A stretch of 45,547 nt of DNA, taken from the NCBI GenBank assembly GCA_945874455.1, contig CAMCHO010000015.1:1-45547 (forward strand). Direction: 5' to 3'. The translations under genes and the position numbers were made by a program. The notes beneath the pieces are model-generated. The model searched no databases, had not been told where the DNA came from, and saw nothing but the letters and a program-made list of their open reading frames with translations. The stretch comes from Opitutus sp. GAS368. GTDB lineage: Bacteria > Verrucomicrobiota > Verrucomicrobiia > Opitutales > Opitutaceae. This document shows positions 1-45,547 of the stretch, piece after piece (the first letter of the stretch is position 1; each line of letters begins with the position of its first letter).

Positions 1-354
1 ACGTCGGCGGAAGTCATTGTGAAATGGGAGGAGATCAAAGCGACGGAGAAGAAGCACGGCCCGGTGTCGACGGGCGTGTTTAAAGACCTGCCGCCACGAT
101 TGCCGGCGTTGATGTTTGCCGAGGCGGTGTGGAAACAGATTGAGAAGAAAGAACTGCCGGCCGAAGGCGTGGTGGATAAGGCGCAGGTGCGCGCGTTGGG
201 CGAGCAGTTGGATGCGACGATGCTGGGGAAACTGTTGTTTGAGCTGACGGCGGCGGCGCGGGCCAAAGGCCTCGATCCCGAAGCGGCGTTACGGCTCCAT
301 GCGACGCAGGTGATGCGCGATGTCGAAAAAAGCATCCAACGGCGTGGCGCCTAA
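1..354 (+). CDS. mazG: MazG-family nucleotide pyrophosphohydrolase, C-terminal part (partial)
   Basis: The reading frame is open at the left edge of the window, so the gene starts upstream; the first visible GTG (position 19) is probably internal, since the six codons before it are also open. The visible 117 residues match the end of MazG, a house-cleaning enzyme that hydrolyses NTPs to NMP and pyrophosphate: a WEEIK segment, a leucine-rich PRLPALMFAEAV stretch, then LLFELTAAARAKGLDPEAAL, where MazG proteins usually have a GDLLFALVNLARHLG-type helix. The acidic metal ligands usual in this domain look eroded: the helix reads GKLLFE rather than GDLLF, and no EExxE is visible in this part. The catalytic domain may lie upstream of the window. 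The 3' end overlaps the next gene by 35 bp, suggesting translational coupling. Confidence 0.75.
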   Translation, partial: TSAEVIVKWEEIKATEKKHGPVSTGVFKDLPPRLPALMFAEAVWKQIEKKELPAEGVVDKAQVRALGEQLDATMLGKLLFELTAAARAKGLDPEAALRLHATQVMRDVEKSIQRRGA

Positions 355-1309
355 GGCGGAGCGGCCCGGCGACGAGCGGCGCCCCGACGATGTACCGCCG
401 GACGTGGTGGCGGAGTGGTGGGCGCCGTTTGAAGATTTTCTGGCCAAAGAGCGGCGCTATTCAGCGTATACGGTGCGCAACTACCGGCAGGCGTTCGAAG
501 ACTTCTACCGGTGGCTCGTGGGCGCCGGCCTCTGGGAACGCGGTTTGAGTGCGCTTGGTTCGCGGGAGATGAGAGATTTTGTGATCGAAGGACAGCGACG
601 TTTTGACCGGCGGACCCTGCACAACCACGCGTCGGGGTTGCGAACGTTTTTCAAATTCTGGATGCGGCGGGAGAAATTAAGAAACAATCCGCTGCTCGGA
701 GTGCCGCTGCCGAAGTTGGAGAAACGGCTGCCGAAATTTTTGAGCGAAGATCAAATGAAGCTATTGCTCACGGGACCGCAGCGCTTGCTGGAAAATGCGG
801 GCATCGATGCGCACACGGCGTGGCGGGACCGGCTGGCGATGGAGCTGCTGTATGGCGGTGGGCTGCGGGTGAGCGAAGCCGTGGGGATAAACTATGGGGC
901 CGTCGATTTTGCGGCGGGGGTGGCCCGCGTGCTGGGCAAAGGGCAAAAGGAACGACTTTGTCCACTGGGGCGAGTGGCGCTGGCGGTGCTCGTGAAAGTG
1001 CGCGACGACTTTGCCCAAGACAAAGCGCCGACGAGTCCAGTTTTAGTGAATACGACGGGAATGCGGATGGGCGTGCGGGAGGTGCAACTGATGCTCAAGC
1101 GCTACCTCACCCTCGCGGGGCTGCCGCTGGATCTGACGCCGCACAAGCTCCGGCACTCGTATGCGACGCACCTCCTCAACGCCGGGGCGGATCTCCGCCT
1201 CGTGCAGGAACTGCTCGGCCACGCGCAACTCGCGACGACGCAGATCTACACCCACGTGAGCGTGGCGCGGCTCAAGGAAGTTTACGCGAAGGCGCATCCG
1301 CGGGCGTAG
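320..1309 (+). CDS. xerC: Tyrosine recombinase, XerC/XerD type
   Basis: A 329-residue site-specific tyrosine recombinase, probably the chromosome dimer resolvase acting at dif with a partner Xer protein. The N-terminal SAM-like core-binding domain spans about residues 30-125 (FEDFLAKERRYSAYTVRNY). The catalytic domain follows with all six active-site positions visible: R183 in GGGLRVSEA, K207 in GKGQKER, H275 and R278 in HKLRHSYATH, H301 in LLGHAQL and the nucleophile Y310 in TTQIYTHVS. Length is slightly above the usual 295-310 because of a charged N-terminal extension of about 30 residues. The ATG at 320 has an AGGTG-like ribosome site about 8 nt upstream, inside the mazG end. XerC and XerD cannot be told apart by eye. 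Confidence in the family is high. Confidence 0.93.
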   Translation: MSKKASNGVAPKAERPGDERRPDDVPPDVVAEWWAPFEDFLAKERRYSAYTVRNYRQAFEDFYRWLVGAGLWERGLSALGSREMRDFVIEGQRRFDRRTLHNHASGLRTFFKFWMRREKLRNNPLLGVPLPKLEKRLPKFLSEDQMKLLLTGPQRLLENAGIDAHTAWRDRLAMELLYGGGLRVSEAVGINYGAVDFAAGVARVLGKGQKERLCPLGRVALAVLVKVRDDFAQDKAPTSPVLVNTTGMRMGVREVQLMLKRYLTLAGLPLDLTPHKLRHSYATHLLNAGADLRLVQELLGHAQLATTQIYTHVSVARLKEVYAKAHPRA

Positions 1310-1476
1310 TCGGGAGTGCGCGGATGCGGCCCACGCAACACCCAAACTACCCAGAATTCCGAGGCGCTGACCGGCGATGGGCACGAAGGGCCAGGCGCTC
1401 GATGGGAGGAAGCGTCGGGAGGGGCGGCGATAATTTTCTCCAAAGCGTGGGACGGCGTCGCGAGAGTCTGGTGCGG

Positions 1477-2130
1477 TCACGGCGCGGTTGCTGGCCGCGT
1501 GCGCGCGCGGCGGGACCAAGCGGGCACGACGATATAGCCGCCCTCGCGGTCGCCATAAGCATGAAACGAACGTTGCGAAAAGGACTGGGCCGCAAGTGCG
1601 CAGAGGGCGGCGTCGACCTCGTCAATATTTCCCAACTTGGATTCATCGATGCCAGCCCGCGTGAGCAGTCCACGACGGCCGCGGTTCTTTTCCTTGGCGG
1701 AGACAATTTGACCGGCGAGCGCGCAGGCAACGGCCTGCGGAAACGTCTCGAGGGTTACATTCCTCGGATCGGCTTGGCCGAGGTAAAGCGGGTGTGATGT
1801 CGCGAGCGCACGAAAGATTTCCATCCCGGCAAACATCCACGTGTAAAACGCATGTCCCCGCGCGGCTGCTTCGGTGGGTGTGGAGAAACTCGAAATCCCG
1901 TCCTGCGCGAGCTGGCGTTCGGCTGCGCGGGCCGGTCGACCCACGCCACGCCACAAACAAGGCGCGTCGACGGCGACGACGGCGGAGCCACGCGCTAGGC
2001 ACCATGCGGCGACTTCGACGGCACTGGGGCTCTTGAATGTGCCGATGATCGCGGTGTGGCGAATGGCCACGGCATGGAATCCTTTTGCGGGACCACCGAC
2101 GTCGATCCCGATCATCACCTCTTCGCTCAT
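1477..2130 (-). CDS. DUF429-family protein (predicted RNase H-fold nuclease)
   Basis: A 217-residue protein starting with the beta strand MIGIDVGG, then VVAVDAPCLW and a GRPARAAERQL segment, the usual order in DUF429 proteins, which are predicted to have an RNase H-like fold with an early Asp in the active site. A later NIDEVDAALCALAA helix also fits the family. The biochemical role of the family is not established, so no reaction is proposed. It is the last gene of a leftward series; the preceding propeller gene stops 48 bp upstream, so co-transcription is possible. It is convergent with the recombinase gene, and the 167-bp spacer between them shows no clear terminator. Codon use matches the neighbours. 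Confidence 0.8.
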   Translation of the reverse strand: MSEEVMIGIDVGGPAKGFHAVAIRHTAIIGTFKSPSAVEVAAWCLARGSAVVAVDAPCLWRGVGRPARAAERQLAQDGISSFSTPTEAAARGHAFYTWMFAGMEIFRALATSHPLYLGQADPRNVTLETFPQAVACALAGQIVSAKEKNRGRRGLLTRAGIDESKLGNIDEVDAALCALAAQSFSQRSFHAYGDREGGYIVVPAWSRRARTRPATAP

Positions 2131-2178
2131 TGGGTAAGCTTTATCATCCGTAGGAAGCCGGCGTTTTTCACTGGCAGT

Positions 2179-4545
2179 TTACCAGCTCACGCGCCGGGGG
2201 GTGCCGTTGCCGGCGGCGTCGTAGAGGGTCACTTCGGCGGAGGTGGCGTTGCTCACTTTCGCCCACGGGACGTCGAGCGTGAATCGTTCTTGGCGACTGT
2301 CGCGCACGCCGTCGTCGGGTTGCTCGACGACTTCGCGGACGCCGTTGTTGAAGATGACTTCAATGCCATCGAGCAGCGAAAGCGCGTCGCGGCCGCCGAC
2401 GGAAATGAGGACGCGGTCGCCATCGCGGCGGGCGGTGACCTCGAGGATTTCCGGCTTCGTGTGGTCGATCAGGAGATCGTCGGTTTCGAAGGTGGCTGTG
2501 AGGCGGTCGCCGACGGGACGGGGCGCGGTTTCGGTGGAGACTAGACGGGTGAAGTAGACGCCGTCAGGCAGATGAGAGCCGTCGAATTGCGCGAAGCTAT
2601 CGCGGGTGTTGGCCGCAATCTCGGTCCACGCGGTGTCGCCATCGCGCCGGATAGAAAAGGTGCTGAGGACGTTGTCTTGATCGGGATCGGTGACGGTCCA
2701 GAAGACGACTTGCGTGCCGGGCGAAGGGACGATCTGGCTATTCAGCAACGTGGCTTTGCGTTTGGCGTCCTCGTCTTTCGGGCTGGCTGCGACGAGCTGG
2801 CTCAGTGAGGCGTTGGGCGCAGGGGGCTGGTCGACGGCAGGGATGAGCCCGAAGTTGGGTGTAATGAGGCGGAAATCTTGGAGGGTGGGGCGGCGATTCT
2901 GCGGCAGCACATAGAGCGTAGCCTTGTCGATCTCGGCGGCGGGCGCACCGGGCGTGGTATCAAGCACACGGATGCGGAGTTTGAAGTGGCGACCAAGCTG
3001 GGGTACCCCGCGCCAGCCGCCGTCGGAAGGTTGGAGGGCGCTCCAAGGGCCCCAGCCCTCAAGTTCGTCGCTGCCATGGCTGGTACGGATTTCGACGGAG
3101 AGCTGGGTGTCCTGGATATTTCGGATACGGTTGAAGCGCAGCGCGCCGAGTTGTGCGAGTAGGCCGAGGTCGAGGCGGCGCGTCTCGGCTTCACGCGGGC
3201 CGGAGGCGGAGAAATCGAGGAGCGCAAAGCCGGGGGCGTTGTTGCGGATGACCAAGAATTTTCCCGGCGCACCCGGGATGGGCGTCACGCCGTTGAGCTG
3301 GGAAGAAATGCTGCCCGCGAAGGTGAGGCCGAGGCGGGATTTGAGGTCGTAGCCGTAGAGTTCGCCGAGTTCTCCGCCCGTCATGAAAATGACGTCGCCA
3401 TGGCGGCCGAGCCGGTAGAACGCGGCATTGGCGCGGGCGGCGAGGATTTCCGGGAAGCCGTTTGGCGTAAACAGCACGAGGGTGCTGCGACCGGCGAATT
3501 TCTCGGCCGGGGTGACGAGGACCGGGTCGGCGGGCTTGGCGTCGCCGGCGGGTTTCTTGCCGTCGGCCGGGGTGATACGGGATTCGCCACTGGTGCCGGT
3601 GAACACGATGCTCGCATAGAGATCGCCATTCGGTTGCGGCAGGAGATCGGTGATTTCGGCGTCGCGATTTTCTTGGAGAATAATGGCGGGGACTGGGGCC
3701 GGTAGTGCGGTGGGGCTGAGAATCGGAGAAGCGGAGGCAGGCGCCGGCGCGGAGCCGGGGGTGAAGGTATAGATGTTTCCCTTCGGGGAGGAACCGGCGG
3801 CGATGCGGCCATCGGCTAGCAACGCGAGGCGGCGGACGTTGCGGTCACGGATTTCGCCGAAGAGCGTGATGCCGCGTTCGGCGAGCAGAGCGGGATCGGT
3901 GATCTTTTCCGGAGCAAGGCCGGAGGCGGAAAACTTTTTTAAATCGACGCGGTAGATGCGGCCGGGATTTCCGGTTGCGACGAGCGCGGTGTCGGCATCG
4001 AGGAGGAGGAGGTCGAATATGGAATCGACGGGGAGCGCGACGCGGGCGACGGGTTGCCCATCGCGAACGACGTAGAGCGAGCCCTTCGGGGACGTGCCGG
4101 CAAGGAGGGCACCGTCGGCGAGGGGCTTAATGGCGTAGACCTGCGGATCGTCGAGGGTGACGAGTTCTCGGGAGGCGTAGGTGGAGAGCGATGGGTTGTA
4201 GGTGATCTCGAGAATCTTTCCGTCCGGCCCAGTGCCCACGAGGAACTTTGTGGGGTCATCGGTGGCCTCGATGCACCAGAGGAGATCAGCGGGAGCGGGC
4301 ACGACGAGTTCGGCGAGAATGGGGCCCGCGACGAGCCGGCCATCGGAACGGGCGGCGAGGCGCTTGAGACTGCGGCTCGGGACATCGCGGAAGAAATCGA
4401 TGTCGGTTTTCTTCGACAGTGGATCCGCGTGAAGTCCGGAGGCGGCCACGCAACACGTCAGGCCGACGAACACTGAGCGGAGAGTAGAGATCGGAAAGAG
4501 CCCGCGGACTACATGGAGGGTTCGAGAGCCAAAAAGAGTGGGCAT
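2179..4545 (-). CDS. Secreted beta-propeller protein of unknown function
   Basis: A 788-residue protein with an N-terminal signal-like segment (a hydrophobic stretch before AASGLHADP), so it is probably exported. About residues 60-420 contain recurring short blades such as AGTSPKGSLYVV and AGSSPKGNIYTF, typical of a WD/PQQ/NHL-like beta-propeller. A middle segment around residues 480-560 (EGWGPWSALQPSDGGW) resembles the Trp-rich beta-sandwich seen after propellers in large planctomycete and verrucomicrobial proteins. The C-terminal 200 residues read as an Ig/Fn3-like sandwich ending in VTLYDAAGNG. No catalytic motif is visible. A start codon at a downstream GTG would give a shorter signal peptide, and the annotated ATG has no good ribosome site. 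The gene sits 94 bp after the S55-type gene on the same strand; a shared role at the cell surface is only an inference. Confidence 0.8.
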   Translation of the reverse strand: MPTLFGSRTLHVVRGLFPISTLRSVFVGLTCCVAASGLHADPLSKKTDIDFFRDVPSRSLKRLAARSDGRLVAGPILAELVVPAPADLLWCIEATDDPTKFLVGTGPDGKILEITYNPSLSTYASRELVTLDDPQVYAIKPLADGALLAGTSPKGSLYVVRDGQPVARVALPVDSIFDLLLLDADTALVATGNPGRIYRVDLKKFSASGLAPEKITDPALLAERGITLFGEIRDRNVRRLALLADGRIAAGSSPKGNIYTFTPGSAPAPASASPILSPTALPAPVPAIILQENRDAEITDLLPQPNGDLYASIVFTGTSGESRITPADGKKPAGDAKPADPVLVTPAEKFAGRSTLVLFTPNGFPEILAARANAAFYRLGRHGDVIFMTGGELGELYGYDLKSRLGLTFAGSISSQLNGVTPIPGAPGKFLVIRNNAPGFALLDFSASGPREAETRRLDLGLLAQLGALRFNRIRNIQDTQLSVEIRTSHGSDELEGWGPWSALQPSDGGWRGVPQLGRHFKLRIRVLDTTPGAPAAEIDKATLYVLPQNRRPTLQDFRLITPNFGLIPAVDQPPAPNASLSQLVAASPKDEDAKRKATLLNSQIVPSPGTQVVFWTVTDPDQDNVLSTFSIRRDGDTAWTEIAANTRDSFAQFDGSHLPDGVYFTRLVSTETAPRPVGDRLTATFETDDLLIDHTKPEILEVTARRDGDRVLISVGGRDALSLLDGIEVIFNNGVREVVEQPDDGVRDSRQERFTLDVPWAKVSNATSAEVTLYDAAGNGTPRRVSW

Positions 4546-4639
4546 GAAGAAGAAGACGTCGCAGCGAATGTGTTGGGGCGGAGTCGGTGTCAGAAAAATG
4601 GAGACAGAAATAATCGGTACGGAGGCGGCGCGGGGCGGG

Positions 4640-6520
4640 TCACTCCACGATCCGGAGCGGGCGGCGGACTCCGGTGGCGGTCAGTTTGCCGGGGAGGACG
4701 TGGTGTTCCCACAGCGGGAGGAAAGCGTCGCGCTTGCGAAAACGCGCTTCGTCGGAGGCGCGGGCGATGCGTTCAATCGAGCCCGGGGTCTCGGGAGTCG
4801 CGACGGTTTGGTCGCTAAAAATCTCCGTGGTTTCGACGATCGCGAGACTGAGGCCGTCGGTCGGGCGTCCGTCCCGAATAGCGGACAGGTAAGCTGGAAA
4901 ACTGCGGAGCTCGGATGCGGAGATGAGCCGGGGGCGGCCGGTGAGCTCGTCGAGGATACGGCCGGGGGCGAGGACGACTTCGAGGCGCTTGCCGGCCCAA
5001 GCGGGGTTAATGATGAGGTCGATGATCTCGCGATGCGTGGCACCCTGAAAGTCGCGCCAAGCGAGCGTCGCCTGCACGGTCTCGCCGGAGCGCGCGGTTG
5101 AGCGGGAAAGTTGAAACTGTTCGATGACGACAGTGGGATTCTCAGCGAGGGCTTCGACGCTGAAGGTCACGCGGTCGGGAAAGGTTTTTTCGTAGGGATT
5201 TTGGAGATTCGCGGCGAGGCCCTGCACGAATTCGTTGAGGCCCTGCGCAAAGCCTTGCGGGCCGGCGTAGAGACTCTTGGTCGCGAGGGACTGGGAGGCG
5301 GGAAACAGGATGTTGCCGCGAAGGCGGAAGCCGTTGGCGAGGCCCGCGTCGTTGGAACCCATAATGGCCTGAGTGAGGCCGGCGGCGACGATGACGGGGG
5401 TAAGTTGCTGCTGGCGGACGACGGAGAAACGCAACGTGCGGGGAGCGCTGCCGAGGGGTTTTACGGTCACCTCGACGTCGGTCATGGCGGGTCCCGGGCC
5501 GAGCGTGCCGGAAATGGCGGAGAGACGGTCTTGCGAAATCGTGCCGATGACGGCGCCGGTGTTGGCCAGTTTCACCGACGACATGGAGGACGGGAGAATG
5601 GTGACGATCTCGGTGGCGCACATCGCGAGGGAAACTTCGCCGAGGGACAACATGGGGTGGCCGAACGCGGTGACGCGATTGCCATCGATGCGCGAAACCG
5701 TACCGGTGCCGGCGATGGTGATATCGCCGGTGGCAAGGGCGACGGCGACGGCGGAACCCGGGGAGAGCGAGGCGGAGGAAGGTGCGGAGTTGAGGGATGA
5801 GGGTTGGGCGTTGAGCGAGGCGACGGCAGAGGCGGATTGGGTGCTCCCACCGAACGCGATCGCGGAGAGCCCGAGGGCCGTGAAGCGCGGGGAGAAGAGG
5901 TCGGCGACAGCGGGGTTTAGGCCGGTGAGCGTGAAGGCGGGCGCCAGCGGGGTTGGAGCGTGGGGTGAAGCAAGCGGTGCAAGCTGAGGATTGAGCGCCG
6001 ACGGAGGGGTGGATTCTGACGAACGCGACAAGCCGTTGCCGGACGACTTGGGCGTGGGCGGCGTGGACGCGGTGACGCGTTCGCGAACCTCGACGAGGTC
6101 GGCGGCGGGGGTGAAGCCAGCGAAGCGGACCGTCTCGAAACGCTGTAGTTGATAACTGAGTGCGCCGGCGAGTTTGCCGTCGATGTAGAGAGGGCTCCCG
6201 CTCATGCCGGCGACTGCACCCATTTTCTGGACACGCTCATCCGTGAGTTCGCAGACGATGAGCGATTTGCCGAGGCCGAGGGCGTTGCGGATGATACCGG
6301 TGACCTCGACGTTGAAAGGCTCGGGGACGGTGCCGCGGAAGACGGTCCAGACTTCGCCGCGCTGGCCGGGCTTCACGTCGTCGAGAGCGAGGGAGGCGGT
6401 GCCGGAGGGTTGTTGACGAGGCGCGGGTTCGGCGGGTTGGGCGAGGAGAAATTGAAACGGGGAGGACGCAGAGAGCGCGGACAGCAGGAGCAGCCGACGG
6501 AAAGAAAAACAAGAGCGCAT
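4640..6520 (-). CDS. SpoIVB/S55-type serine peptidase domain protein, exported
   Basis: A 626-residue protein. I chose the ATG at 6520 because it begins a clear signal peptide (MRSCFSFRRLLLLSALSAS...LLAQP); the upstream ATG at 6559 sits against the hemL stop and would put 13 non-signal residues in front. Residues 100-120 contain GMSGSPLYIDGKLAGAL, the serine-containing signature of S55 (SpoIVB-like) peptidases (S107/S109), and a second conserved GHP motif lies at 287-289 (AFGHPMLSLGEV). In SpoIVB itself the His motif comes before the Ser motif, so the order here is reversed; similar proteins exist in other Gram-negative bacteria, and peptidase activity is not assured. Between the two motifs lies a low-complexity Ser/Ala/Pro linker (about residues 150-258) carrying two short heptad-repeat insertions. 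Likely periplasmic. Confidence 0.82.
   Translation of the reverse strand: MRSCFSFRRLLLLSALSASSPFQFLLAQPAEPAPRQQPSGTASLALDDVKPGQRGEVWTVFRGTVPEPFNVEVTGIIRNALGLGKSLIVCELTDERVQKMGAVAGMSGSPLYIDGKLAGALSYQLQRFETVRFAGFTPAADLVEVRERVTASTPPTPKSSGNGLSRSSESTPPSALNPQLAPLASPHAPTPLAPAFTLTGLNPAVADLFSPRFTALGLSAIAFGGSTQSASAVASLNAQPSSLNSAPSSASLSPGSAVAVALATGDITIAGTGTVSRIDGNRVTAFGHPMLSLGEVSLAMCATEIVTILPSSMSSVKLANTGAVIGTISQDRLSAISGTLGPGPAMTDVEVTVKPLGSAPRTLRFSVVRQQQLTPVIVAAGLTQAIMGSNDAGLANGFRLRGNILFPASQSLATKSLYAGPQGFAQGLNEFVQGLAANLQNPYEKTFPDRVTFSVEALAENPTVVIEQFQLSRSTARSGETVQATLAWRDFQGATHREIIDLIINPAWAGKRLEVVLAPGRILDELTGRPRLISASELRSFPAYLSAIRDGRPTDGLSLAIVETTEIFSDQTVATPETPGSIERIARASDEARFRKRDAFLPLWEHHVLPGKLTATGVRRPLRIVE
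5789..5816 (-). repeat. Degenerate 7-bp tandem repeat inside the S55-type gene (copy 1)
   Basis: Four consecutive heptads on the + strand: gttgagg, gatgagg, gttgggc, gttgagc. They encode part of the SLNAQPSSLN segment of the linker. A 17-bp stretch, gagggttgggcgttgag (5799-5815), recurs exactly inside nadE at 9455-9471 although the genes are unrelated. Confidence 0.7.
5983..6003 (-). repeat. Degenerate 7-bp tandem repeat inside the S55-type gene (copy 2)
   Basis: Three heptads on the + strand: gctgagg, attgagc, gccgacg. They encode the SALNPQ part of the same Ser/Pro linker. This copy is more degenerate than the one at 5789, and the residues before it (about 5951-5982) may hold further decayed heptads. 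Confidence 0.5.
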
Positions 6521-6559
6521 GAATGGGAAAAGGGACGGCCGTCCGTCCCCAAGAAGCAA

Positions 6560-7936
6560 TCAAAGTTCCGCGATGGCTTGCGACATGATTTCGCAGGCCC
6601 GGTCGATGGCGGAGCCCTCGTGGGCCGTGCTGATAAAGCCGGCTTCGTAGGCGCTCGGGGCAAGGTAGACACCGCGCGCGAGGCAGGCATGGAAAAACCG
6701 GGCAAAGAGTTTGGCGTCGCCGGTGAGGGCGGTCGCGTAGTCGCGCACGGGTGTGGCCGTGAAAAAGATACTGAACATAGAGCCGCATTGGGGGACTTGG
6801 GCCGGGATGCCTTTGGTGCGCGCGGCAGCGAGGACGGCATCGCGGAGTTGGCGACCGAGGCGGTCGAGGCGGGTGTAAGGCGAAGAGCCAGAGCCTTCAT
6901 CCTCGAGGAGGCGGAGGGCGGCGATGCCGGCGGCCATGGCGAGGGGATTGCCGCTGAGCGTGCCGGCTTGGTAGACAGGGCCGAGGGGAGCGAGGTGGTC
7001 CATGATGTCGGAGCGTCCGCCGAAGGCGCCGACGGGTAAACCGCCGCCGATGATTTTCCCGAGGCAGGTGAGGTCGGGGGCAAACGGAAGTCGGGCGTTG
7101 AGGGCTGAGCCCTGAGAGCCGGATGCGGAGGCGGCAGCGGCGTGGTGGGCGGCGGCGAGTTCCTCGTTGAGGAGACCTTGTACGCCGGCCTTGTGGAGAC
7201 GGAAGCCGGTCATGACTTCGTCGAAGATGAGGAGCGCGCCGTGACGCGCGGTGATGGCGCGAACGGCGGCGAGGTAGCCGACGTCGGGCATGATGAAGCC
7301 GACGTTGCCGCAGTAGGGCTCGAGAATGACGCAGGCGATTTGGCCAGGGTTGGCGGCGAACGCGGCGTCGAGGGAGGCGGTGTCGTTGTAGGGGAGAACG
7401 ATGGTCTCGCGGGCGAAGGAGGCGGGGATGCCGGCGCTGTCGGGGTGGCCGTGGGTGAGCGCGCCGGAACCGGCTTTGATGAGCAGCGAATCGGAATGGC
7501 CGTGGTAACAGCCGGCGAATTTAATGATCTTGTCGCGCTGGGTGAAGCCGCGTGCGAGGCGGATGGCCGACATCGTGGCTTCCGTGCCGCTGCTGCACAT
7601 GCGAACTTTTTTGATCGAGGGCACGAAGCGAGTAATGAGCTCGGCCATCTCGACCTCGGAGGGATTGGGTGTGCCGAAGGAAGTCCCGTTTTCGAGGGCG
7701 GCGGCGATGGCGGCTTTGATGACCGGGTGGTTGTGGCCGTGGATCGCTGGGCCCCAGGTGCAGACGAAGTCGATGAGTTCACGGTCGTCGGCGGTGACGA
7801 GCGTGGCGCCGCGCGCAGCCTTGACGAAGAACGGCGCGCCGCCGACGGAGCGGAAAGCGCGGACGGGGGAATTGACGCCGCCAGGGATGAGCTGGAGGGC
7901 GCGAGTGAAGAGGGTGTCGGAGGTGAGAGCGGGCAT
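6560..7936 (-). CDS. hemL: Glutamate-1-semialdehyde 2,1-aminomutase
   Basis: A 458-residue PLP enzyme that converts glutamate-1-semialdehyde to 5-aminolevulinate, the last step of the C5 route into haem. The start [28 protein letters not shown] is canonical. Other signatures: [16 protein letters not shown] (residues 114-129), CYHGHSD (143-149), [10 protein letters not shown] (237-246) and the PLP lysine K294 in [16 protein letters not shown]. The protein is about 25-30 residues longer than usual. The excess is an Ala/Ser-rich insertion at residues 258-286, just before PDLTCLGK, where the family normally has only a few residues. This insertion contains a heptad repeat (see 7090). The gene follows the small hypothetical gene by 3 bp and precedes the S55-type gene by 39 bp, suggesting one transcript. 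Confidence 0.97.
7090..7117 (-). repeat. Degenerate 7-bp tandem repeat inside hemL
   Basis: Consecutive + strand heptads gtcgggc, gttgagg, gctgagc, cctgaga encode the [11 protein letters not shown] part of the extra segment of HemL. The pattern (N-N-T-G-A-G-N) is the same as in the S55-type gene and nadE. Confidence 0.6.
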
Positions 7937-7939
7937 GGG

Positions 7940-8299
7940 TTAGAAATCGTAAGCGTCCTTGCGGTCGTCAACGCGGACAATGCGCACAAAGATGCGTTCG
8001 TCGAGAAGGCGTGCGATCGCTCGGTCGTCGCCCACGCGATCGCCCCGGCCGCCACGAAGAGCAGCGGGCGGGGGCTGATCGAAACGCCGTGGATCTGCGT
8101 CGCCGGCGATGTGCGTAACGAGATAACGCGCGCTGCGCCGGTGCGCCTCGCGGTCGAGGCCCTCGCGTTCGCGCAAGGCCTCGGCCTTAAACTGATCGAC
8201 CCAGCTCGCGCTTAACTTCCGCCAGCGGGTAGGTGCGGGACTGGCCGGCTTCAAGTCGTGCGAATCGCTCTTCGGCGATGCGGATGTTTTCTTGTTCAT
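7940..8299 (-). CDS. Hypothetical protein, basic, 119 aa
   Basis: I do not recognise this protein. It starts MNKKTSASPKSDSHD, a low-complexity basic head, and continues with an Arg-rich body (REREGLDREAHRRSARYLVTH) and an acidic-basic tail ending RVDDRKDAYDF. No signal peptide, membrane segment or cysteine motif is visible. Codon third positions are strongly G/C like its neighbours, which favours a real gene over the competing opposite-strand frame. It ends 3 bp before the hemL start, so it is probably translated on the same message. Nothing ties it to haem synthesis beyond position. Confidence 0.6.
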   Translation of the reverse strand: MNKKTSASPKSDSHDLKPASPAPTRWRKLSASWVDQFKAEALREREGLDREAHRRSARYLVTHIAGDADPRRFDQPPPAALRGGRGDRVGDDRAIARLLDERIFVRIVRVDDRKDAYDF

Positions 8300-8563
8300 G
8301 GAGCCACGAGACCGACGCAGCGCACGCGAGAGCGGGCCTGGAGCGATCGGCGCGCTTGGCCTTGCGGGACAGCTTACTCTCTATGACGGGCTTGATCCGG
8401 AGGAAAACCTTGGCGGGAGCTAGGTGGAGGAGTTGGCCGCGAAAAGGAGAATTCGCGATCCGGCGAGGGGCGATACTTCGGAGACAAACACGTGATAAAA
8501 CATGAGGGGGATGGACCTATGCAGCAGCGCGGCCGCGAAACCGCCCCGATTTTCAGATCACGT

Positions 8564-10294
8564 TTAGCTCACGTATTTTTGCACGATCGGAATCCGCCGG
8601 CCGACGCCGAAGGCGAGGGGGGTTATTTTGAGGCCGGGGGCGGCTTGCTTTCGTTTGTATTCGTTGAGGTCCACTTTGCGGACCACGTCGTTGACCACGG
8701 ACTCGGCAAAGCCTTGGGCGATCAGGTCGCGACGGGAGAGGCCTTCTTCCACGTAGCCTTTGAGGATCGCGTCGAGGATGTCGTAGGGCGGGAGGCTGTC
8801 TTGATCCACTTGGCCCGGGCGGAGTTCGGCGCTCGGGGGCTTTTCGATGGTGTTGAGCGGGATAATCTCGCGACCGGCTCCCGGTGCGGCGGGGGAATTT
8901 ATCCAGCGGGCCAAGGCAAAGATTTGGGTTTTAAAGACGTCGCTGATCACGGCGAGGCCGCCGCACATGTCGCCGTAGAGCGTGCAGTAGCCGACGGCCA
9001 TTTCACTTTTGTTACCCGTCGTGAGGAGGAGAGAGCCGAACTTGTTCGAGAGCGCCATCATCAGGACACCGCGGACGCGGGCTTGGATATTCTCTTCGGT
9101 CACGTCGGGGGGCCGGCCGGCGAAGAGGGGGCCAAGGGTGGTCTCGGCGGCAATCACGGCGTCGGCGATGGCGATCGTCTCGAAACGGATGCCGAGGTTT
9201 TCCGCGAGGAGCCGAGCGTCGTCGCGCGAGTGTTGCGAGGAGATCGCGGAGGGCAGGGAGACGCCGATGACGTTTTCGGGGCCGAAGGCGTCGGCGGCGA
9301 GCACGGCGACGATGGCGGAGTCGATGCCGCCGGAAAGTGCGATGAGGGCGCGCTTGAACCCGCTTTTTTGCGCGTAATCGCGCAGGCCGAGGACGAGGGC
9401 GTGGTAGATGTCGCTGAGTTCTGCGGGAGCGAAGCTGGCAGCGAGTGGAGGATTGAGGGTTGGGCGTTGAGAGACGGAGGCGGCAGCCGAGGAGGCGGAG
9501 GCGGAACTGACGGAGGTGCGGGCGAGGGAGACATCGACGACGCGGAGTTCTTCGGCGAAAGCGGCGAGGCCGGCGGTGACGTGGCCATGGGCGTCGACGA
9601 CGTGGCTGCGGCCGTCGAAGATGAGTTCGTCGTTACCGCCGACGGCGTTAACGTAAACGACCGCACAGCCGAGGGCGCGGGCGGCTTTGGGGACGACGAG
9701 ATTTTGTCGGACGCCATCTTTGGCGTGATGCCACGGACTGGCGGAGAGGTTAACCATGAGGTCGCATTTTTGATCGGCGAGTTGTTCGATGGGCATCCGT
9801 CCGGAATAGAGGCGCCGCGTGCTGATCATGGGGTGGGTCCAGATATCCTCGCAGATGGTGAGGCCGATGCGGATGCCGGCGTGATCGACGACGGTGGGGG
9901 AAGTGGCGGGCTCGAAGTAGCGGTCCTCGTCGAAAACATCGTAGGTGGGCAGGAGACATTTTCGGCCGATGGCAACGACGGCGCCACGGTAGCAAAACGC
10001 GGCGGAGTTGTAGAACGGCCGCCCGCGGCCGGTGGGGTTGAGTTCGACGGTGCCGACGATGGCGGGAACGGCGCCGGTCGCAGCGGCGATCTGGGCGAGG
10101 GTTTCGGCGACATCGGGGACGAAGCGGCGTTTGAACAATAGGTCGCGGGGCGGGTAACCGCAGACGGCGAGTTCGGGGAAGACGACGAGCTCGGCGCCCT
10201 GCGCGACGAGCGCGGTGTAAGCATCGAGAATTTTCCGGCGATTGCCGGCGAGATCGCCGACGGTGGGATTGAGCTGAGCGAGACCGAGGCGCAT
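8564..10294 (-). CDS. nadE: Glutamine-dependent NAD+ synthetase
   Basis: A 576-residue two-domain enzyme that amidates deamido-NAD to NAD using glutamine and ATP. I start it at the ATG at 10294 ([14 protein letters not shown]), where family homology begins; the longer frame from 10348 adds 18 unrelated residues. The N-terminal nitrilase-type glutaminase domain shows its triad: E41 in [12 protein letters not shown]112 in [13 protein letters not shown] and C148 in LTICEDIW. The C-terminal synthetase domain has the ATP pyrophosphatase loop SGGIDSA (321-327), TGNKSE and [10 protein letters not shown]. Residues 262-288 form a Ser/Ala/Pro linker between the two domains, about 25 residues longer than I would expect, and contain a heptad repeat. 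It is divergent from the tolC-like gene, with 117 bp between the starts. Confidence 0.96.
9451..9472 (-). repeat. Degenerate 7-bp tandem repeat inside nadE
   Basis: Heptads gattgag, ggttggg, cgttgag on the + strand encode the TLNPPL part of the inter-domain linker. Positions 9455-9471 are identical over 17 bp to 5799-5815 in the S55-type gene. Confidence 0.7.
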
Positions 10295-10411
10295 GAAAAT
10301 GAGGAAAGTGGGGAACGTGGGAGGCTTTTCGCCGACTGCAACTCGCAACGTCGGGCTTGCGCTGCACGTCAGGCCGTCGATTTGCTACGTCTCCAACCTT
10401 TAATTTGCATC

Positions 10412-11728
10412 ATGTTCAATCGACGCATTGTTCCGTTCCTCTTTTTTTTGGTTGGCCTGAATGCGACGGGCGCGGCTGAACGGACGACGCTAACGCTGGA
10501 GCAGGCCTTGGCTTCTGCCGAAGGCGTGAGCAGTAGCGTGCTGATCAGCCGCGAGGTGGCCGCCCAGGCGTTCGAGCAGGCCAACCTGGCGCGCGCGGGC
10601 GCGTTGCCCGTGGTCAACGTCACGGGTACGCAGCGCCGTTCGCGCAATCTGACGATTCTGAGCACAACGGGCGCACTGAGTGAGACCCGGCCATCAAACC
10701 GCTATGATGGGCGCATCGGCGGCACGTATGCGGTGTTAAATCCCCAGTTACTTTCCGCCGGCCAGGCAGTGCGCGTGGGCGCTGAAGTCGCCAAGATCGA
10801 CGTGCTCGCCACCGTGCAGACGGCGCTGTCGGGGGTGGCGCAGGCGTATTTCGGGCATCTGCGGAACTTGCGTCGGCTCGATGTGCTCGATGCCAACATT
10901 ACGCGCGCACGTGCGCTGTACGAGCTGGCGCGCAACCAGCTCAATGCGGGGGTAGCGACGCAGATCGATGTCACGCGGGCCGAGGCGCAACTGGCGCAGG
11001 CGGAGCAGGCGCGATTACAACAGGTGACCTCCGTGATGCAGAGCGATTTGGGCTTCAAGCGGCTCCTCAACCTGGATCCGGGGGCACCCTTGGTGTTGGT
11101 TGATTTTCCGTTGGCGCGCGTGGATGCCAGTCTCGGAATGCTGGGTGAAGGCCGCACGACCTTTGAGCAACGCGCCGACTGGCTGCGGACGCAGAAAGCG
11201 CTGGAGCAGTCGCGCCTCGAGGTGCGCACGACGATGTTTGAACGGCTGCCCACGCTGGGGCTGGCGGGTGACTTCGGACACGCGGCCGCGAACATCGACG
11301 ACGACGGACACCGCAAAGTCTGGACGTTTGGCGCGACGGTGACGGTGCCGATCTTTGACGGATGGCGCGCCGGCGCGAATCGCGGCGCCGCGCTCTCCCG
11401 CCAGCGGGTGCAACAGGCGCGTCTGAATTCCCTCGAGCTGCAGATCTCCTCCGAGCTGCGCTTGGCCCGGCAGGACGCGTCCTCGCGTTTCGCGCAGATC
11501 ACCGTGGCGGAAAAAAACGCGCGTCTCGCCGAAGAGCAACTCCGGCTCGCGCGCTCGCGTTACAATGAGGGCGTTGCCGACAACCGTGAAATCATCGAAG
11601 CGCAGACTCAGTTGGCGGTCGCGGCGGACAACTTCCTCGAAGCCGTCTACCAATACAACTTGAGTCGCGTGGAGTTGGCCCGCGCGAAGGGCGACGTGCG
11701 CGCGGTACTGGCGGAAAAAGCCCAATGA
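10412..11728 (+). CDS. TolC-family outer membrane efflux protein
   Basis: A 438-residue outer membrane factor. The ATG at 10412 begins a signal peptide (MFNRRIVPFLFFLVGLNATGAAE); the upstream ATG at 10382 would only add ten residues. The mature protein begins TLTLEQALASAEG, the usual opening of TolC/OEP proteins. It has two long alpha-helical halves: YELARNQLNAGVATQIDVTRAEAQLAQAEQ and later RLAEEQLRLARSRYNEGVADNREIIEAQTQLAVA. Such proteins form the outer-membrane duct for RND or ABC exporters. No inner-membrane pump or periplasmic adaptor is encoded here; instead it heads an operon with maf and a TonB-like protein. The stop codon overlaps the maf start (ATGA). Confidence 0.92.
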   Translation: MFNRRIVPFLFFLVGLNATGAAERTTLTLEQALASAEGVSSSVLISREVAAQAFEQANLARAGALPVVNVTGTQRRSRNLTILSTTGALSETRPSNRYDGRIGGTYAVLNPQLLSAGQAVRVGAEVAKIDVLATVQTALSGVAQAYFGHLRNLRRLDVLDANITRARALYELARNQLNAGVATQIDVTRAEAQLAQAEQARLQQVTSVMQSDLGFKRLLNLDPGAPLVLVDFPLARVDASLGMLGEGRTTFEQRADWLRTQKALEQSRLEVRTTMFERLPTLGLAGDFGHAAANIDDDGHRKVWTFGATVTVPIFDGWRAGANRGAALSRQRVQQARLNSLELQISSELRLARQDASSRFAQITVAEKNARLAEEQLRLARSRYNEGVADNREIIEAQTQLAVAADNFLEAVYQYNLSRVELARAKGDVRAVLAEKAQ

Positions 11729-12315
11729 CCGGCGCCAAGGGGGATGCTCGATTGATTCTGGCTTCGGCCTCGCCGCGTCGGCGGGAACTGTTGGGGCAAC
11801 TCGGCGTGCCCTTCGAAGTCGTGGTGGCGGACGTGACCGAGCATGAAGACGCCTCGACCGACCCGCGAGTGATGGTGGCGCATAACGCGGCCTTGAAGGC
11901 GGAGTGGGTGTCGGCGCGTCATCCGAATGCGCTGGTGTTGGGGGCGGACACGACGGTGTTTATCGAGGGGGTGGCGCTGAATAAACCGGGTGATGGGGCG
12001 GAGGCGCGAGCGATGTTGCGACGGCTGAGTGGACGGACGCACACGGTGTTTACGGGGTTGGCGTTGCGCCGCGCGAGCGACGGACTGCGGATCGATGAGG
12101 GGGTGGCGAGCGACGTGACGTTCAAGGCTTTCGATGAGACCGTGATCGAAGACTACCTCGCGCGGGTGCACACCCTCGACAAGGCTGGCGGCTACGCGAT
12201 CCAGGAACACCGGGAGCTACTGGGTGCTGAGTATCGGGGGTCGTTGACAAATATTATCGGGCTACCGGTGGAAACCACGAAACAAATTTTGACGCGTTGT
12301 GGTCTCCTGCCATGA
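11725..12315 (+). CDS. maf: Maf-like nucleotide pyrophosphatase
   Basis: A 196-residue Maf/HAM1-superfamily protein. It opens with the signature LILASASPRRRELLGQLG (about residues 10-27), followed by DPRVMVAHNAALKAEWV, VLGADTTVFIEG (catalytic Asp near residue 73) and LRRLSGRTHTVFTGLAL. The C-terminal AGGYAIQEHR and GSLTNIIGLP complete the family pattern. Maf proteins hydrolyse non-canonical or modified NTPs to monophosphates in the cytoplasm and are linked to septum arrest. The start overlaps the tolC-like stop by 4 bp, so translation is probably coupled. Length is normal. Confidence 0.95.
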   Translation: MTGAKGDARLILASASPRRRELLGQLGVPFEVVVADVTEHEDASTDPRVMVAHNAALKAEWVSARHPNALVLGADTTVFIEGVALNKPGDGAEARAMLRRLSGRTHTVFTGLALRRASDGLRIDEGVASDVTFKAFDETVIEDYLARVHTLDKAGGYAIQEHRELLGAEYRGSLTNIIGLPVETTKQILTRCGLLP

Positions 12316-12346
12316 CCTTGCCGGTCTACGCACGTCACCCACCTGA

Positions 12347-13471
12347 ATGAGTCAGTCCATCACCACACCCTCTCTGCCCGCCTCGCTGCGACGTTTTGTC
12401 GTGCGCACGTGGGCTGACCCGGAGTCGCGGTCGACGCTGGTCGGGGTGACCGGGGTGATCCTATTTTACCTGCTGCTGTGGCTGGTTTCGCCGTATTTGT
12501 TTCGGGTCGATCCGCTCACGGCTGCGGCCCATCGGCCGCAGGCGTCGCCCCAGCCGTTCAGCATCGAGTTGGCTCCGGACACGTTTATCAAGCCGACAGT
12601 AAAACCACCGCCGCCGAACAAGTTCGTGGAGACGAATCCGGATGCCCCAGAAAACATCCCGGATAAGACGACTAATTTTGCAGCCCAAAACCAGCAAGTT
12701 GCGCAGGAAAAGCCTACGCCCGATGGCAAGAATGATATGCCAGCGCTCGCAGGGAAAAAGGATTTTCAGTCCACGCAGATTGTGAGCGGGCAGTTGTCGA
12801 AACCGATTGAACTGCTGGAAGCAGTCCCGCCCGCGGACGTGACGCCGCCGTCAGAGAGGACCGTCCAAGCGCCGAAGCTGGAGCAGAATCCATTGACCGG
12901 CTTGGACAAGAAGGAAGGGGAGAGCAAAGACGGGTTCGCCAGCAACATCTCGAAGATCGCCGAGAACACTCGGGCGATTCCCAATCGCATCGATGGAGTG
13001 AGAAACGTACCGATGGTGAACGACGCCCTGGCGACGCAACCCGCGATCGATCCGCAACGTCCTCGTCCCCGTCCCACCGTGGTGAAACAACAACAGGTCA
13101 GGCCGGCGATCTTCGCGGAGAATAAATTTGGCACGCAAAACATCGGGCCAACGGCGGTCGATGCACGCTGGAGTAACTACGGCGCCTACTTGCAGCGCAT
13201 GATCGAGTCGGTGCAACTTCAGTGGGAACATCTGCTCCGGGAGAGCAAAGTTAACCCGACGACTGGGAGCTCGGTGACCGTCAAATTCGTGATGGATTCG
13301 AAAGGACTGATCGCCCGGATCGTCAACGTGGACAGCACGGCGATGCCCGCGGCCGAACGTGCGTGCATGAGCGCCATCACCGATCGCGCGCCCTACGGTG
13401 AATGGACGGCCGACATGAAGGCCGTGCTCGGGGAACAGCAGGAGATGACGTTTACGTTTTACTACCAATGA
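12347..13471 (+). CDS. TonB-like energy-transducing protein
   Basis: A 374-residue protein with the build of a TonB or TolA protein: a short cytoplasmic head, one membrane segment (about residues 34-52, LVGVTGVILFYLLLWLVSPYL), a Pro/Lys-rich periplasmic spacer (KPTVKPPPPNKF...) and a C-terminal domain of about 110 residues with YLQRMIESVQLQWEHLL, GSSVTVKFVMDSKGLI and ERACMSAI. The last part resembles the TonB/TolA C-terminal fold, which contacts outer-membrane proteins. No ExbB/ExbD genes are near. Position in the operon after the tolC-like gene and maf, and the large receptor 2.6 kb downstream, make an envelope role likely. The stop overlaps the next start (ATGA). Confidence 0.72.
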   Translation: MSQSITTPSLPASLRRFVVRTWADPESRSTLVGVTGVILFYLLLWLVSPYLFRVDPLTAAAHRPQASPQPFSIELAPDTFIKPTVKPPPPNKFVETNPDAPENIPDKTTNFAAQNQQVAQEKPTPDGKNDMPALAGKKDFQSTQIVSGQLSKPIELLEAVPPADVTPPSERTVQAPKLEQNPLTGLDKKEGESKDGFASNISKIAENTRAIPNRIDGVRNVPMVNDALATQPAIDPQRPRPRPTVVKQQQVRPAIFAENKFGTQNIGPTAVDARWSNYGAYLQRMIESVQLQWEHLLRESKVNPTTGSSVTVKFVMDSKGLIARIVNVDSTAMPAAERACMSAITDRAPYGEWTADMKAVLGEQQEMTFTFYYQ

Positions 13472-14229
13472 GCGGACCATCGGAAAAATTTTGGGCAAAC
13501 CTGCCGCTGGGTCGCGAGGTGACTCTCCTCATGCACGATGCGAACGGGGTCGCAGCTCTGGCGAAACCCGCCGGAGTGCTGTCGCATCCGAATGAACCCG
13601 GCGAAGAGCCGCGCGCGCTGTTGACGGTGCCTTATACGATCGCAGACGAGGTCTATGCGTGGACTGACGTCGACGGAGCGAAGCGACAGTTGTGGCTGTT
13701 GAACCGCTTGGATTCGGCGACCTCGGGCGTGATCCTCGCGGCGGCCAACGGCGAGCTCGCGGCCGAGATCAGGGCCCAGTTCAGGAAGAAACAAATCAGG
13801 AAAATCTACTGCGCGCTCGTATTCGGCGGTCCGCGACAGCCGCTGGAAATCTGGCGCGACTTGCTGGTGGTGGATAAGCGCGGAGGGAAAATCCGGGCGG
13901 CGGCGAATGCCGGCAACGTCCCGTCGGAAAGCCGGATGAGCGTGGTCCGCATCGGGCAGAAAGAACCGCGCGTTTCCTTGTTGAAGTTGGAGCCGAGGAC
14001 GGGGCGCAGCCACCAATTGCGGGTCCAGGCGGCCAAACGTCATCTACCGATCATCGGCGACCAGACGTATGGAGATTTTGGACGCAACCGCACCTTCGCG
14101 AAATTGGCGGGGACGAAGCGGATGTTTTTACATTCGCTGGAAACGAATTTCGACTACGAGTGGCGGGAGCGGACGTGGCAATTTGCTGCGCGGGCGCCGA
14201 TCCCGCGCGAATTCGAGAAGTTCCTTTGA
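13468..14229 (+). CDS. RluA-family pseudouridine synthase
   Basis: A 253-residue RNA pseudouridine synthase. The start at 13468 overlaps the preceding stop (ATGA); the in-frame ATG at 13402 lies inside the previous gene. The core reads VAALAKPAGVLSHP, then WLLNRLDSATSGVIL with the catalytic Asp at residue 82 (the usual HRLD is NRLD here), then KIYCALV and LLKLEPRTGRSHQLRVQAAKRHLPIIGDQTYGD, which is the RluA-type RTGRxHQxR block. There is no S4 domain, consistent with the shorter RluA/TruC subgroup. The target RNA site cannot be told from the sequence. Confidence 0.9.
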   Translation: MSGPSEKFWANLPLGREVTLLMHDANGVAALAKPAGVLSHPNEPGEEPRALLTVPYTIADEVYAWTDVDGAKRQLWLLNRLDSATSGVILAAANGELAAEIRAQFRKKQIRKIYCALVFGGPRQPLEIWRDLLVVDKRGGKIRAAANAGNVPSESRMSVVRIGQKEPRVSLLKLEPRTGRSHQLRVQAAKRHLPIIGDQTYGDFGRNRTFAKLAGTKRMFLHSLETNFDYEWRERTWQFAARAPIPREFEKFL

Positions 14230-14271
14230 CAGAGGGGGGGGAATACGTGGGATTGGGACTTCTCGTCCGCT

Positions 14272-15303
14272 ATGATTTTGCCCAAAGCCAATCGCCTCAC
14301 GTCTGAACAGCTGACCGAAGTTGCCGGAATTGTGACCGAGTTTGGTTGCAAGCTACAGCCGATCGTCGGCGCGGTGCGGACGATCTACGCGATCGTCGGT
14401 GATGAGCGCGAAGAGCTGATGATTAACCGGCTGGAAGGTCTGGACTACGTCGACCGCATCGACCGCATCCAGTCGCCCTTCAAGCTCATGGACAAGCGGT
14501 CGGATCTGGCGAGTCACCGTATCACGATCGGCGGGGTGACCTTGGGTGAGGAGCTCTTCGTCATTGCTGGGGCGTGCACGATTGATCCGAAGAATCCGAA
14601 TTATTTCTACGAGACGGCGGCGGCGGTGAAGGAGTCGGGGGCGAATGCGCTGCGGGGCGGCGTGTGGAAACCGCGGACGAATCCGTATTCGTTTCAAGGC
14701 GACGTGAAGTCACTCGACATCCTCATGGAGGCTTCGCGGCGCACGGGATTGCCCGTCGATACCGAGGTCATGGAGGAAGCTCACATCACCCTCGCGCTCG
14801 ATGCAGGCGTACACACGTTGCAGATCGGCGCGCGCAACGCGCTCAACTACTCGCTGCTCCGCGCCGTGGGTAAAGCCATCGCCGAGCGGGACACCATCGT
14901 GCTCCTCAAGCGGAGCATTCACATGGGACCGTTGAGCGAATTCATCTCGGCCGCAGAATACATCGCGGCGTTCGGCAATCCCAATGTGATGCTCTGTCCG
15001 CGTGGCACCACGCCGACGCTCGATGGGTATCGGAACCACCCGGACGAAAGCATCACGCCGCTCTTAAAGGAAAAAACGTGGGCGCCGGTGGTGGTCGATC
15101 CGTCGCACTCCGTGGGCAAAGCGACCTATGTGCCGGCGGCGGCGTTGGCGGCGGTCGCGTATGGCGCGGACGGACTTTGCATCGAAGCCCACGTCGAGCC
15201 GACGAAGGGGATTGGCGATGATCCGAAACAGGCGCTGACGCCCGAAGTTCTGCGCAAGACGATCGCGCAGGCGAGGCAACTGTGGGCGATTCGCCAGGGG
15301 TGA
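14272..15303 (+). CDS. aroF: 3-deoxy-7-phosphoheptulonate (DAHP) synthase, type I, AroAII/Thermotoga-like
   Basis: A 343-residue enzyme joining phosphoenolpyruvate and erythrose 4-phosphate, the entry to the shikimate pathway. Residues 1-75 form a ferredoxin-like regulatory domain, followed by the barrel: FVIAGACTID (usually AGPCSVE), ALRGGVWKPRTNPYSFQG, VDTEVMEEAHI, LQIGARNALNY, VLLKRS, CPRGTTPT and VVVDPSHSVGKATYV. The regulatory domain suggests feedback control by an aromatic amino acid, as in related enzymes. It is the last gene of the rightward series, 42 bp after the pseudouridine synthase, and is followed by GC-rich hairpins. Confidence 0.95.
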   Translation: MILPKANRLTSEQLTEVAGIVTEFGCKLQPIVGAVRTIYAIVGDEREELMINRLEGLDYVDRIDRIQSPFKLMDKRSDLASHRITIGGVTLGEELFVIAGACTIDPKNPNYFYETAAAVKESGANALRGGVWKPRTNPYSFQGDVKSLDILMEASRRTGLPVDTEVMEEAHITLALDAGVHTLQIGARNALNYSLLRAVGKAIAERDTIVLLKRSIHMGPLSEFISAAEYIAAFGNPNVMLCPRGTTPTLDGYRNHPDESITPLLKEKTWAPVVVDPSHSVGKATYVPAAALAAVAYGADGLCIEAHVEPTKGIGDDPKQALTPEVLRKTIAQARQLWAIRQG

Positions 15304-15304
15304 A

Positions 15305-15336
15305 GCGCGTGGAGCAACGCGCCTCACGAATGAGGC
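15305..15336 (+). terminator. Candidate hairpin terminator after aroF
   Basis: Two adjoining perfect 6-bp hairpins directly follow the aroF stop: gcgcgt/acgcgc with a 6-nt loop (15305-15322) and gcctca/tgaggc with a cgaa loop (15321-15336). They share two bases, so they compete. There is no T-run, so this would be a weak or factor-assisted terminator. Confidence 0.35.
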
Positions 15337-16114
15337 CTCACGAGGCCAGGTATGGCGTTAAGACCGATGCACGGGGTGTGCGTCCGGCGGTGAGGACGGC
15401 GGCGGCATCGCAGACAATTTCGCGGGGCCGGTCGCGGGGTCGGTGAGCTTTGTAGGGTGAGTGTAGGGTGAGCCAGAATTCTATAATTCTACTTAACCGA
15501 GTGAGATGAGGGAGGACTGTTCGGAGACGATTCCCGACCCGATTCCTCCGACCGCGAGGCGGTGTTTTGGTCCGATGGGGCCGGCCAGTCGACGCCGATC
15601 AACCACTGCGCCCAGCCCGACGCGCCCGCTTGCGCCGAATGAAGACGCGGTGCTTGACTGGGATCGGTCGGCGGTAGATCGCTCTTCAGTGCCCCCCCCC
15701 ACCTCCGACGTCCGAAGATCTGCCCTCGCGGGCCAACATCGGGCGACTTTTCGAGTTCCTCTTGGTCGTGTCTTCGATAACCGCCTCTTCGCGCCGCTGG
15801 TCGGCAAGCGGGCTTGAAGGTGAGTGGACTACAGGGGTCCGCTACTTTTTCCACCCGGCACCCTCACCTTGACCCCCAGATCTGAGCCCCCCTGAGAATC
15901 CAGTTTCCTGCCAGCTAGCGAGACGGGACTACCCCTGAAGATTTCCGATCTCGTCACGGGCCTGACGATACACACGGGCCTGACGCGCCCACCGTTTCCC
16001 CCGATGCCGCCCCTGGGCGGTCCCCTCCCATGCCGCCGCGCGAAGGCCGAGCGCCACCGCCGCGAACCATTTCCCCCCAGCACGAAAGTTATCACAACCC
16101 AGCGTTTTACCCCC
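15337..16114. other. Intergenic region upstream of the TonB-dependent receptor, no gene recognised
   Basis: About 780 bp without a recognisable gene. Short frames on both strands (for example 15489-15854 minus) are low-complexity and match no family I know. Visible structure: an 11-bp direct repeat tgtagggtgag twice in tandem (15451-15472); an inverted repeat agaatt-ctat-aattct at 15475-15490; a run of nine C (15692-15700); and one copy of a 19-bp sequence (15897-15915) that recurs after the receptor gene. No confident promoter could be picked out. Confidence 0.5.
15897..15915 (+). repeat. 19-bp flanking repeat, left copy
   Basis: aatccagtttcctgccagc. The same sequence with one mismatch (aatccagtttccggccagc) lies at 19438-19456, after the receptor gene. 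The bases just before both copies (cagatc followed by a C-rich stretch) are also alike. Confidence 0.6.
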
Positions 16115-19100
16115 ATGATCATCCGCCTGCTCGTGTCCCTGTTTACCCTTCTAATTGGTGTTGTGGCCAGCGCCCAAACTCCCCTTGCAGGGACCATTAC
16201 CGGCCGCGTCTTTGTTCCCGGCACCGGAGAGTATCTGGAGCGGGCGCGGATCAGCCTGGAAGGCAGCGGCCGCGAGGCCTTCACGGATACGCTGGGCCGG
16301 TATTCGTTTTATGAGGTTCCGGCTGGGGTGGTGAGCGTGAAAGCCTTTTTTACCGGCATGAATGTGCAAACGGTGACCGTGCGCGTCACGCCGGGCGCGG
16401 TGGCCCAGCAGGATTTCGACCTAGTCGGCTTCCGGCAAAAGCCGCCCGGCGGTGAAACGGTTAAGCTCTCGGAATTCGTCGTTGCCACCAAACGGCAGAT
16501 GGACGGAGCCGCCATCGCGATCAACGAACAGCGCTTCGCCCCTAACATTAAAAACGTGATTGCCGCCGATGAATTCGGTCCGGTGGCCGACGGCAATATC
16601 GGCGAGCTATTGAAGTTTGTTCCGGGCGTGACCCTAGACTACATCGACGGCGCGCCGATGGGCATCTCGATGAGCGGCGTGCCCGCCGACAACGTCCCGG
16701 TGATGATGGACGGCTTCAACCTAGCGAGCGCGCAGAATGCGACCAACCGCAAGGTCGAGCTCGTGAACATCTCGACCAGTACGCTTTCCCGTATCGAAGT
16801 CTCGTACACTCCGACCCCGGAGTCGCCCGGTATGGCGCTGGCCGGCTCCGTGAATCTCGTCCCGCGCAGCGCCTTCGAACGTTCGACCCCGGCCTTCACC
16901 AGCACCGCCTACCTCCTCGGCCGCTCGAGCGAGTTGGATTTTAACAAGACGCCGGGCCCCGGCTTGAAATCCCTGCGCAAGATTACCCCGGGCTTTGACT
17001 TCTCCTACATTGCACCGGTGAACAAAAAATTCGGCTTCACCCTGTCCGGCGGCACGTCGACCCAATACCAGCCGACCTACCGCGTCTCGCGTACCTGGCG
17101 GGGCACTGGCACGGCGACTACGGGTGACGCGTTTCCCGACACGACCTCGGACCGTCCTTATATGACGAGCATCGCGATCGAGGACAGTCCGTTCATGGCC
17201 ACCCGTTCGGCGGCCGCCGCGACGGTGGATTACAAGCTGAGCGATCGCGACCGCATTTCGGTTTCCGTGCAGAGCACCTACTTCGCCATGGTGTTCAACA
17301 AGCGCCGGACGACCTACACGATTGATCGCGTGCAGCCAGGTGGTTTCAGCCCGACCTTCACCCAAAGCACCGTGGGCGGCGGCACGATCACGATCGACAA
17401 CAACTCCGACATCGACCGCATCGGCAAGTCCTACATGCCCTCCTTGCGTTACTGGCATACCGGGCCGATCTGGAAGGCCGACGTCGGCCTAGCCTATTCG
17501 TACTCGGATAATTTTATCACGAATCAGGCTCCTGACACCGCCGGTTATTTCAGCATTGCGACCGCTACGCGGACCGGAGTGACCCTGCGGTTCGACGGTA
17601 TCTCCGAGGTGACCCCGGACAAATTTACCGTGACGGATGGAATCAATGGGGCGCCGGTCGACGCCCGGAATATCAACAGCTATGTGCTGACGGGGGCGGC
17701 GAACAATTCCAACATTACGACCGACATCCAGCGGAACGCCTATGTCAACGTGGGCCGCGACATCGCGTGGCGTTTTCCGGTGGCGGTGAAGATGGGCTTG
17801 GATTTCCGCCAGTCCGCCCGCGATTTCAGCCGGGCCGAGGGCAATGTGGCTAACGCCGTTTACAGTTTTGTGGGCAAAGACGGTCGCGGCAGCACGACGC
17901 CCAACGCGGTTGGCAGCGACGACAGCGCGGCGGTCGCGGTGGACAATAACCTCTATTCGCTTCGCCCTTCCCGTTTCGGTTTAGGGAATTACCAAACGAT
18001 CGACGGTGGTAAATTATTGGACCTCTGGCGGACCAATCCGGCTTATTTCACGACCGATCCGACGACCACCTACACCCGAATCACGACCAATTCGAACTAC
18101 GCCAAGGAGACGATTTCCTCAGCTTACGTGCGTGGCGATGTGTCATTCCTAAATGGCCGCTTGAAATTTATCGGCGGCGTCCGCGCGGAGCAGACTAATG
18201 TCATCGGTGCCGGCTTGCTCACCGACCCCACCGGCAATTACCAGCGCAACGCCAGTGGCAAGATTCTGTTGGGCAGCGACGGCAAGCCGGTCCTCATTAC
18301 GACCGATGCGTTGGCCAGGGCTAAGCTCATCCTGATCCGCCGCGGCGAAAATGTTAACAAGGAGTATCTCCGGTTTTTCCCGAGCCTGAACTCCACCTTT
18401 AATCTGCGGGAAAACTTGATCGCCCGTGCCGCGTATTTCACGTCGGTGGGCCGGCCGAATTACGCCCAATATTCTGGCGGTCTGGTTTTGCCGGATCCGA
18501 CGGCGACGCCGCCGAACGACACCCTGATTCGGGTCAACAACGCCGGCATCAAGGCGTGGAAGGCGAAAACCGTGAAGGTCATGCTCGAGTACTATTTCGA
18601 GCCCGTCGGCCTCTTCTCCGTCGGAGTCTTCCGGCGTGATACCGAAAATTTCTTCGGGACGACCACTCTGCCGGTGGATGCGGCGTTTCTCTCTTACTAT
18701 AACCTCAACCCGGCGGAATTCGGCCAGCACCAGGTGCTGACGAATTACAATATTCCCGGAACGGTGCGGATGGACGGGATTGATTTTAACTACAAGCAGG
18801 CGCTGACCTTTCTGCCGGAATGGGCCCGCGGGTTGCAGGTGTTTGTCAACGGTAGTGCGCAGCATAAGACCGGGGACGTGACCCGTAGTTTCAACGGCGT
18901 TACACGGATGGCTAATTGGGGTGTGACCTATGCGCGGGACCGCCTGAGCCTGCGGATGAATTGGAACCTGCGCCCCCACGAACAGGGCGCGCCCGTCATC
19001 GGCCGGGGAATTGCGCCGGAAACATATATCTGGTCCAAGGAACGGTTGTACACCGACTTGAATGGCGACTACCGGCTCACACGGCGTTTCTCCATCTTCT

Positions 19101-19234
19101 TCAGTGCGCGCAATCTGTTCGATACCCCGGAGGGATCGGAGCGCATCGGGCCTTCGACGCCGAGCAATGCCCGTCTGATCCAGTACGTGGAATACGGCGC
19201 GTTGTGGACGCTGGGCGTGAAGGGCACGTTTTAA
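16115..19234 (+). CDS. TonB-dependent outer membrane receptor with carboxypeptidase-regulatory-like N-terminus
   Basis: A 1039-residue receptor. I start it at the ATG at 16115, which opens a signal peptide (MIIRLLVSLFTLLIGVVASAQ); the frame from 16004 adds 37 non-signal residues. Residues 25-100 form a carboxypeptidase D-regulatory-like beta-sandwich (GTITGRVFVPGTGEYLERARI...). A TonB-box-like VKLSEFVV (about 113-120) follows, then the plug (GNIGELLKFVPGVTLDY, VMMDGFNLASAQ) and a long beta-barrel ending YGALWTLGVKGTF with a terminal Phe, as is usual for outer-membrane barrels. It probably imports a bulky substrate such as an oligosaccharide or metal complex; nothing nearby identifies it. It is a single gene between spacers, with no SusD or ABC partner. 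Codon use is normal. Confidence 0.92.
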   Translation: MIIRLLVSLFTLLIGVVASAQTPLAGTITGRVFVPGTGEYLERARISLEGSGREAFTDTLGRYSFYEVPAGVVSVKAFFTGMNVQTVTVRVTPGAVAQQDFDLVGFRQKPPGGETVKLSEFVVATKRQMDGAAIAINEQRFAPNIKNVIAADEFGPVADGNIGELLKFVPGVTLDYIDGAPMGISMSGVPADNVPVMMDGFNLASAQNATNRKVELVNISTSTLSRIEVSYTPTPESPGMALAGSVNLVPRSAFERSTPAFTSTAYLLGRSSELDFNKTPGPGLKSLRKITPGFDFSYIAPVNKKFGFTLSGGTSTQYQPTYRVSRTWRGTGTATTGDAFPDTTSDRPYMTSIAIEDSPFMATRSAAAATVDYKLSDRDRISVSVQSTYFAMVFNKRRTTYTIDRVQPGGFSPTFTQSTVGGGTITIDNNSDIDRIGKSYMPSLRYWHTGPIWKADVGLAYSYSDNFITNQAPDTAGYFSIATATRTGVTLRFDGISEVTPDKFTVTDGINGAPVDARNINSYVLTGAANNSNITTDIQRNAYVNVGRDIAWRFPVAVKMGLDFRQSARDFSRAEGNVANAVYSFVGKDGRGSTTPNAVGSDDSAAVAVDNNLYSLRPSRFGLGNYQTIDGGKLLDLWRTNPAYFTTDPTTTYTRITTNSNYAKETISSAYVRGDVSFLNGRLKFIGGVRAEQTNVIGAGLLTDPTGNYQRNASGKILLGSDGKPVLITTDALARAKLILIRRGENVNKEYLRFFPSLNSTFNLRENLIARAAYFTSVGRPNYAQYSGGLVLPDPTATPPNDTLIRVNNAGIKAWKAKTVKVMLEYYFEPVGLFSVGVFRRDTENFFGTTTLPVDAAFLSYYNLNPAEFGQHQVLTNYNIPGTVRMDGIDFNYKQALTFLPEWARGLQVFVNGSAQHKTGDVTRSFNGVTRMANWGVTYARDRLSLRMNWNLRPHEQGAPVIGRGIAPETYIWSKERLYTDLNGDYRLTRRFSIFFSARNLFDTPEGSERIGPSTPSNARLIQYVEYGALWTLGVKGTF

Positions 19235-19674
19235 GCGGAGCGATTTAATGAGCGGGATTGATCGCAGATAAAATGCATCCCTCCCCCCGGGGCAGAGATA
19301 CCGGCAGCGGGTTTCCTCACCGCATCGAATCGCCCGCTATTTGATCCGCCCAGCACTTTTAACGAAGGCAGGGACATCAATCCCGCTCAGGCCCCGTTCC
19401 CCGCCACCAAACTCCTCCCTGATCAGATCCCCTTAACAATCCAGTTTCCGGCCAGCCATAGTGGCAGCAACGTCCCTCTGTCGTTGCCCTGAGCTCAAAC
19501 CAAACCCCTGCTTGGCATCAGCCCATGCAACCCCTGCCGTTGGAACAGCCTCGGTATTCGGTGTTGGGATGTTGGATACGATCAGATCACGATCGCCTAC
19601 CGATGTGACCGGCGGCGCGAACAGCGACTGTTTCTGGCGGTTGAAAAGTCACCTGAGATAAAACGAGGCCGCCG
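19235..19674. other. Intergenic region after the receptor gene, no gene recognised
   Basis: About 440 bp. The short frame at 19461-19661 is not supported. It contains the right copy of the 19-bp flanking repeat (19438-19456) and, at 19629-19654, a segment whose minus strand reads gtgacttttcaaccgccag, resembling the sequence found downstream of istB in IS21-family elements. Confidence 0.5.
19438..19456 (+). repeat. 19-bp flanking repeat, right copy
   Basis: aatccagtttccggccagc, one mismatch from the copy at 15897-15915. The two copies lie in the same orientation on either side of the receptor gene. Confidence 0.6.
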
Positions 19675-19905
19675 TTACTGTTGCGGGTGCCGGCGGCGGA
19701 GCGGCGAACGCTTGGGCGGTGCGCGTGTCAGGGAGGTCCCACCGGCTGGTTCGTCCGTGTGGCGGTCTTTCATGCGGTGGGATTTGCCTTCGATAAAGAC
19801 GGTCTCGGCGCGGTGGAGAGGACGGTCAAGAATCGCGGCTGGGTGCCAGCGGCCTTGTGGAAGATCGCGGGTAGATTGCCGGCGAGTGCTTGTCGGCGTG
19901 GTTAG
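19675..19905 (-). pseudogene. istB: Remnant of an IS21-family istB gene (C-terminal end)
   Basis: The minus strand can be read from about 19905 to a TAA at 19675-19677. It contains RWHPAAILDRPLHRAETV, followed by FIEGKSHRMKDR. IstB, the ATP-binding helper of IS21 transposases, normally ends with a block of the form ADAILDRLLHHAETV followed by IEGKSFRMKD, so this is its tail. The upstream part (Walker motifs, start) is missing and a few residues before AAILDR appear deleted. No istA is visible. The minus-strand sequence just past the stop (19654-19629) resembles the typical IS21 right-end region. It marks an old insertion now reduced to a few hundred bases. Confidence 0.6.
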
Positions 19906-20021
19906 TCTATTTTGATAGCCAACGAGTAGCTGATTTTTGAGCCCCAGAATCGGGAAATCGTGGGCCGGATTTTCGGAGGGGTAGGGTCGGAAGACCCTGC
20001 TTCGAAGTAGTGAGGTAGAGC

Positions 20022-21218
20022 TTAGATTTCGACGCCCTCAGGATAAAGCCGCGGAAAGAAGTAGCCGACGGTCTTACTCGAAAATGAGATCGAAAGCGGC
20101 CCGCCGACTGAATCCGAGCGAAGCAATTCCTGCTCGATGAAATCGGTAACGTAACGTCGTGCGGTCCTCTCGGGTTTATTGAGGATTCTTGCCGCCTCAC
20201 TGCGCGGCAGAGACCCGCGGAGGAAGGCCTCTCGCATGAGCGCCCCCAGCTCAACCGGGGCATCATGGAGCGTACTCCAACGCTCGGCAAAGCGCATGAT
20301 CCGATCTTGCATCGCGTCGAGGTCGAGCGTCTTTGACATGAAGCTCACTTGATCCAAGGCCGTGCCGAGGAAGAATTCGCAGAACATGATTAACCCCTCG
20401 TTCGAAAGGTTTCCTCGTCCGTCGAGGCTGCCTTGGCGTTCGGAGTCGGCGTTGGCGAGCATAGCGCGGTAATCGTCTCGCCGCCGAGCAAACCCGCGCG
20501 AGATGGCCCACAGTCCGGCCGTCTCCACGCCAGCTCTCGCTAGGTAAGCGTTGGCAAACAGACGGGCCACGCGGCCATTACCGTCCTGAAATGGATGAAT
20601 CCATGCGAAACGATGGTGCGAAGCGGCCGCGGCAATGATTCGATCCAGCGGATCGAGATTTTTCAGATCATAAGCGGAAGCAAACCGCGACATGAAGCGA
20701 GCTAGGGAGCCAAAGGTCGGAGCAAGGTGGGCGCCCACCTCCACTTCACCCTTTCGGAATTCCCCCGGTTCGATTATTTTTCCGGAAGGTTGGATGCGGA
20801 ATTCAGCCGGCATGCGCTCGTAGAATTCGCGGTGAAGAGTCTGAAAAAAAGAATCCGCGCACACATCTACGTTCGGCTGCTGAAGACGCTGAGTCATCAG
20901 TAACTCAACTTTTACATGAGCAGCGCTTTCCAGTTGAAGCGCGCGCTTGGCCGGTTCTGTCGAGTAATCGTTTCTAAGGGCGCGCTCGATATCAGCCGGA
21001 TGGGTGTGGTGGCCCTCGATTAGGTTCGAGTAGTAGCTGTTCATGTTCACCACCAGTTGGGCGACACCAGCGCGAGTGATGGGATGGAGAGTCCCAGCGA
21101 GCTTAGCTGATTGAACGAGGAGTCGAGATGCACTCTCCCGAAGCCTGCCAGAGGCATCTGTGGGCATGAGCGGCTCCATCGCTGCTTCGTTTGAATAAAT
21201 TTCGCGTTTATGGGTCAT
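20022..21218 (-). CDS. Fic/DOC family protein (AMPylase-like) with N-terminal inhibitory motif
   Basis: A 398-residue Fic protein. The Fic motif HPFQDGNGRVARLF (residues 188-201) is complete, including catalytic H188, D192, N194 and R196, so transfer of AMP or another nucleotide moiety to a target protein is plausible. Near the N-terminus, SNLIEG (S64, E68, G69) matches the [S/T]xxxE[G/N] inhibitory helix whose Glu blocks ATP binding, which makes this a class II, self-inhibited Fic. The C-terminal 70 residues look like a winged helix (SEAARILNKPERTARRYVTDFIEQELL), as in Fic proteins that bind DNA. No separate antitoxin gene is adjacent. The start at 21218 is followed upstream by an AT-rich stretch with repeated ATGGCCG sequences. 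Codon use is less G/C-biased than the housekeeping genes, in keeping with an acquired gene. Confidence 0.93.
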   Translation of the reverse strand: MTHKREIYSNEAAMEPLMPTDASGRLRESASRLLVQSAKLAGTLHPITRAGVAQLVVNMNSYYSNLIEGHHTHPADIERALRNDYSTEPAKRALQLESAAHVKVELLMTQRLQQPNVDVCADSFFQTLHREFYERMPAEFRIQPSGKIIEPGEFRKGEVEVGAHLAPTFGSLARFMSRFASAYDLKNLDPLDRIIAAAASHHRFAWIHPFQDGNGRVARLFANAYLARAGVETAGLWAISRGFARRRDDYRAMLANADSERQGSLDGRGNLSNEGLIMFCEFFLGTALDQVSFMSKTLDLDAMQDRIMRFAERWSTLHDAPVELGALMREAFLRGSLPRSEAARILNKPERTARRYVTDFIEQELLRSDSVGGPLSISFSSKTVGYFFPRLYPEGVEI

Positions 21219-21220
21219 TT

Positions 21221-21391
21221 ATGGCCGGTACTTTTGGGGTTTCAATGGCCGATTAAAACATCTGTTAGTAATTTTCAATTAGAAATATGTAATTAATAAA
21301 AGCAATTGATCTTATGAAACAGTGACCAAGTTATGGCCGGTTTATTGGCCGCATCTATGGCCGGTCTATTGGCCGCATCTATGGCGGAGCC
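21221..21391 (-). promoter_or_regulatory. Iterated ATGGCCG motifs upstream of the Fic gene (possible operators)
   Basis: The sequence atggccg occurs at 21221, 21245, 21333 and 21357, with a degenerate fifth copy (atggcgg) at 21381; the copies at 21333 and 21357 are paired with ttggccgc. The first two flank an AT-rich stretch (21254-21310) suited to a promoter. The Fic protein has a C-terminal winged-helix-like region, so autoregulation at these sites is possible. This is inference from position and repetition only. Confidence 0.3.
21332..21391. repeat. 24-bp tandem repeat
   Basis: Two direct 24-bp units, 21332-21355 and 21356-21379, differ at one base (tttattggcc versus tctattggcc); a third partial unit runs to about 21391. 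Each starts tatggccggt and ends ggccgcatc. Confidence 0.85.
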
Positions 21392-21772
21392 TAATGTCGC
21401 AGAATGTCGGACCCAAAAGTTGCCATCAAAAGCGTAACCACGAGCCTTGGCCGGCGTGGCGTGACCGACCTGCCTCCAGACACCGTGGTGTTTGGCGGGG
21501 GGCGCGAGTAAAACAGCATAAATGTCGCGTTGCGTTGTCGCGGGGAGCAGATCCGCGAAATGACGGCGAGAAAGTGCCTTCGCCACGCCGGCGACTCGGC
21601 CCGCAGCACCCCATGAAACAGGCTCGTATCCGATTTTTTGGGCCAAGGCGGTGAAGGGAGCTACAGAGGGAGCTCACTCCTCCCTGATTCATCCCCAACG
21701 TGTATCGCCCAAGTCACGCTCGGAAGCGTTCATTAAGATGCATCTTCCTGTGTTTCCCTGCATCGGCAGTGA
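21392..21772. other. Spacer between Fic gene and tRNA, no gene recognised
   Basis: Open frames exist on both strands (21293-21646 minus, 117 codons, is the longest), but none matches a family I recognise and the minus frame ends by reading through the 24-bp tandem repeat. I see no ribosome site that would favour one. The stretch may be decayed accessory DNA. Confidence 0.4.
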
Positions 21773-21810
21773 AAACCAAAAATCCCCCGTAACCTTGCGG
21801 TTACGAGGGA
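21773..21810 (-). terminator. Rho-independent terminator of the initiator tRNA gene
   Basis: On the minus strand, ccctcgtaacc-gcaa-ggttacggggg forms an 11-bp stem with one G-U pair and a GCAA tetraloop, followed by atttttggtttt. It starts 6 bases after the tRNA 3' end, the right distance for a tRNA terminator. Confidence 0.85.
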
Positions 21811-21816
21811 TCAAAT

Positions 21817-21893
<77 letters not shown>

Positions 21894-21906
21894 ATAAGGG
21901 AACGGG

Positions 21907-21935
21907 AAGGTCCGCGTGACGGTGATGCCTGTCAA
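21907..21935 (-). promoter_or_regulatory. Candidate promoter of the initiator tRNA
   Basis: On the minus strand a perfect -35 box TTGACA lies at 21935-21930; 17 nt further the -10 position reads gacctt, a poor match. The start would fall about 10-15 bases before the tRNA. A 7-bp inverted repeat, tctcacg-ac-cgtgaga with a 2-nt centre, lies just upstream (21942-21957). Confidence 0.35.
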
Positions 21936-22141
21936 TGCCTTTCTCACGACCGTGAGACAAATTTCAGGTGAAGTGGCTGACGCGCGGGAAAGCGACCACG
22001 CGAGCTGCGTGGGTGCCGGGGCGATACGGAACGGCGGCAAGCGACGGCCCGGCACTTGAGAAATCGGTGTGTTTCGCGAGACGGGTAAAAGTCGACTTTG
22101 CGGTTAGGGCTGAATCGCTACGCTCAGGGCGAGCTCGCGGG

Positions 22142-25100
22142 CTACGGGACTTCGTAGATTTCGACGAGGGCCACTCCGGTCGTGGTGCCCACGCCACTTA
22201 CTTGGGCGGTGTAGGGACCGGGCGCGAGGGTCACGAGGAGGGCGGCGTCGCGGCTCGTCGCGCTGGTGAGGGCGAAGGCGCCGACGGCGGAAAACGCGTT
22301 GGCCAGACTGCCGGTGCCACCGGTGGTCGCGCCCCAGTTGTCATTGCTCTCGACGAGTCTCGTGCCGCGATAGAGATCGAGGCGCGGATCGGCCAGCACG
22401 CCCGCCACGCCGAAGCCGGTGAGGGCAGGTCCGATGGCACGCACGAGAATGGTCTTGGGTAGGTTGCCGTTGATGACGAAACCCGCGATCAAAATGCCCC
22501 CGTCGCCGGTTACCAGGGCGCGGGCGGAGGCGTTGGTGAGTCGACTGGTGGCTACGAGGGCGGGGGCCCCGAGGGGGGTGGGGTCGGCGTCGTAGAGCTC
22601 GGCCAGAGCGATGCCGGTGGTGCCGGCGGCTCCGGTGATTTGGACGGTATAATTGCCAGGCGGTAAACTGCGCGCGAGAGCGGAGTCGAGGGAGGCGGGC
22701 GGCAGGGCGAAAGCGCCCAGCGCGGCGAAGGACGCTGCGAGCGCGGGGGTGCCGCCCCAATGGTCGTTGGTGTCGAGGAGGCTGCTCGCCGGAGCGGTGA
22801 AAAGGTGAAGCTGAGGATCGGCGAGCGCCCCGGTGACGCCGAACGGTGTAAGGCTGGGGCCGATACCGCGCAGTAAAACCGCTTTCGGGGAACCGGGGCC
22901 GATGATGAAACCGACGGTGAGGGTTTGGGCGGCGGTGCCGGCGGTGGTGCGGACGGAGAGGTTGACGAGGCGACCGGGCAGGGGCGGCTCGGCAGTGATG
23001 AGGGCCGGTGAACTGGTGACAGTGCCTTGCGGGCCAGCGACCGTGACGGTGTAGCTGCCGGAGGTGGCGGGGGAAACTTTCGCGACCGTGTAGGCGGAGG
23101 CCGTGGAGCCAGCGAGGACGAGGCCGTCTTTTTTCCACTGATACGTGAGCGGGCCTTGACCGGTGGCGGTCACGGTAAGGGTCAGCGTGCCGTTGAAGAG
23201 AGCAGATTGGGAGACGGGTGCCGCGAGGATCGTGAGGGACTCGGTGAGGGCGCGGCCCAAGCGGCGGGGGTTGTGGCGGTATTGCGGCCAGGGGCCGGAG
23301 CCGGCCCCGGCGGTACCGAGGTCGAGGGCGTAGAGTTTGTGGTCGTTGCTGCCGATATAGAGCGTGGAGCCGGCGATGGCGGGGTTAGAACGGATCCAAT
23401 TACCCATGGACCACGTGCGGTTGAGCGAACCGTCGGGGTTGAGGGCGTAGAGTTTGTAATCGTAGCAACCGACATAGATCACGCCGTTGGAATCGATGGC
23501 GGGGGAGCTGGCGCGAACTTCGTCGCCGAGGAGATAGGTCCAGCGGGCGACGCCGGTGGCGGAGGCGAGGGCGTGGAATTTTTTGTCGTAGGCGGCGAAA
23601 TAGACGGTCGCGCCATCCGCGCTCAACACCGGAGACGACGAGGTGGAGAGGGAGGCTCCGGTGTAAACCCAGCGGAGGGTGCCGGTGGGGGTGAGCGAGT
23701 AGAATCGACCGGAGTTGAGGACGCCGAAGTAGAGGTTGCCGGCGGCGTCGAGGGCGGGAGTGGTGTAGATCTCGTTATCGGTGGTATAGGTCCACTTGAG
23801 GGAACCGTCGGGATTGAGGGCGTAGAGTTTTTTGTCGTCGGAGCCCTGGTAAATCGTGCCATCGGGGCCGATGGCGGCGCTGGCGTAGGATTGGAGCGCG
23901 CTGACGTTGGCGCGCCACTTATTCGAGCCGTCGGTGGGGTCGAGCGCGTAGACGAAGCCATCGCTGACTTTGACGTAGACGGTTCCGTCAGTGGCGAGAG
24001 AGGGACTGTTGCTCACGCTGAGGGTGCCAGTGCCGGTGCTGAAGTTCCGCGACCAACGGCGGGTGCCGTCCGGGCGGAGAGCGTAGAGCAAGCCATCGTT
24101 GGAGCCGAAGTAGATGGTGCCGTCGTCGGCGATAGCCGGTGAGCAGGTGTCGATGAGGCCGCCGGTGGGGAAGCTCCATTTGAAGGTGCCATCGGACGCG
24201 AAGGCGTAAAGCGAGCGGTCCGTACTGCCAATGTAGATACTGCCGTCAGGGGAGACGGCGGGGGCGCCGGTGAGGGCGGAACCGACGACGGTGGCGCTGC
24301 CGGTGTCGGACTGCCAGAGGGCGTCGGACACGGTGAGGGTGAAGGTGCCGACGGCGGAGACGGTTTTGGAATCGACGGTGATGAAGTAGGTCTGTCCGCC
24401 GACGGCATCAACCGGGCAAAGGCTGGCGGTTTGGGAGTTGGCGGGGCCGGAGTTGTCGTTGGCGGCGACAAGCGTGAGCCCATTCGACAGGCTCAGGGCA
24501 GGGGCGGCGGGAGCGGTGTAAACGGCGAGGAGGGGATCGAAGTCGTTGCTCACCGCGGCGAATTGGAAGCGCCCAGAACGCGGGGCCGTCCATCGATACC
24601 AGAGCGAGGTCCCGCCGGAGAAATTGAGGATGCGCGGTTCCCCGGTTTCCCTGGTGCAATTGGCGTTAGTGGCGGTGACGCCGTCGCTGAGGCCTGCGAG
24701 CGCGACGGGGTTGGCGAAAGCATCATTGGCGGGGACGGTGCCGAGATTGAGGAGGGTGAGGCCGGAGGCGGTACTCTTGCCGTCCACGGAGATCTGATAC
24801 GTGACACCGGCTTGGGCGGTGAAATCGATACGGCTGGTGAGGGCCGCACCGTCGTTGTCGTTGGCGGTGACGAGCGTGAGGGCGGCCATGGCGTTGCCGG
24901 TGTAAACGGAGAGAACGGTATCGTAGGCGCTGCCGGTGGTGCTGAGGCGGACGGCGGCGGTGGTGGTGGGCGTCCATTCCCACCACAGCGAAGTGCTGCC
25001 ATTGCCGGCGGAGGCGACGGGTTCGCCGGCCTCGGCAGTGGCGCCGGTGTTGTTCGAGCGGACAAGGAAATTATCGCCGACGAGGCGGGCGCGTTGGGCG

Positions 25101-26461
25101 AAGTCGTCGTTGAAGGGCCGATTGGACGTCGTGGTGAGTGCGCCGAGGAGATTGAGGCGGGAGCCGTTTTGCGATTTGCCGGCGTAGCGGGCGATGGGGT
25201 CGGTGCCGCGCAGGAGGCGATTGATGAGCTGGCGGTAGGTATCGGCGGGGAAATGGGCCTTGAGCAAGGCGAGGGCGCCGGCGACGTGGGGTGCGGCCAT
25301 CGAGGTGCCGGAGAGGGTGGCGGTGCCGGTGTTGTTGGTGTAGCCGACCGAGAGAATGCTCTCGCCGGGGGCGAGCAGATCGACCGTCGTGCCGTAATTG
25401 GAAAACGATGACATGGTCTCCGAGCGGGTGGAGGCGCTGACGGTGACGATGTTGTCGAGCGGGAAGCTGGCGGGGTAGTGGCGGGAGACGTCGAGGTTGG
25501 CTGATTCGTTGCCAGCGGCGGCTACAAAAATGACGCCGGCGTTGCGGGCGGCGGTGATGGCGGCGAGTTCAGTCTGGGAAAACCCGATACTGCCGGTCTC
25601 GCCGTAACTGGCGTTGATGATGTGGGCGCCGTGGGCGATGGCGTAATTGATGCCAGCGGCGATGTCGGACACGGAGCCGCTGCCGGTGGAAGGGAAGGCT
25701 TTGATGGCCATGAGCTGGACCTTCCATGCGACCCCGGAGACGCCGACGTTGTTATTGCCGACGGCGCCGATCGTACCCGCGACGTGGGAGCCGTGGCCGC
25801 CGTCGTCGGTGGGGTTGCCGCTGACGAGGGCACCGCGGCCGCCGACGAAGTTGGCGCCGTGGCGATCATTGGCGGCGGACGGCGCGGGATTGATCCAGAG
25901 ATTGGGGGCGAGGTCCTGATGGGTGAGGTTCAGGCCGGTATCCACGACGGCGACGATGACGTTGGGCGCGTCGCGGATCAGGTCCCACGCGGCGAGGGCC
26001 TTGATATCGGCGCCGGGGACGCCGCTGGACTGGCCAAGGTTGTGGAGCGCCCATTGGGTACCGAAGGCGGGGTCGTTGGGAGCGAGGGAAAGGTGGCGGA
26101 GGCCATCGCGCTCGACAAATTCGTAGCGGCCGGTGGCGGTGAGCCGAGTGATAGCGGCGCTGACGTTATCGGCATCGTCGAGCTCGATGACGCGGAGATC
26201 GCGGATGTGAGAGAACGTGGTGCGAACACGGACGCGGTCGCGAGTCTCCTCGGCGTCGGCCGAGGCGCGGCGGGATGCGCGGGGTTTAGCGAGAAGGGTA
26301 CGGTCGCGGAAACCTTGGGCGAATTCCTTGGCAGTGATGGGCGCGGGATCGGCTGCGCGGGAGGTGTGGAAGGATACTGAGAGAAGGAGGGAAAGGAAGA
26401 CGGAGAGAAGGAGAAAGCGGGAGACGCGGGATTGGGTTGGCACGGAGCGGTGGAGGCGCAT
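22142..26461 (-). CDS. Secreted subtilisin-like (S8) peptidase with PQQ-like propeller, Ig and C-terminal tandem domain
   Basis: A 1439-residue exported protein. I start it at the ATG at 26461, which opens a signal peptide (RFLLLSVFLSLLLSVSFHTSRAAD); the longer frame from 26728 has no signal in front. A propeptide-like region (40-130) precedes the S8 domain, with D174 (AVVDTGLN), H223 (GGHGSHVAGT), N318 (AAAGNES) and S387 (GTSMAAPHVAG). About 430-670 are two PPC-like beta-sandwiches, 690-1060 a PQQ-like propeller with blades such as DGTIYFGSNDGLLYAL, 1085-1160 an Ig-like domain (YQWKKDGLVLAGST), and 1165-1439 two copies of a C-terminal domain shared with two other proteins here. It probably degrades proteins outside the cell or at its surface. 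A palindromic short repeat is inserted in the second sandwich (24476-24504). Confidence 0.92.
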   Translation of the reverse strand: MRLHRSVPTQSRVSRFLLLSVFLSLLLSVSFHTSRAADPAPITAKEFAQGFRDRTLLAKPRASRRASADAEETRDRVRVRTTFSHIRDLRVIELDDADNVSAAITRLTATGRYEFVERDGLRHLSLAPNDPAFGTQWALHNLGQSSGVPGADIKALAAWDLIRDAPNVIVAVVDTGLNLTHQDLAPNLWINPAPSAANDRHGANFVGGRGALVSGNPTDDGGHGSHVAGTIGAVGNNNVGVSGVAWKVQLMAIKAFPSTGSGSVSDIAAGINYAIAHGAHIINASYGETGSIGFSQTELAAITAARNAGVIFVAAAGNESANLDVSRHYPASFPLDNIVTVSASTRSETMSSFSNYGTTVDLLAPGESILSVGYTNNTGTATLSGTSMAAPHVAGALALLKAHFPADTYRQLINRLLRGTDPIARYAGKSQNGSRLNLLGALTTTSNRPFNDDFAQRARLVGDNFLVRSNNTGATAEAGEPVASAGNGSTSLWWEWTPTTTAAVRLSTTGSAYDTVLSVYTGNAMAALTLVTANDNDGAALTSRIDFTAQAGVTYQISVDGKSTASGLTLLNLGTVPANDAFANPVALAGLSDGVTATNANCTRETGEPRILNFSGGTSLWYRWTAPRSGRFQFAAVSNDFDPLLAVYTAPAAPALSLSNGLTLVAANDNSGPANSQTASLCPVDAVGGQTYFITVDSKTVSAVGTFTLTVSDALWQSDTGSATVVGSALTGAPAVSPDGSIYIGSTDRSLYAFASDGTFKWSFPTGGLIDTCSPAIADDGTIYFGSNDGLLYALRPDGTRRWSRNFSTGTGTLSVSNSPSLATDGTVYVKVSDGFVYALDPTDGSNKWRANVSALQSYASAAIGPDGTIYQGSDDKKLYALNPDGSLKWTYTTDNEIYTTPALDAAGNLYFGVLNSGRFYSLTPTGTLRWVYTGASLSTSSSPVLSADGATVYFAAYDKKFHALASATGVARWTYLLGDEVRASSPAIDSNGVIYVGCYDYKLYALNPDGSLNRTWSMGNWIRSNPAIAGSTLYIGSNDHKLYALDLGTAGAGSGPWPQYRHNPRRLGRALTESLTILAAPVSQSALFNGTLTLTVTATGQGPLTYQWKKDGLVLAGSTASAYTVAKVSPATSGSYTVTVAGPQGTVTSSPALITAEPPLPGRLVNLSVRTTAGTAAQTLTVGFIIGPGSPKAVLLRGIGPSLTPFGVTGALADPQLHLFTAPASSLLDTNDHWGGTPALAASFAALGAFALPPASLDSALARSLPPGNYTVQITGAAGTTGIALAELYDADPTPLGAPALVATSRLTNASARALVTGDGGILIAGFVINGNLPKTILVRAIGPALTGFGVAGVLADPRLDLYRGTRLVESNDNWGATTGGTGSLANAFSAVGAFALTSATSRDAALLVTLAPGPYTAQVSGVGTTTGVALVEIYEVP
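24476..24504 (-). repeat. Dispersed-type short repeat inside the subtilase gene
   Basis: On the coding strand this reads ccctgagcctgtcgaatgg and neighbouring bases. It resembles a short repeat (consensus about ccctgagcytgtcgaaggg) that is scattered through many bacterial genomes, often translated as PEPVE- or LSLSNG-type peptides. Here it encodes PALSLSNG in a loop of a PPC-like domain without breaking the frame. Confidence 0.6.
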
Positions 26462-26560
26462 GACAGATGGGGCTAACGCTAGGCGTGCGTTTTTTTTCGA
26501 CAAGCTCGGTGTCAAAACGGCGCTGAGCTTATTCCAATGAGCTTTCAAGATGAGTTGGAA

Positions 26561-26587
26561 ATCGCCCGCAAGCAGGCTCCTACCTCC
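26561..26587. repeat. REP-like short repeat between the two giant genes
   Basis: The sequence atcgcccgcaagcaggctcc, followed by tacctcc, resembles REP-type elements (minus strand gtaggagcctgcttgcgggcgat) known from several bacterial groups. It has an imperfect inner inverted repeat, gcccgc/gcaggc. It sits in the 266-bp spacer upstream of the subtilase start. Confidence 0.5.
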
Positions 26588-26704
26588 AAGCGGTTTAAAC
26601 CCACCTTGATCGCGAATTGAGATCGCTCCGGACTTACCGGTGGGAAGGCGCGGGGCACGGAGCGCGAGTAAGCTCGCGGCCTTCGGGAGGGCGAAGAATG
26701 GAGG

Positions 26705-26724
26705 CATGGGCTGGAAAGCCCATG
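26705..26724 (-). terminator. Candidate hairpin terminator after the copper monooxygenase-like gene
   Basis: A perfect 8-bp stem catgggct/agcccatg with a GGAA loop (TTCC on the minus strand) lies 3 bp past the stop codon at 26728. No T-run follows, so termination strength is uncertain. Confidence 0.4.
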
Positions 26725-26727
26725 GCA

Positions 26728-29700
26728 CTACGGCAGGTCGTAGACCTCGACGATGGCGACGCCAGTGGTGTTGTTTACCCCGCTGACTTGCGCGGTGTAG
26801 GTGCCGGCAGGAAGAGTGATAATGAGGGCGGCATCGCGGCTGTTGGCCGTGAGCGCAAACGCGCCGACGCTGGAAAAAGCCGCGGTGAGCTGCGCGGCAG
26901 TGGAAGTCGAGGGACTGATGGGCGCGGACCAGTTATCGTTGGTGGCGAGGGGAGCCTCGGTGCCCTGGCGGAAGACTTCGAGCTTTGGGTCGGCAAGGAC
27001 TCCGGTGACACCGAAGCCCGAGAGCGTCGGGCCCACGGCGCGAATGAGCAGGCTACGAGGGGTGGTCCCGCGCACGACGAAGCCGGCGGCGAGGATGTCA
27101 GCACCGGTGGCGACGCGAGCGCGGCAGGAGAGATTCACGAGCGTGCTGGGCGTGGCGTCGGCCTCATAGACTTCGACGAGGGCGACACCCGAAGCGGCGG
27201 CCCCCGTGCCGGTACCGGCGACTTGAATGGTGTAGCTGCCGGGCGGAAGGGTGACGAGAAGCGCGGCGTCGCGGCTACCGGGGGCGAGGGCGAAGGCGCC
27301 CTGGGCAGTGCTCGCGGCTTGGAGCGCGGCGACATCGGGGACGTTGCCCCAGTCGTCATTGACGAGAATGGGCTGGTTGGCGGAATCGAACACAGTGACG
27401 ACGGGATTAGCGAGCGTGGCGGGGACACCGAAGGCTCCGAGGGCCGGACCGGCGGCGCGGATGAGGAGAGTTTTCGGTTTTGTACCACGAATCGTGATAC
27501 CGGGGATAACGACGTTGGCCCCGGTGCCGACGCTGGCGCGGGCGGAGATATTCACAAGACCGCTGAACTCAAAGGAGATGGTGGCAGGGGTGCTGGTGGT
27601 GGAGCCGGCGGAATTGGTGGCGACGCACGTAAAATCTCCGGCGTAGGCGGCGGTGAGGTTGGTGAGCTCGAGGACGGGCTCGGTGGTGTTGCAGAAATCT
27701 TGGCCGCGGCAGAGCCACGTGTAGGTCGGTTTGGGGAAACCGGTCGCGGCGGCGAAAAGAGTGATGTTGGCGCCGAGGGCCGTACGAACGCTCTTAGGTT
27801 GGACGGTAAAGACAGGGGCGGCGGTGGCGGCGCTGACCGCGAGGTCGACGACGGTGGCTGCGGAGCCGGCGGCATTTTCGGCGGTAATGACGAAGGCGCG
27901 GCGACCGGAGAGGGTCGGGGTGCCAGAGAGCACGCCGGTGCGGGCGTCGAGGGACAGGCCGGCGGGCAGCGAGGCGGCGCGAAACGTCGTCGGGCTGTTG
28001 GCGGCGGTGAGGGCGAGGGTGAAGGCTTCGCCGACGCGGCCGCGCGCGACGGACGTAGCGGCGAACACGGGCGGCTTCGCGGTGGTGATGCGGTCGGGCA
28101 GCTCGGCGTAGTTGATGTAGCCGATGAACATCTCATCGTTGGTTTGTTCGCCGAAGCGGACTGTGGCGCGGGAGTTGGGGTTGGCGGGATTTTGGGCGGA
28201 ATTATCGAAAGCGCCACGGACATGGATGATGGTGCCGGCGGGGAGACGCTTGGGTTGGGCGAAGCGATACTGCGACTGCCAGTTGAAATCGTACTGGGGG
28301 ATATTGAGCAGGGTTTCGCTCGAGCCGTCGGGGTAGAGAGCGTCGTATTTGAATCGCTTGCCGCGGTAGTGCATGTGCGTGTTGAGCTCGTAAAGCATAA
28401 CATCCTTCGTCGCCGAGGCGATAAAGGTGGCCTCGCGTTCGTAGTCTTTCGCCCCGGCAGGGATGGTGATGGCGACGTTGTTGGCGGACTTGGTCAGCAG
28501 CTGACGTTCCGGAGCGGTGGTGGCGAAATAGAGGCCGAGCTCGGTTTCGTCGGTCTCGGGTTGCCCGGTGGTGGTGTAATGCATTTGGACTGTGACCTTG
28601 GAGTCTTTTCGGAGCATTTTTCCGGACCCCTCGGGGAACCAAGTCTGGTCCAATCCGGGGACGTAACCGGCAAAGAACCCGGTCAGCCCTGGTAGGGCGC
28701 CACCGAGGATAGCGAGAACCTGCTCGACCTGGGAGCCTTCGAGAACCAAGGCATGGTGAACGACCCGCCGGTTGCCGGGCTTTACGAAAACGGCGCGGAG
28801 CCATTTGTCCTCGGACGTGGGGATCGTGACTTCGGGATAATCGTAAGAAAGGGTGCCCGTTGCGGGCAGCGATTTTTTTGGCAGCCGGAGGATCATATCG
28901 GGCCGGCCGAGGGGCCAATCGCCACCGGCGGGAGCGGCGGCGATGGCGAGGGGATCAGTGGTGGCATTGCCGCGGGGGGCACCGGCGCGGGCCCAAGCGT
29001 GGAGCGTGGAGGATTCGGCGGGGGTGAGGGCGGCACCGTTAGACCAGACGCCGTAGCGGGAGTCGGCGTGCCACGGGGCCATCCGTTTGACGAGCATCGA
29101 TTGGCGGATGCTCGCGGCCTTGGCGGACACGTCGGAAAACTTGGCGTAGACGTGGGGTGCGATATTGCCCGGCGAGTGACACGAGACGCAGCGCGCGAGC
29201 ACAATGGGAGCGACTTCCGTGGCGTAGTCGGGCACGGCGGGGGCAGGCAGGTCGAGCGCCAGTGCTGTAGGTCTGACGGCGATACGCGTGCCGGCGGCGG
29301 GGGCGGTGCGGGCGATGAGCGCGGCGACGGAGTCGGCGGCGAAGTTTTGGGTGGGAGCGGCGAGCGAGGTAGGGTCGGCGTTGTCGAGGGGGCCGCGATA
29401 GGAGAGCGTCCAGTTTTCAGAGTTGATCACGAAAACTTCCAACTGGCGCGTGACACCGAGTTCGGAGGCGACGAGTTGGGCTTCGTCGAGGAGGACCGGC
29501 GTGGGATTGTTGAAGAGTGCTTGCTCAGCGACAAGGGCGGCTCGGTCGGCGGCGAGGTTGGAGTCGATTTGCCAGAGGGTGACGTCGGTGGCAGCCCAGC
29601 GGGCGCGCAGGGCGCGAAGGGCACTGGCGGTTTGCAGCCTGCGGGGGCTGCCGCTGGCGGTGAAGACGAGGACGACAGCCTTGGTGGTGGACTCGTAGTA

Positions 29701-29925
29701 GAGTTCGCGGGTGGCACCGGTATGGTCGGTGAGACGGAAATTAGGGACGAAGCTGCCGGGGGCCAGACCGTCGGGTGACTCGCTGGTGGCGAACACCCTC
29801 GGATCGAAAGGGCGAGTGCCCGAGTGGTCCATGGAAACGAGCTGCGGTGCCGCGAGCGCGAGCGCGGAAGTGATCGGCAGGAGTCGGCGCGAGAGCCGGA
29901 AAAGGATGAGGAGGAGGGAGCTCAT
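26728..29925 (-). CDS. Exported copper type II monooxygenase-like protein with haem c motif and C-terminal tandem domain
   Basis: A 1065-residue protein started at the ATG at 29925, which opens a signal-like segment (LLLILFRLSRRLLPITSALALAAP). Residues 55-205 look like a thioredoxin/peroxiredoxin fold, but the active-site stretch reads VFTASGSPRR with no cysteine. A single haem c motif, CVSCH (C246, C249, H250), lies in a short cytochrome-like segment. Residues 340-680 resemble copper type II ascorbate-dependent (PHM-like) monooxygenases: HH at 390-391, QMHY with H449 and NTHMHY with H517 and H519. An Ig-like domain (LPAGLSLDARTGVLSGTPTL) and a second Ig domain follow; 789-1065 are two copies of the shared C-terminal domain. 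It may oxidise a small or polymeric substrate outside the cell, with the haem supplying electrons. Substrate unknown. Confidence 0.88.
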   Translation of the reverse strand: MSSLLLILFRLSRRLLPITSALALAAPQLVSMDHSGTRPFDPRVFATSESPDGLAPGSFVPNFRLTDHTGATRELYYESTTKAVVLVFTASGSPRRLQTASALRALRARWAATDVTLWQIDSNLAADRAALVAEQALFNNPTPVLLDEAQLVASELGVTRQLEVFVINSENWTLSYRGPLDNADPTSLAAPTQNFAADSVAALIARTAPAAGTRIAVRPTALALDLPAPAVPDYATEVAPIVLARCVSCHSPGNIAPHVYAKFSDVSAKAASIRQSMLVKRMAPWHADSRYGVWSNGAALTPAESSTLHAWARAGAPRGNATTDPLAIAAAPAGGDWPLGRPDMILRLPKKSLPATGTLSYDYPEVTIPTSEDKWLRAVFVKPGNRRVVHHALVLEGSQVEQVLAILGGALPGLTGFFAGYVPGLDQTWFPEGSGKMLRKDSKVTVQMHYTTTGQPETDETELGLYFATTAPERQLLTKSANNVAITIPAGAKDYEREATFIASATKDVMLYELNTHMHYRGKRFKYDALYPDGSSETLLNIPQYDFNWQSQYRFAQPKRLPAGTIIHVRGAFDNSAQNPANPNSRATVRFGEQTNDEMFIGYINYAELPDRITTAKPPVFAATSVARGRVGEAFTLALTAANSPTTFRAASLPAGLSLDARTGVLSGTPTLSGRRAFVITAENAAGSAATVVDLAVSAATAAPVFTVQPKSVRTALGANITLFAAATGFPKPTYTWLCRGQDFCNTTEPVLELTNLTAAYAGDFTCVATNSAGSTTSTPATISFEFSGLVNISARASVGTGANVVIPGITIRGTKPKTLLIRAAGPALGAFGVPATLANPVVTVFDSANQPILVNDDWGNVPDVAALQAASTAQGAFALAPGSRDAALLVTLPPGSYTIQVAGTGTGAAASGVALVEVYEADATPSTLVNLSCRARVATGADILAAGFVVRGTTPRSLLIRAVGPTLSGFGVTGVLADPKLEVFRQGTEAPLATNDNWSAPISPSTSTAAQLTAAFSSVGAFALTANSRDAALIITLPAGTYTAQVSGVNNTTGVAIVEVYDLP

Positions 29926-30466
29926 TGGGGGGAGGCTAGGAGAACAAAAGCGGATGTGCCAAATACGGAATACCCGGGGGCGTAGGTTCGCCAATTTTAT
30001 TACCGATTGATGCAATACCCCGAACCTGACTTCGGGAAGGTGTGAGCGGGTGGCGATGAGCGTGCCCGCAACGATTGGCAAACGAGTCGCGAGGAAATAA
30101 CCCTTCAGCCTGACCAGCATGAAAAATGATCAAAAGATAAGAAACGAAATGTTCGGAAACGGGAGAACCGAAAATAACCGTAGAGAACGACAAGGCGGGT
30201 GTCGTGCAGCACTCAGCACGAAAGACGAGTCCCATAAAAAGTGTCACGTAATACGTGACACTTTTCTAGAAGGATTTTTGAGCGTTTTTGAGGTTCATTT
30301 AATCGCGTAATCCAGGCCGCCGTTTTTACGCGTGGTCGGGTGGGCGGGACGGGGTCGCCGGCTTGCGATGATCAGCCCATGCAACGGGCTAGGCTGCCCG
30401 CTCCACCGGCTCCACCGAAAAGCTCCCTTGCCAGCGACAGACCACGCCCCAAATCTTTCTGCCCTT
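29926..30466. other. Divergent intergenic region between the copper monooxygenase-like gene and cimA
   Basis: About 540 bp between divergent start codons, so it should hold promoters for both. It is more AT-rich than its surroundings, notably 30115-30310. The 29-bp palindrome at 30237-30265 is the only strong element. Short in-frame extensions of both genes run into it but carry no signal peptide or conserved residues. A cgtgc/gcacg stem (30204-30221) is also visible. Confidence 0.5.
30237..30265. promoter_or_regulatory. 29-bp perfect palindrome
   Basis: Two 14-bp arms, aaaagtgtcacgta and tacgtgacactttt, flank a single central A. As RNA it folds into a 12-bp stem with a 5-nt loop, with A-tract and T-tract ends as in a bidirectional terminator. 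It lies about 310 bp from the left start codon and 200 bp from the cimA start, in a divergent region, so an operator for a dimeric regulator is an alternative. The sequence alone does not decide. Confidence 0.6.
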
Positions 30467-32029
30467 ATGGCCACCGCCGTCAAAATATACGATACCACCC
30501 TGCGTGATGGCACCCAGGGCGAAGGCATTAGCTTTTCCGTCACCGACAAGCTGCTCATTGCCCAAAAACTCGACGCGTTCGGGGTGGATTACATTGAAGG
30601 CGGTTTTCCCGGCTCCAATCCGCGCGACATCACGTTTTTTCAAGAGGCGAAAAATCTCAAGCTGAAGCACGCCCGTTTGGCGGCGTTTGGCTCCACGCGT
30701 CGCGCGGGTGCCAAGGCCGACGAGGACGCCCAGCTACGCACGCTGCTCGAGAGCGGCATGCCGGTGATGACCATCGTCGGAAAAACGTGGACGTTGCACG
30801 TGACGGAGATTCTTCGGACCACGCTCGAGGAGAACCTCGCGATGATTGAGGACTCGGCGCGTTACCTCGTCGCCCAGGGGCGTGAAGTGATCTACGATGC
30901 CGAGCATTATTTCGACGGCTACAAATCCGATCCCGACTACGCCCTCCGTACCCTCGCCGCCGCGCTGCGGGGTGGGGCGAGCAATTTAACGTTGTGCGAT
31001 ACCAACGGCGGGACGCTCGTGGACGAGTTCAAGGAAATCGTCGGGCGGGCCGTTAAAGAATTCGGCGCCGACAAAGTGGGCGTGCATTGCCATAACGACG
31101 GCGGTCTCGGGGTCGCTCTCACGCTGGCGGGAGTAGGTGCAGGCGCGACGCTCGTGCAGGGCACGATGAACGGATATGGTGAGCGCGTCGGTAATGCCAA
31201 TATGGCGACCGTGCTGCCGAATCTATTTCTGAAGATGGACCGCACAGCGCGATGCGCGGTGAATCTCATCCAGCTGCGCGATCTGTCGCTGTTCTTCGAT
31301 GAACTGGCGAATTTGCGCCCGGACCCGAAGGCCCCGTTCGTCGGACAATCGGCCTTTGCGCACAAGGGCGGGCTACACGCCAACGCCGCCCAAAAAGTTG
31401 CGCGCAGTTACGAGCACATCGATCCAGCGCTCGTCGGCAATCGCACCCGCGTGTTGGTGTCCGACATGGCCGGCCGGAGTAGCCTCGCTTTGAAGGCGAA
31501 AGAACTCGGCCTCGACCTCGATGAGAAGCGCCCGGAAATGAAGGGCCTCATTGAGGAGCTGAAGGAGCGGGAATTTCGCGGCTACGAATACGAGGCGGCC
31601 GACGCGTCGTTTCGTCTGCTCGTGGAAAAACATCTCGGCCAGCGGCGGGCCTTTTTTGAAGTGGAAAGCTACCGGGTGATGGTGGAGCGCCACGGCGCGG
31701 ACCTTTGGTCAGAAGCGACGGTGAAGCTTACAGTCGCCGGTGAATCGATCCACACGGTGGCGGAAGACACGGGCCCGATCGGTGCCTTGGACAAGGCACT
31801 GCGCCTCGCGCTGGAGAAAACGTTTCCGCAAATTCGATCAGTTGCCCTGCGCGACTACAAAGTTCGTATTTTGGAAAACACCGGCAACACGAGTGCGCGC
31901 ACGCGCGTGTTGATTGAGAGCGGTGACGGTGCGCAGATCTGGGGCACCGTGGGAGTGAGCGACAATATTATCGACGCGAGCTGGGAAGCGTTGCGTGAGT
32001 CGGTGGAGTATAAGCTTTCCCGAACGTAA
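30467..32029 (+). CDS. cimA: (R)-citramalate synthase
   Basis: A 520-residue enzyme that condenses pyruvate with acetyl-CoA to citramalate, the first step of a threonine-independent route to isoleucine. The start MATAVKIYDTTLRDGTQGEG at 30467 is where family homology begins. Signatures include DTTLRDGTQGEGISFSV, DYIEGGFPGSNP, TLCDTNGGTLVDE, VGVHCHNDGGLGVALT with the metal-binding HxH, and GYGERVGNANMATVLPNL. FAHKGGLHANA follows in the linker, and the C-terminal LeuA-type allosteric domain (about 390-520) ends at SVEYKLSRT. The length and the GFPGSNP loop favour citramalate synthase over 2-isopropylmalate synthase. The C-terminal domain implies feedback inhibition, presumably by isoleucine. 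Confidence 0.95.
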   Translation: MATAVKIYDTTLRDGTQGEGISFSVTDKLLIAQKLDAFGVDYIEGGFPGSNPRDITFFQEAKNLKLKHARLAAFGSTRRAGAKADEDAQLRTLLESGMPVMTIVGKTWTLHVTEILRTTLEENLAMIEDSARYLVAQGREVIYDAEHYFDGYKSDPDYALRTLAAALRGGASNLTLCDTNGGTLVDEFKEIVGRAVKEFGADKVGVHCHNDGGLGVALTLAGVGAGATLVQGTMNGYGERVGNANMATVLPNLFLKMDRTARCAVNLIQLRDLSLFFDELANLRPDPKAPFVGQSAFAHKGGLHANAAQKVARSYEHIDPALVGNRTRVLVSDMAGRSSLALKAKELGLDLDEKRPEMKGLIEELKEREFRGYEYEAADASFRLLVEKHLGQRRAFFEVESYRVMVERHGADLWSEATVKLTVAGESIHTVAEDTGPIGALDKALRLALEKTFPQIRSVALRDYKVRILENTGNTSARTRVLIESGDGAQIWGTVGVSDNIIDASWEALRESVEYKLSRT

Positions 32030-32348
32030 CGGATCGGGAGGGGGGGGATTTTCAGGCCGGAAGCGATCGACGAGAGCGGAATCTGTCGTGCTTGCACCGG
32101 GCCCTGCACCGGGGTTTTGACTGCACGGCGTTGATGAGCGCTACGTGTTCGCCGAGCGCAGCGTGGACTGCGCGGATGCCCGCGGGGTGAAGAATGCCGC
32201 GCCCCGCGCACCTCGCACGTAGGACAATGCGGCCCACGAGCGCGTTGCTATGGCGGGTGGAATGACCGCGCGGCGTGCGCCGCAAAAGTCTTGCTAAAAA
32301 AACCTTGCCGTCGACGACGCGAGACGAGAACTTCCGCGCTCCTGGTCT
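32030..32348. other. Spacer between cimA and tRNA-Tyr, no gene recognised
   Basis: About 320 bp with no supported gene. A run of eight G (32039-32046) follows the cimA stop. Short minus-strand frames here are Arg/Ala-rich and match nothing I know. Confidence 0.45.
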
Positions 32349-32434
32349 GGTAGGATACTCAAGTGGCCAACGAGGGGAGACTGTAAATCTCCTGGCTTAC
32401 GCCTTCCTCGGTTCGAATCCGAGTCCTACCACCA
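32349..32434 (+). tRNA. tRNA-Tyr (anticodon GTA)
   Basis: An 86-nt class II tRNA including an encoded CCA. The acceptor pairs GGTAGGA with TCCTACC, the discriminator is A, the anticodon stem GGAGA/TCTCC surrounds CTGTAAA with GTA at 32383-32385, a long variable arm follows, and the T arm is CTCGG/CCGAG with TTCGAAT. All elements of tRNA-Tyr are present. Confidence 0.95.
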
Positions 32435-32596
32435 ATTTAAAAATCCCTCCAGCTGAGGCGGCGAGTGCCCTCGACCGCAGGGCCCGCCCGCCGAGAGGGC
32501 GGCCCCGTGGGGAGGGTACCCTCAGCGTTGCCGAGTGTATGCGATTTCGTTTTCGTTTTTCAGCACCAACGCTTTCTTCAAAGGTCTCTCGGCTCT

Positions 32597-35275
32597 ATGA
32601 AAATGAATCCTTTCTTCACGTTACTGACATCCTCGGCTTTTCTGGCGGGCTTCCGCCTCACGTGCCGGACGCGGTCGGCATATCTCGCGGCCCTCGGAAT
32701 CGTCGCAACGACGGTCGCGCAGCCCTTGGCCGTCACGACCATCGCGGGCCAAGCCGGGGCCCGCGGGAGTGGGGATGGCCTAGGCGCCACGGCGCGATTT
32801 TCCGGGCCGAGTGGCCTCTCGGCGGATGGAGTCGGCGGCATTTACGTCGTTGATTCGCTCAACAATACGGTTCGACGCATCACCGCGTCGGGCGTGGTGA
32901 CGACGATTGCGGGGGGCGAGATTAACGAAATCACCGCTCTGCCGACGCGGGGCTATGCTGATGGCACGGGCCGCAGCGCTTTGTTTTCAACCGGATTTGC
33001 CGTCACCTCGAGTGCGACGGGACCGCTGATTGCGGCCAACTACGGGGCGTTGACGATGGCTTTGGATTCTCAGGGCAATCTTTATGTCGCCGATACGCTG
33101 AATCACGTGATCCGCAAAATCTCGAGCGCCGGCGCGGTGACTACTTTGGCAGGTAGTCCAGGAAGCTCGGGCAGTCTGAATGGGGTGGGAGGCAACGCCC
33201 AGTTTTCGTCGCCGTATGGGGTCGCCGTTGACAGCGCGGGCAACGTCTACGTCGCGGATGCTGGCAACAACACGCTCCGCAAGATTACGCCGGGCGGCAA
33301 CGTGAGCACCTTGGCAGGCCGCGACGGCTCCAACGCCGGTGACCGCGATGGCAACGGTGCTGACGCGCGCTTCAATAGCCCGAGTGGGGTGACGATCGAT
33401 CGTGCGGGCAACGTCTACGTCGCCGACACCAACAACCACACGATCCGCAAAATCTCCTCGGCTGGGACCGTCACGACCTTGGCTGGCGCGGCGGGTAGCA
33501 AAGGAAGTTCCGACGGGATTGGCCTCAAGGCGCGCTTCAACGGTCCGACCGGAATAGCGGTCGACAGCGCGGGCACGATTTTGGTGGCCGACACCGTTAA
33601 CGGCACGATCCGTCGGATTACGCCGGCCGGTGTCGTGAGCACGATCGCAGGCCTCGCGGGCTCGTCGGGTGCCGTGGACGGCACGGGTAACGCCGTCCGC
33701 TTTTCGACACCCTACGGTGTGGCGGTCGACAGCGCCGGGAATATTTTTATCGCCGACAGCGGCAACAACACCGTGCGCAAGGGTGTCGTCAGTTCGGCTG
33801 GGACCGTCACTATTCAGACGCAGCCGAAGACCCAGTTCGTCAATCTGGCCACTCCGGTGCTTTTCACGGTCGTGGCGTCGAGCACGACTGCGCCCACGTA
33901 TCAGTGGCGGAAGAACAATGTAAACGTGATCGGGGCCACCGCCGCGACTTATGCAATCGCAGCAGCGCAGAACTCCGATGAAGCGAGTTACACGGTCGTC
34001 GTGACGAGTGGCTCAGTCTCGGTAACCAGCAGTGCGGCTGTCCTACAGGTTTATCCTGCGTCGGTCTTCATTCCTCCGATAATCATTATTGCGCAACCGT
34101 TGGCGCAGTCGATCAGGGCTGGTGAGAGTGCGACGTTCGTCGTGGATGTCGTCGGCTCGGCAACGCCGTCGTTTCAGTGGCAGAAGAACGAGGTGAATAT
34201 CGGTGGCGCGACGAGTAGCACCTATTCGATCGCCTCCGCGACTAGCGCGGATGCCGGCACCTACCGGGTCGTCGTCAGCGCGGGTGGGGACATTCAAAAC
34301 TCCCTCTCCGCTGCGCTCAGCGTAACCGGCGTGATCACGCCACCGCCGGTGACGCCGCCAGTAACGCCGCCAGTAACACCGCCAGTCACACCGCCGGTCA
34401 CACCGCCGGTCACGCCGCCGGTGACACCGCCGGTCACACCGCCAACACCTCCCTCCACGGCGTTTGGCCGCATCATCAATCTCTCGATTTTGACGTCGCT
34501 CGCAGCGGGCGGAGAAAATTTCACCATGGGCTATGTCGTGGGTGGCAATGGTACCGGCGGCGTGAAGCCGTTGGTGATCCGAGCGGCCGGGCCATCGCTC
34601 GGCGCTTTGGGCGTGGGCGGCACGTTGGACGATCCGAAATTGGAGCTGTTCGCCAGTGACACCAAGACGGGGGAGAACGATAACTGGGGCGGCTCACCGC
34701 AAATGACCGCGGCGATCGCGGCGGTGGGAGCGTTTGCTTATGTAAGCCCAACGTCGAAGGACGCAGCGACGAGCGCGAGCATCACGACGCGAGACAACTC
34801 GGTCGTCGTCTCGGCGGCGAATGGTGGTGCCGGGACCGTCATTGCGGAAATTTACGATGCGACGGCGTCGTCGGCGTTTGCCGCGACAACGCCCCGCTTG
34901 ATCAACGTCTCGGTGCGCAAGCATCTCGGCACGAGACTCACCGTGGGTTTTGTGTTGGGTGGGACGGTGGCGACAAAAGTTTTGATCCGGGCCGTGGGCC
35001 CGACGCTCGGCGACTTCGGGGTTCCGGGCGTGGTCGCCGATCCTCAGCTGACGCTCTTCAACGACGCTTCGGTGAAAATCGGCGAGAACAACGATTGGGG
35101 TGGCACGGCGGAGCTGACGGCGGCCTTTGGGGCAGTGGGCGCATTTGCGCTGCCGGCGACGGCGAAGGATGCGGCGTTGCTCGTGACGTTGCCGCCCGGA
35201 AACTACACGGTACAGGCGTCGGGCACGGCGGGCACCACCGGCGTGGCGCTCGTGGAAGTTTACGAAGTGCGGTGA
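32597..35275 (+). CDS. Secreted NHL-repeat protein with Ig domains and C-terminal tandem domain
   Basis: An 892-residue exported protein. I start at the ATG at 32597 (MKMNPFFTLLTSSAFLAGF), upstream of a membrane-like segment; earlier in-frame codons overlap a GC-rich leader just past tRNA-Tyr. About residues 50-400 contain at least five NHL-type blades of the form GVAVDSAGNVYVADAGNNTLRKI, each followed by TTLAG and a G-D-G turn, which build a beta-propeller. Two Ig-like domains follow (YQWRKNNVNVIGA and FQWQKNEVNIGGA, about 410-580). A proline-rich linker with eight VTPP units leads to residues 623-892, two copies of the C-terminal domain shared with the subtilase and the copper monooxygenase-like protein. 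No catalytic motif is visible; a binding or scaffold role at the surface is likely. Confidence 0.88.
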   Translation: MKMNPFFTLLTSSAFLAGFRLTCRTRSAYLAALGIVATTVAQPLAVTTIAGQAGARGSGDGLGATARFSGPSGLSADGVGGIYVVDSLNNTVRRITASGVVTTIAGGEINEITALPTRGYADGTGRSALFSTGFAVTSSATGPLIAANYGALTMALDSQGNLYVADTLNHVIRKISSAGAVTTLAGSPGSSGSLNGVGGNAQFSSPYGVAVDSAGNVYVADAGNNTLRKITPGGNVSTLAGRDGSNAGDRDGNGADARFNSPSGVTIDRAGNVYVADTNNHTIRKISSAGTVTTLAGAAGSKGSSDGIGLKARFNGPTGIAVDSAGTILVADTVNGTIRRITPAGVVSTIAGLAGSSGAVDGTGNAVRFSTPYGVAVDSAGNIFIADSGNNTVRKGVVSSAGTVTIQTQPKTQFVNLATPVLFTVVASSTTAPTYQWRKNNVNVIGATAATYAIAAAQNSDEASYTVVVTSGSVSVTSSAAVLQVYPASVFIPPIIIIAQPLAQSIRAGESATFVVDVVGSATPSFQWQKNEVNIGGATSSTYSIASATSADAGTYRVVVSAGGDIQNSLSAALSVTGVITPPPVTPPVTPPVTPPVTPPVTPPVTPPVTPPVTPPTPPSTAFGRIINLSILTSLAAGGENFTMGYVVGGNGTGGVKPLVIRAAGPSLGALGVGGTLDDPKLELFASDTKTGENDNWGGSPQMTAAIAAVGAFAYVSPTSKDAATSASITTRDNSVVVSAANGGAGTVIAEIYDATASSAFAATTPRLINVSVRKHLGTRLTVGFVLGGTVATKVLIRAVGPTLGDFGVPGVVADPQLTLFNDASVKIGENNDWGGTAELTAAFGAVGAFALPATAKDAALLVTLPPGNYTVQASGTAGTTGVALVEVYEVR
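34349..34444 (+). repeat. 12-bp minisatellite coding for VTPP repeats
   Basis: Eight in-frame units of 12 bp (gtNacNccgccN) encode the VTPP linker of the NHL-repeat protein. Third positions vary between units (gtg/gta/gtc, acg/aca), so the array is not freshly duplicated, but unit number could still vary between strains. Confidence 0.95.
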
Positions 35276-35383
35276 TGTACAGGTTCTCTGGATATGCGGC
35301 TCACAGGATCAACGATCCAGCGGGCCGCGCCGTAACCGCGGCGATCGGCGGCGGGTGCAGCGACTGGTTGCCCCGCTTCTAGC

Positions 35384-36145
35384 CTACAGCATGCCGGCGG
35401 CGCGGAAGCTATAATAACCGCGGCCGAGGGGATCAGCGGAAGCTTGTCCGATGATCACATGGTCGATCAACTCGATGTCTACCGCACGCGCGGCCTCGCG
35501 GAGCTGGCGGGTCACTTGCACGTCAGCGGCGCTGGGGGCGGGATCACCACTGGGGTGATTGTGCGCGCAGGCGATGGCGCAGGCGGCTTCGCGAATGGCC
35601 GCACGAAAGACTTCCCTCGGGTGGGCGAGGGCGGAGGTGGCACTGCCGGAGCTGATCTCGACGCGTTTAATGAGCCGGTTTTTCCGGTTGAGGCAGAGCA
35701 CCCAGAATTTTTCGACCTCGAGGCTGACGGTGAACGGCCTGACGTAGCCTGCAATCAGCTCGGAACGATTCAGGAGCGGGTTATCGCCCAGCTGCTGGGT
35801 GACGACGCGGACCGCGACCTCCATGACAGTGATCAATTGGAGCGCTTTGACATGACCGATGCCCTTGAGCTTGCGGAAGTCTTTTTCCCGCCAGTTGGCC
35901 AAGCCGGCGAGTGAGCCTCCCTCGGCCAAGAGACGGGAAGCGAGCGTGAGCACGTCCTGTCCACGGGTGCCACTGCGGAGGAGCATGGCGAGCAGTTCGG
36001 TGTCGCTGAGCGCAGCGACGCCGTGTTGCTCGAGGCGTTCCTGCGGACGTTCACTGACGGCGGTTTCGCGGAGACGATTGGGGACGGGGGGGGCAACGGG
36101 GTCGGTCACGGCTTTGGGTTTGGACAGGTTTCGCCTCGCTGCCAA
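35384..36145 (-). CDS. radC: RadC-family JAB/MPN-domain protein
   Basis: A 253-residue RadC protein. The N-terminal half has [35 protein letters not shown], then a helix-hairpin-helix-like [13 protein letters not shown]. The C-terminal MPN domain has [21 protein letters not shown] and the metalloprotease-type motif [14 protein letters not shown]. Despite the name, its molecular role in repair is unproven. The ATG at 36145 is only 11 nt from the start of the divergent ThuA-like gene; an in-frame GTG at 36109 is an alternative start that would leave room for promoters. The first 25 residues are Pro/Ala-rich and not conserved in the family. Confidence 0.93.
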
Positions 36146-36156
36146 TCATTGCGCAT

Positions 36157-36900
36157 ATGAATCCTCTCCGTGTCCTCGTCTGGGGCGAAAACATTCATGA
36201 GCAGCAGGACGCCGCAGTGGCGGCGATCTACCCGCGGGGGATGCACGTGGCCATCGCCGAGGGCATCCGAGAATTCTTGACGACGGCTGAGGTCAGCACT
36301 GCCACGCTGCAGGAGCCGGAGCACGGTCTTTCAGCCCAACGACTCGCGACGACGGATGTATTGACGTGGTGGGGACATCGCGGGCATGCGGACGTGAGTG
36401 ACGAAGTCGTTGAACGCGTGCAGCGGCGCGTGTTGGAAGGCATGGGGCTGATCGTGCTGCACTCGGCTCACTACTCGAAAATTTTCAAACGACTGATGGG
36501 TACGACCTGTTCGTTGACCTGGCGTGTGGCCGGGGAGCGCGAGCGGCTGTGGGTCTGCAATCCGGGGCATCCGATCGCGCGAGGGATCGATCGGTATTTC
36601 GAATTACCCCAAGAGGAAACCTACGGTGAACCGTTCGCCGTGCCGACGCCGGACGAACAGGTGTTCAACGCTTGGTTTGAGGGCGGTGAGGTATTTCGCA
36701 GCGGCTGTTGCTGGCACCGGGGAAACGGAAAGATCTTCTATTTCCAGCCCGGCCACGAAATTTATCCGACCTATTTTGATCGAAATATCCGCCGGGTGAT
36801 TACCAACGCGGTGGAGTGGGCGCGCCCGCAAGGAGCTTGGGTTGATTCCTGCCTGCACGCGAAGATCGCTCCCGAAGGCGAGCGGCGTCGCGACGCCTGA
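36157..36900 (+). CDS. ThuA-like (trehalose utilisation) domain protein
   Basis: A 247-residue ThuA-domain protein with a class I glutamine amidotransferase-like fold. It reads [13 protein letters not shown] at the N-terminus, [19 protein letters not shown] around residue 75, [24 protein letters not shown] near 100-125, then [12 protein letters not shown] and a C-terminal [16 protein letters not shown]-like stretch (here [16 protein letters not shown]). Members are linked to sugar (trehalose or glucoside) metabolism but the reaction is not well defined. It is a lone gene between radC and the SurA-like gene, and ends 1 bp before the convergent SurA-like stop. Confidence 0.88.
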
Positions 36901-36901
36901 C

Positions 36902-37906
36902 TCAATAGTGCTTCACGTAGCCATTGCGACGAAGTCGCTCGAGCCAGCGCTCTTGGCCGCTGCGGGACATCTGTGTGACGAGAATGCGCTCGATCTGGTC
37001 GCGCACTTCATCAATCGGCTGGATCCCGGAAAATTTACGGTCCTCGGCGAACAGCAGAAAACAACCCTCGGGTAGGAGGACAGCTTGAGAGGCCTCGCCT
37101 TTTTTGAGGGCAAAGGCCGGGTCGCTGAATTCTTTCTTGAAGTCTGAACGTTTCATCCAGCCCCAGTCGCCACCTTTGGATTTGCGGGCATCTTTGCTGT
37201 ATTCTTTGGCCAAGTCCTCGAAGCTGGTGCCGGCCTTGAGCTTGGTGAGGATTTCGCCGGCTGCGACGGTGAGCTGGGCGTCGGTCTCACCGTCGTTACG
37301 AGTGAGTTGGATCAGACGAAGGTGAACCTCGTCTTCGCGGTAAAAGCGGTCTTTGTTTTCGTTGTAGAAAGTCTCGATCTTGACGGGGCTGACCGAGCCT
37401 TGGGATTTCCTCTGCTGACCCTGCATGTAGCGATAAATGATTTCTTCTTCCTGTTCGCGGCGGAATTCGCGGAGGGTCGTGCCGCGGGAGCGGAGGTAGG
37501 CGAGAAACTTGGAACGGTCGTTCTCAAATTGCTCACTCTCCATCCGGGCGATCTCGGCATCGACGATGGCTGCCGGGATCTGTTTTTTCTCATCTTTGCG
37601 GAATTCTTTGATGATCAGGACGCGGTCGATCAAGTCTTGGATGACACTGTCCTGGAGGGCCTCAATCTTGGCGTTGTATTCTTGTTCGTTACGGATGGTT
37701 TCGCGTTGGAGACCGGGGAGCAGCGGGGTGATTTCGCGACTCACGTCGGCGACGGTGATGATTTTGTCCTCGGCCACGGCGACGATGCCATTGGCGTAAC
37801 GCAGATTGAGATTATCCCCGGCGGCGGGTGCTGACGGTTGCGCACAAAACCCCGTGGCGGCGAGCGTGGCGTAAGAGGCTAAAGAGAGACTGCGGCGGAG
37901 CATCAT
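36902..37906 (-). CDS. SurA-like periplasmic peptidyl-prolyl isomerase
   Basis: A 334-residue exported foldase. The start ATG at 37906 overlaps the mfd stop (the sequence is ATGATG; mfd ends on the TGA inside it), and it opens a signal peptide ([23 protein letters not shown]). The N-terminal helical chaperone part starts NGIVAVAEDKIITVADVSREI and has the SurA-like pattern of long helices (IVDAEIARMESEQFENDRSKFLAYLRSRG). A PpiC-type rotamase domain follows at about 195-295 (HLRLIQLTRND..., GTSFEDLAKEYSKDARKSKGGDWGW). It probably helps outer-membrane barrels, such as the receptor in this window, to fold. Coupling to mfd is unusual in content but clear in layout. Confidence 0.9.
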   Translation of the reverse strand: MMLRRSLSLASYATLAATGFCAQPSAPAAGDNLNLRYANGIVAVAEDKIITVADVSREITPLLPGLQRETIRNEQEYNAKIEALQDSVIQDLIDRVLIIKEFRKDEKKQIPAAIVDAEIARMESEQFENDRSKFLAYLRSRGTTLREFRREQEEEIIYRYMQGQQRKSQGSVSPVKIETFYNENKDRFYREDEVHLRLIQLTRNDGETDAQLTVAAGEILTKLKAGTSFEDLAKEYSKDARKSKGGDWGWMKRSDFKKEFSDPAFALKKGEASQAVLLPEGCFLLFAEDRKFSGIQPIDEVRDQIERILVTQMSRSGQERWLERLRRNGYVKHY

Positions 37907-40900
37907 GGAATCGGCAGATTGTTCAGAAACGTAATAATTTCTCGTAAACGTAGGAGAGGCTTGGGGGCGGTCAACCTTGGAAACCGGGTGCCCACTTGCA
38001 CCCAATCGTCGCGGTTTCCGCTATTGCGCAGGCATTTCAGCCGGCTCGACTCGGTTTCGACGGAGACGATGCCCATTTGTTCCGCCCGAACGCGGATTTC
38101 GGTAACGAGGAGGAGCGCTTTGACCTCTTCGCCGAATTTGCCGAAGCGGTCGCGGAGGTCGGACTCGATCTGCTTGAGGGTGGGCAACGCGTCGGCAAGG
38201 GCGAGTTTCCGGTAGAAATCGATGCGCAGGCGGGTCTCCGCGATATAGGCAGACGGGATACGCGCTTGTATCCGGTCTACCTCGACGGCTCCGCCCGCCA
38301 CGTGTTCAGCGTCACGGATCGCGGTATAGCTATCGGAGTGACGCCCGCGGTCAGCTGTGGCAGCGTCACGAGCGAGGCTTTCACCAACGAAGACGAAATC
38401 GATTTTGACGTTCGCGCGGATGGCGGCGGCGGTTTTTTCGCCTTTCAGACGGGCGACGGACTGACGGAGGAGTTGGCAGTAGAGTTCGAACCCGATGCCA
38501 ACAATGTGGCCGCTTTGCTCGGCCCCGAGAAGATTACCGGCACCGCGAAGTTCGAGGTCGCGCATCGCGATGCGGAAGCCGGCGCCGAGTTGGGTGTGCT
38601 GGCGCATGGCGGTGAGGCGCTGGCGCGCAACTTCAAGGAGCCGCGTGTGCCGGTGGAGCAGAAGGTAGGCGTAGGCTTGGTGTTTGAAGCGCCCGACGCG
38701 GCCGCGGAGTTGGTAGAGTTGCGAGAGGCCGAAGCGGTCGGCCCCTTCGATGATAATCGTATTGCAGTTGGGAATATCCAGACCGCTCTCGATGATGGTG
38801 GTGCAGACGAGGACTTGGTAGCGGCCGGCGACAAAGTCGGTCATGACTCGTTCCAGCTCTTGCGGGTCCATCTTGCCGTGGCCGGTGCCGACGGTGAGAT
38901 CGGGCACGAGCTCGCGGAGGCGAGCGGCGACGAGCTCGATGGTCTGCACCCGATTGTGCAGGTAAAAAACTTGGCCGCCGCGGCGGATTTCGTGGTGCAC
39001 GGCGTCGACCACGACTTTTTCATCGTAGGTTTTGACGATGGTCTGAATCGGGTGGCGGTTCGTCGGGGCGGTCTCGATCACGCTGAGGTCGCGCGCTCCG
39101 GTGAGCGCCATGTAGAGCGTCCGCGGAATGGGCGTGGCGCTCATCGCGAGTACGTCGACCGTGGCGCGCATGGCTTTGAAGGCTTCCTTGTGTTTCACGC
39201 CGAAGCGCTGCTCTTCGTCGATTATGACGAGGCCGAGCTCGCGGAATTTCACGTCTTTCTGGAGAACGCGGTGAGTGCCGATGAGGATGTCCACCTGCCC
39301 GGAGGCGACGGCTTCGAGGATTTTCTTCTGCTCGGCGCGCGTGCGAAAACGGCTGACCATCTCGACGGCAATCGGGTAGCTGGCCATCCGTTCGCGAAAT
39401 GAGTTGAGATGCTGCTGCGCCAAGACGGTCGTCGGCACGAGCACGGCGACCTGCCGCCCGCCTTGGACGGACTTGAAGGCAGCACGGATGGCGACTTCAG
39501 TTTTGCCGAAACCGACATCGCCACAGATGAGTCGGTCCATCGGCCGCGTGCGCTCCATGTCGGCCTTCGTATCGTTGATGGCTTTGAGCTGGTCGCGGGT
39601 TTCGGTGAAGGGAAACGAGGCCTCGAATTCCTTCTGCCATGTGGTGTCTTCGGCGAACGCGTGGCCTGGCTGCGCCTCCCGTGCGGCGTGGATGCGGAGC
39701 AGTTCGGCGGCGAGATCGATCGTTGCGCGTTCGGCGGCCTGGCGGGCTTTTTCCCAGCGCCCTGAGCCGATGCGGCCAAGTTGCGGGCGGGCTTTGCTGA
39801 GACCGACGTATCGGCTGACGAGATGCGATTCTTGCAGGGGCACGTGCAGCGTCACGTGTTCATCGAACTCGAGTGAAATGACTTCGCGGATACCTTGCGC
39901 GGTGTCGAGTTTGGTGAGGCCGCGGTAGAGCGCGATTCCGTGCTGGAGGTGGACGACGAAATCGCCTTCGACTAACTCGGAAAAATCCAACAGCTGGTCA
40001 ATTTGCGCGCGTTGGGCGGTGACGCGCGGGTTGAGCGAAGGACGGCGCTGGCGCTGGCGCCCGAAGATCTCGGTCTCGGTGACAACGACGAGGCCGATCG
40101 CGGCGGTCGCCGGTTTTTCCCACGCGAGAGGGAGGCGGGCCCCGGCGCGAAACGTAATGCGAAAACCTTCGTTGAGTGTGCCGCGGAGGAAGCGGGGTTT
40201 GATGGTCTTCAGTACACGGTCCTCGGCGAGGATTTCCTGCGTGCGTTGTTCCTCGCCCTCCTTGGAGACGACAAACACCACGCCGTAGCCGGCCTTGCGC
40301 CACGTGGCGACTTGCACGAGGAACGAGCGCCGCGCGTCCTCCTCGACTTGGAGGCGCTCCTGGGCGATGAGGGCGGCCTCGGGATAGCTGCGGTGATGCG
40401 CGAGGCTTTCGGTATCCCATGTGGTCTCAAGGGAGCCGGCGTCAAAGAGCGCGCTGGCTTCGTCGAGGTCGCACAGGCCAAAGGCTGCGGCGCATTTTTC
40501 GAGGAGCGGCGTGAGGCCGTCGAATCCCTCTCGGGCGAATCCGCTGAACGCTTCCTCGAGCGCGGCCGGTTCTATGAAAATCAGGTGCGTGCTGGGCGTG
40601 AGATAATCGGCGAGGCCGGTTTTCGACGAACCGAGTTTTATGCGGGGCGATGCGGATAAAGTGATGCTCTCGACGCTCGCGCCGGAGCGTTGGGTGACGG
40701 GGTCGAACTCCCGGATCGCCTCCAGTTCGTCGCCGAAGAAGTCGAGGCGGTAGGGCTGATTGGCTGTGACGGGATAGAGGTCGATGATGCCGCCGCGGAT
40801 CGCGTAGTGGCCGGGCGCCTCGCACACGGCCTCGGAATCGTAATCGAGTTTCTGGAGCTGTGCGAGGAGGCCTTGAAACGGTTGGTGCTGCCCACGGGTG

Positions 40901-41307
40901 AGCGTGAATTCGCGGGTGGCGAATTCCTCGAGTGCGGGGACGGGCTGCAACAGCGCGGCGGGCGTCGTCACTACGACCACGGTGTCGGGTGTCGTGGTCA
41001 TGCCGCGGACCGCGCGCAAGCGCGAGAGCACGGTGAGGCGGTCGCTCGAAGCGGCGAAGGCTTCGCGCATATCGCGGTTGTCGGTCATCGACTCCGGGAA
41101 AACGAGCGCGCGGTGCGCTCGGGAATCTCCGAACGCTGCGTGGAAAAGCGCGAGGTCCTCGGCGACGTGCTCAGCGGTTTTCTGGTCCTCAGCGATCACG
41201 AGCCACACGGGCGCGGGCTGGGCGCGGGCCAGCTCGGCGATGACGGCGCCCCGGGAGGGTGGGCAGACGCCGGTGAGCTTGGTGCGCGTGAGGGACGAGA
41301 CGGACAT
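37903..41307 (-). CDS. mfd: Transcription-repair coupling factor
   Basis: A 1134-residue Mfd, the translocase that removes stalled RNA polymerase and recruits UvrA to damage. The N-terminal UvrB-homology part has [25 protein letters not shown]; the RNA polymerase-interacting CarD-like domain follows with [17 protein letters not shown]. The helicase core has [15 protein letters not shown] (Walker A, about residue 595), [12 protein letters not shown] (Walker B, about 695), [13 protein letters not shown] and the RG/TRG motifs [22 protein letters not shown] and QLRGRVGR. The C-terminal D7 domain is present. Length is normal. It is upstream of, and overlaps, the SurA-like gene. Confidence 0.97.
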
Positions 41308-41372
41308 AAATCAAAATTCAGAATCGAGGAAACGAGAAACGGCAAATCGCGTTTCGTGGTTTCGAGCCGATG

Positions 41373-42074
41373 TCAGAGCGACTTCGACGGTCCGAGCGAT
41401 GCTAGCGCTGCGCGCGCCGCGGATTCTTCGGCGAGTTTCTTCGACGTGCCCCGGCCGGTGCCGACGCGGCGGTCGAAGAGGAAGACCGCGACTTCGTACT
41501 CGGGGGCGTGGTCCTCGCCTGCGATACCCGTGACTTCATAGCGGAGAGCGGTGTTGCCGTGCAGAGGTTGGACGAGTTCTTGCAGGCGGCCCTTGGGGTT
41601 GTCGTCCGCTTCTGTGGTGAGCAGGCGGACCGACAGATCGCCGTAGAGGGCCATGACGATGCGGCGCGCGGTGCGCAGGTCGCTGTCGAGGTAAAGCGCA
41701 CCAACGATGGCCTCAAACGCGTCGCCGAGCAGCGAGGGGCGGTTGCGCCCGCCGTATTTCTCCTCGCTCTTTCCGAGAAACAGGCACGCGTCGGCACCGA
41801 TCTCCTTGGTCAGCCCAGCGAGGAACGCCTCGTTGACCAAGAGCGCGCGCCGTTTACTCAACACTCCTTCACGTTCCTGCGGGAAGAGATGAAACAGCGC
41901 TTCAGCTAAGAGAATTTGCAGGACAGCATCGCCGAGAAATTCCAGGCGTTGATTGTTGTCTGCATCCGGGATTTCCGCAGCGAGAGACGTGTGCGTGAGG
42001 GCAGAACGGAGCAGCGTCGGGTCGCGAAACGTGTAGCCGATGCGCGCCTGGAGCTGGTCGAGGGCAGGGTGCAT
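41373..42074 (-). CDS. rnc: Ribonuclease III
   Basis: A 233-residue dsRNA endonuclease for rRNA and mRNA processing. The signature QRLEFLGDAVLQILLAEAL is at residues 42-60, with metal ligands E45 and D49, and D118 and E121 in LLGDAFEAIVGALYLD. A C-terminal dsRNA-binding domain follows (NPKGRLQELVQ..., YEVAVFLFDRRVGTGRGTSKKLAEESAARAAL). Length is normal. It lies 66 bp upstream of mfd on the same strand, so the two may share a transcript. Confidence 0.97.
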   Translation of the reverse strand: MHPALDQLQARIGYTFRDPTLLRSALTHTSLAAEIPDADNNQRLEFLGDAVLQILLAEALFHLFPQEREGVLSKRRALLVNEAFLAGLTKEIGADACLFLGKSEEKYGGRNRPSLLGDAFEAIVGALYLDSDLRTARRIVMALYGDLSVRLLTTEADDNPKGRLQELVQPLHGNTALRYEVTGIAGEDHAPEYEVAVFLFDRRVGTGRGTSKKLAEESAARAALASLGPSKSL

Positions 42075-42181
42075 TTCGGATCAATGGTCGCAGGGCGGAC
42101 TCCCCGCCTCGATACGTGGGTGGTCGCAGCCATCGGCGCCACTCCATCGGGTTACTCTGGTGAATGACAAGGATCGCAGGT

Positions 42182-42973
42182 TCATGAGCTGGCGCTGGTG
42201 TAGCGGCGCAGACCGCGATTGAACACGAAAACGGCGGCGGCGAACCAGACGAGGGCCGAGCCGAAGAGCCACGCCGAGAGTGTGAGGTCGAAGCCCTGCA
42301 CGAGGAGGCTGGCGGGCACGTTGGTGACCATAACGACGGGGAGCAGCCAGACGAACAGCATCTGCGTGGCGATGCCGGTGAACGCGGCGCGGGGCAGGCG
42401 TGAAAATTCAGTCAGCGTGAAATAGAGGCCCTCGATGCCCTGCGCGCTGGTGAGCCAGAAAGCCAGCGAGATGGAGAGCACGAGAATACTGTAATGAATG
42501 ACGACGCCGCACAGCACCATGAGCGCATAGAGCGCGATCTGGCCGGCACTCGGTTCGAGCCCGAGTTGGTGCACGGCGTAGATGACCACGGCGGCGGCGA
42601 CGAGGGAGTTGAGCAGGCTGTCGGGATCGAGTTTACGGGTCGTCGCCATGAACATGACGTTGCCCGGCTGCGCCAGATAGAAGTCAAAGTTGCCCGAGCG
42701 GATATTGCGCCCCATCTCGAAAATACTGCTCCAGAAAAAGCCCATCAAAAACCGCTGGATCAGCATGGAGGTGCCCACGAGGAGTACCATCTGATACTTG
42801 GTCCAACCGGCGATCGACTGGGTATGCTCATAGATGACGGTGATCGTGAGGATATTGACCGCCATCCAGAACAGCTCCACCAGCGACCACACAAAAAAAT
42901 CGCCACGAAACATCAGCGTGCGCGTGATCGAATAACGTGCGGAGGCGGCCCAGATTTTGGCGTAGTGCAGCAT
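42182..42973 (-). CDS. ABC-2 family transporter permease
   Basis: A 263-residue inner-membrane protein with about six membrane segments, started at the ATG at 42973 (MLHYAKIWAASARYSITRTLMFRGDFFVW); the longer frame from 43183 reads through the previous gene. The opening helix, the R-x-DFF/FxxW pattern, the FLxxPG-type loop (FDFYLAQPGNVMF) and the final GLRRYTSASS match the ABC-2 exporter permease group found in operons of one ATPase and two permeases. It follows its paralogue by 8 bp. No ATPase gene is adjacent on either side. Confidence 0.85.
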   Translation of the reverse strand: MLHYAKIWAASARYSITRTLMFRGDFFVWSLVELFWMAVNILTITVIYEHTQSIAGWTKYQMVLLVGTSMLIQRFLMGFFWSSIFEMGRNIRSGNFDFYLAQPGNVMFMATTRKLDPDSLLNSLVAAAVVIYAVHQLGLEPSAGQIALYALMVLCGVVIHYSILVLSISLAFWLTSAQGIEGLYFTLTEFSRLPRAAFTGIATQMLFVWLLPVVMVTNVPASLLVQGFDLTLSAWLFGSALVWFAAAVFVFNRGLRRYTSASS

Positions 42974-42981
42974 GATGATTG

Positions 42982-43797
42982 TCAGCCGCCGACGGCGGTG
43001 TGACGACGCAGGCCGCGCGACCAGAGAAGCTGGTTGACCAAGAGCAGGGCGATCACCCACGCGGCCTGAATGCCGTAGCCTTGGAAGATCAGGGTCGGGT
43101 CGGTGAGGCGGCCGGTGAAAATCGCGGCGGGGAAATACATTTGATAGTAAAACGGCAGGCAGCGCGCGATCGCGTAGGCCCACTCTGGGAGCAAGTCCAA
43201 GGGAAACATCTGTCCGCCCAATAACGTCTCGAGCGCCATCGAGAGGATCACGAAGCCCTGGATTTCGAGGAACCAGAAGGAGAGCAGGCCGAAGCAGTAC
43301 GCGATGCTGAACTGGATGACCGCCGACATGGCCATCGCCGGCAGTCCGAACAGTAGGACGCGGTAGTCGTGCGGGAAGTCGAGATACTCCCTCAGCACGG
43401 GCAGGGCGATCAACAAGGGGACGATCACCACGAGGCCGCTCACCAACCGCGCGGCGACGAAGATACTGAAGCGATACGCGAAGTAGTTAATCGGCTTCAG
43501 GAGGAACTGGTTGATGAGACCGTTGCGGATTTCCTCGCTGATCTGGTAGTCCTCGTTGAACGCGCTGATGAAGAACTGCAGAATCAGGAGCGTGACAAAG
43601 TAGGTGATGGTTTGCCCTAGGGAGAATCCGCCGAGACCGCCGGAGCCGCCCAGCGACGCCGCGCTCCAGAGGATGACCACGGCGGCGAGGTGGAAGAGAG
43701 AAAAAAAACCGCGCACCGCAAAGTTGAACCGGTAGACAATATTGCTCTGCAGGCCAGTGAGGAAGACCTGACGGTATTTGTCGAAAGTGGCGAACAT
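42982..43797 (-). CDS. ABC-2 family transporter permease (paralogue of the next gene)
   Basis: A 271-residue polytopic membrane protein started at the ATG at 43797 (MFATFDKYRQVFLTGLQSNIVYRFNFAVRG). It shows about six membrane segments, the cytoplasmic loop SEEIRNGLINQFLLKPINYFAYRF and the C-terminal NQLLWSRGLRRHTAVGG, very similar in layout to the neighbouring permease (both end GLRRxT). The two probably form a heterodimeric exporter channel. Their ATPase must be encoded elsewhere. It starts 89 bp downstream of parA, so a shared message is possible but not required. Confidence 0.85.
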   Translation of the reverse strand: MFATFDKYRQVFLTGLQSNIVYRFNFAVRGFFSLFHLAAVVILWSAASLGGSGGLGGFSLGQTITYFVTLLILQFFISAFNEDYQISEEIRNGLINQFLLKPINYFAYRFSIFVAARLVSGLVVIVPLLIALPVLREYLDFPHDYRVLLFGLPAMAMSAVIQFSIAYCFGLLSFWFLEIQGFVILSMALETLLGGQMFPLDLLPEWAYAIARCLPFYYQMYFPAAIFTGRLTDPTLIFQGYGIQAAWVIALLLVNQLLWSRGLRRHTAVGG

Positions 43798-43886
43798 GGC
43801 AGACGAGAAAGCAGTTAACGAATAGTGAGTCGGGGAATGACGCAAACGTGAGCGCACAAGGCTAGCGGCCCGCCCCGCACAGCTCG

Positions 43887-44672
43887 TTACTTTGACATGA
43901 GCCCGAACCGCTCAATGACTTCCTTGCCTAGGCTGCGGTAGGCCGTGGAGCCGACGCCGTTGGGATCGTAGGCGAAGATTGGCTTGCCGAAGCTCGGGGC
44001 CTCGCTCAGCCGAATGGTGCGCGGAATGACCGATTTAAAAACCTTATCGGGCAGGTGCTGGGTGACCTCATCGACCACCTGTTTCGCAAGATTGATGCGG
44101 GAATCAAACATCGTCATGACGACGCCGCCGAGTTTGAGGTGATCGTTGACGTGGGCATCTTTGAGCCGCTCGACGTTGCGCAGGATTTGACCCAGGCCCT
44201 CAAGGGCTAGGTATTCGCACTGGAGCGTGATGATGAGTTGATCGGCGGCGGCGAGGCTGTTCATCGAAAGCATCCCGAGCGCGGGCGGGCAATCGATGAT
44301 GATGGCGCGGTACCTGTTAGATTTGCGGAGCGGCTCGAGCACCCCGCGGAGCTTCATGAGATAGTTTTCGGTCTGCGCCAGTTCAATTTCGGCGGCGGCG
44401 AGGTCTTCCTCGCTGGGGATCAAGGCGAGGTGCTCGTAGGCCGTCGGCGTAATCATCTCGAAGAGGGAACCTTCGCCGCGGAGGGGACCGTAGAGGCTCT
44501 TGCCCGCCTGCTTCTCAACGCCGACCGCGCTCGTGGCGTTGGCCTGTGGGTCGAGATCGATGAGGAGCGTGGGGATTTTTTTCTCGGCCAAAGCAGCGGC
44601 GAGATTGACGGCGGTGGTGGTTTTACCGACGCCGCCTTTTTGGTTGGCGATGGTGAAGACAGAAGTGGGCAT
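43887..44672 (-). CDS. parA: ParA/Soj-type chromosome partitioning ATPase
   Basis: A 261-residue deviant-Walker ATPase. The P-loop KGGVGKTTTAVNLA (residues 12-25) carries the signature lysine of the ParA/MinD group, followed by LLIDLDPQANATSAVG (Walker A') and RAIIIDCPPALGMLSMNSL (Walker B). The C-terminal VIPRTIRLSEAPSFGKPIFAYDP is characteristic of Soj-like chromosomal ParA. It works with a ParB bound at parS near the origin. Normally parB follows directly; here two permeases follow instead. The start ATG at 44672 opens MPTSVFTIANQKGG. Confidence 0.95.
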   Translation of the reverse strand: MPTSVFTIANQKGGVGKTTTAVNLAAALAEKKIPTLLIDLDPQANATSAVGVEKQAGKSLYGPLRGEGSLFEMITPTAYEHLALIPSEEDLAAAEIELAQTENYLMKLRGVLEPLRKSNRYRAIIIDCPPALGMLSMNSLAAADQLIITLQCEYLALEGLGQILRNVERLKDAHVNDHLKLGGVVMTMFDSRINLAKQVVDEVTQHLPDKVFKSVIPRTIRLSEAPSFGKPIFAYDPNGVGSTAYRSLGKEVIERFGLMSK

Positions 44673-44751
44673 GAAGAGAAGTTGCGTTAGGTAGTGACAA
44701 GGGGGACATGAGCGAGCAAGCGCGACGTCAGAGGATTTCGAGGATGGTGAA
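44673..44751. other. Short spacer upstream of parA
   Basis: Nothing identifiable; it should contain or precede the parA promoter, but no clear boxes are visible. Confidence 0.3.
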
Positions 44752-44949
44752 TCAGGGCGCCTTTCTCGCCTGCCGTTGCTCCGCTTGCTGCGTTTCTTGG
44801 CTCAGGGATGCGGGCGGCGCGAGTGGTTGCTCCAACGCGTCCACTAAGGCCATCAGTTGCTCCACTTTGTCCACGATCCGGCGTTGTTCGGCGAGGGGCA
44901 TGGGCTCCTCTCGACCGTCGTCTTCTTCGATTGCTTCGTAGGTGAACAT
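44752..44949 (-). pseudogene. Fragment resembling the C-terminal end of a type I restriction specificity subunit (HsdS)
   Basis: The minus-strand frame ending at 44752 contains EEPMPLAEQRRIVDKVEQL followed by MALVDALEQPL, which matches the conserved block near the end of HsdS proteins (PLAEQRRIV-KV-EL-ALCD-LE). Nothing resembling a target-recognition domain precedes it; upstream residues (EIVRFMFTYEAIEED) are unfamiliar. I read it as a short remnant left after loss of a restriction-modification system. A small intact protein reusing this helix is possible but less likely. Confidence 0.5.
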
Positions 44950-45052
44950 GAAACGGACGATTTCTGTGATCTTGGGGCGGCTCGGCCGGCTCAGGCTGTT
45001 GCCAGACCCGGAATCATAGTGCTGGCAGAAATCAGCGACCAGCTGGTAACCG

Positions 45053-45133
45053 TCAGGCGGCGAGGCTGGCGGAGCCGTGCGTGTCGATCTCTTCGACGAT
45101 GGCCTGAAGCTTTTCGGGTACCGCGGTGCGCAT
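45053..45133 (-). pseudogene. Truncated small ORF downstream of DUF3024
   Basis: A 26-codon frame starts with MRTAVPEKLQAIVEEIDTHG and stops soon after. From memory, longer small proteins with this opening (PEKLQALIEEID-HG-ANLTRLTVLKKWFE) occur beside DUF3024 genes; here the frame breaks after about residue 22. It lies 10 bp past the DUF3024 stop, the expected place for such a partner. The recollection of the partner family is not certain. Confidence 0.4.
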
Positions 45134-45143
45134 GGCGAATCGT

Positions 45144-45494
45144 TCACCCGAAGAAACAACCGTGGGGGTCTTCGTTAATCACCCGAAGGGCGGCGGTCAG
45201 CGTTGGCGCTTTGGGACAGGGTTGGTAGCCATGCCATTTGAGGTCGGCTCGTTTCCAGAAAATACGCCAGACTCGCTGAGTGCGCACAAATCGCACCTTC
45301 GCGATGGATTCCTCGATGTGCTCACTGGGGCGATTATACGCCGGGCGCACGAAGAAAAGTTCGATGGACTGATCGGTGAAGCGCTGGCCTTCGCGAATTC
45401 TGTCGCGCAAATGGAGGGCGGGACGGCGGCGCGTCCAAAGCGAGTCTTCGAGCACTCTCATGTGCTGGGCGATTTCGAGTTCAGTGAAGGCCAT
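45144..45494 (-). CDS. DUF3024-family protein
   Basis: A 116-residue protein with the usual DUF3024 order: a helix ending LEDSLWTRRRP, then IREGQRFTDQSIELFFVRPAYN, IEESIAKVRFVRTQRVWRIFWKRADLKWHGYQPCP and the terminal EDPHGCFFG. Length and ends are normal, so the gene looks intact. The function of the family is not known to me. It is followed by the truncated small ORF and the HsdS-like fragment, a mix typical of accessory or defence regions. The start ATG at 45494 lies close to the window edge. Confidence 0.82.
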   Translation of the reverse strand: MAFTELEIAQHMRVLEDSLWTRRRPALHLRDRIREGQRFTDQSIELFFVRPAYNRPSEHIEESIAKVRFVRTQRVWRIFWKRADLKWHGYQPCPKAPTLTAALRVINEDPHGCFFG

Positions 45495-45547
45495 AGTATG
45501 CGCAGGAAAACGTCAGCGTGATTGGGGCGGTCGACCGCGGAGGCCGG

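Follow-up and report, generated by a model that had tools for sequence, protein, structure and literature searches.

What does a pair of domains do when it recurs at one end of proteins that are otherwise unrelated? The question is raised by three proteins encoded in the window, the whole 45,547-nucleotide stretch of Opitutus sp. GAS368 DNA analysed here. The first is a subtilase-family open reading frame (22142-26728, minus strand; likely start at the ATG at 26461) for which Pfam reports an S8 domain, a PQQ-type propeller and a weak Ig-like match ahead of the pair. Its C-terminal end consists of two copies of a domain of about 130 residues, copy 1 at 22583-22972 and copy 2 at 22145-22543, the latter at the extreme C-terminus beside the stop codon at 22142-22144; this confirms the tandem that the first-pass annotation had placed at residues 1165-1439, a numbering that fits the ATG at 26461. 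The two other proteins on which the same pair had been reported also carry it. The second frame (26728-30120, minus strand) adjoins the subtilase frame and has He_PIG and Ig domains, with an AhpC/TSA match slightly below the Pfam cut-off and a copper-monooxygenase C-terminal match slightly above it, followed by copy 1 (27154-27561, minus strand) and, at the C-terminus, copy 2 (26731-27144, minus strand). The third (32465-35275, plus strand; likely start at the ATG at 32597) has NHL repeats and two Ig-like domains, from which a long PPVT-type Pro/Thr-rich linker (residues 625-663 of the frame) leads to copy 1 (34469-34864, plus strand) and copy 2 (34895-35272, plus strand), the latter at the extreme C-terminus ahead of the stop codon at 35273-35275.

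All six copies were located with a profile built from the same six sequences, against which each scores 175-195 bits; the next-best frame in the window reaches 5.7 bits, and we rejected chance or artefact as their source on the basis of this gap. They share 35-59% pairwise identity and contain the motifs listed in the first-pass annotation, here written RAxGPxL, LADP, ND(N/D)W, GAFAL, D-A-A-L, PGxYT and VE(V/I)YE.

Several other features of the window deserve mention. In the region that separates its protease domain from its propeller, the subtilase frame has two NDxFA...GEP...SLWW.W...VYTG...NDN repeats without a Pfam match (residues 536-803; window 24320-25123, minus strand), and similar repeats are found in locus L196. 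Some 1 kb from the subtilase, a Fic/DOC family protein is encoded at 20022-21218 (minus strand), and a frame of 788 residues at 2179-4545 (minus strand) has no Pfam match at E ≤ 1e-5.

The domain had been called undescribed, a claim that holds for Pfam and for PDB sequences and needs qualifying elsewhere. Pfam gave no consistent match among 133 copies and no family for the first copy; the commonest match, CarboxypepD_reg, was to 4 of the 133 (best E 0.009). The PPC family (PF04151) matched none of the six window copies at E ≤ 10 and none of the 133 at E ≤ 1, in HMMER scans whose filters discard most matches above about 0.1, and aligning PPC with the module using hhalign gave a probability of 10.5%, with just two PPC sequences on one side. 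Sequence searches of the PDB returned nothing at E ≤ 10 for profile A1 and one match at E 0.52 for profile A4, and no match to the module was found in plasmid and phage records. The exception is the NCBIfam model NF038127 (FDP_fam, the DVUA0089 family), to which 98 of the 133 copies show similarity at E ≤ 1, in most cases below its cut-off and with 2.5e-7 as the best value. In the module's own genome it has 16 matches at E ≤ 0.01, every one of them on a module copy and one passing the curated cut-off of 29 bits by 0.3 bit; elsewhere, two module copies in genome G099 narrowly exceed it (29.8 and 29.2 bits). With hhalign, the module aligned to four FDP-type sequences, three above the FDP cut-off and one (L220) below it, with a probability of 65% over 76 columns. 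As judged from these profile comparisons, the module is remotely homologous to FDP_fam. We found no published description of the domain in the literature searched, which is not proof of absence, and the accessible part of an Opitutales genome paper (PMC13274419) has no mention of pep-cterm, sorting, c-terminal or cell surface. Similar sequences probably occur in other verrucomicrobial and acidobacterial genomes.

Modelling of the fold, which the first-pass annotation had proposed as a check, gave confident predictions of a jelly-roll. AlphaFold2 modelled the pair, including subtilase copy 1, with a pLDDT of 93.8 and a pTM of 0.90 (103 sequences) and a single copy, subtilase copy 2, with a pLDDT of 93.2 and a pTM of 0.88 (133 sequences); each copy is predicted to have eight strands and two helices of at least four residues. 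The pTM of the pair model fits one rigid unit. In this model, chains of about 100 residues align across residues 1-276, which hints at a possible exchange of strands between the copies. Compared using VIA-align, for which Z below 8 may reflect just a common arrangement and the module's scores are modestly above that level, the single-copy model was most similar, among the neighbours listed, to the C-terminal domain of TkSP (Z 9.8, r.m.s.d. 2.8, 96 aligned residues), a region that we take to be a PPC-type jelly-roll, with the s3b collagen-binding domain of ColG (Z 9.4, r.m.s.d. 2.6, 92 aligned) and the PPC domain from B. anthracis (Z 9.0, r.m.s.d. 2.2, 90 aligned) also among its matches. Top matches from Foldseek were of the same kinds (E 7e-4 to 1e-3). 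Other jelly-rolls, the N-terminal domain of DeCLIC (Z 9.4) and LipL32 (Z 8.9), score like PPC, so the match shows fold and not family. On these models, the module copies are predicted beta-jelly-rolls of the PPC/collagen-binding type. Profiles and predicted models together make the module look like an unregistered subfamily within the PPC/FDP-like jelly-roll group, and its likeness to well-described domains amounts to a remote resemblance in fold and profile to PPC and FDP.

Across the module's own genome, 115 first-look candidates yielded 68 profile matches, partial ones included, on 41 open reading frames; the stretches examined and the window cover all 68 places. Thirty of these frames end no more than 3 residues past a complete copy (24 pairs and 6 single copies), and five have complete copies near the N-terminus (3 pairs and 2 singles). 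None of the 41 has a complete copy at an internal position, and the six frames with partial copies only were left out of these placement counts. Among the six single C-terminal copies, those in L146 and L150 are in frames cut at the 5' side by the contig end, and that in L122 is in a frame of 141 residues. Those with N-terminal copies comprise two DUF1800 plus CHRD proteins and one each of beta-lactamase-like, fasciclin and BNR/sortilin-like proteins. Twenty-eight frames that contain a complete copy and are closed at the 5' side were scanned for hydropathy and judged by eye (L122 is absent from the scan output); 25 of them showed a segment resembling a signal or an anchor, largely in agreement with the earlier description of the carriers as exported; a clear signal peptide was not seen in L121 (frame 4423-8397), L128 or L151.

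The same placement is seen in relatives. A contig scan of genomes gave at least 574 confirmed places, of which we used the best 80 loci, all titled Opitutae/Opitutia, Opitutaceae, Opitutus or Verrucomicrobia. Setting aside partial, truncated and single copies, these loci and the own genome (27 pairs) comprise 130 complete pairs. Of these, 114 are C-terminal, ending no more than 2 residues short of the stop; 15 are N-terminal, directly behind a signal-like region; and one is internal (L084), with a laminin-G-like domain downstream of the pair. The module had been described as fixed at the C-terminus; this is true of most pairs, but not of the N-terminal and internal ones. Merging at 75% identity left 110 clusters, of which 97 are C-terminal and 11 N-terminal, one is internal and one mixed, and the pattern therefore does not stem from near-copies. 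In three other families, f8, f12 and f17, sampled in 17 stretches that hold part of those genomes' matches, 18 of 21 frames carry the module at the C-terminus (within 3 residues), 3 at the N-terminus behind a signal-like segment and none internally, after one 3'-open frame and one 74-residue fragment were dropped. In one of the 18, L225 (G013:C9; frame 3040-3981, minus strand; 314 residues), the pair stands alone, preceded by nothing more than a signal-like segment. The carriers in G169 and G181 (L171 and L172), for which NCBIfam names delta-60 repeats only, continue for about 55 residues after the pair and end in a Gly-rich, hydrophobic and then Arg-rich stretch. We read this as a putative CTERM-like membrane tail, in which case the pair there seems insufficient as an anchor.

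A tree of 260 copies, which has few columns for its number of rows and 104 unresolved forks, groups first copies with first copies and second copies with second copies, with 15 label changes in total. The C-terminal copy-1 and copy-2 groups require 19 changes each, compared with means of 84.5 and 85.2 when labels are shuffled. This clustering by position led us to reject recent duplication within each protein as the rule; from the tree, the pair is probably an old unit, mostly inherited as two domains, although single copies occur. The label for N- or C-terminal placement changes 12 times, so the pair seems to have switched ends several times.

Partner regions were scanned with Pfam in the 3 window frames, 29 other frames of the own genome and 9 relatives (8 N-terminal carriers and L084), and the first-pass annotation's description of them as unrelated was borne out. 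They include peptidases (S8 subtilase, M10 matrixin, M12 reprolysin-like and M60), phosphatases and nucleases (PhoD, phytase-like, metallophosphatase and endonuclease), other enzymes (amidase, phosphodiester glycosidase, beta-lactamase-like and multicopper oxidase), CotH with a lamin-tail domain, DUF1800 with CHRD, fasciclin and YHYH domains, together with PQQ, NHL and BNR propellers, many Ig-like domains and Ig-only proteins. Two of the 29 other own-genome frames, L128 and one in L139, had no Pfam match. Despite these differences, one set of near-invariant residues is identical in both copies and at both chain ends: the Arg of RAxGP, the Asn and Trp of ND(N/D)W, the Asp of D-A-A-L, and the Glu and Tyr of VE(V/I)Y. 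These residues may be purely structural.

To place the module within its phylum, 387 genomes were searched with profile A1 (23 match at E ≤ 1e-3), profile A4 (25 at E ≤ 0.01) and a divergent pair as query (21 at E ≤ 1e-3). Of 21 solid carriers, 18 belong to the window's own family, f1, in which 37 genomes were searched, and one each to f8, f12 and f17; among 286 genomes of the class, 21 match, including four additional f12 genomes. Family f1 would be Opitutaceae, as inferred from the named loci of the contig scan. Weak matches in G114, G134, G077 and G050 (E 2e-4 to 9e-3) and in G203 (E 5e-4) were not accepted as carriers; with frames read by eye, the match in G134 looks like a wrong frame and that in G077 like GMP synthase, and that in G114 sits in an open long frame. 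Copy numbers from these scans are lower bounds because scoring was confined to the 7-14 highest-ranked candidates of each genome. First-look candidates numbered 296 in G507 and 267 in G534 (f12, genus g230) and 194 in G271 (f1), with 14 per genome scored, and some genomes possibly hold over a hundred copies.

Whether the module co-occurs with one secretion machinery, a question also raised by the first-pass annotation, was examined in 40 genomes, the 21 carriers and 19 non-carriers. Exosortase was found in 19 of 21 carriers versus 19 of 19 non-carriers and was rejected as partner machinery because it does not track the module; none was found in the carriers G310 and G351, indicating that sorting by exosortase is not required. 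SprA of the type IX system (TIGR04189) was detected in none of the 40, with control genomes also silent. All 21 carriers, and 15 of the 19 non-carriers, have a GspD-like secretin (TIGR02517, E < 1e-80); some match occurs in each of the 40 genomes, none above the curated cut-off. A type II-like secretin is thus compatible with the module and not specific to it. The search of these 40 genomes for exosortase, SprA and the GspD-like secretin revealed no machinery that tracks the module.

We propose, as a tentative reading that falls somewhat short of an even chance, that the pair is a partner-independent attachment handle by which exported proteins are held on a shared surface or matrix ligand. 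The pair is placed at a free end of exported proteins, mostly as the last residues and less often behind the signal peptide. Carriers would be exported by the general signal-peptide route and would cross the outer membrane probably via the GspD-like secretin. The pair might then bind a single shared ligand, either at the cell surface or within the extracellular matrix, and so hold many different enzymes and adhesin-like proteins there. We count in favour of attachment the unity of the pair, its terminal placement, the diversity of its partners, the stand-alone form, the predicted fold and the presence of the secretin in every carrier. Against it we count that the pair is not obligatory (single copies make up 6 of the 30 C-terminal and 2 of the 5 N-terminal own-genome frames), that PPC domains of the same fold bind substrate according to the available part of the source (PMC3327674), the tail in G169 and G181, the three frames without a clear signal peptide, and the secretin in non-carriers.

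A rival reading is a sorting signal, with the pair serving as the address for an outer-membrane secretion machine, like a type IX C-terminal domain, and maybe cleaved later. C-terminal pairs do stop almost at the end of the profile, 106 of 114 without a further residue, and the final residue is Pro in 105 of 114 (own genome and the best 80 loci in relatives) and in 90 of the 97 all-C-terminal clusters at 75% identity. Pro occupies the third position past the conserved Tyr in 102 of 114 C-terminal second copies versus 2 of 114 first copies, and in 3 of 15 N-terminal second copies. The existence of N-terminal copies, in the own genome and its relatives as well as in f8, f12 and f17, nonetheless disfavours a strictly C-terminal sorting signal, and a handle is the better match for a module that can sit at either end. 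Nor is the proline a robust mark: just 4 of the 18 C-terminal carriers in f8, f12 and f17 end in it, so the end position is conserved and the end residue is not, which weakens its case as a C-terminal recognition signal. The last column of the pair alignment, in which some N-terminal rows are included, ranks 74 of 276 in conservation, and 29 of 307 other long frames, a background that may include spurious ones, also end in Pro. C-terminal proline frequency varies widely among bacterial phyla, as far as the accessible text of PMC7246954 covers them. The type IX tail model TIGR04183 matches 1 of 133 copies (E 0.013), and the 133 copies gave no consistent profile match to type IX C-terminal domains, PEP-CTERM/exosortase tails or SLH anchors. 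Exosortase does not track the module, and SprA was undetected, with its controls silent. Overall, we regard sorting as unlikely.

Equally improbable, in our estimate, is that the pair is a substrate-binding accessory, each pair binding the polymer attacked by its own enzyme in the manner of PPC and collagen-binding domains. Those domains are among the closest predicted folds, and the parts of the published accounts available to us report protein binding by both PPC domains of protease E495 in isolated form, higher efficiency on proteins for the form of this protease that carries one PPC domain (PMC3327674), and collagen binding by a C-terminal segment from Grimontia (PMC6168687). However, partners with unrelated substrates, or with no enzyme domain at all, share one near-invariant residue set, for which a common destination is a better fit than substrate binding, and a stand-alone pair exists in L225. 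That same protein counts against a structural end-cap, which we hold to be the least probable of these alternatives and in which the pair would aid folding, shield the chain end from exopeptidases or be removed on maturation. Terminal placement at either end and compact, confidently predicted beta-sandwiches would suit a cap, as would the mature form of protease E495 without PPC domains recorded in the available part of PMC3327674; yet the pair covers one end only of each protein, and two conserved domains mostly travelling together exceed what a simple cap needs. Among the sorting, anchoring and substrate-binding roles suggested in the first-pass annotation, partner diversity favours attachment to a shared ligand over substrate binding, and C-terminal-only sorting appears unlikely.

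Beyond the attachment handle itself, a broader proposal, possible but doubtful, is that Verrucomicrobiota have an undescribed surface-attachment or secretion pathway for which the pair serves as docking tag. Such a pathway would accept the tag from either end of a protein, would handle tens of different exported proteins in each cell and would include the stand-alone pair protein among its components. To our knowledge, the location of verrucomicrobial enzymes after export is little described. The module marks some 35 frames in the own genome, 30 at the C-terminus and 5 at the N-terminus, a few of them fragments; hydrolases, oxidases and adhesin-like proteins are among these carriers. Should the attachment reading be right, sequence would tell which of these proteins stay on the cell, and the pair would be a partner-independent tag that is both testable and usable; at minimum, a domain model missing from Pfam is supplied.

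Type IX C-terminal domains, PEP-CTERM/exosortase tails and SLH anchors are shared modules at one end of varied exported proteins, and the module described here is likewise a common end module on many exported proteins. It differs from type IX C-terminal domains in also occurring at the N-terminus, and from PEP-CTERM proteins in that its C-terminal carriers end in or just past the last beta strand, with no membrane-tail motif except in G169 and G181. NF038127 matches the module mostly over the LADPxL...NDNW...PGxYT region, but mostly omits its conserved N-terminal part (RLVNLS...GFxIxG...RAxGPxL), and the module's pairing and terminal placement are outside that model, as far as seen here. Like PPC and clostridial collagen-binding domains, which the available parts of the literature describe as frequently C-terminal and repeated on secreted enzymes (PMC3327674, PMC6168687), it sits in tandem at chain ends; unlike PPC, it has the RAxGP and GAFAL motifs, near-constant terminal pairing and partners that are mostly other than peptidases. 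What is new here is a PPC/FDP-like jelly-roll variant with unusually uniform usage.
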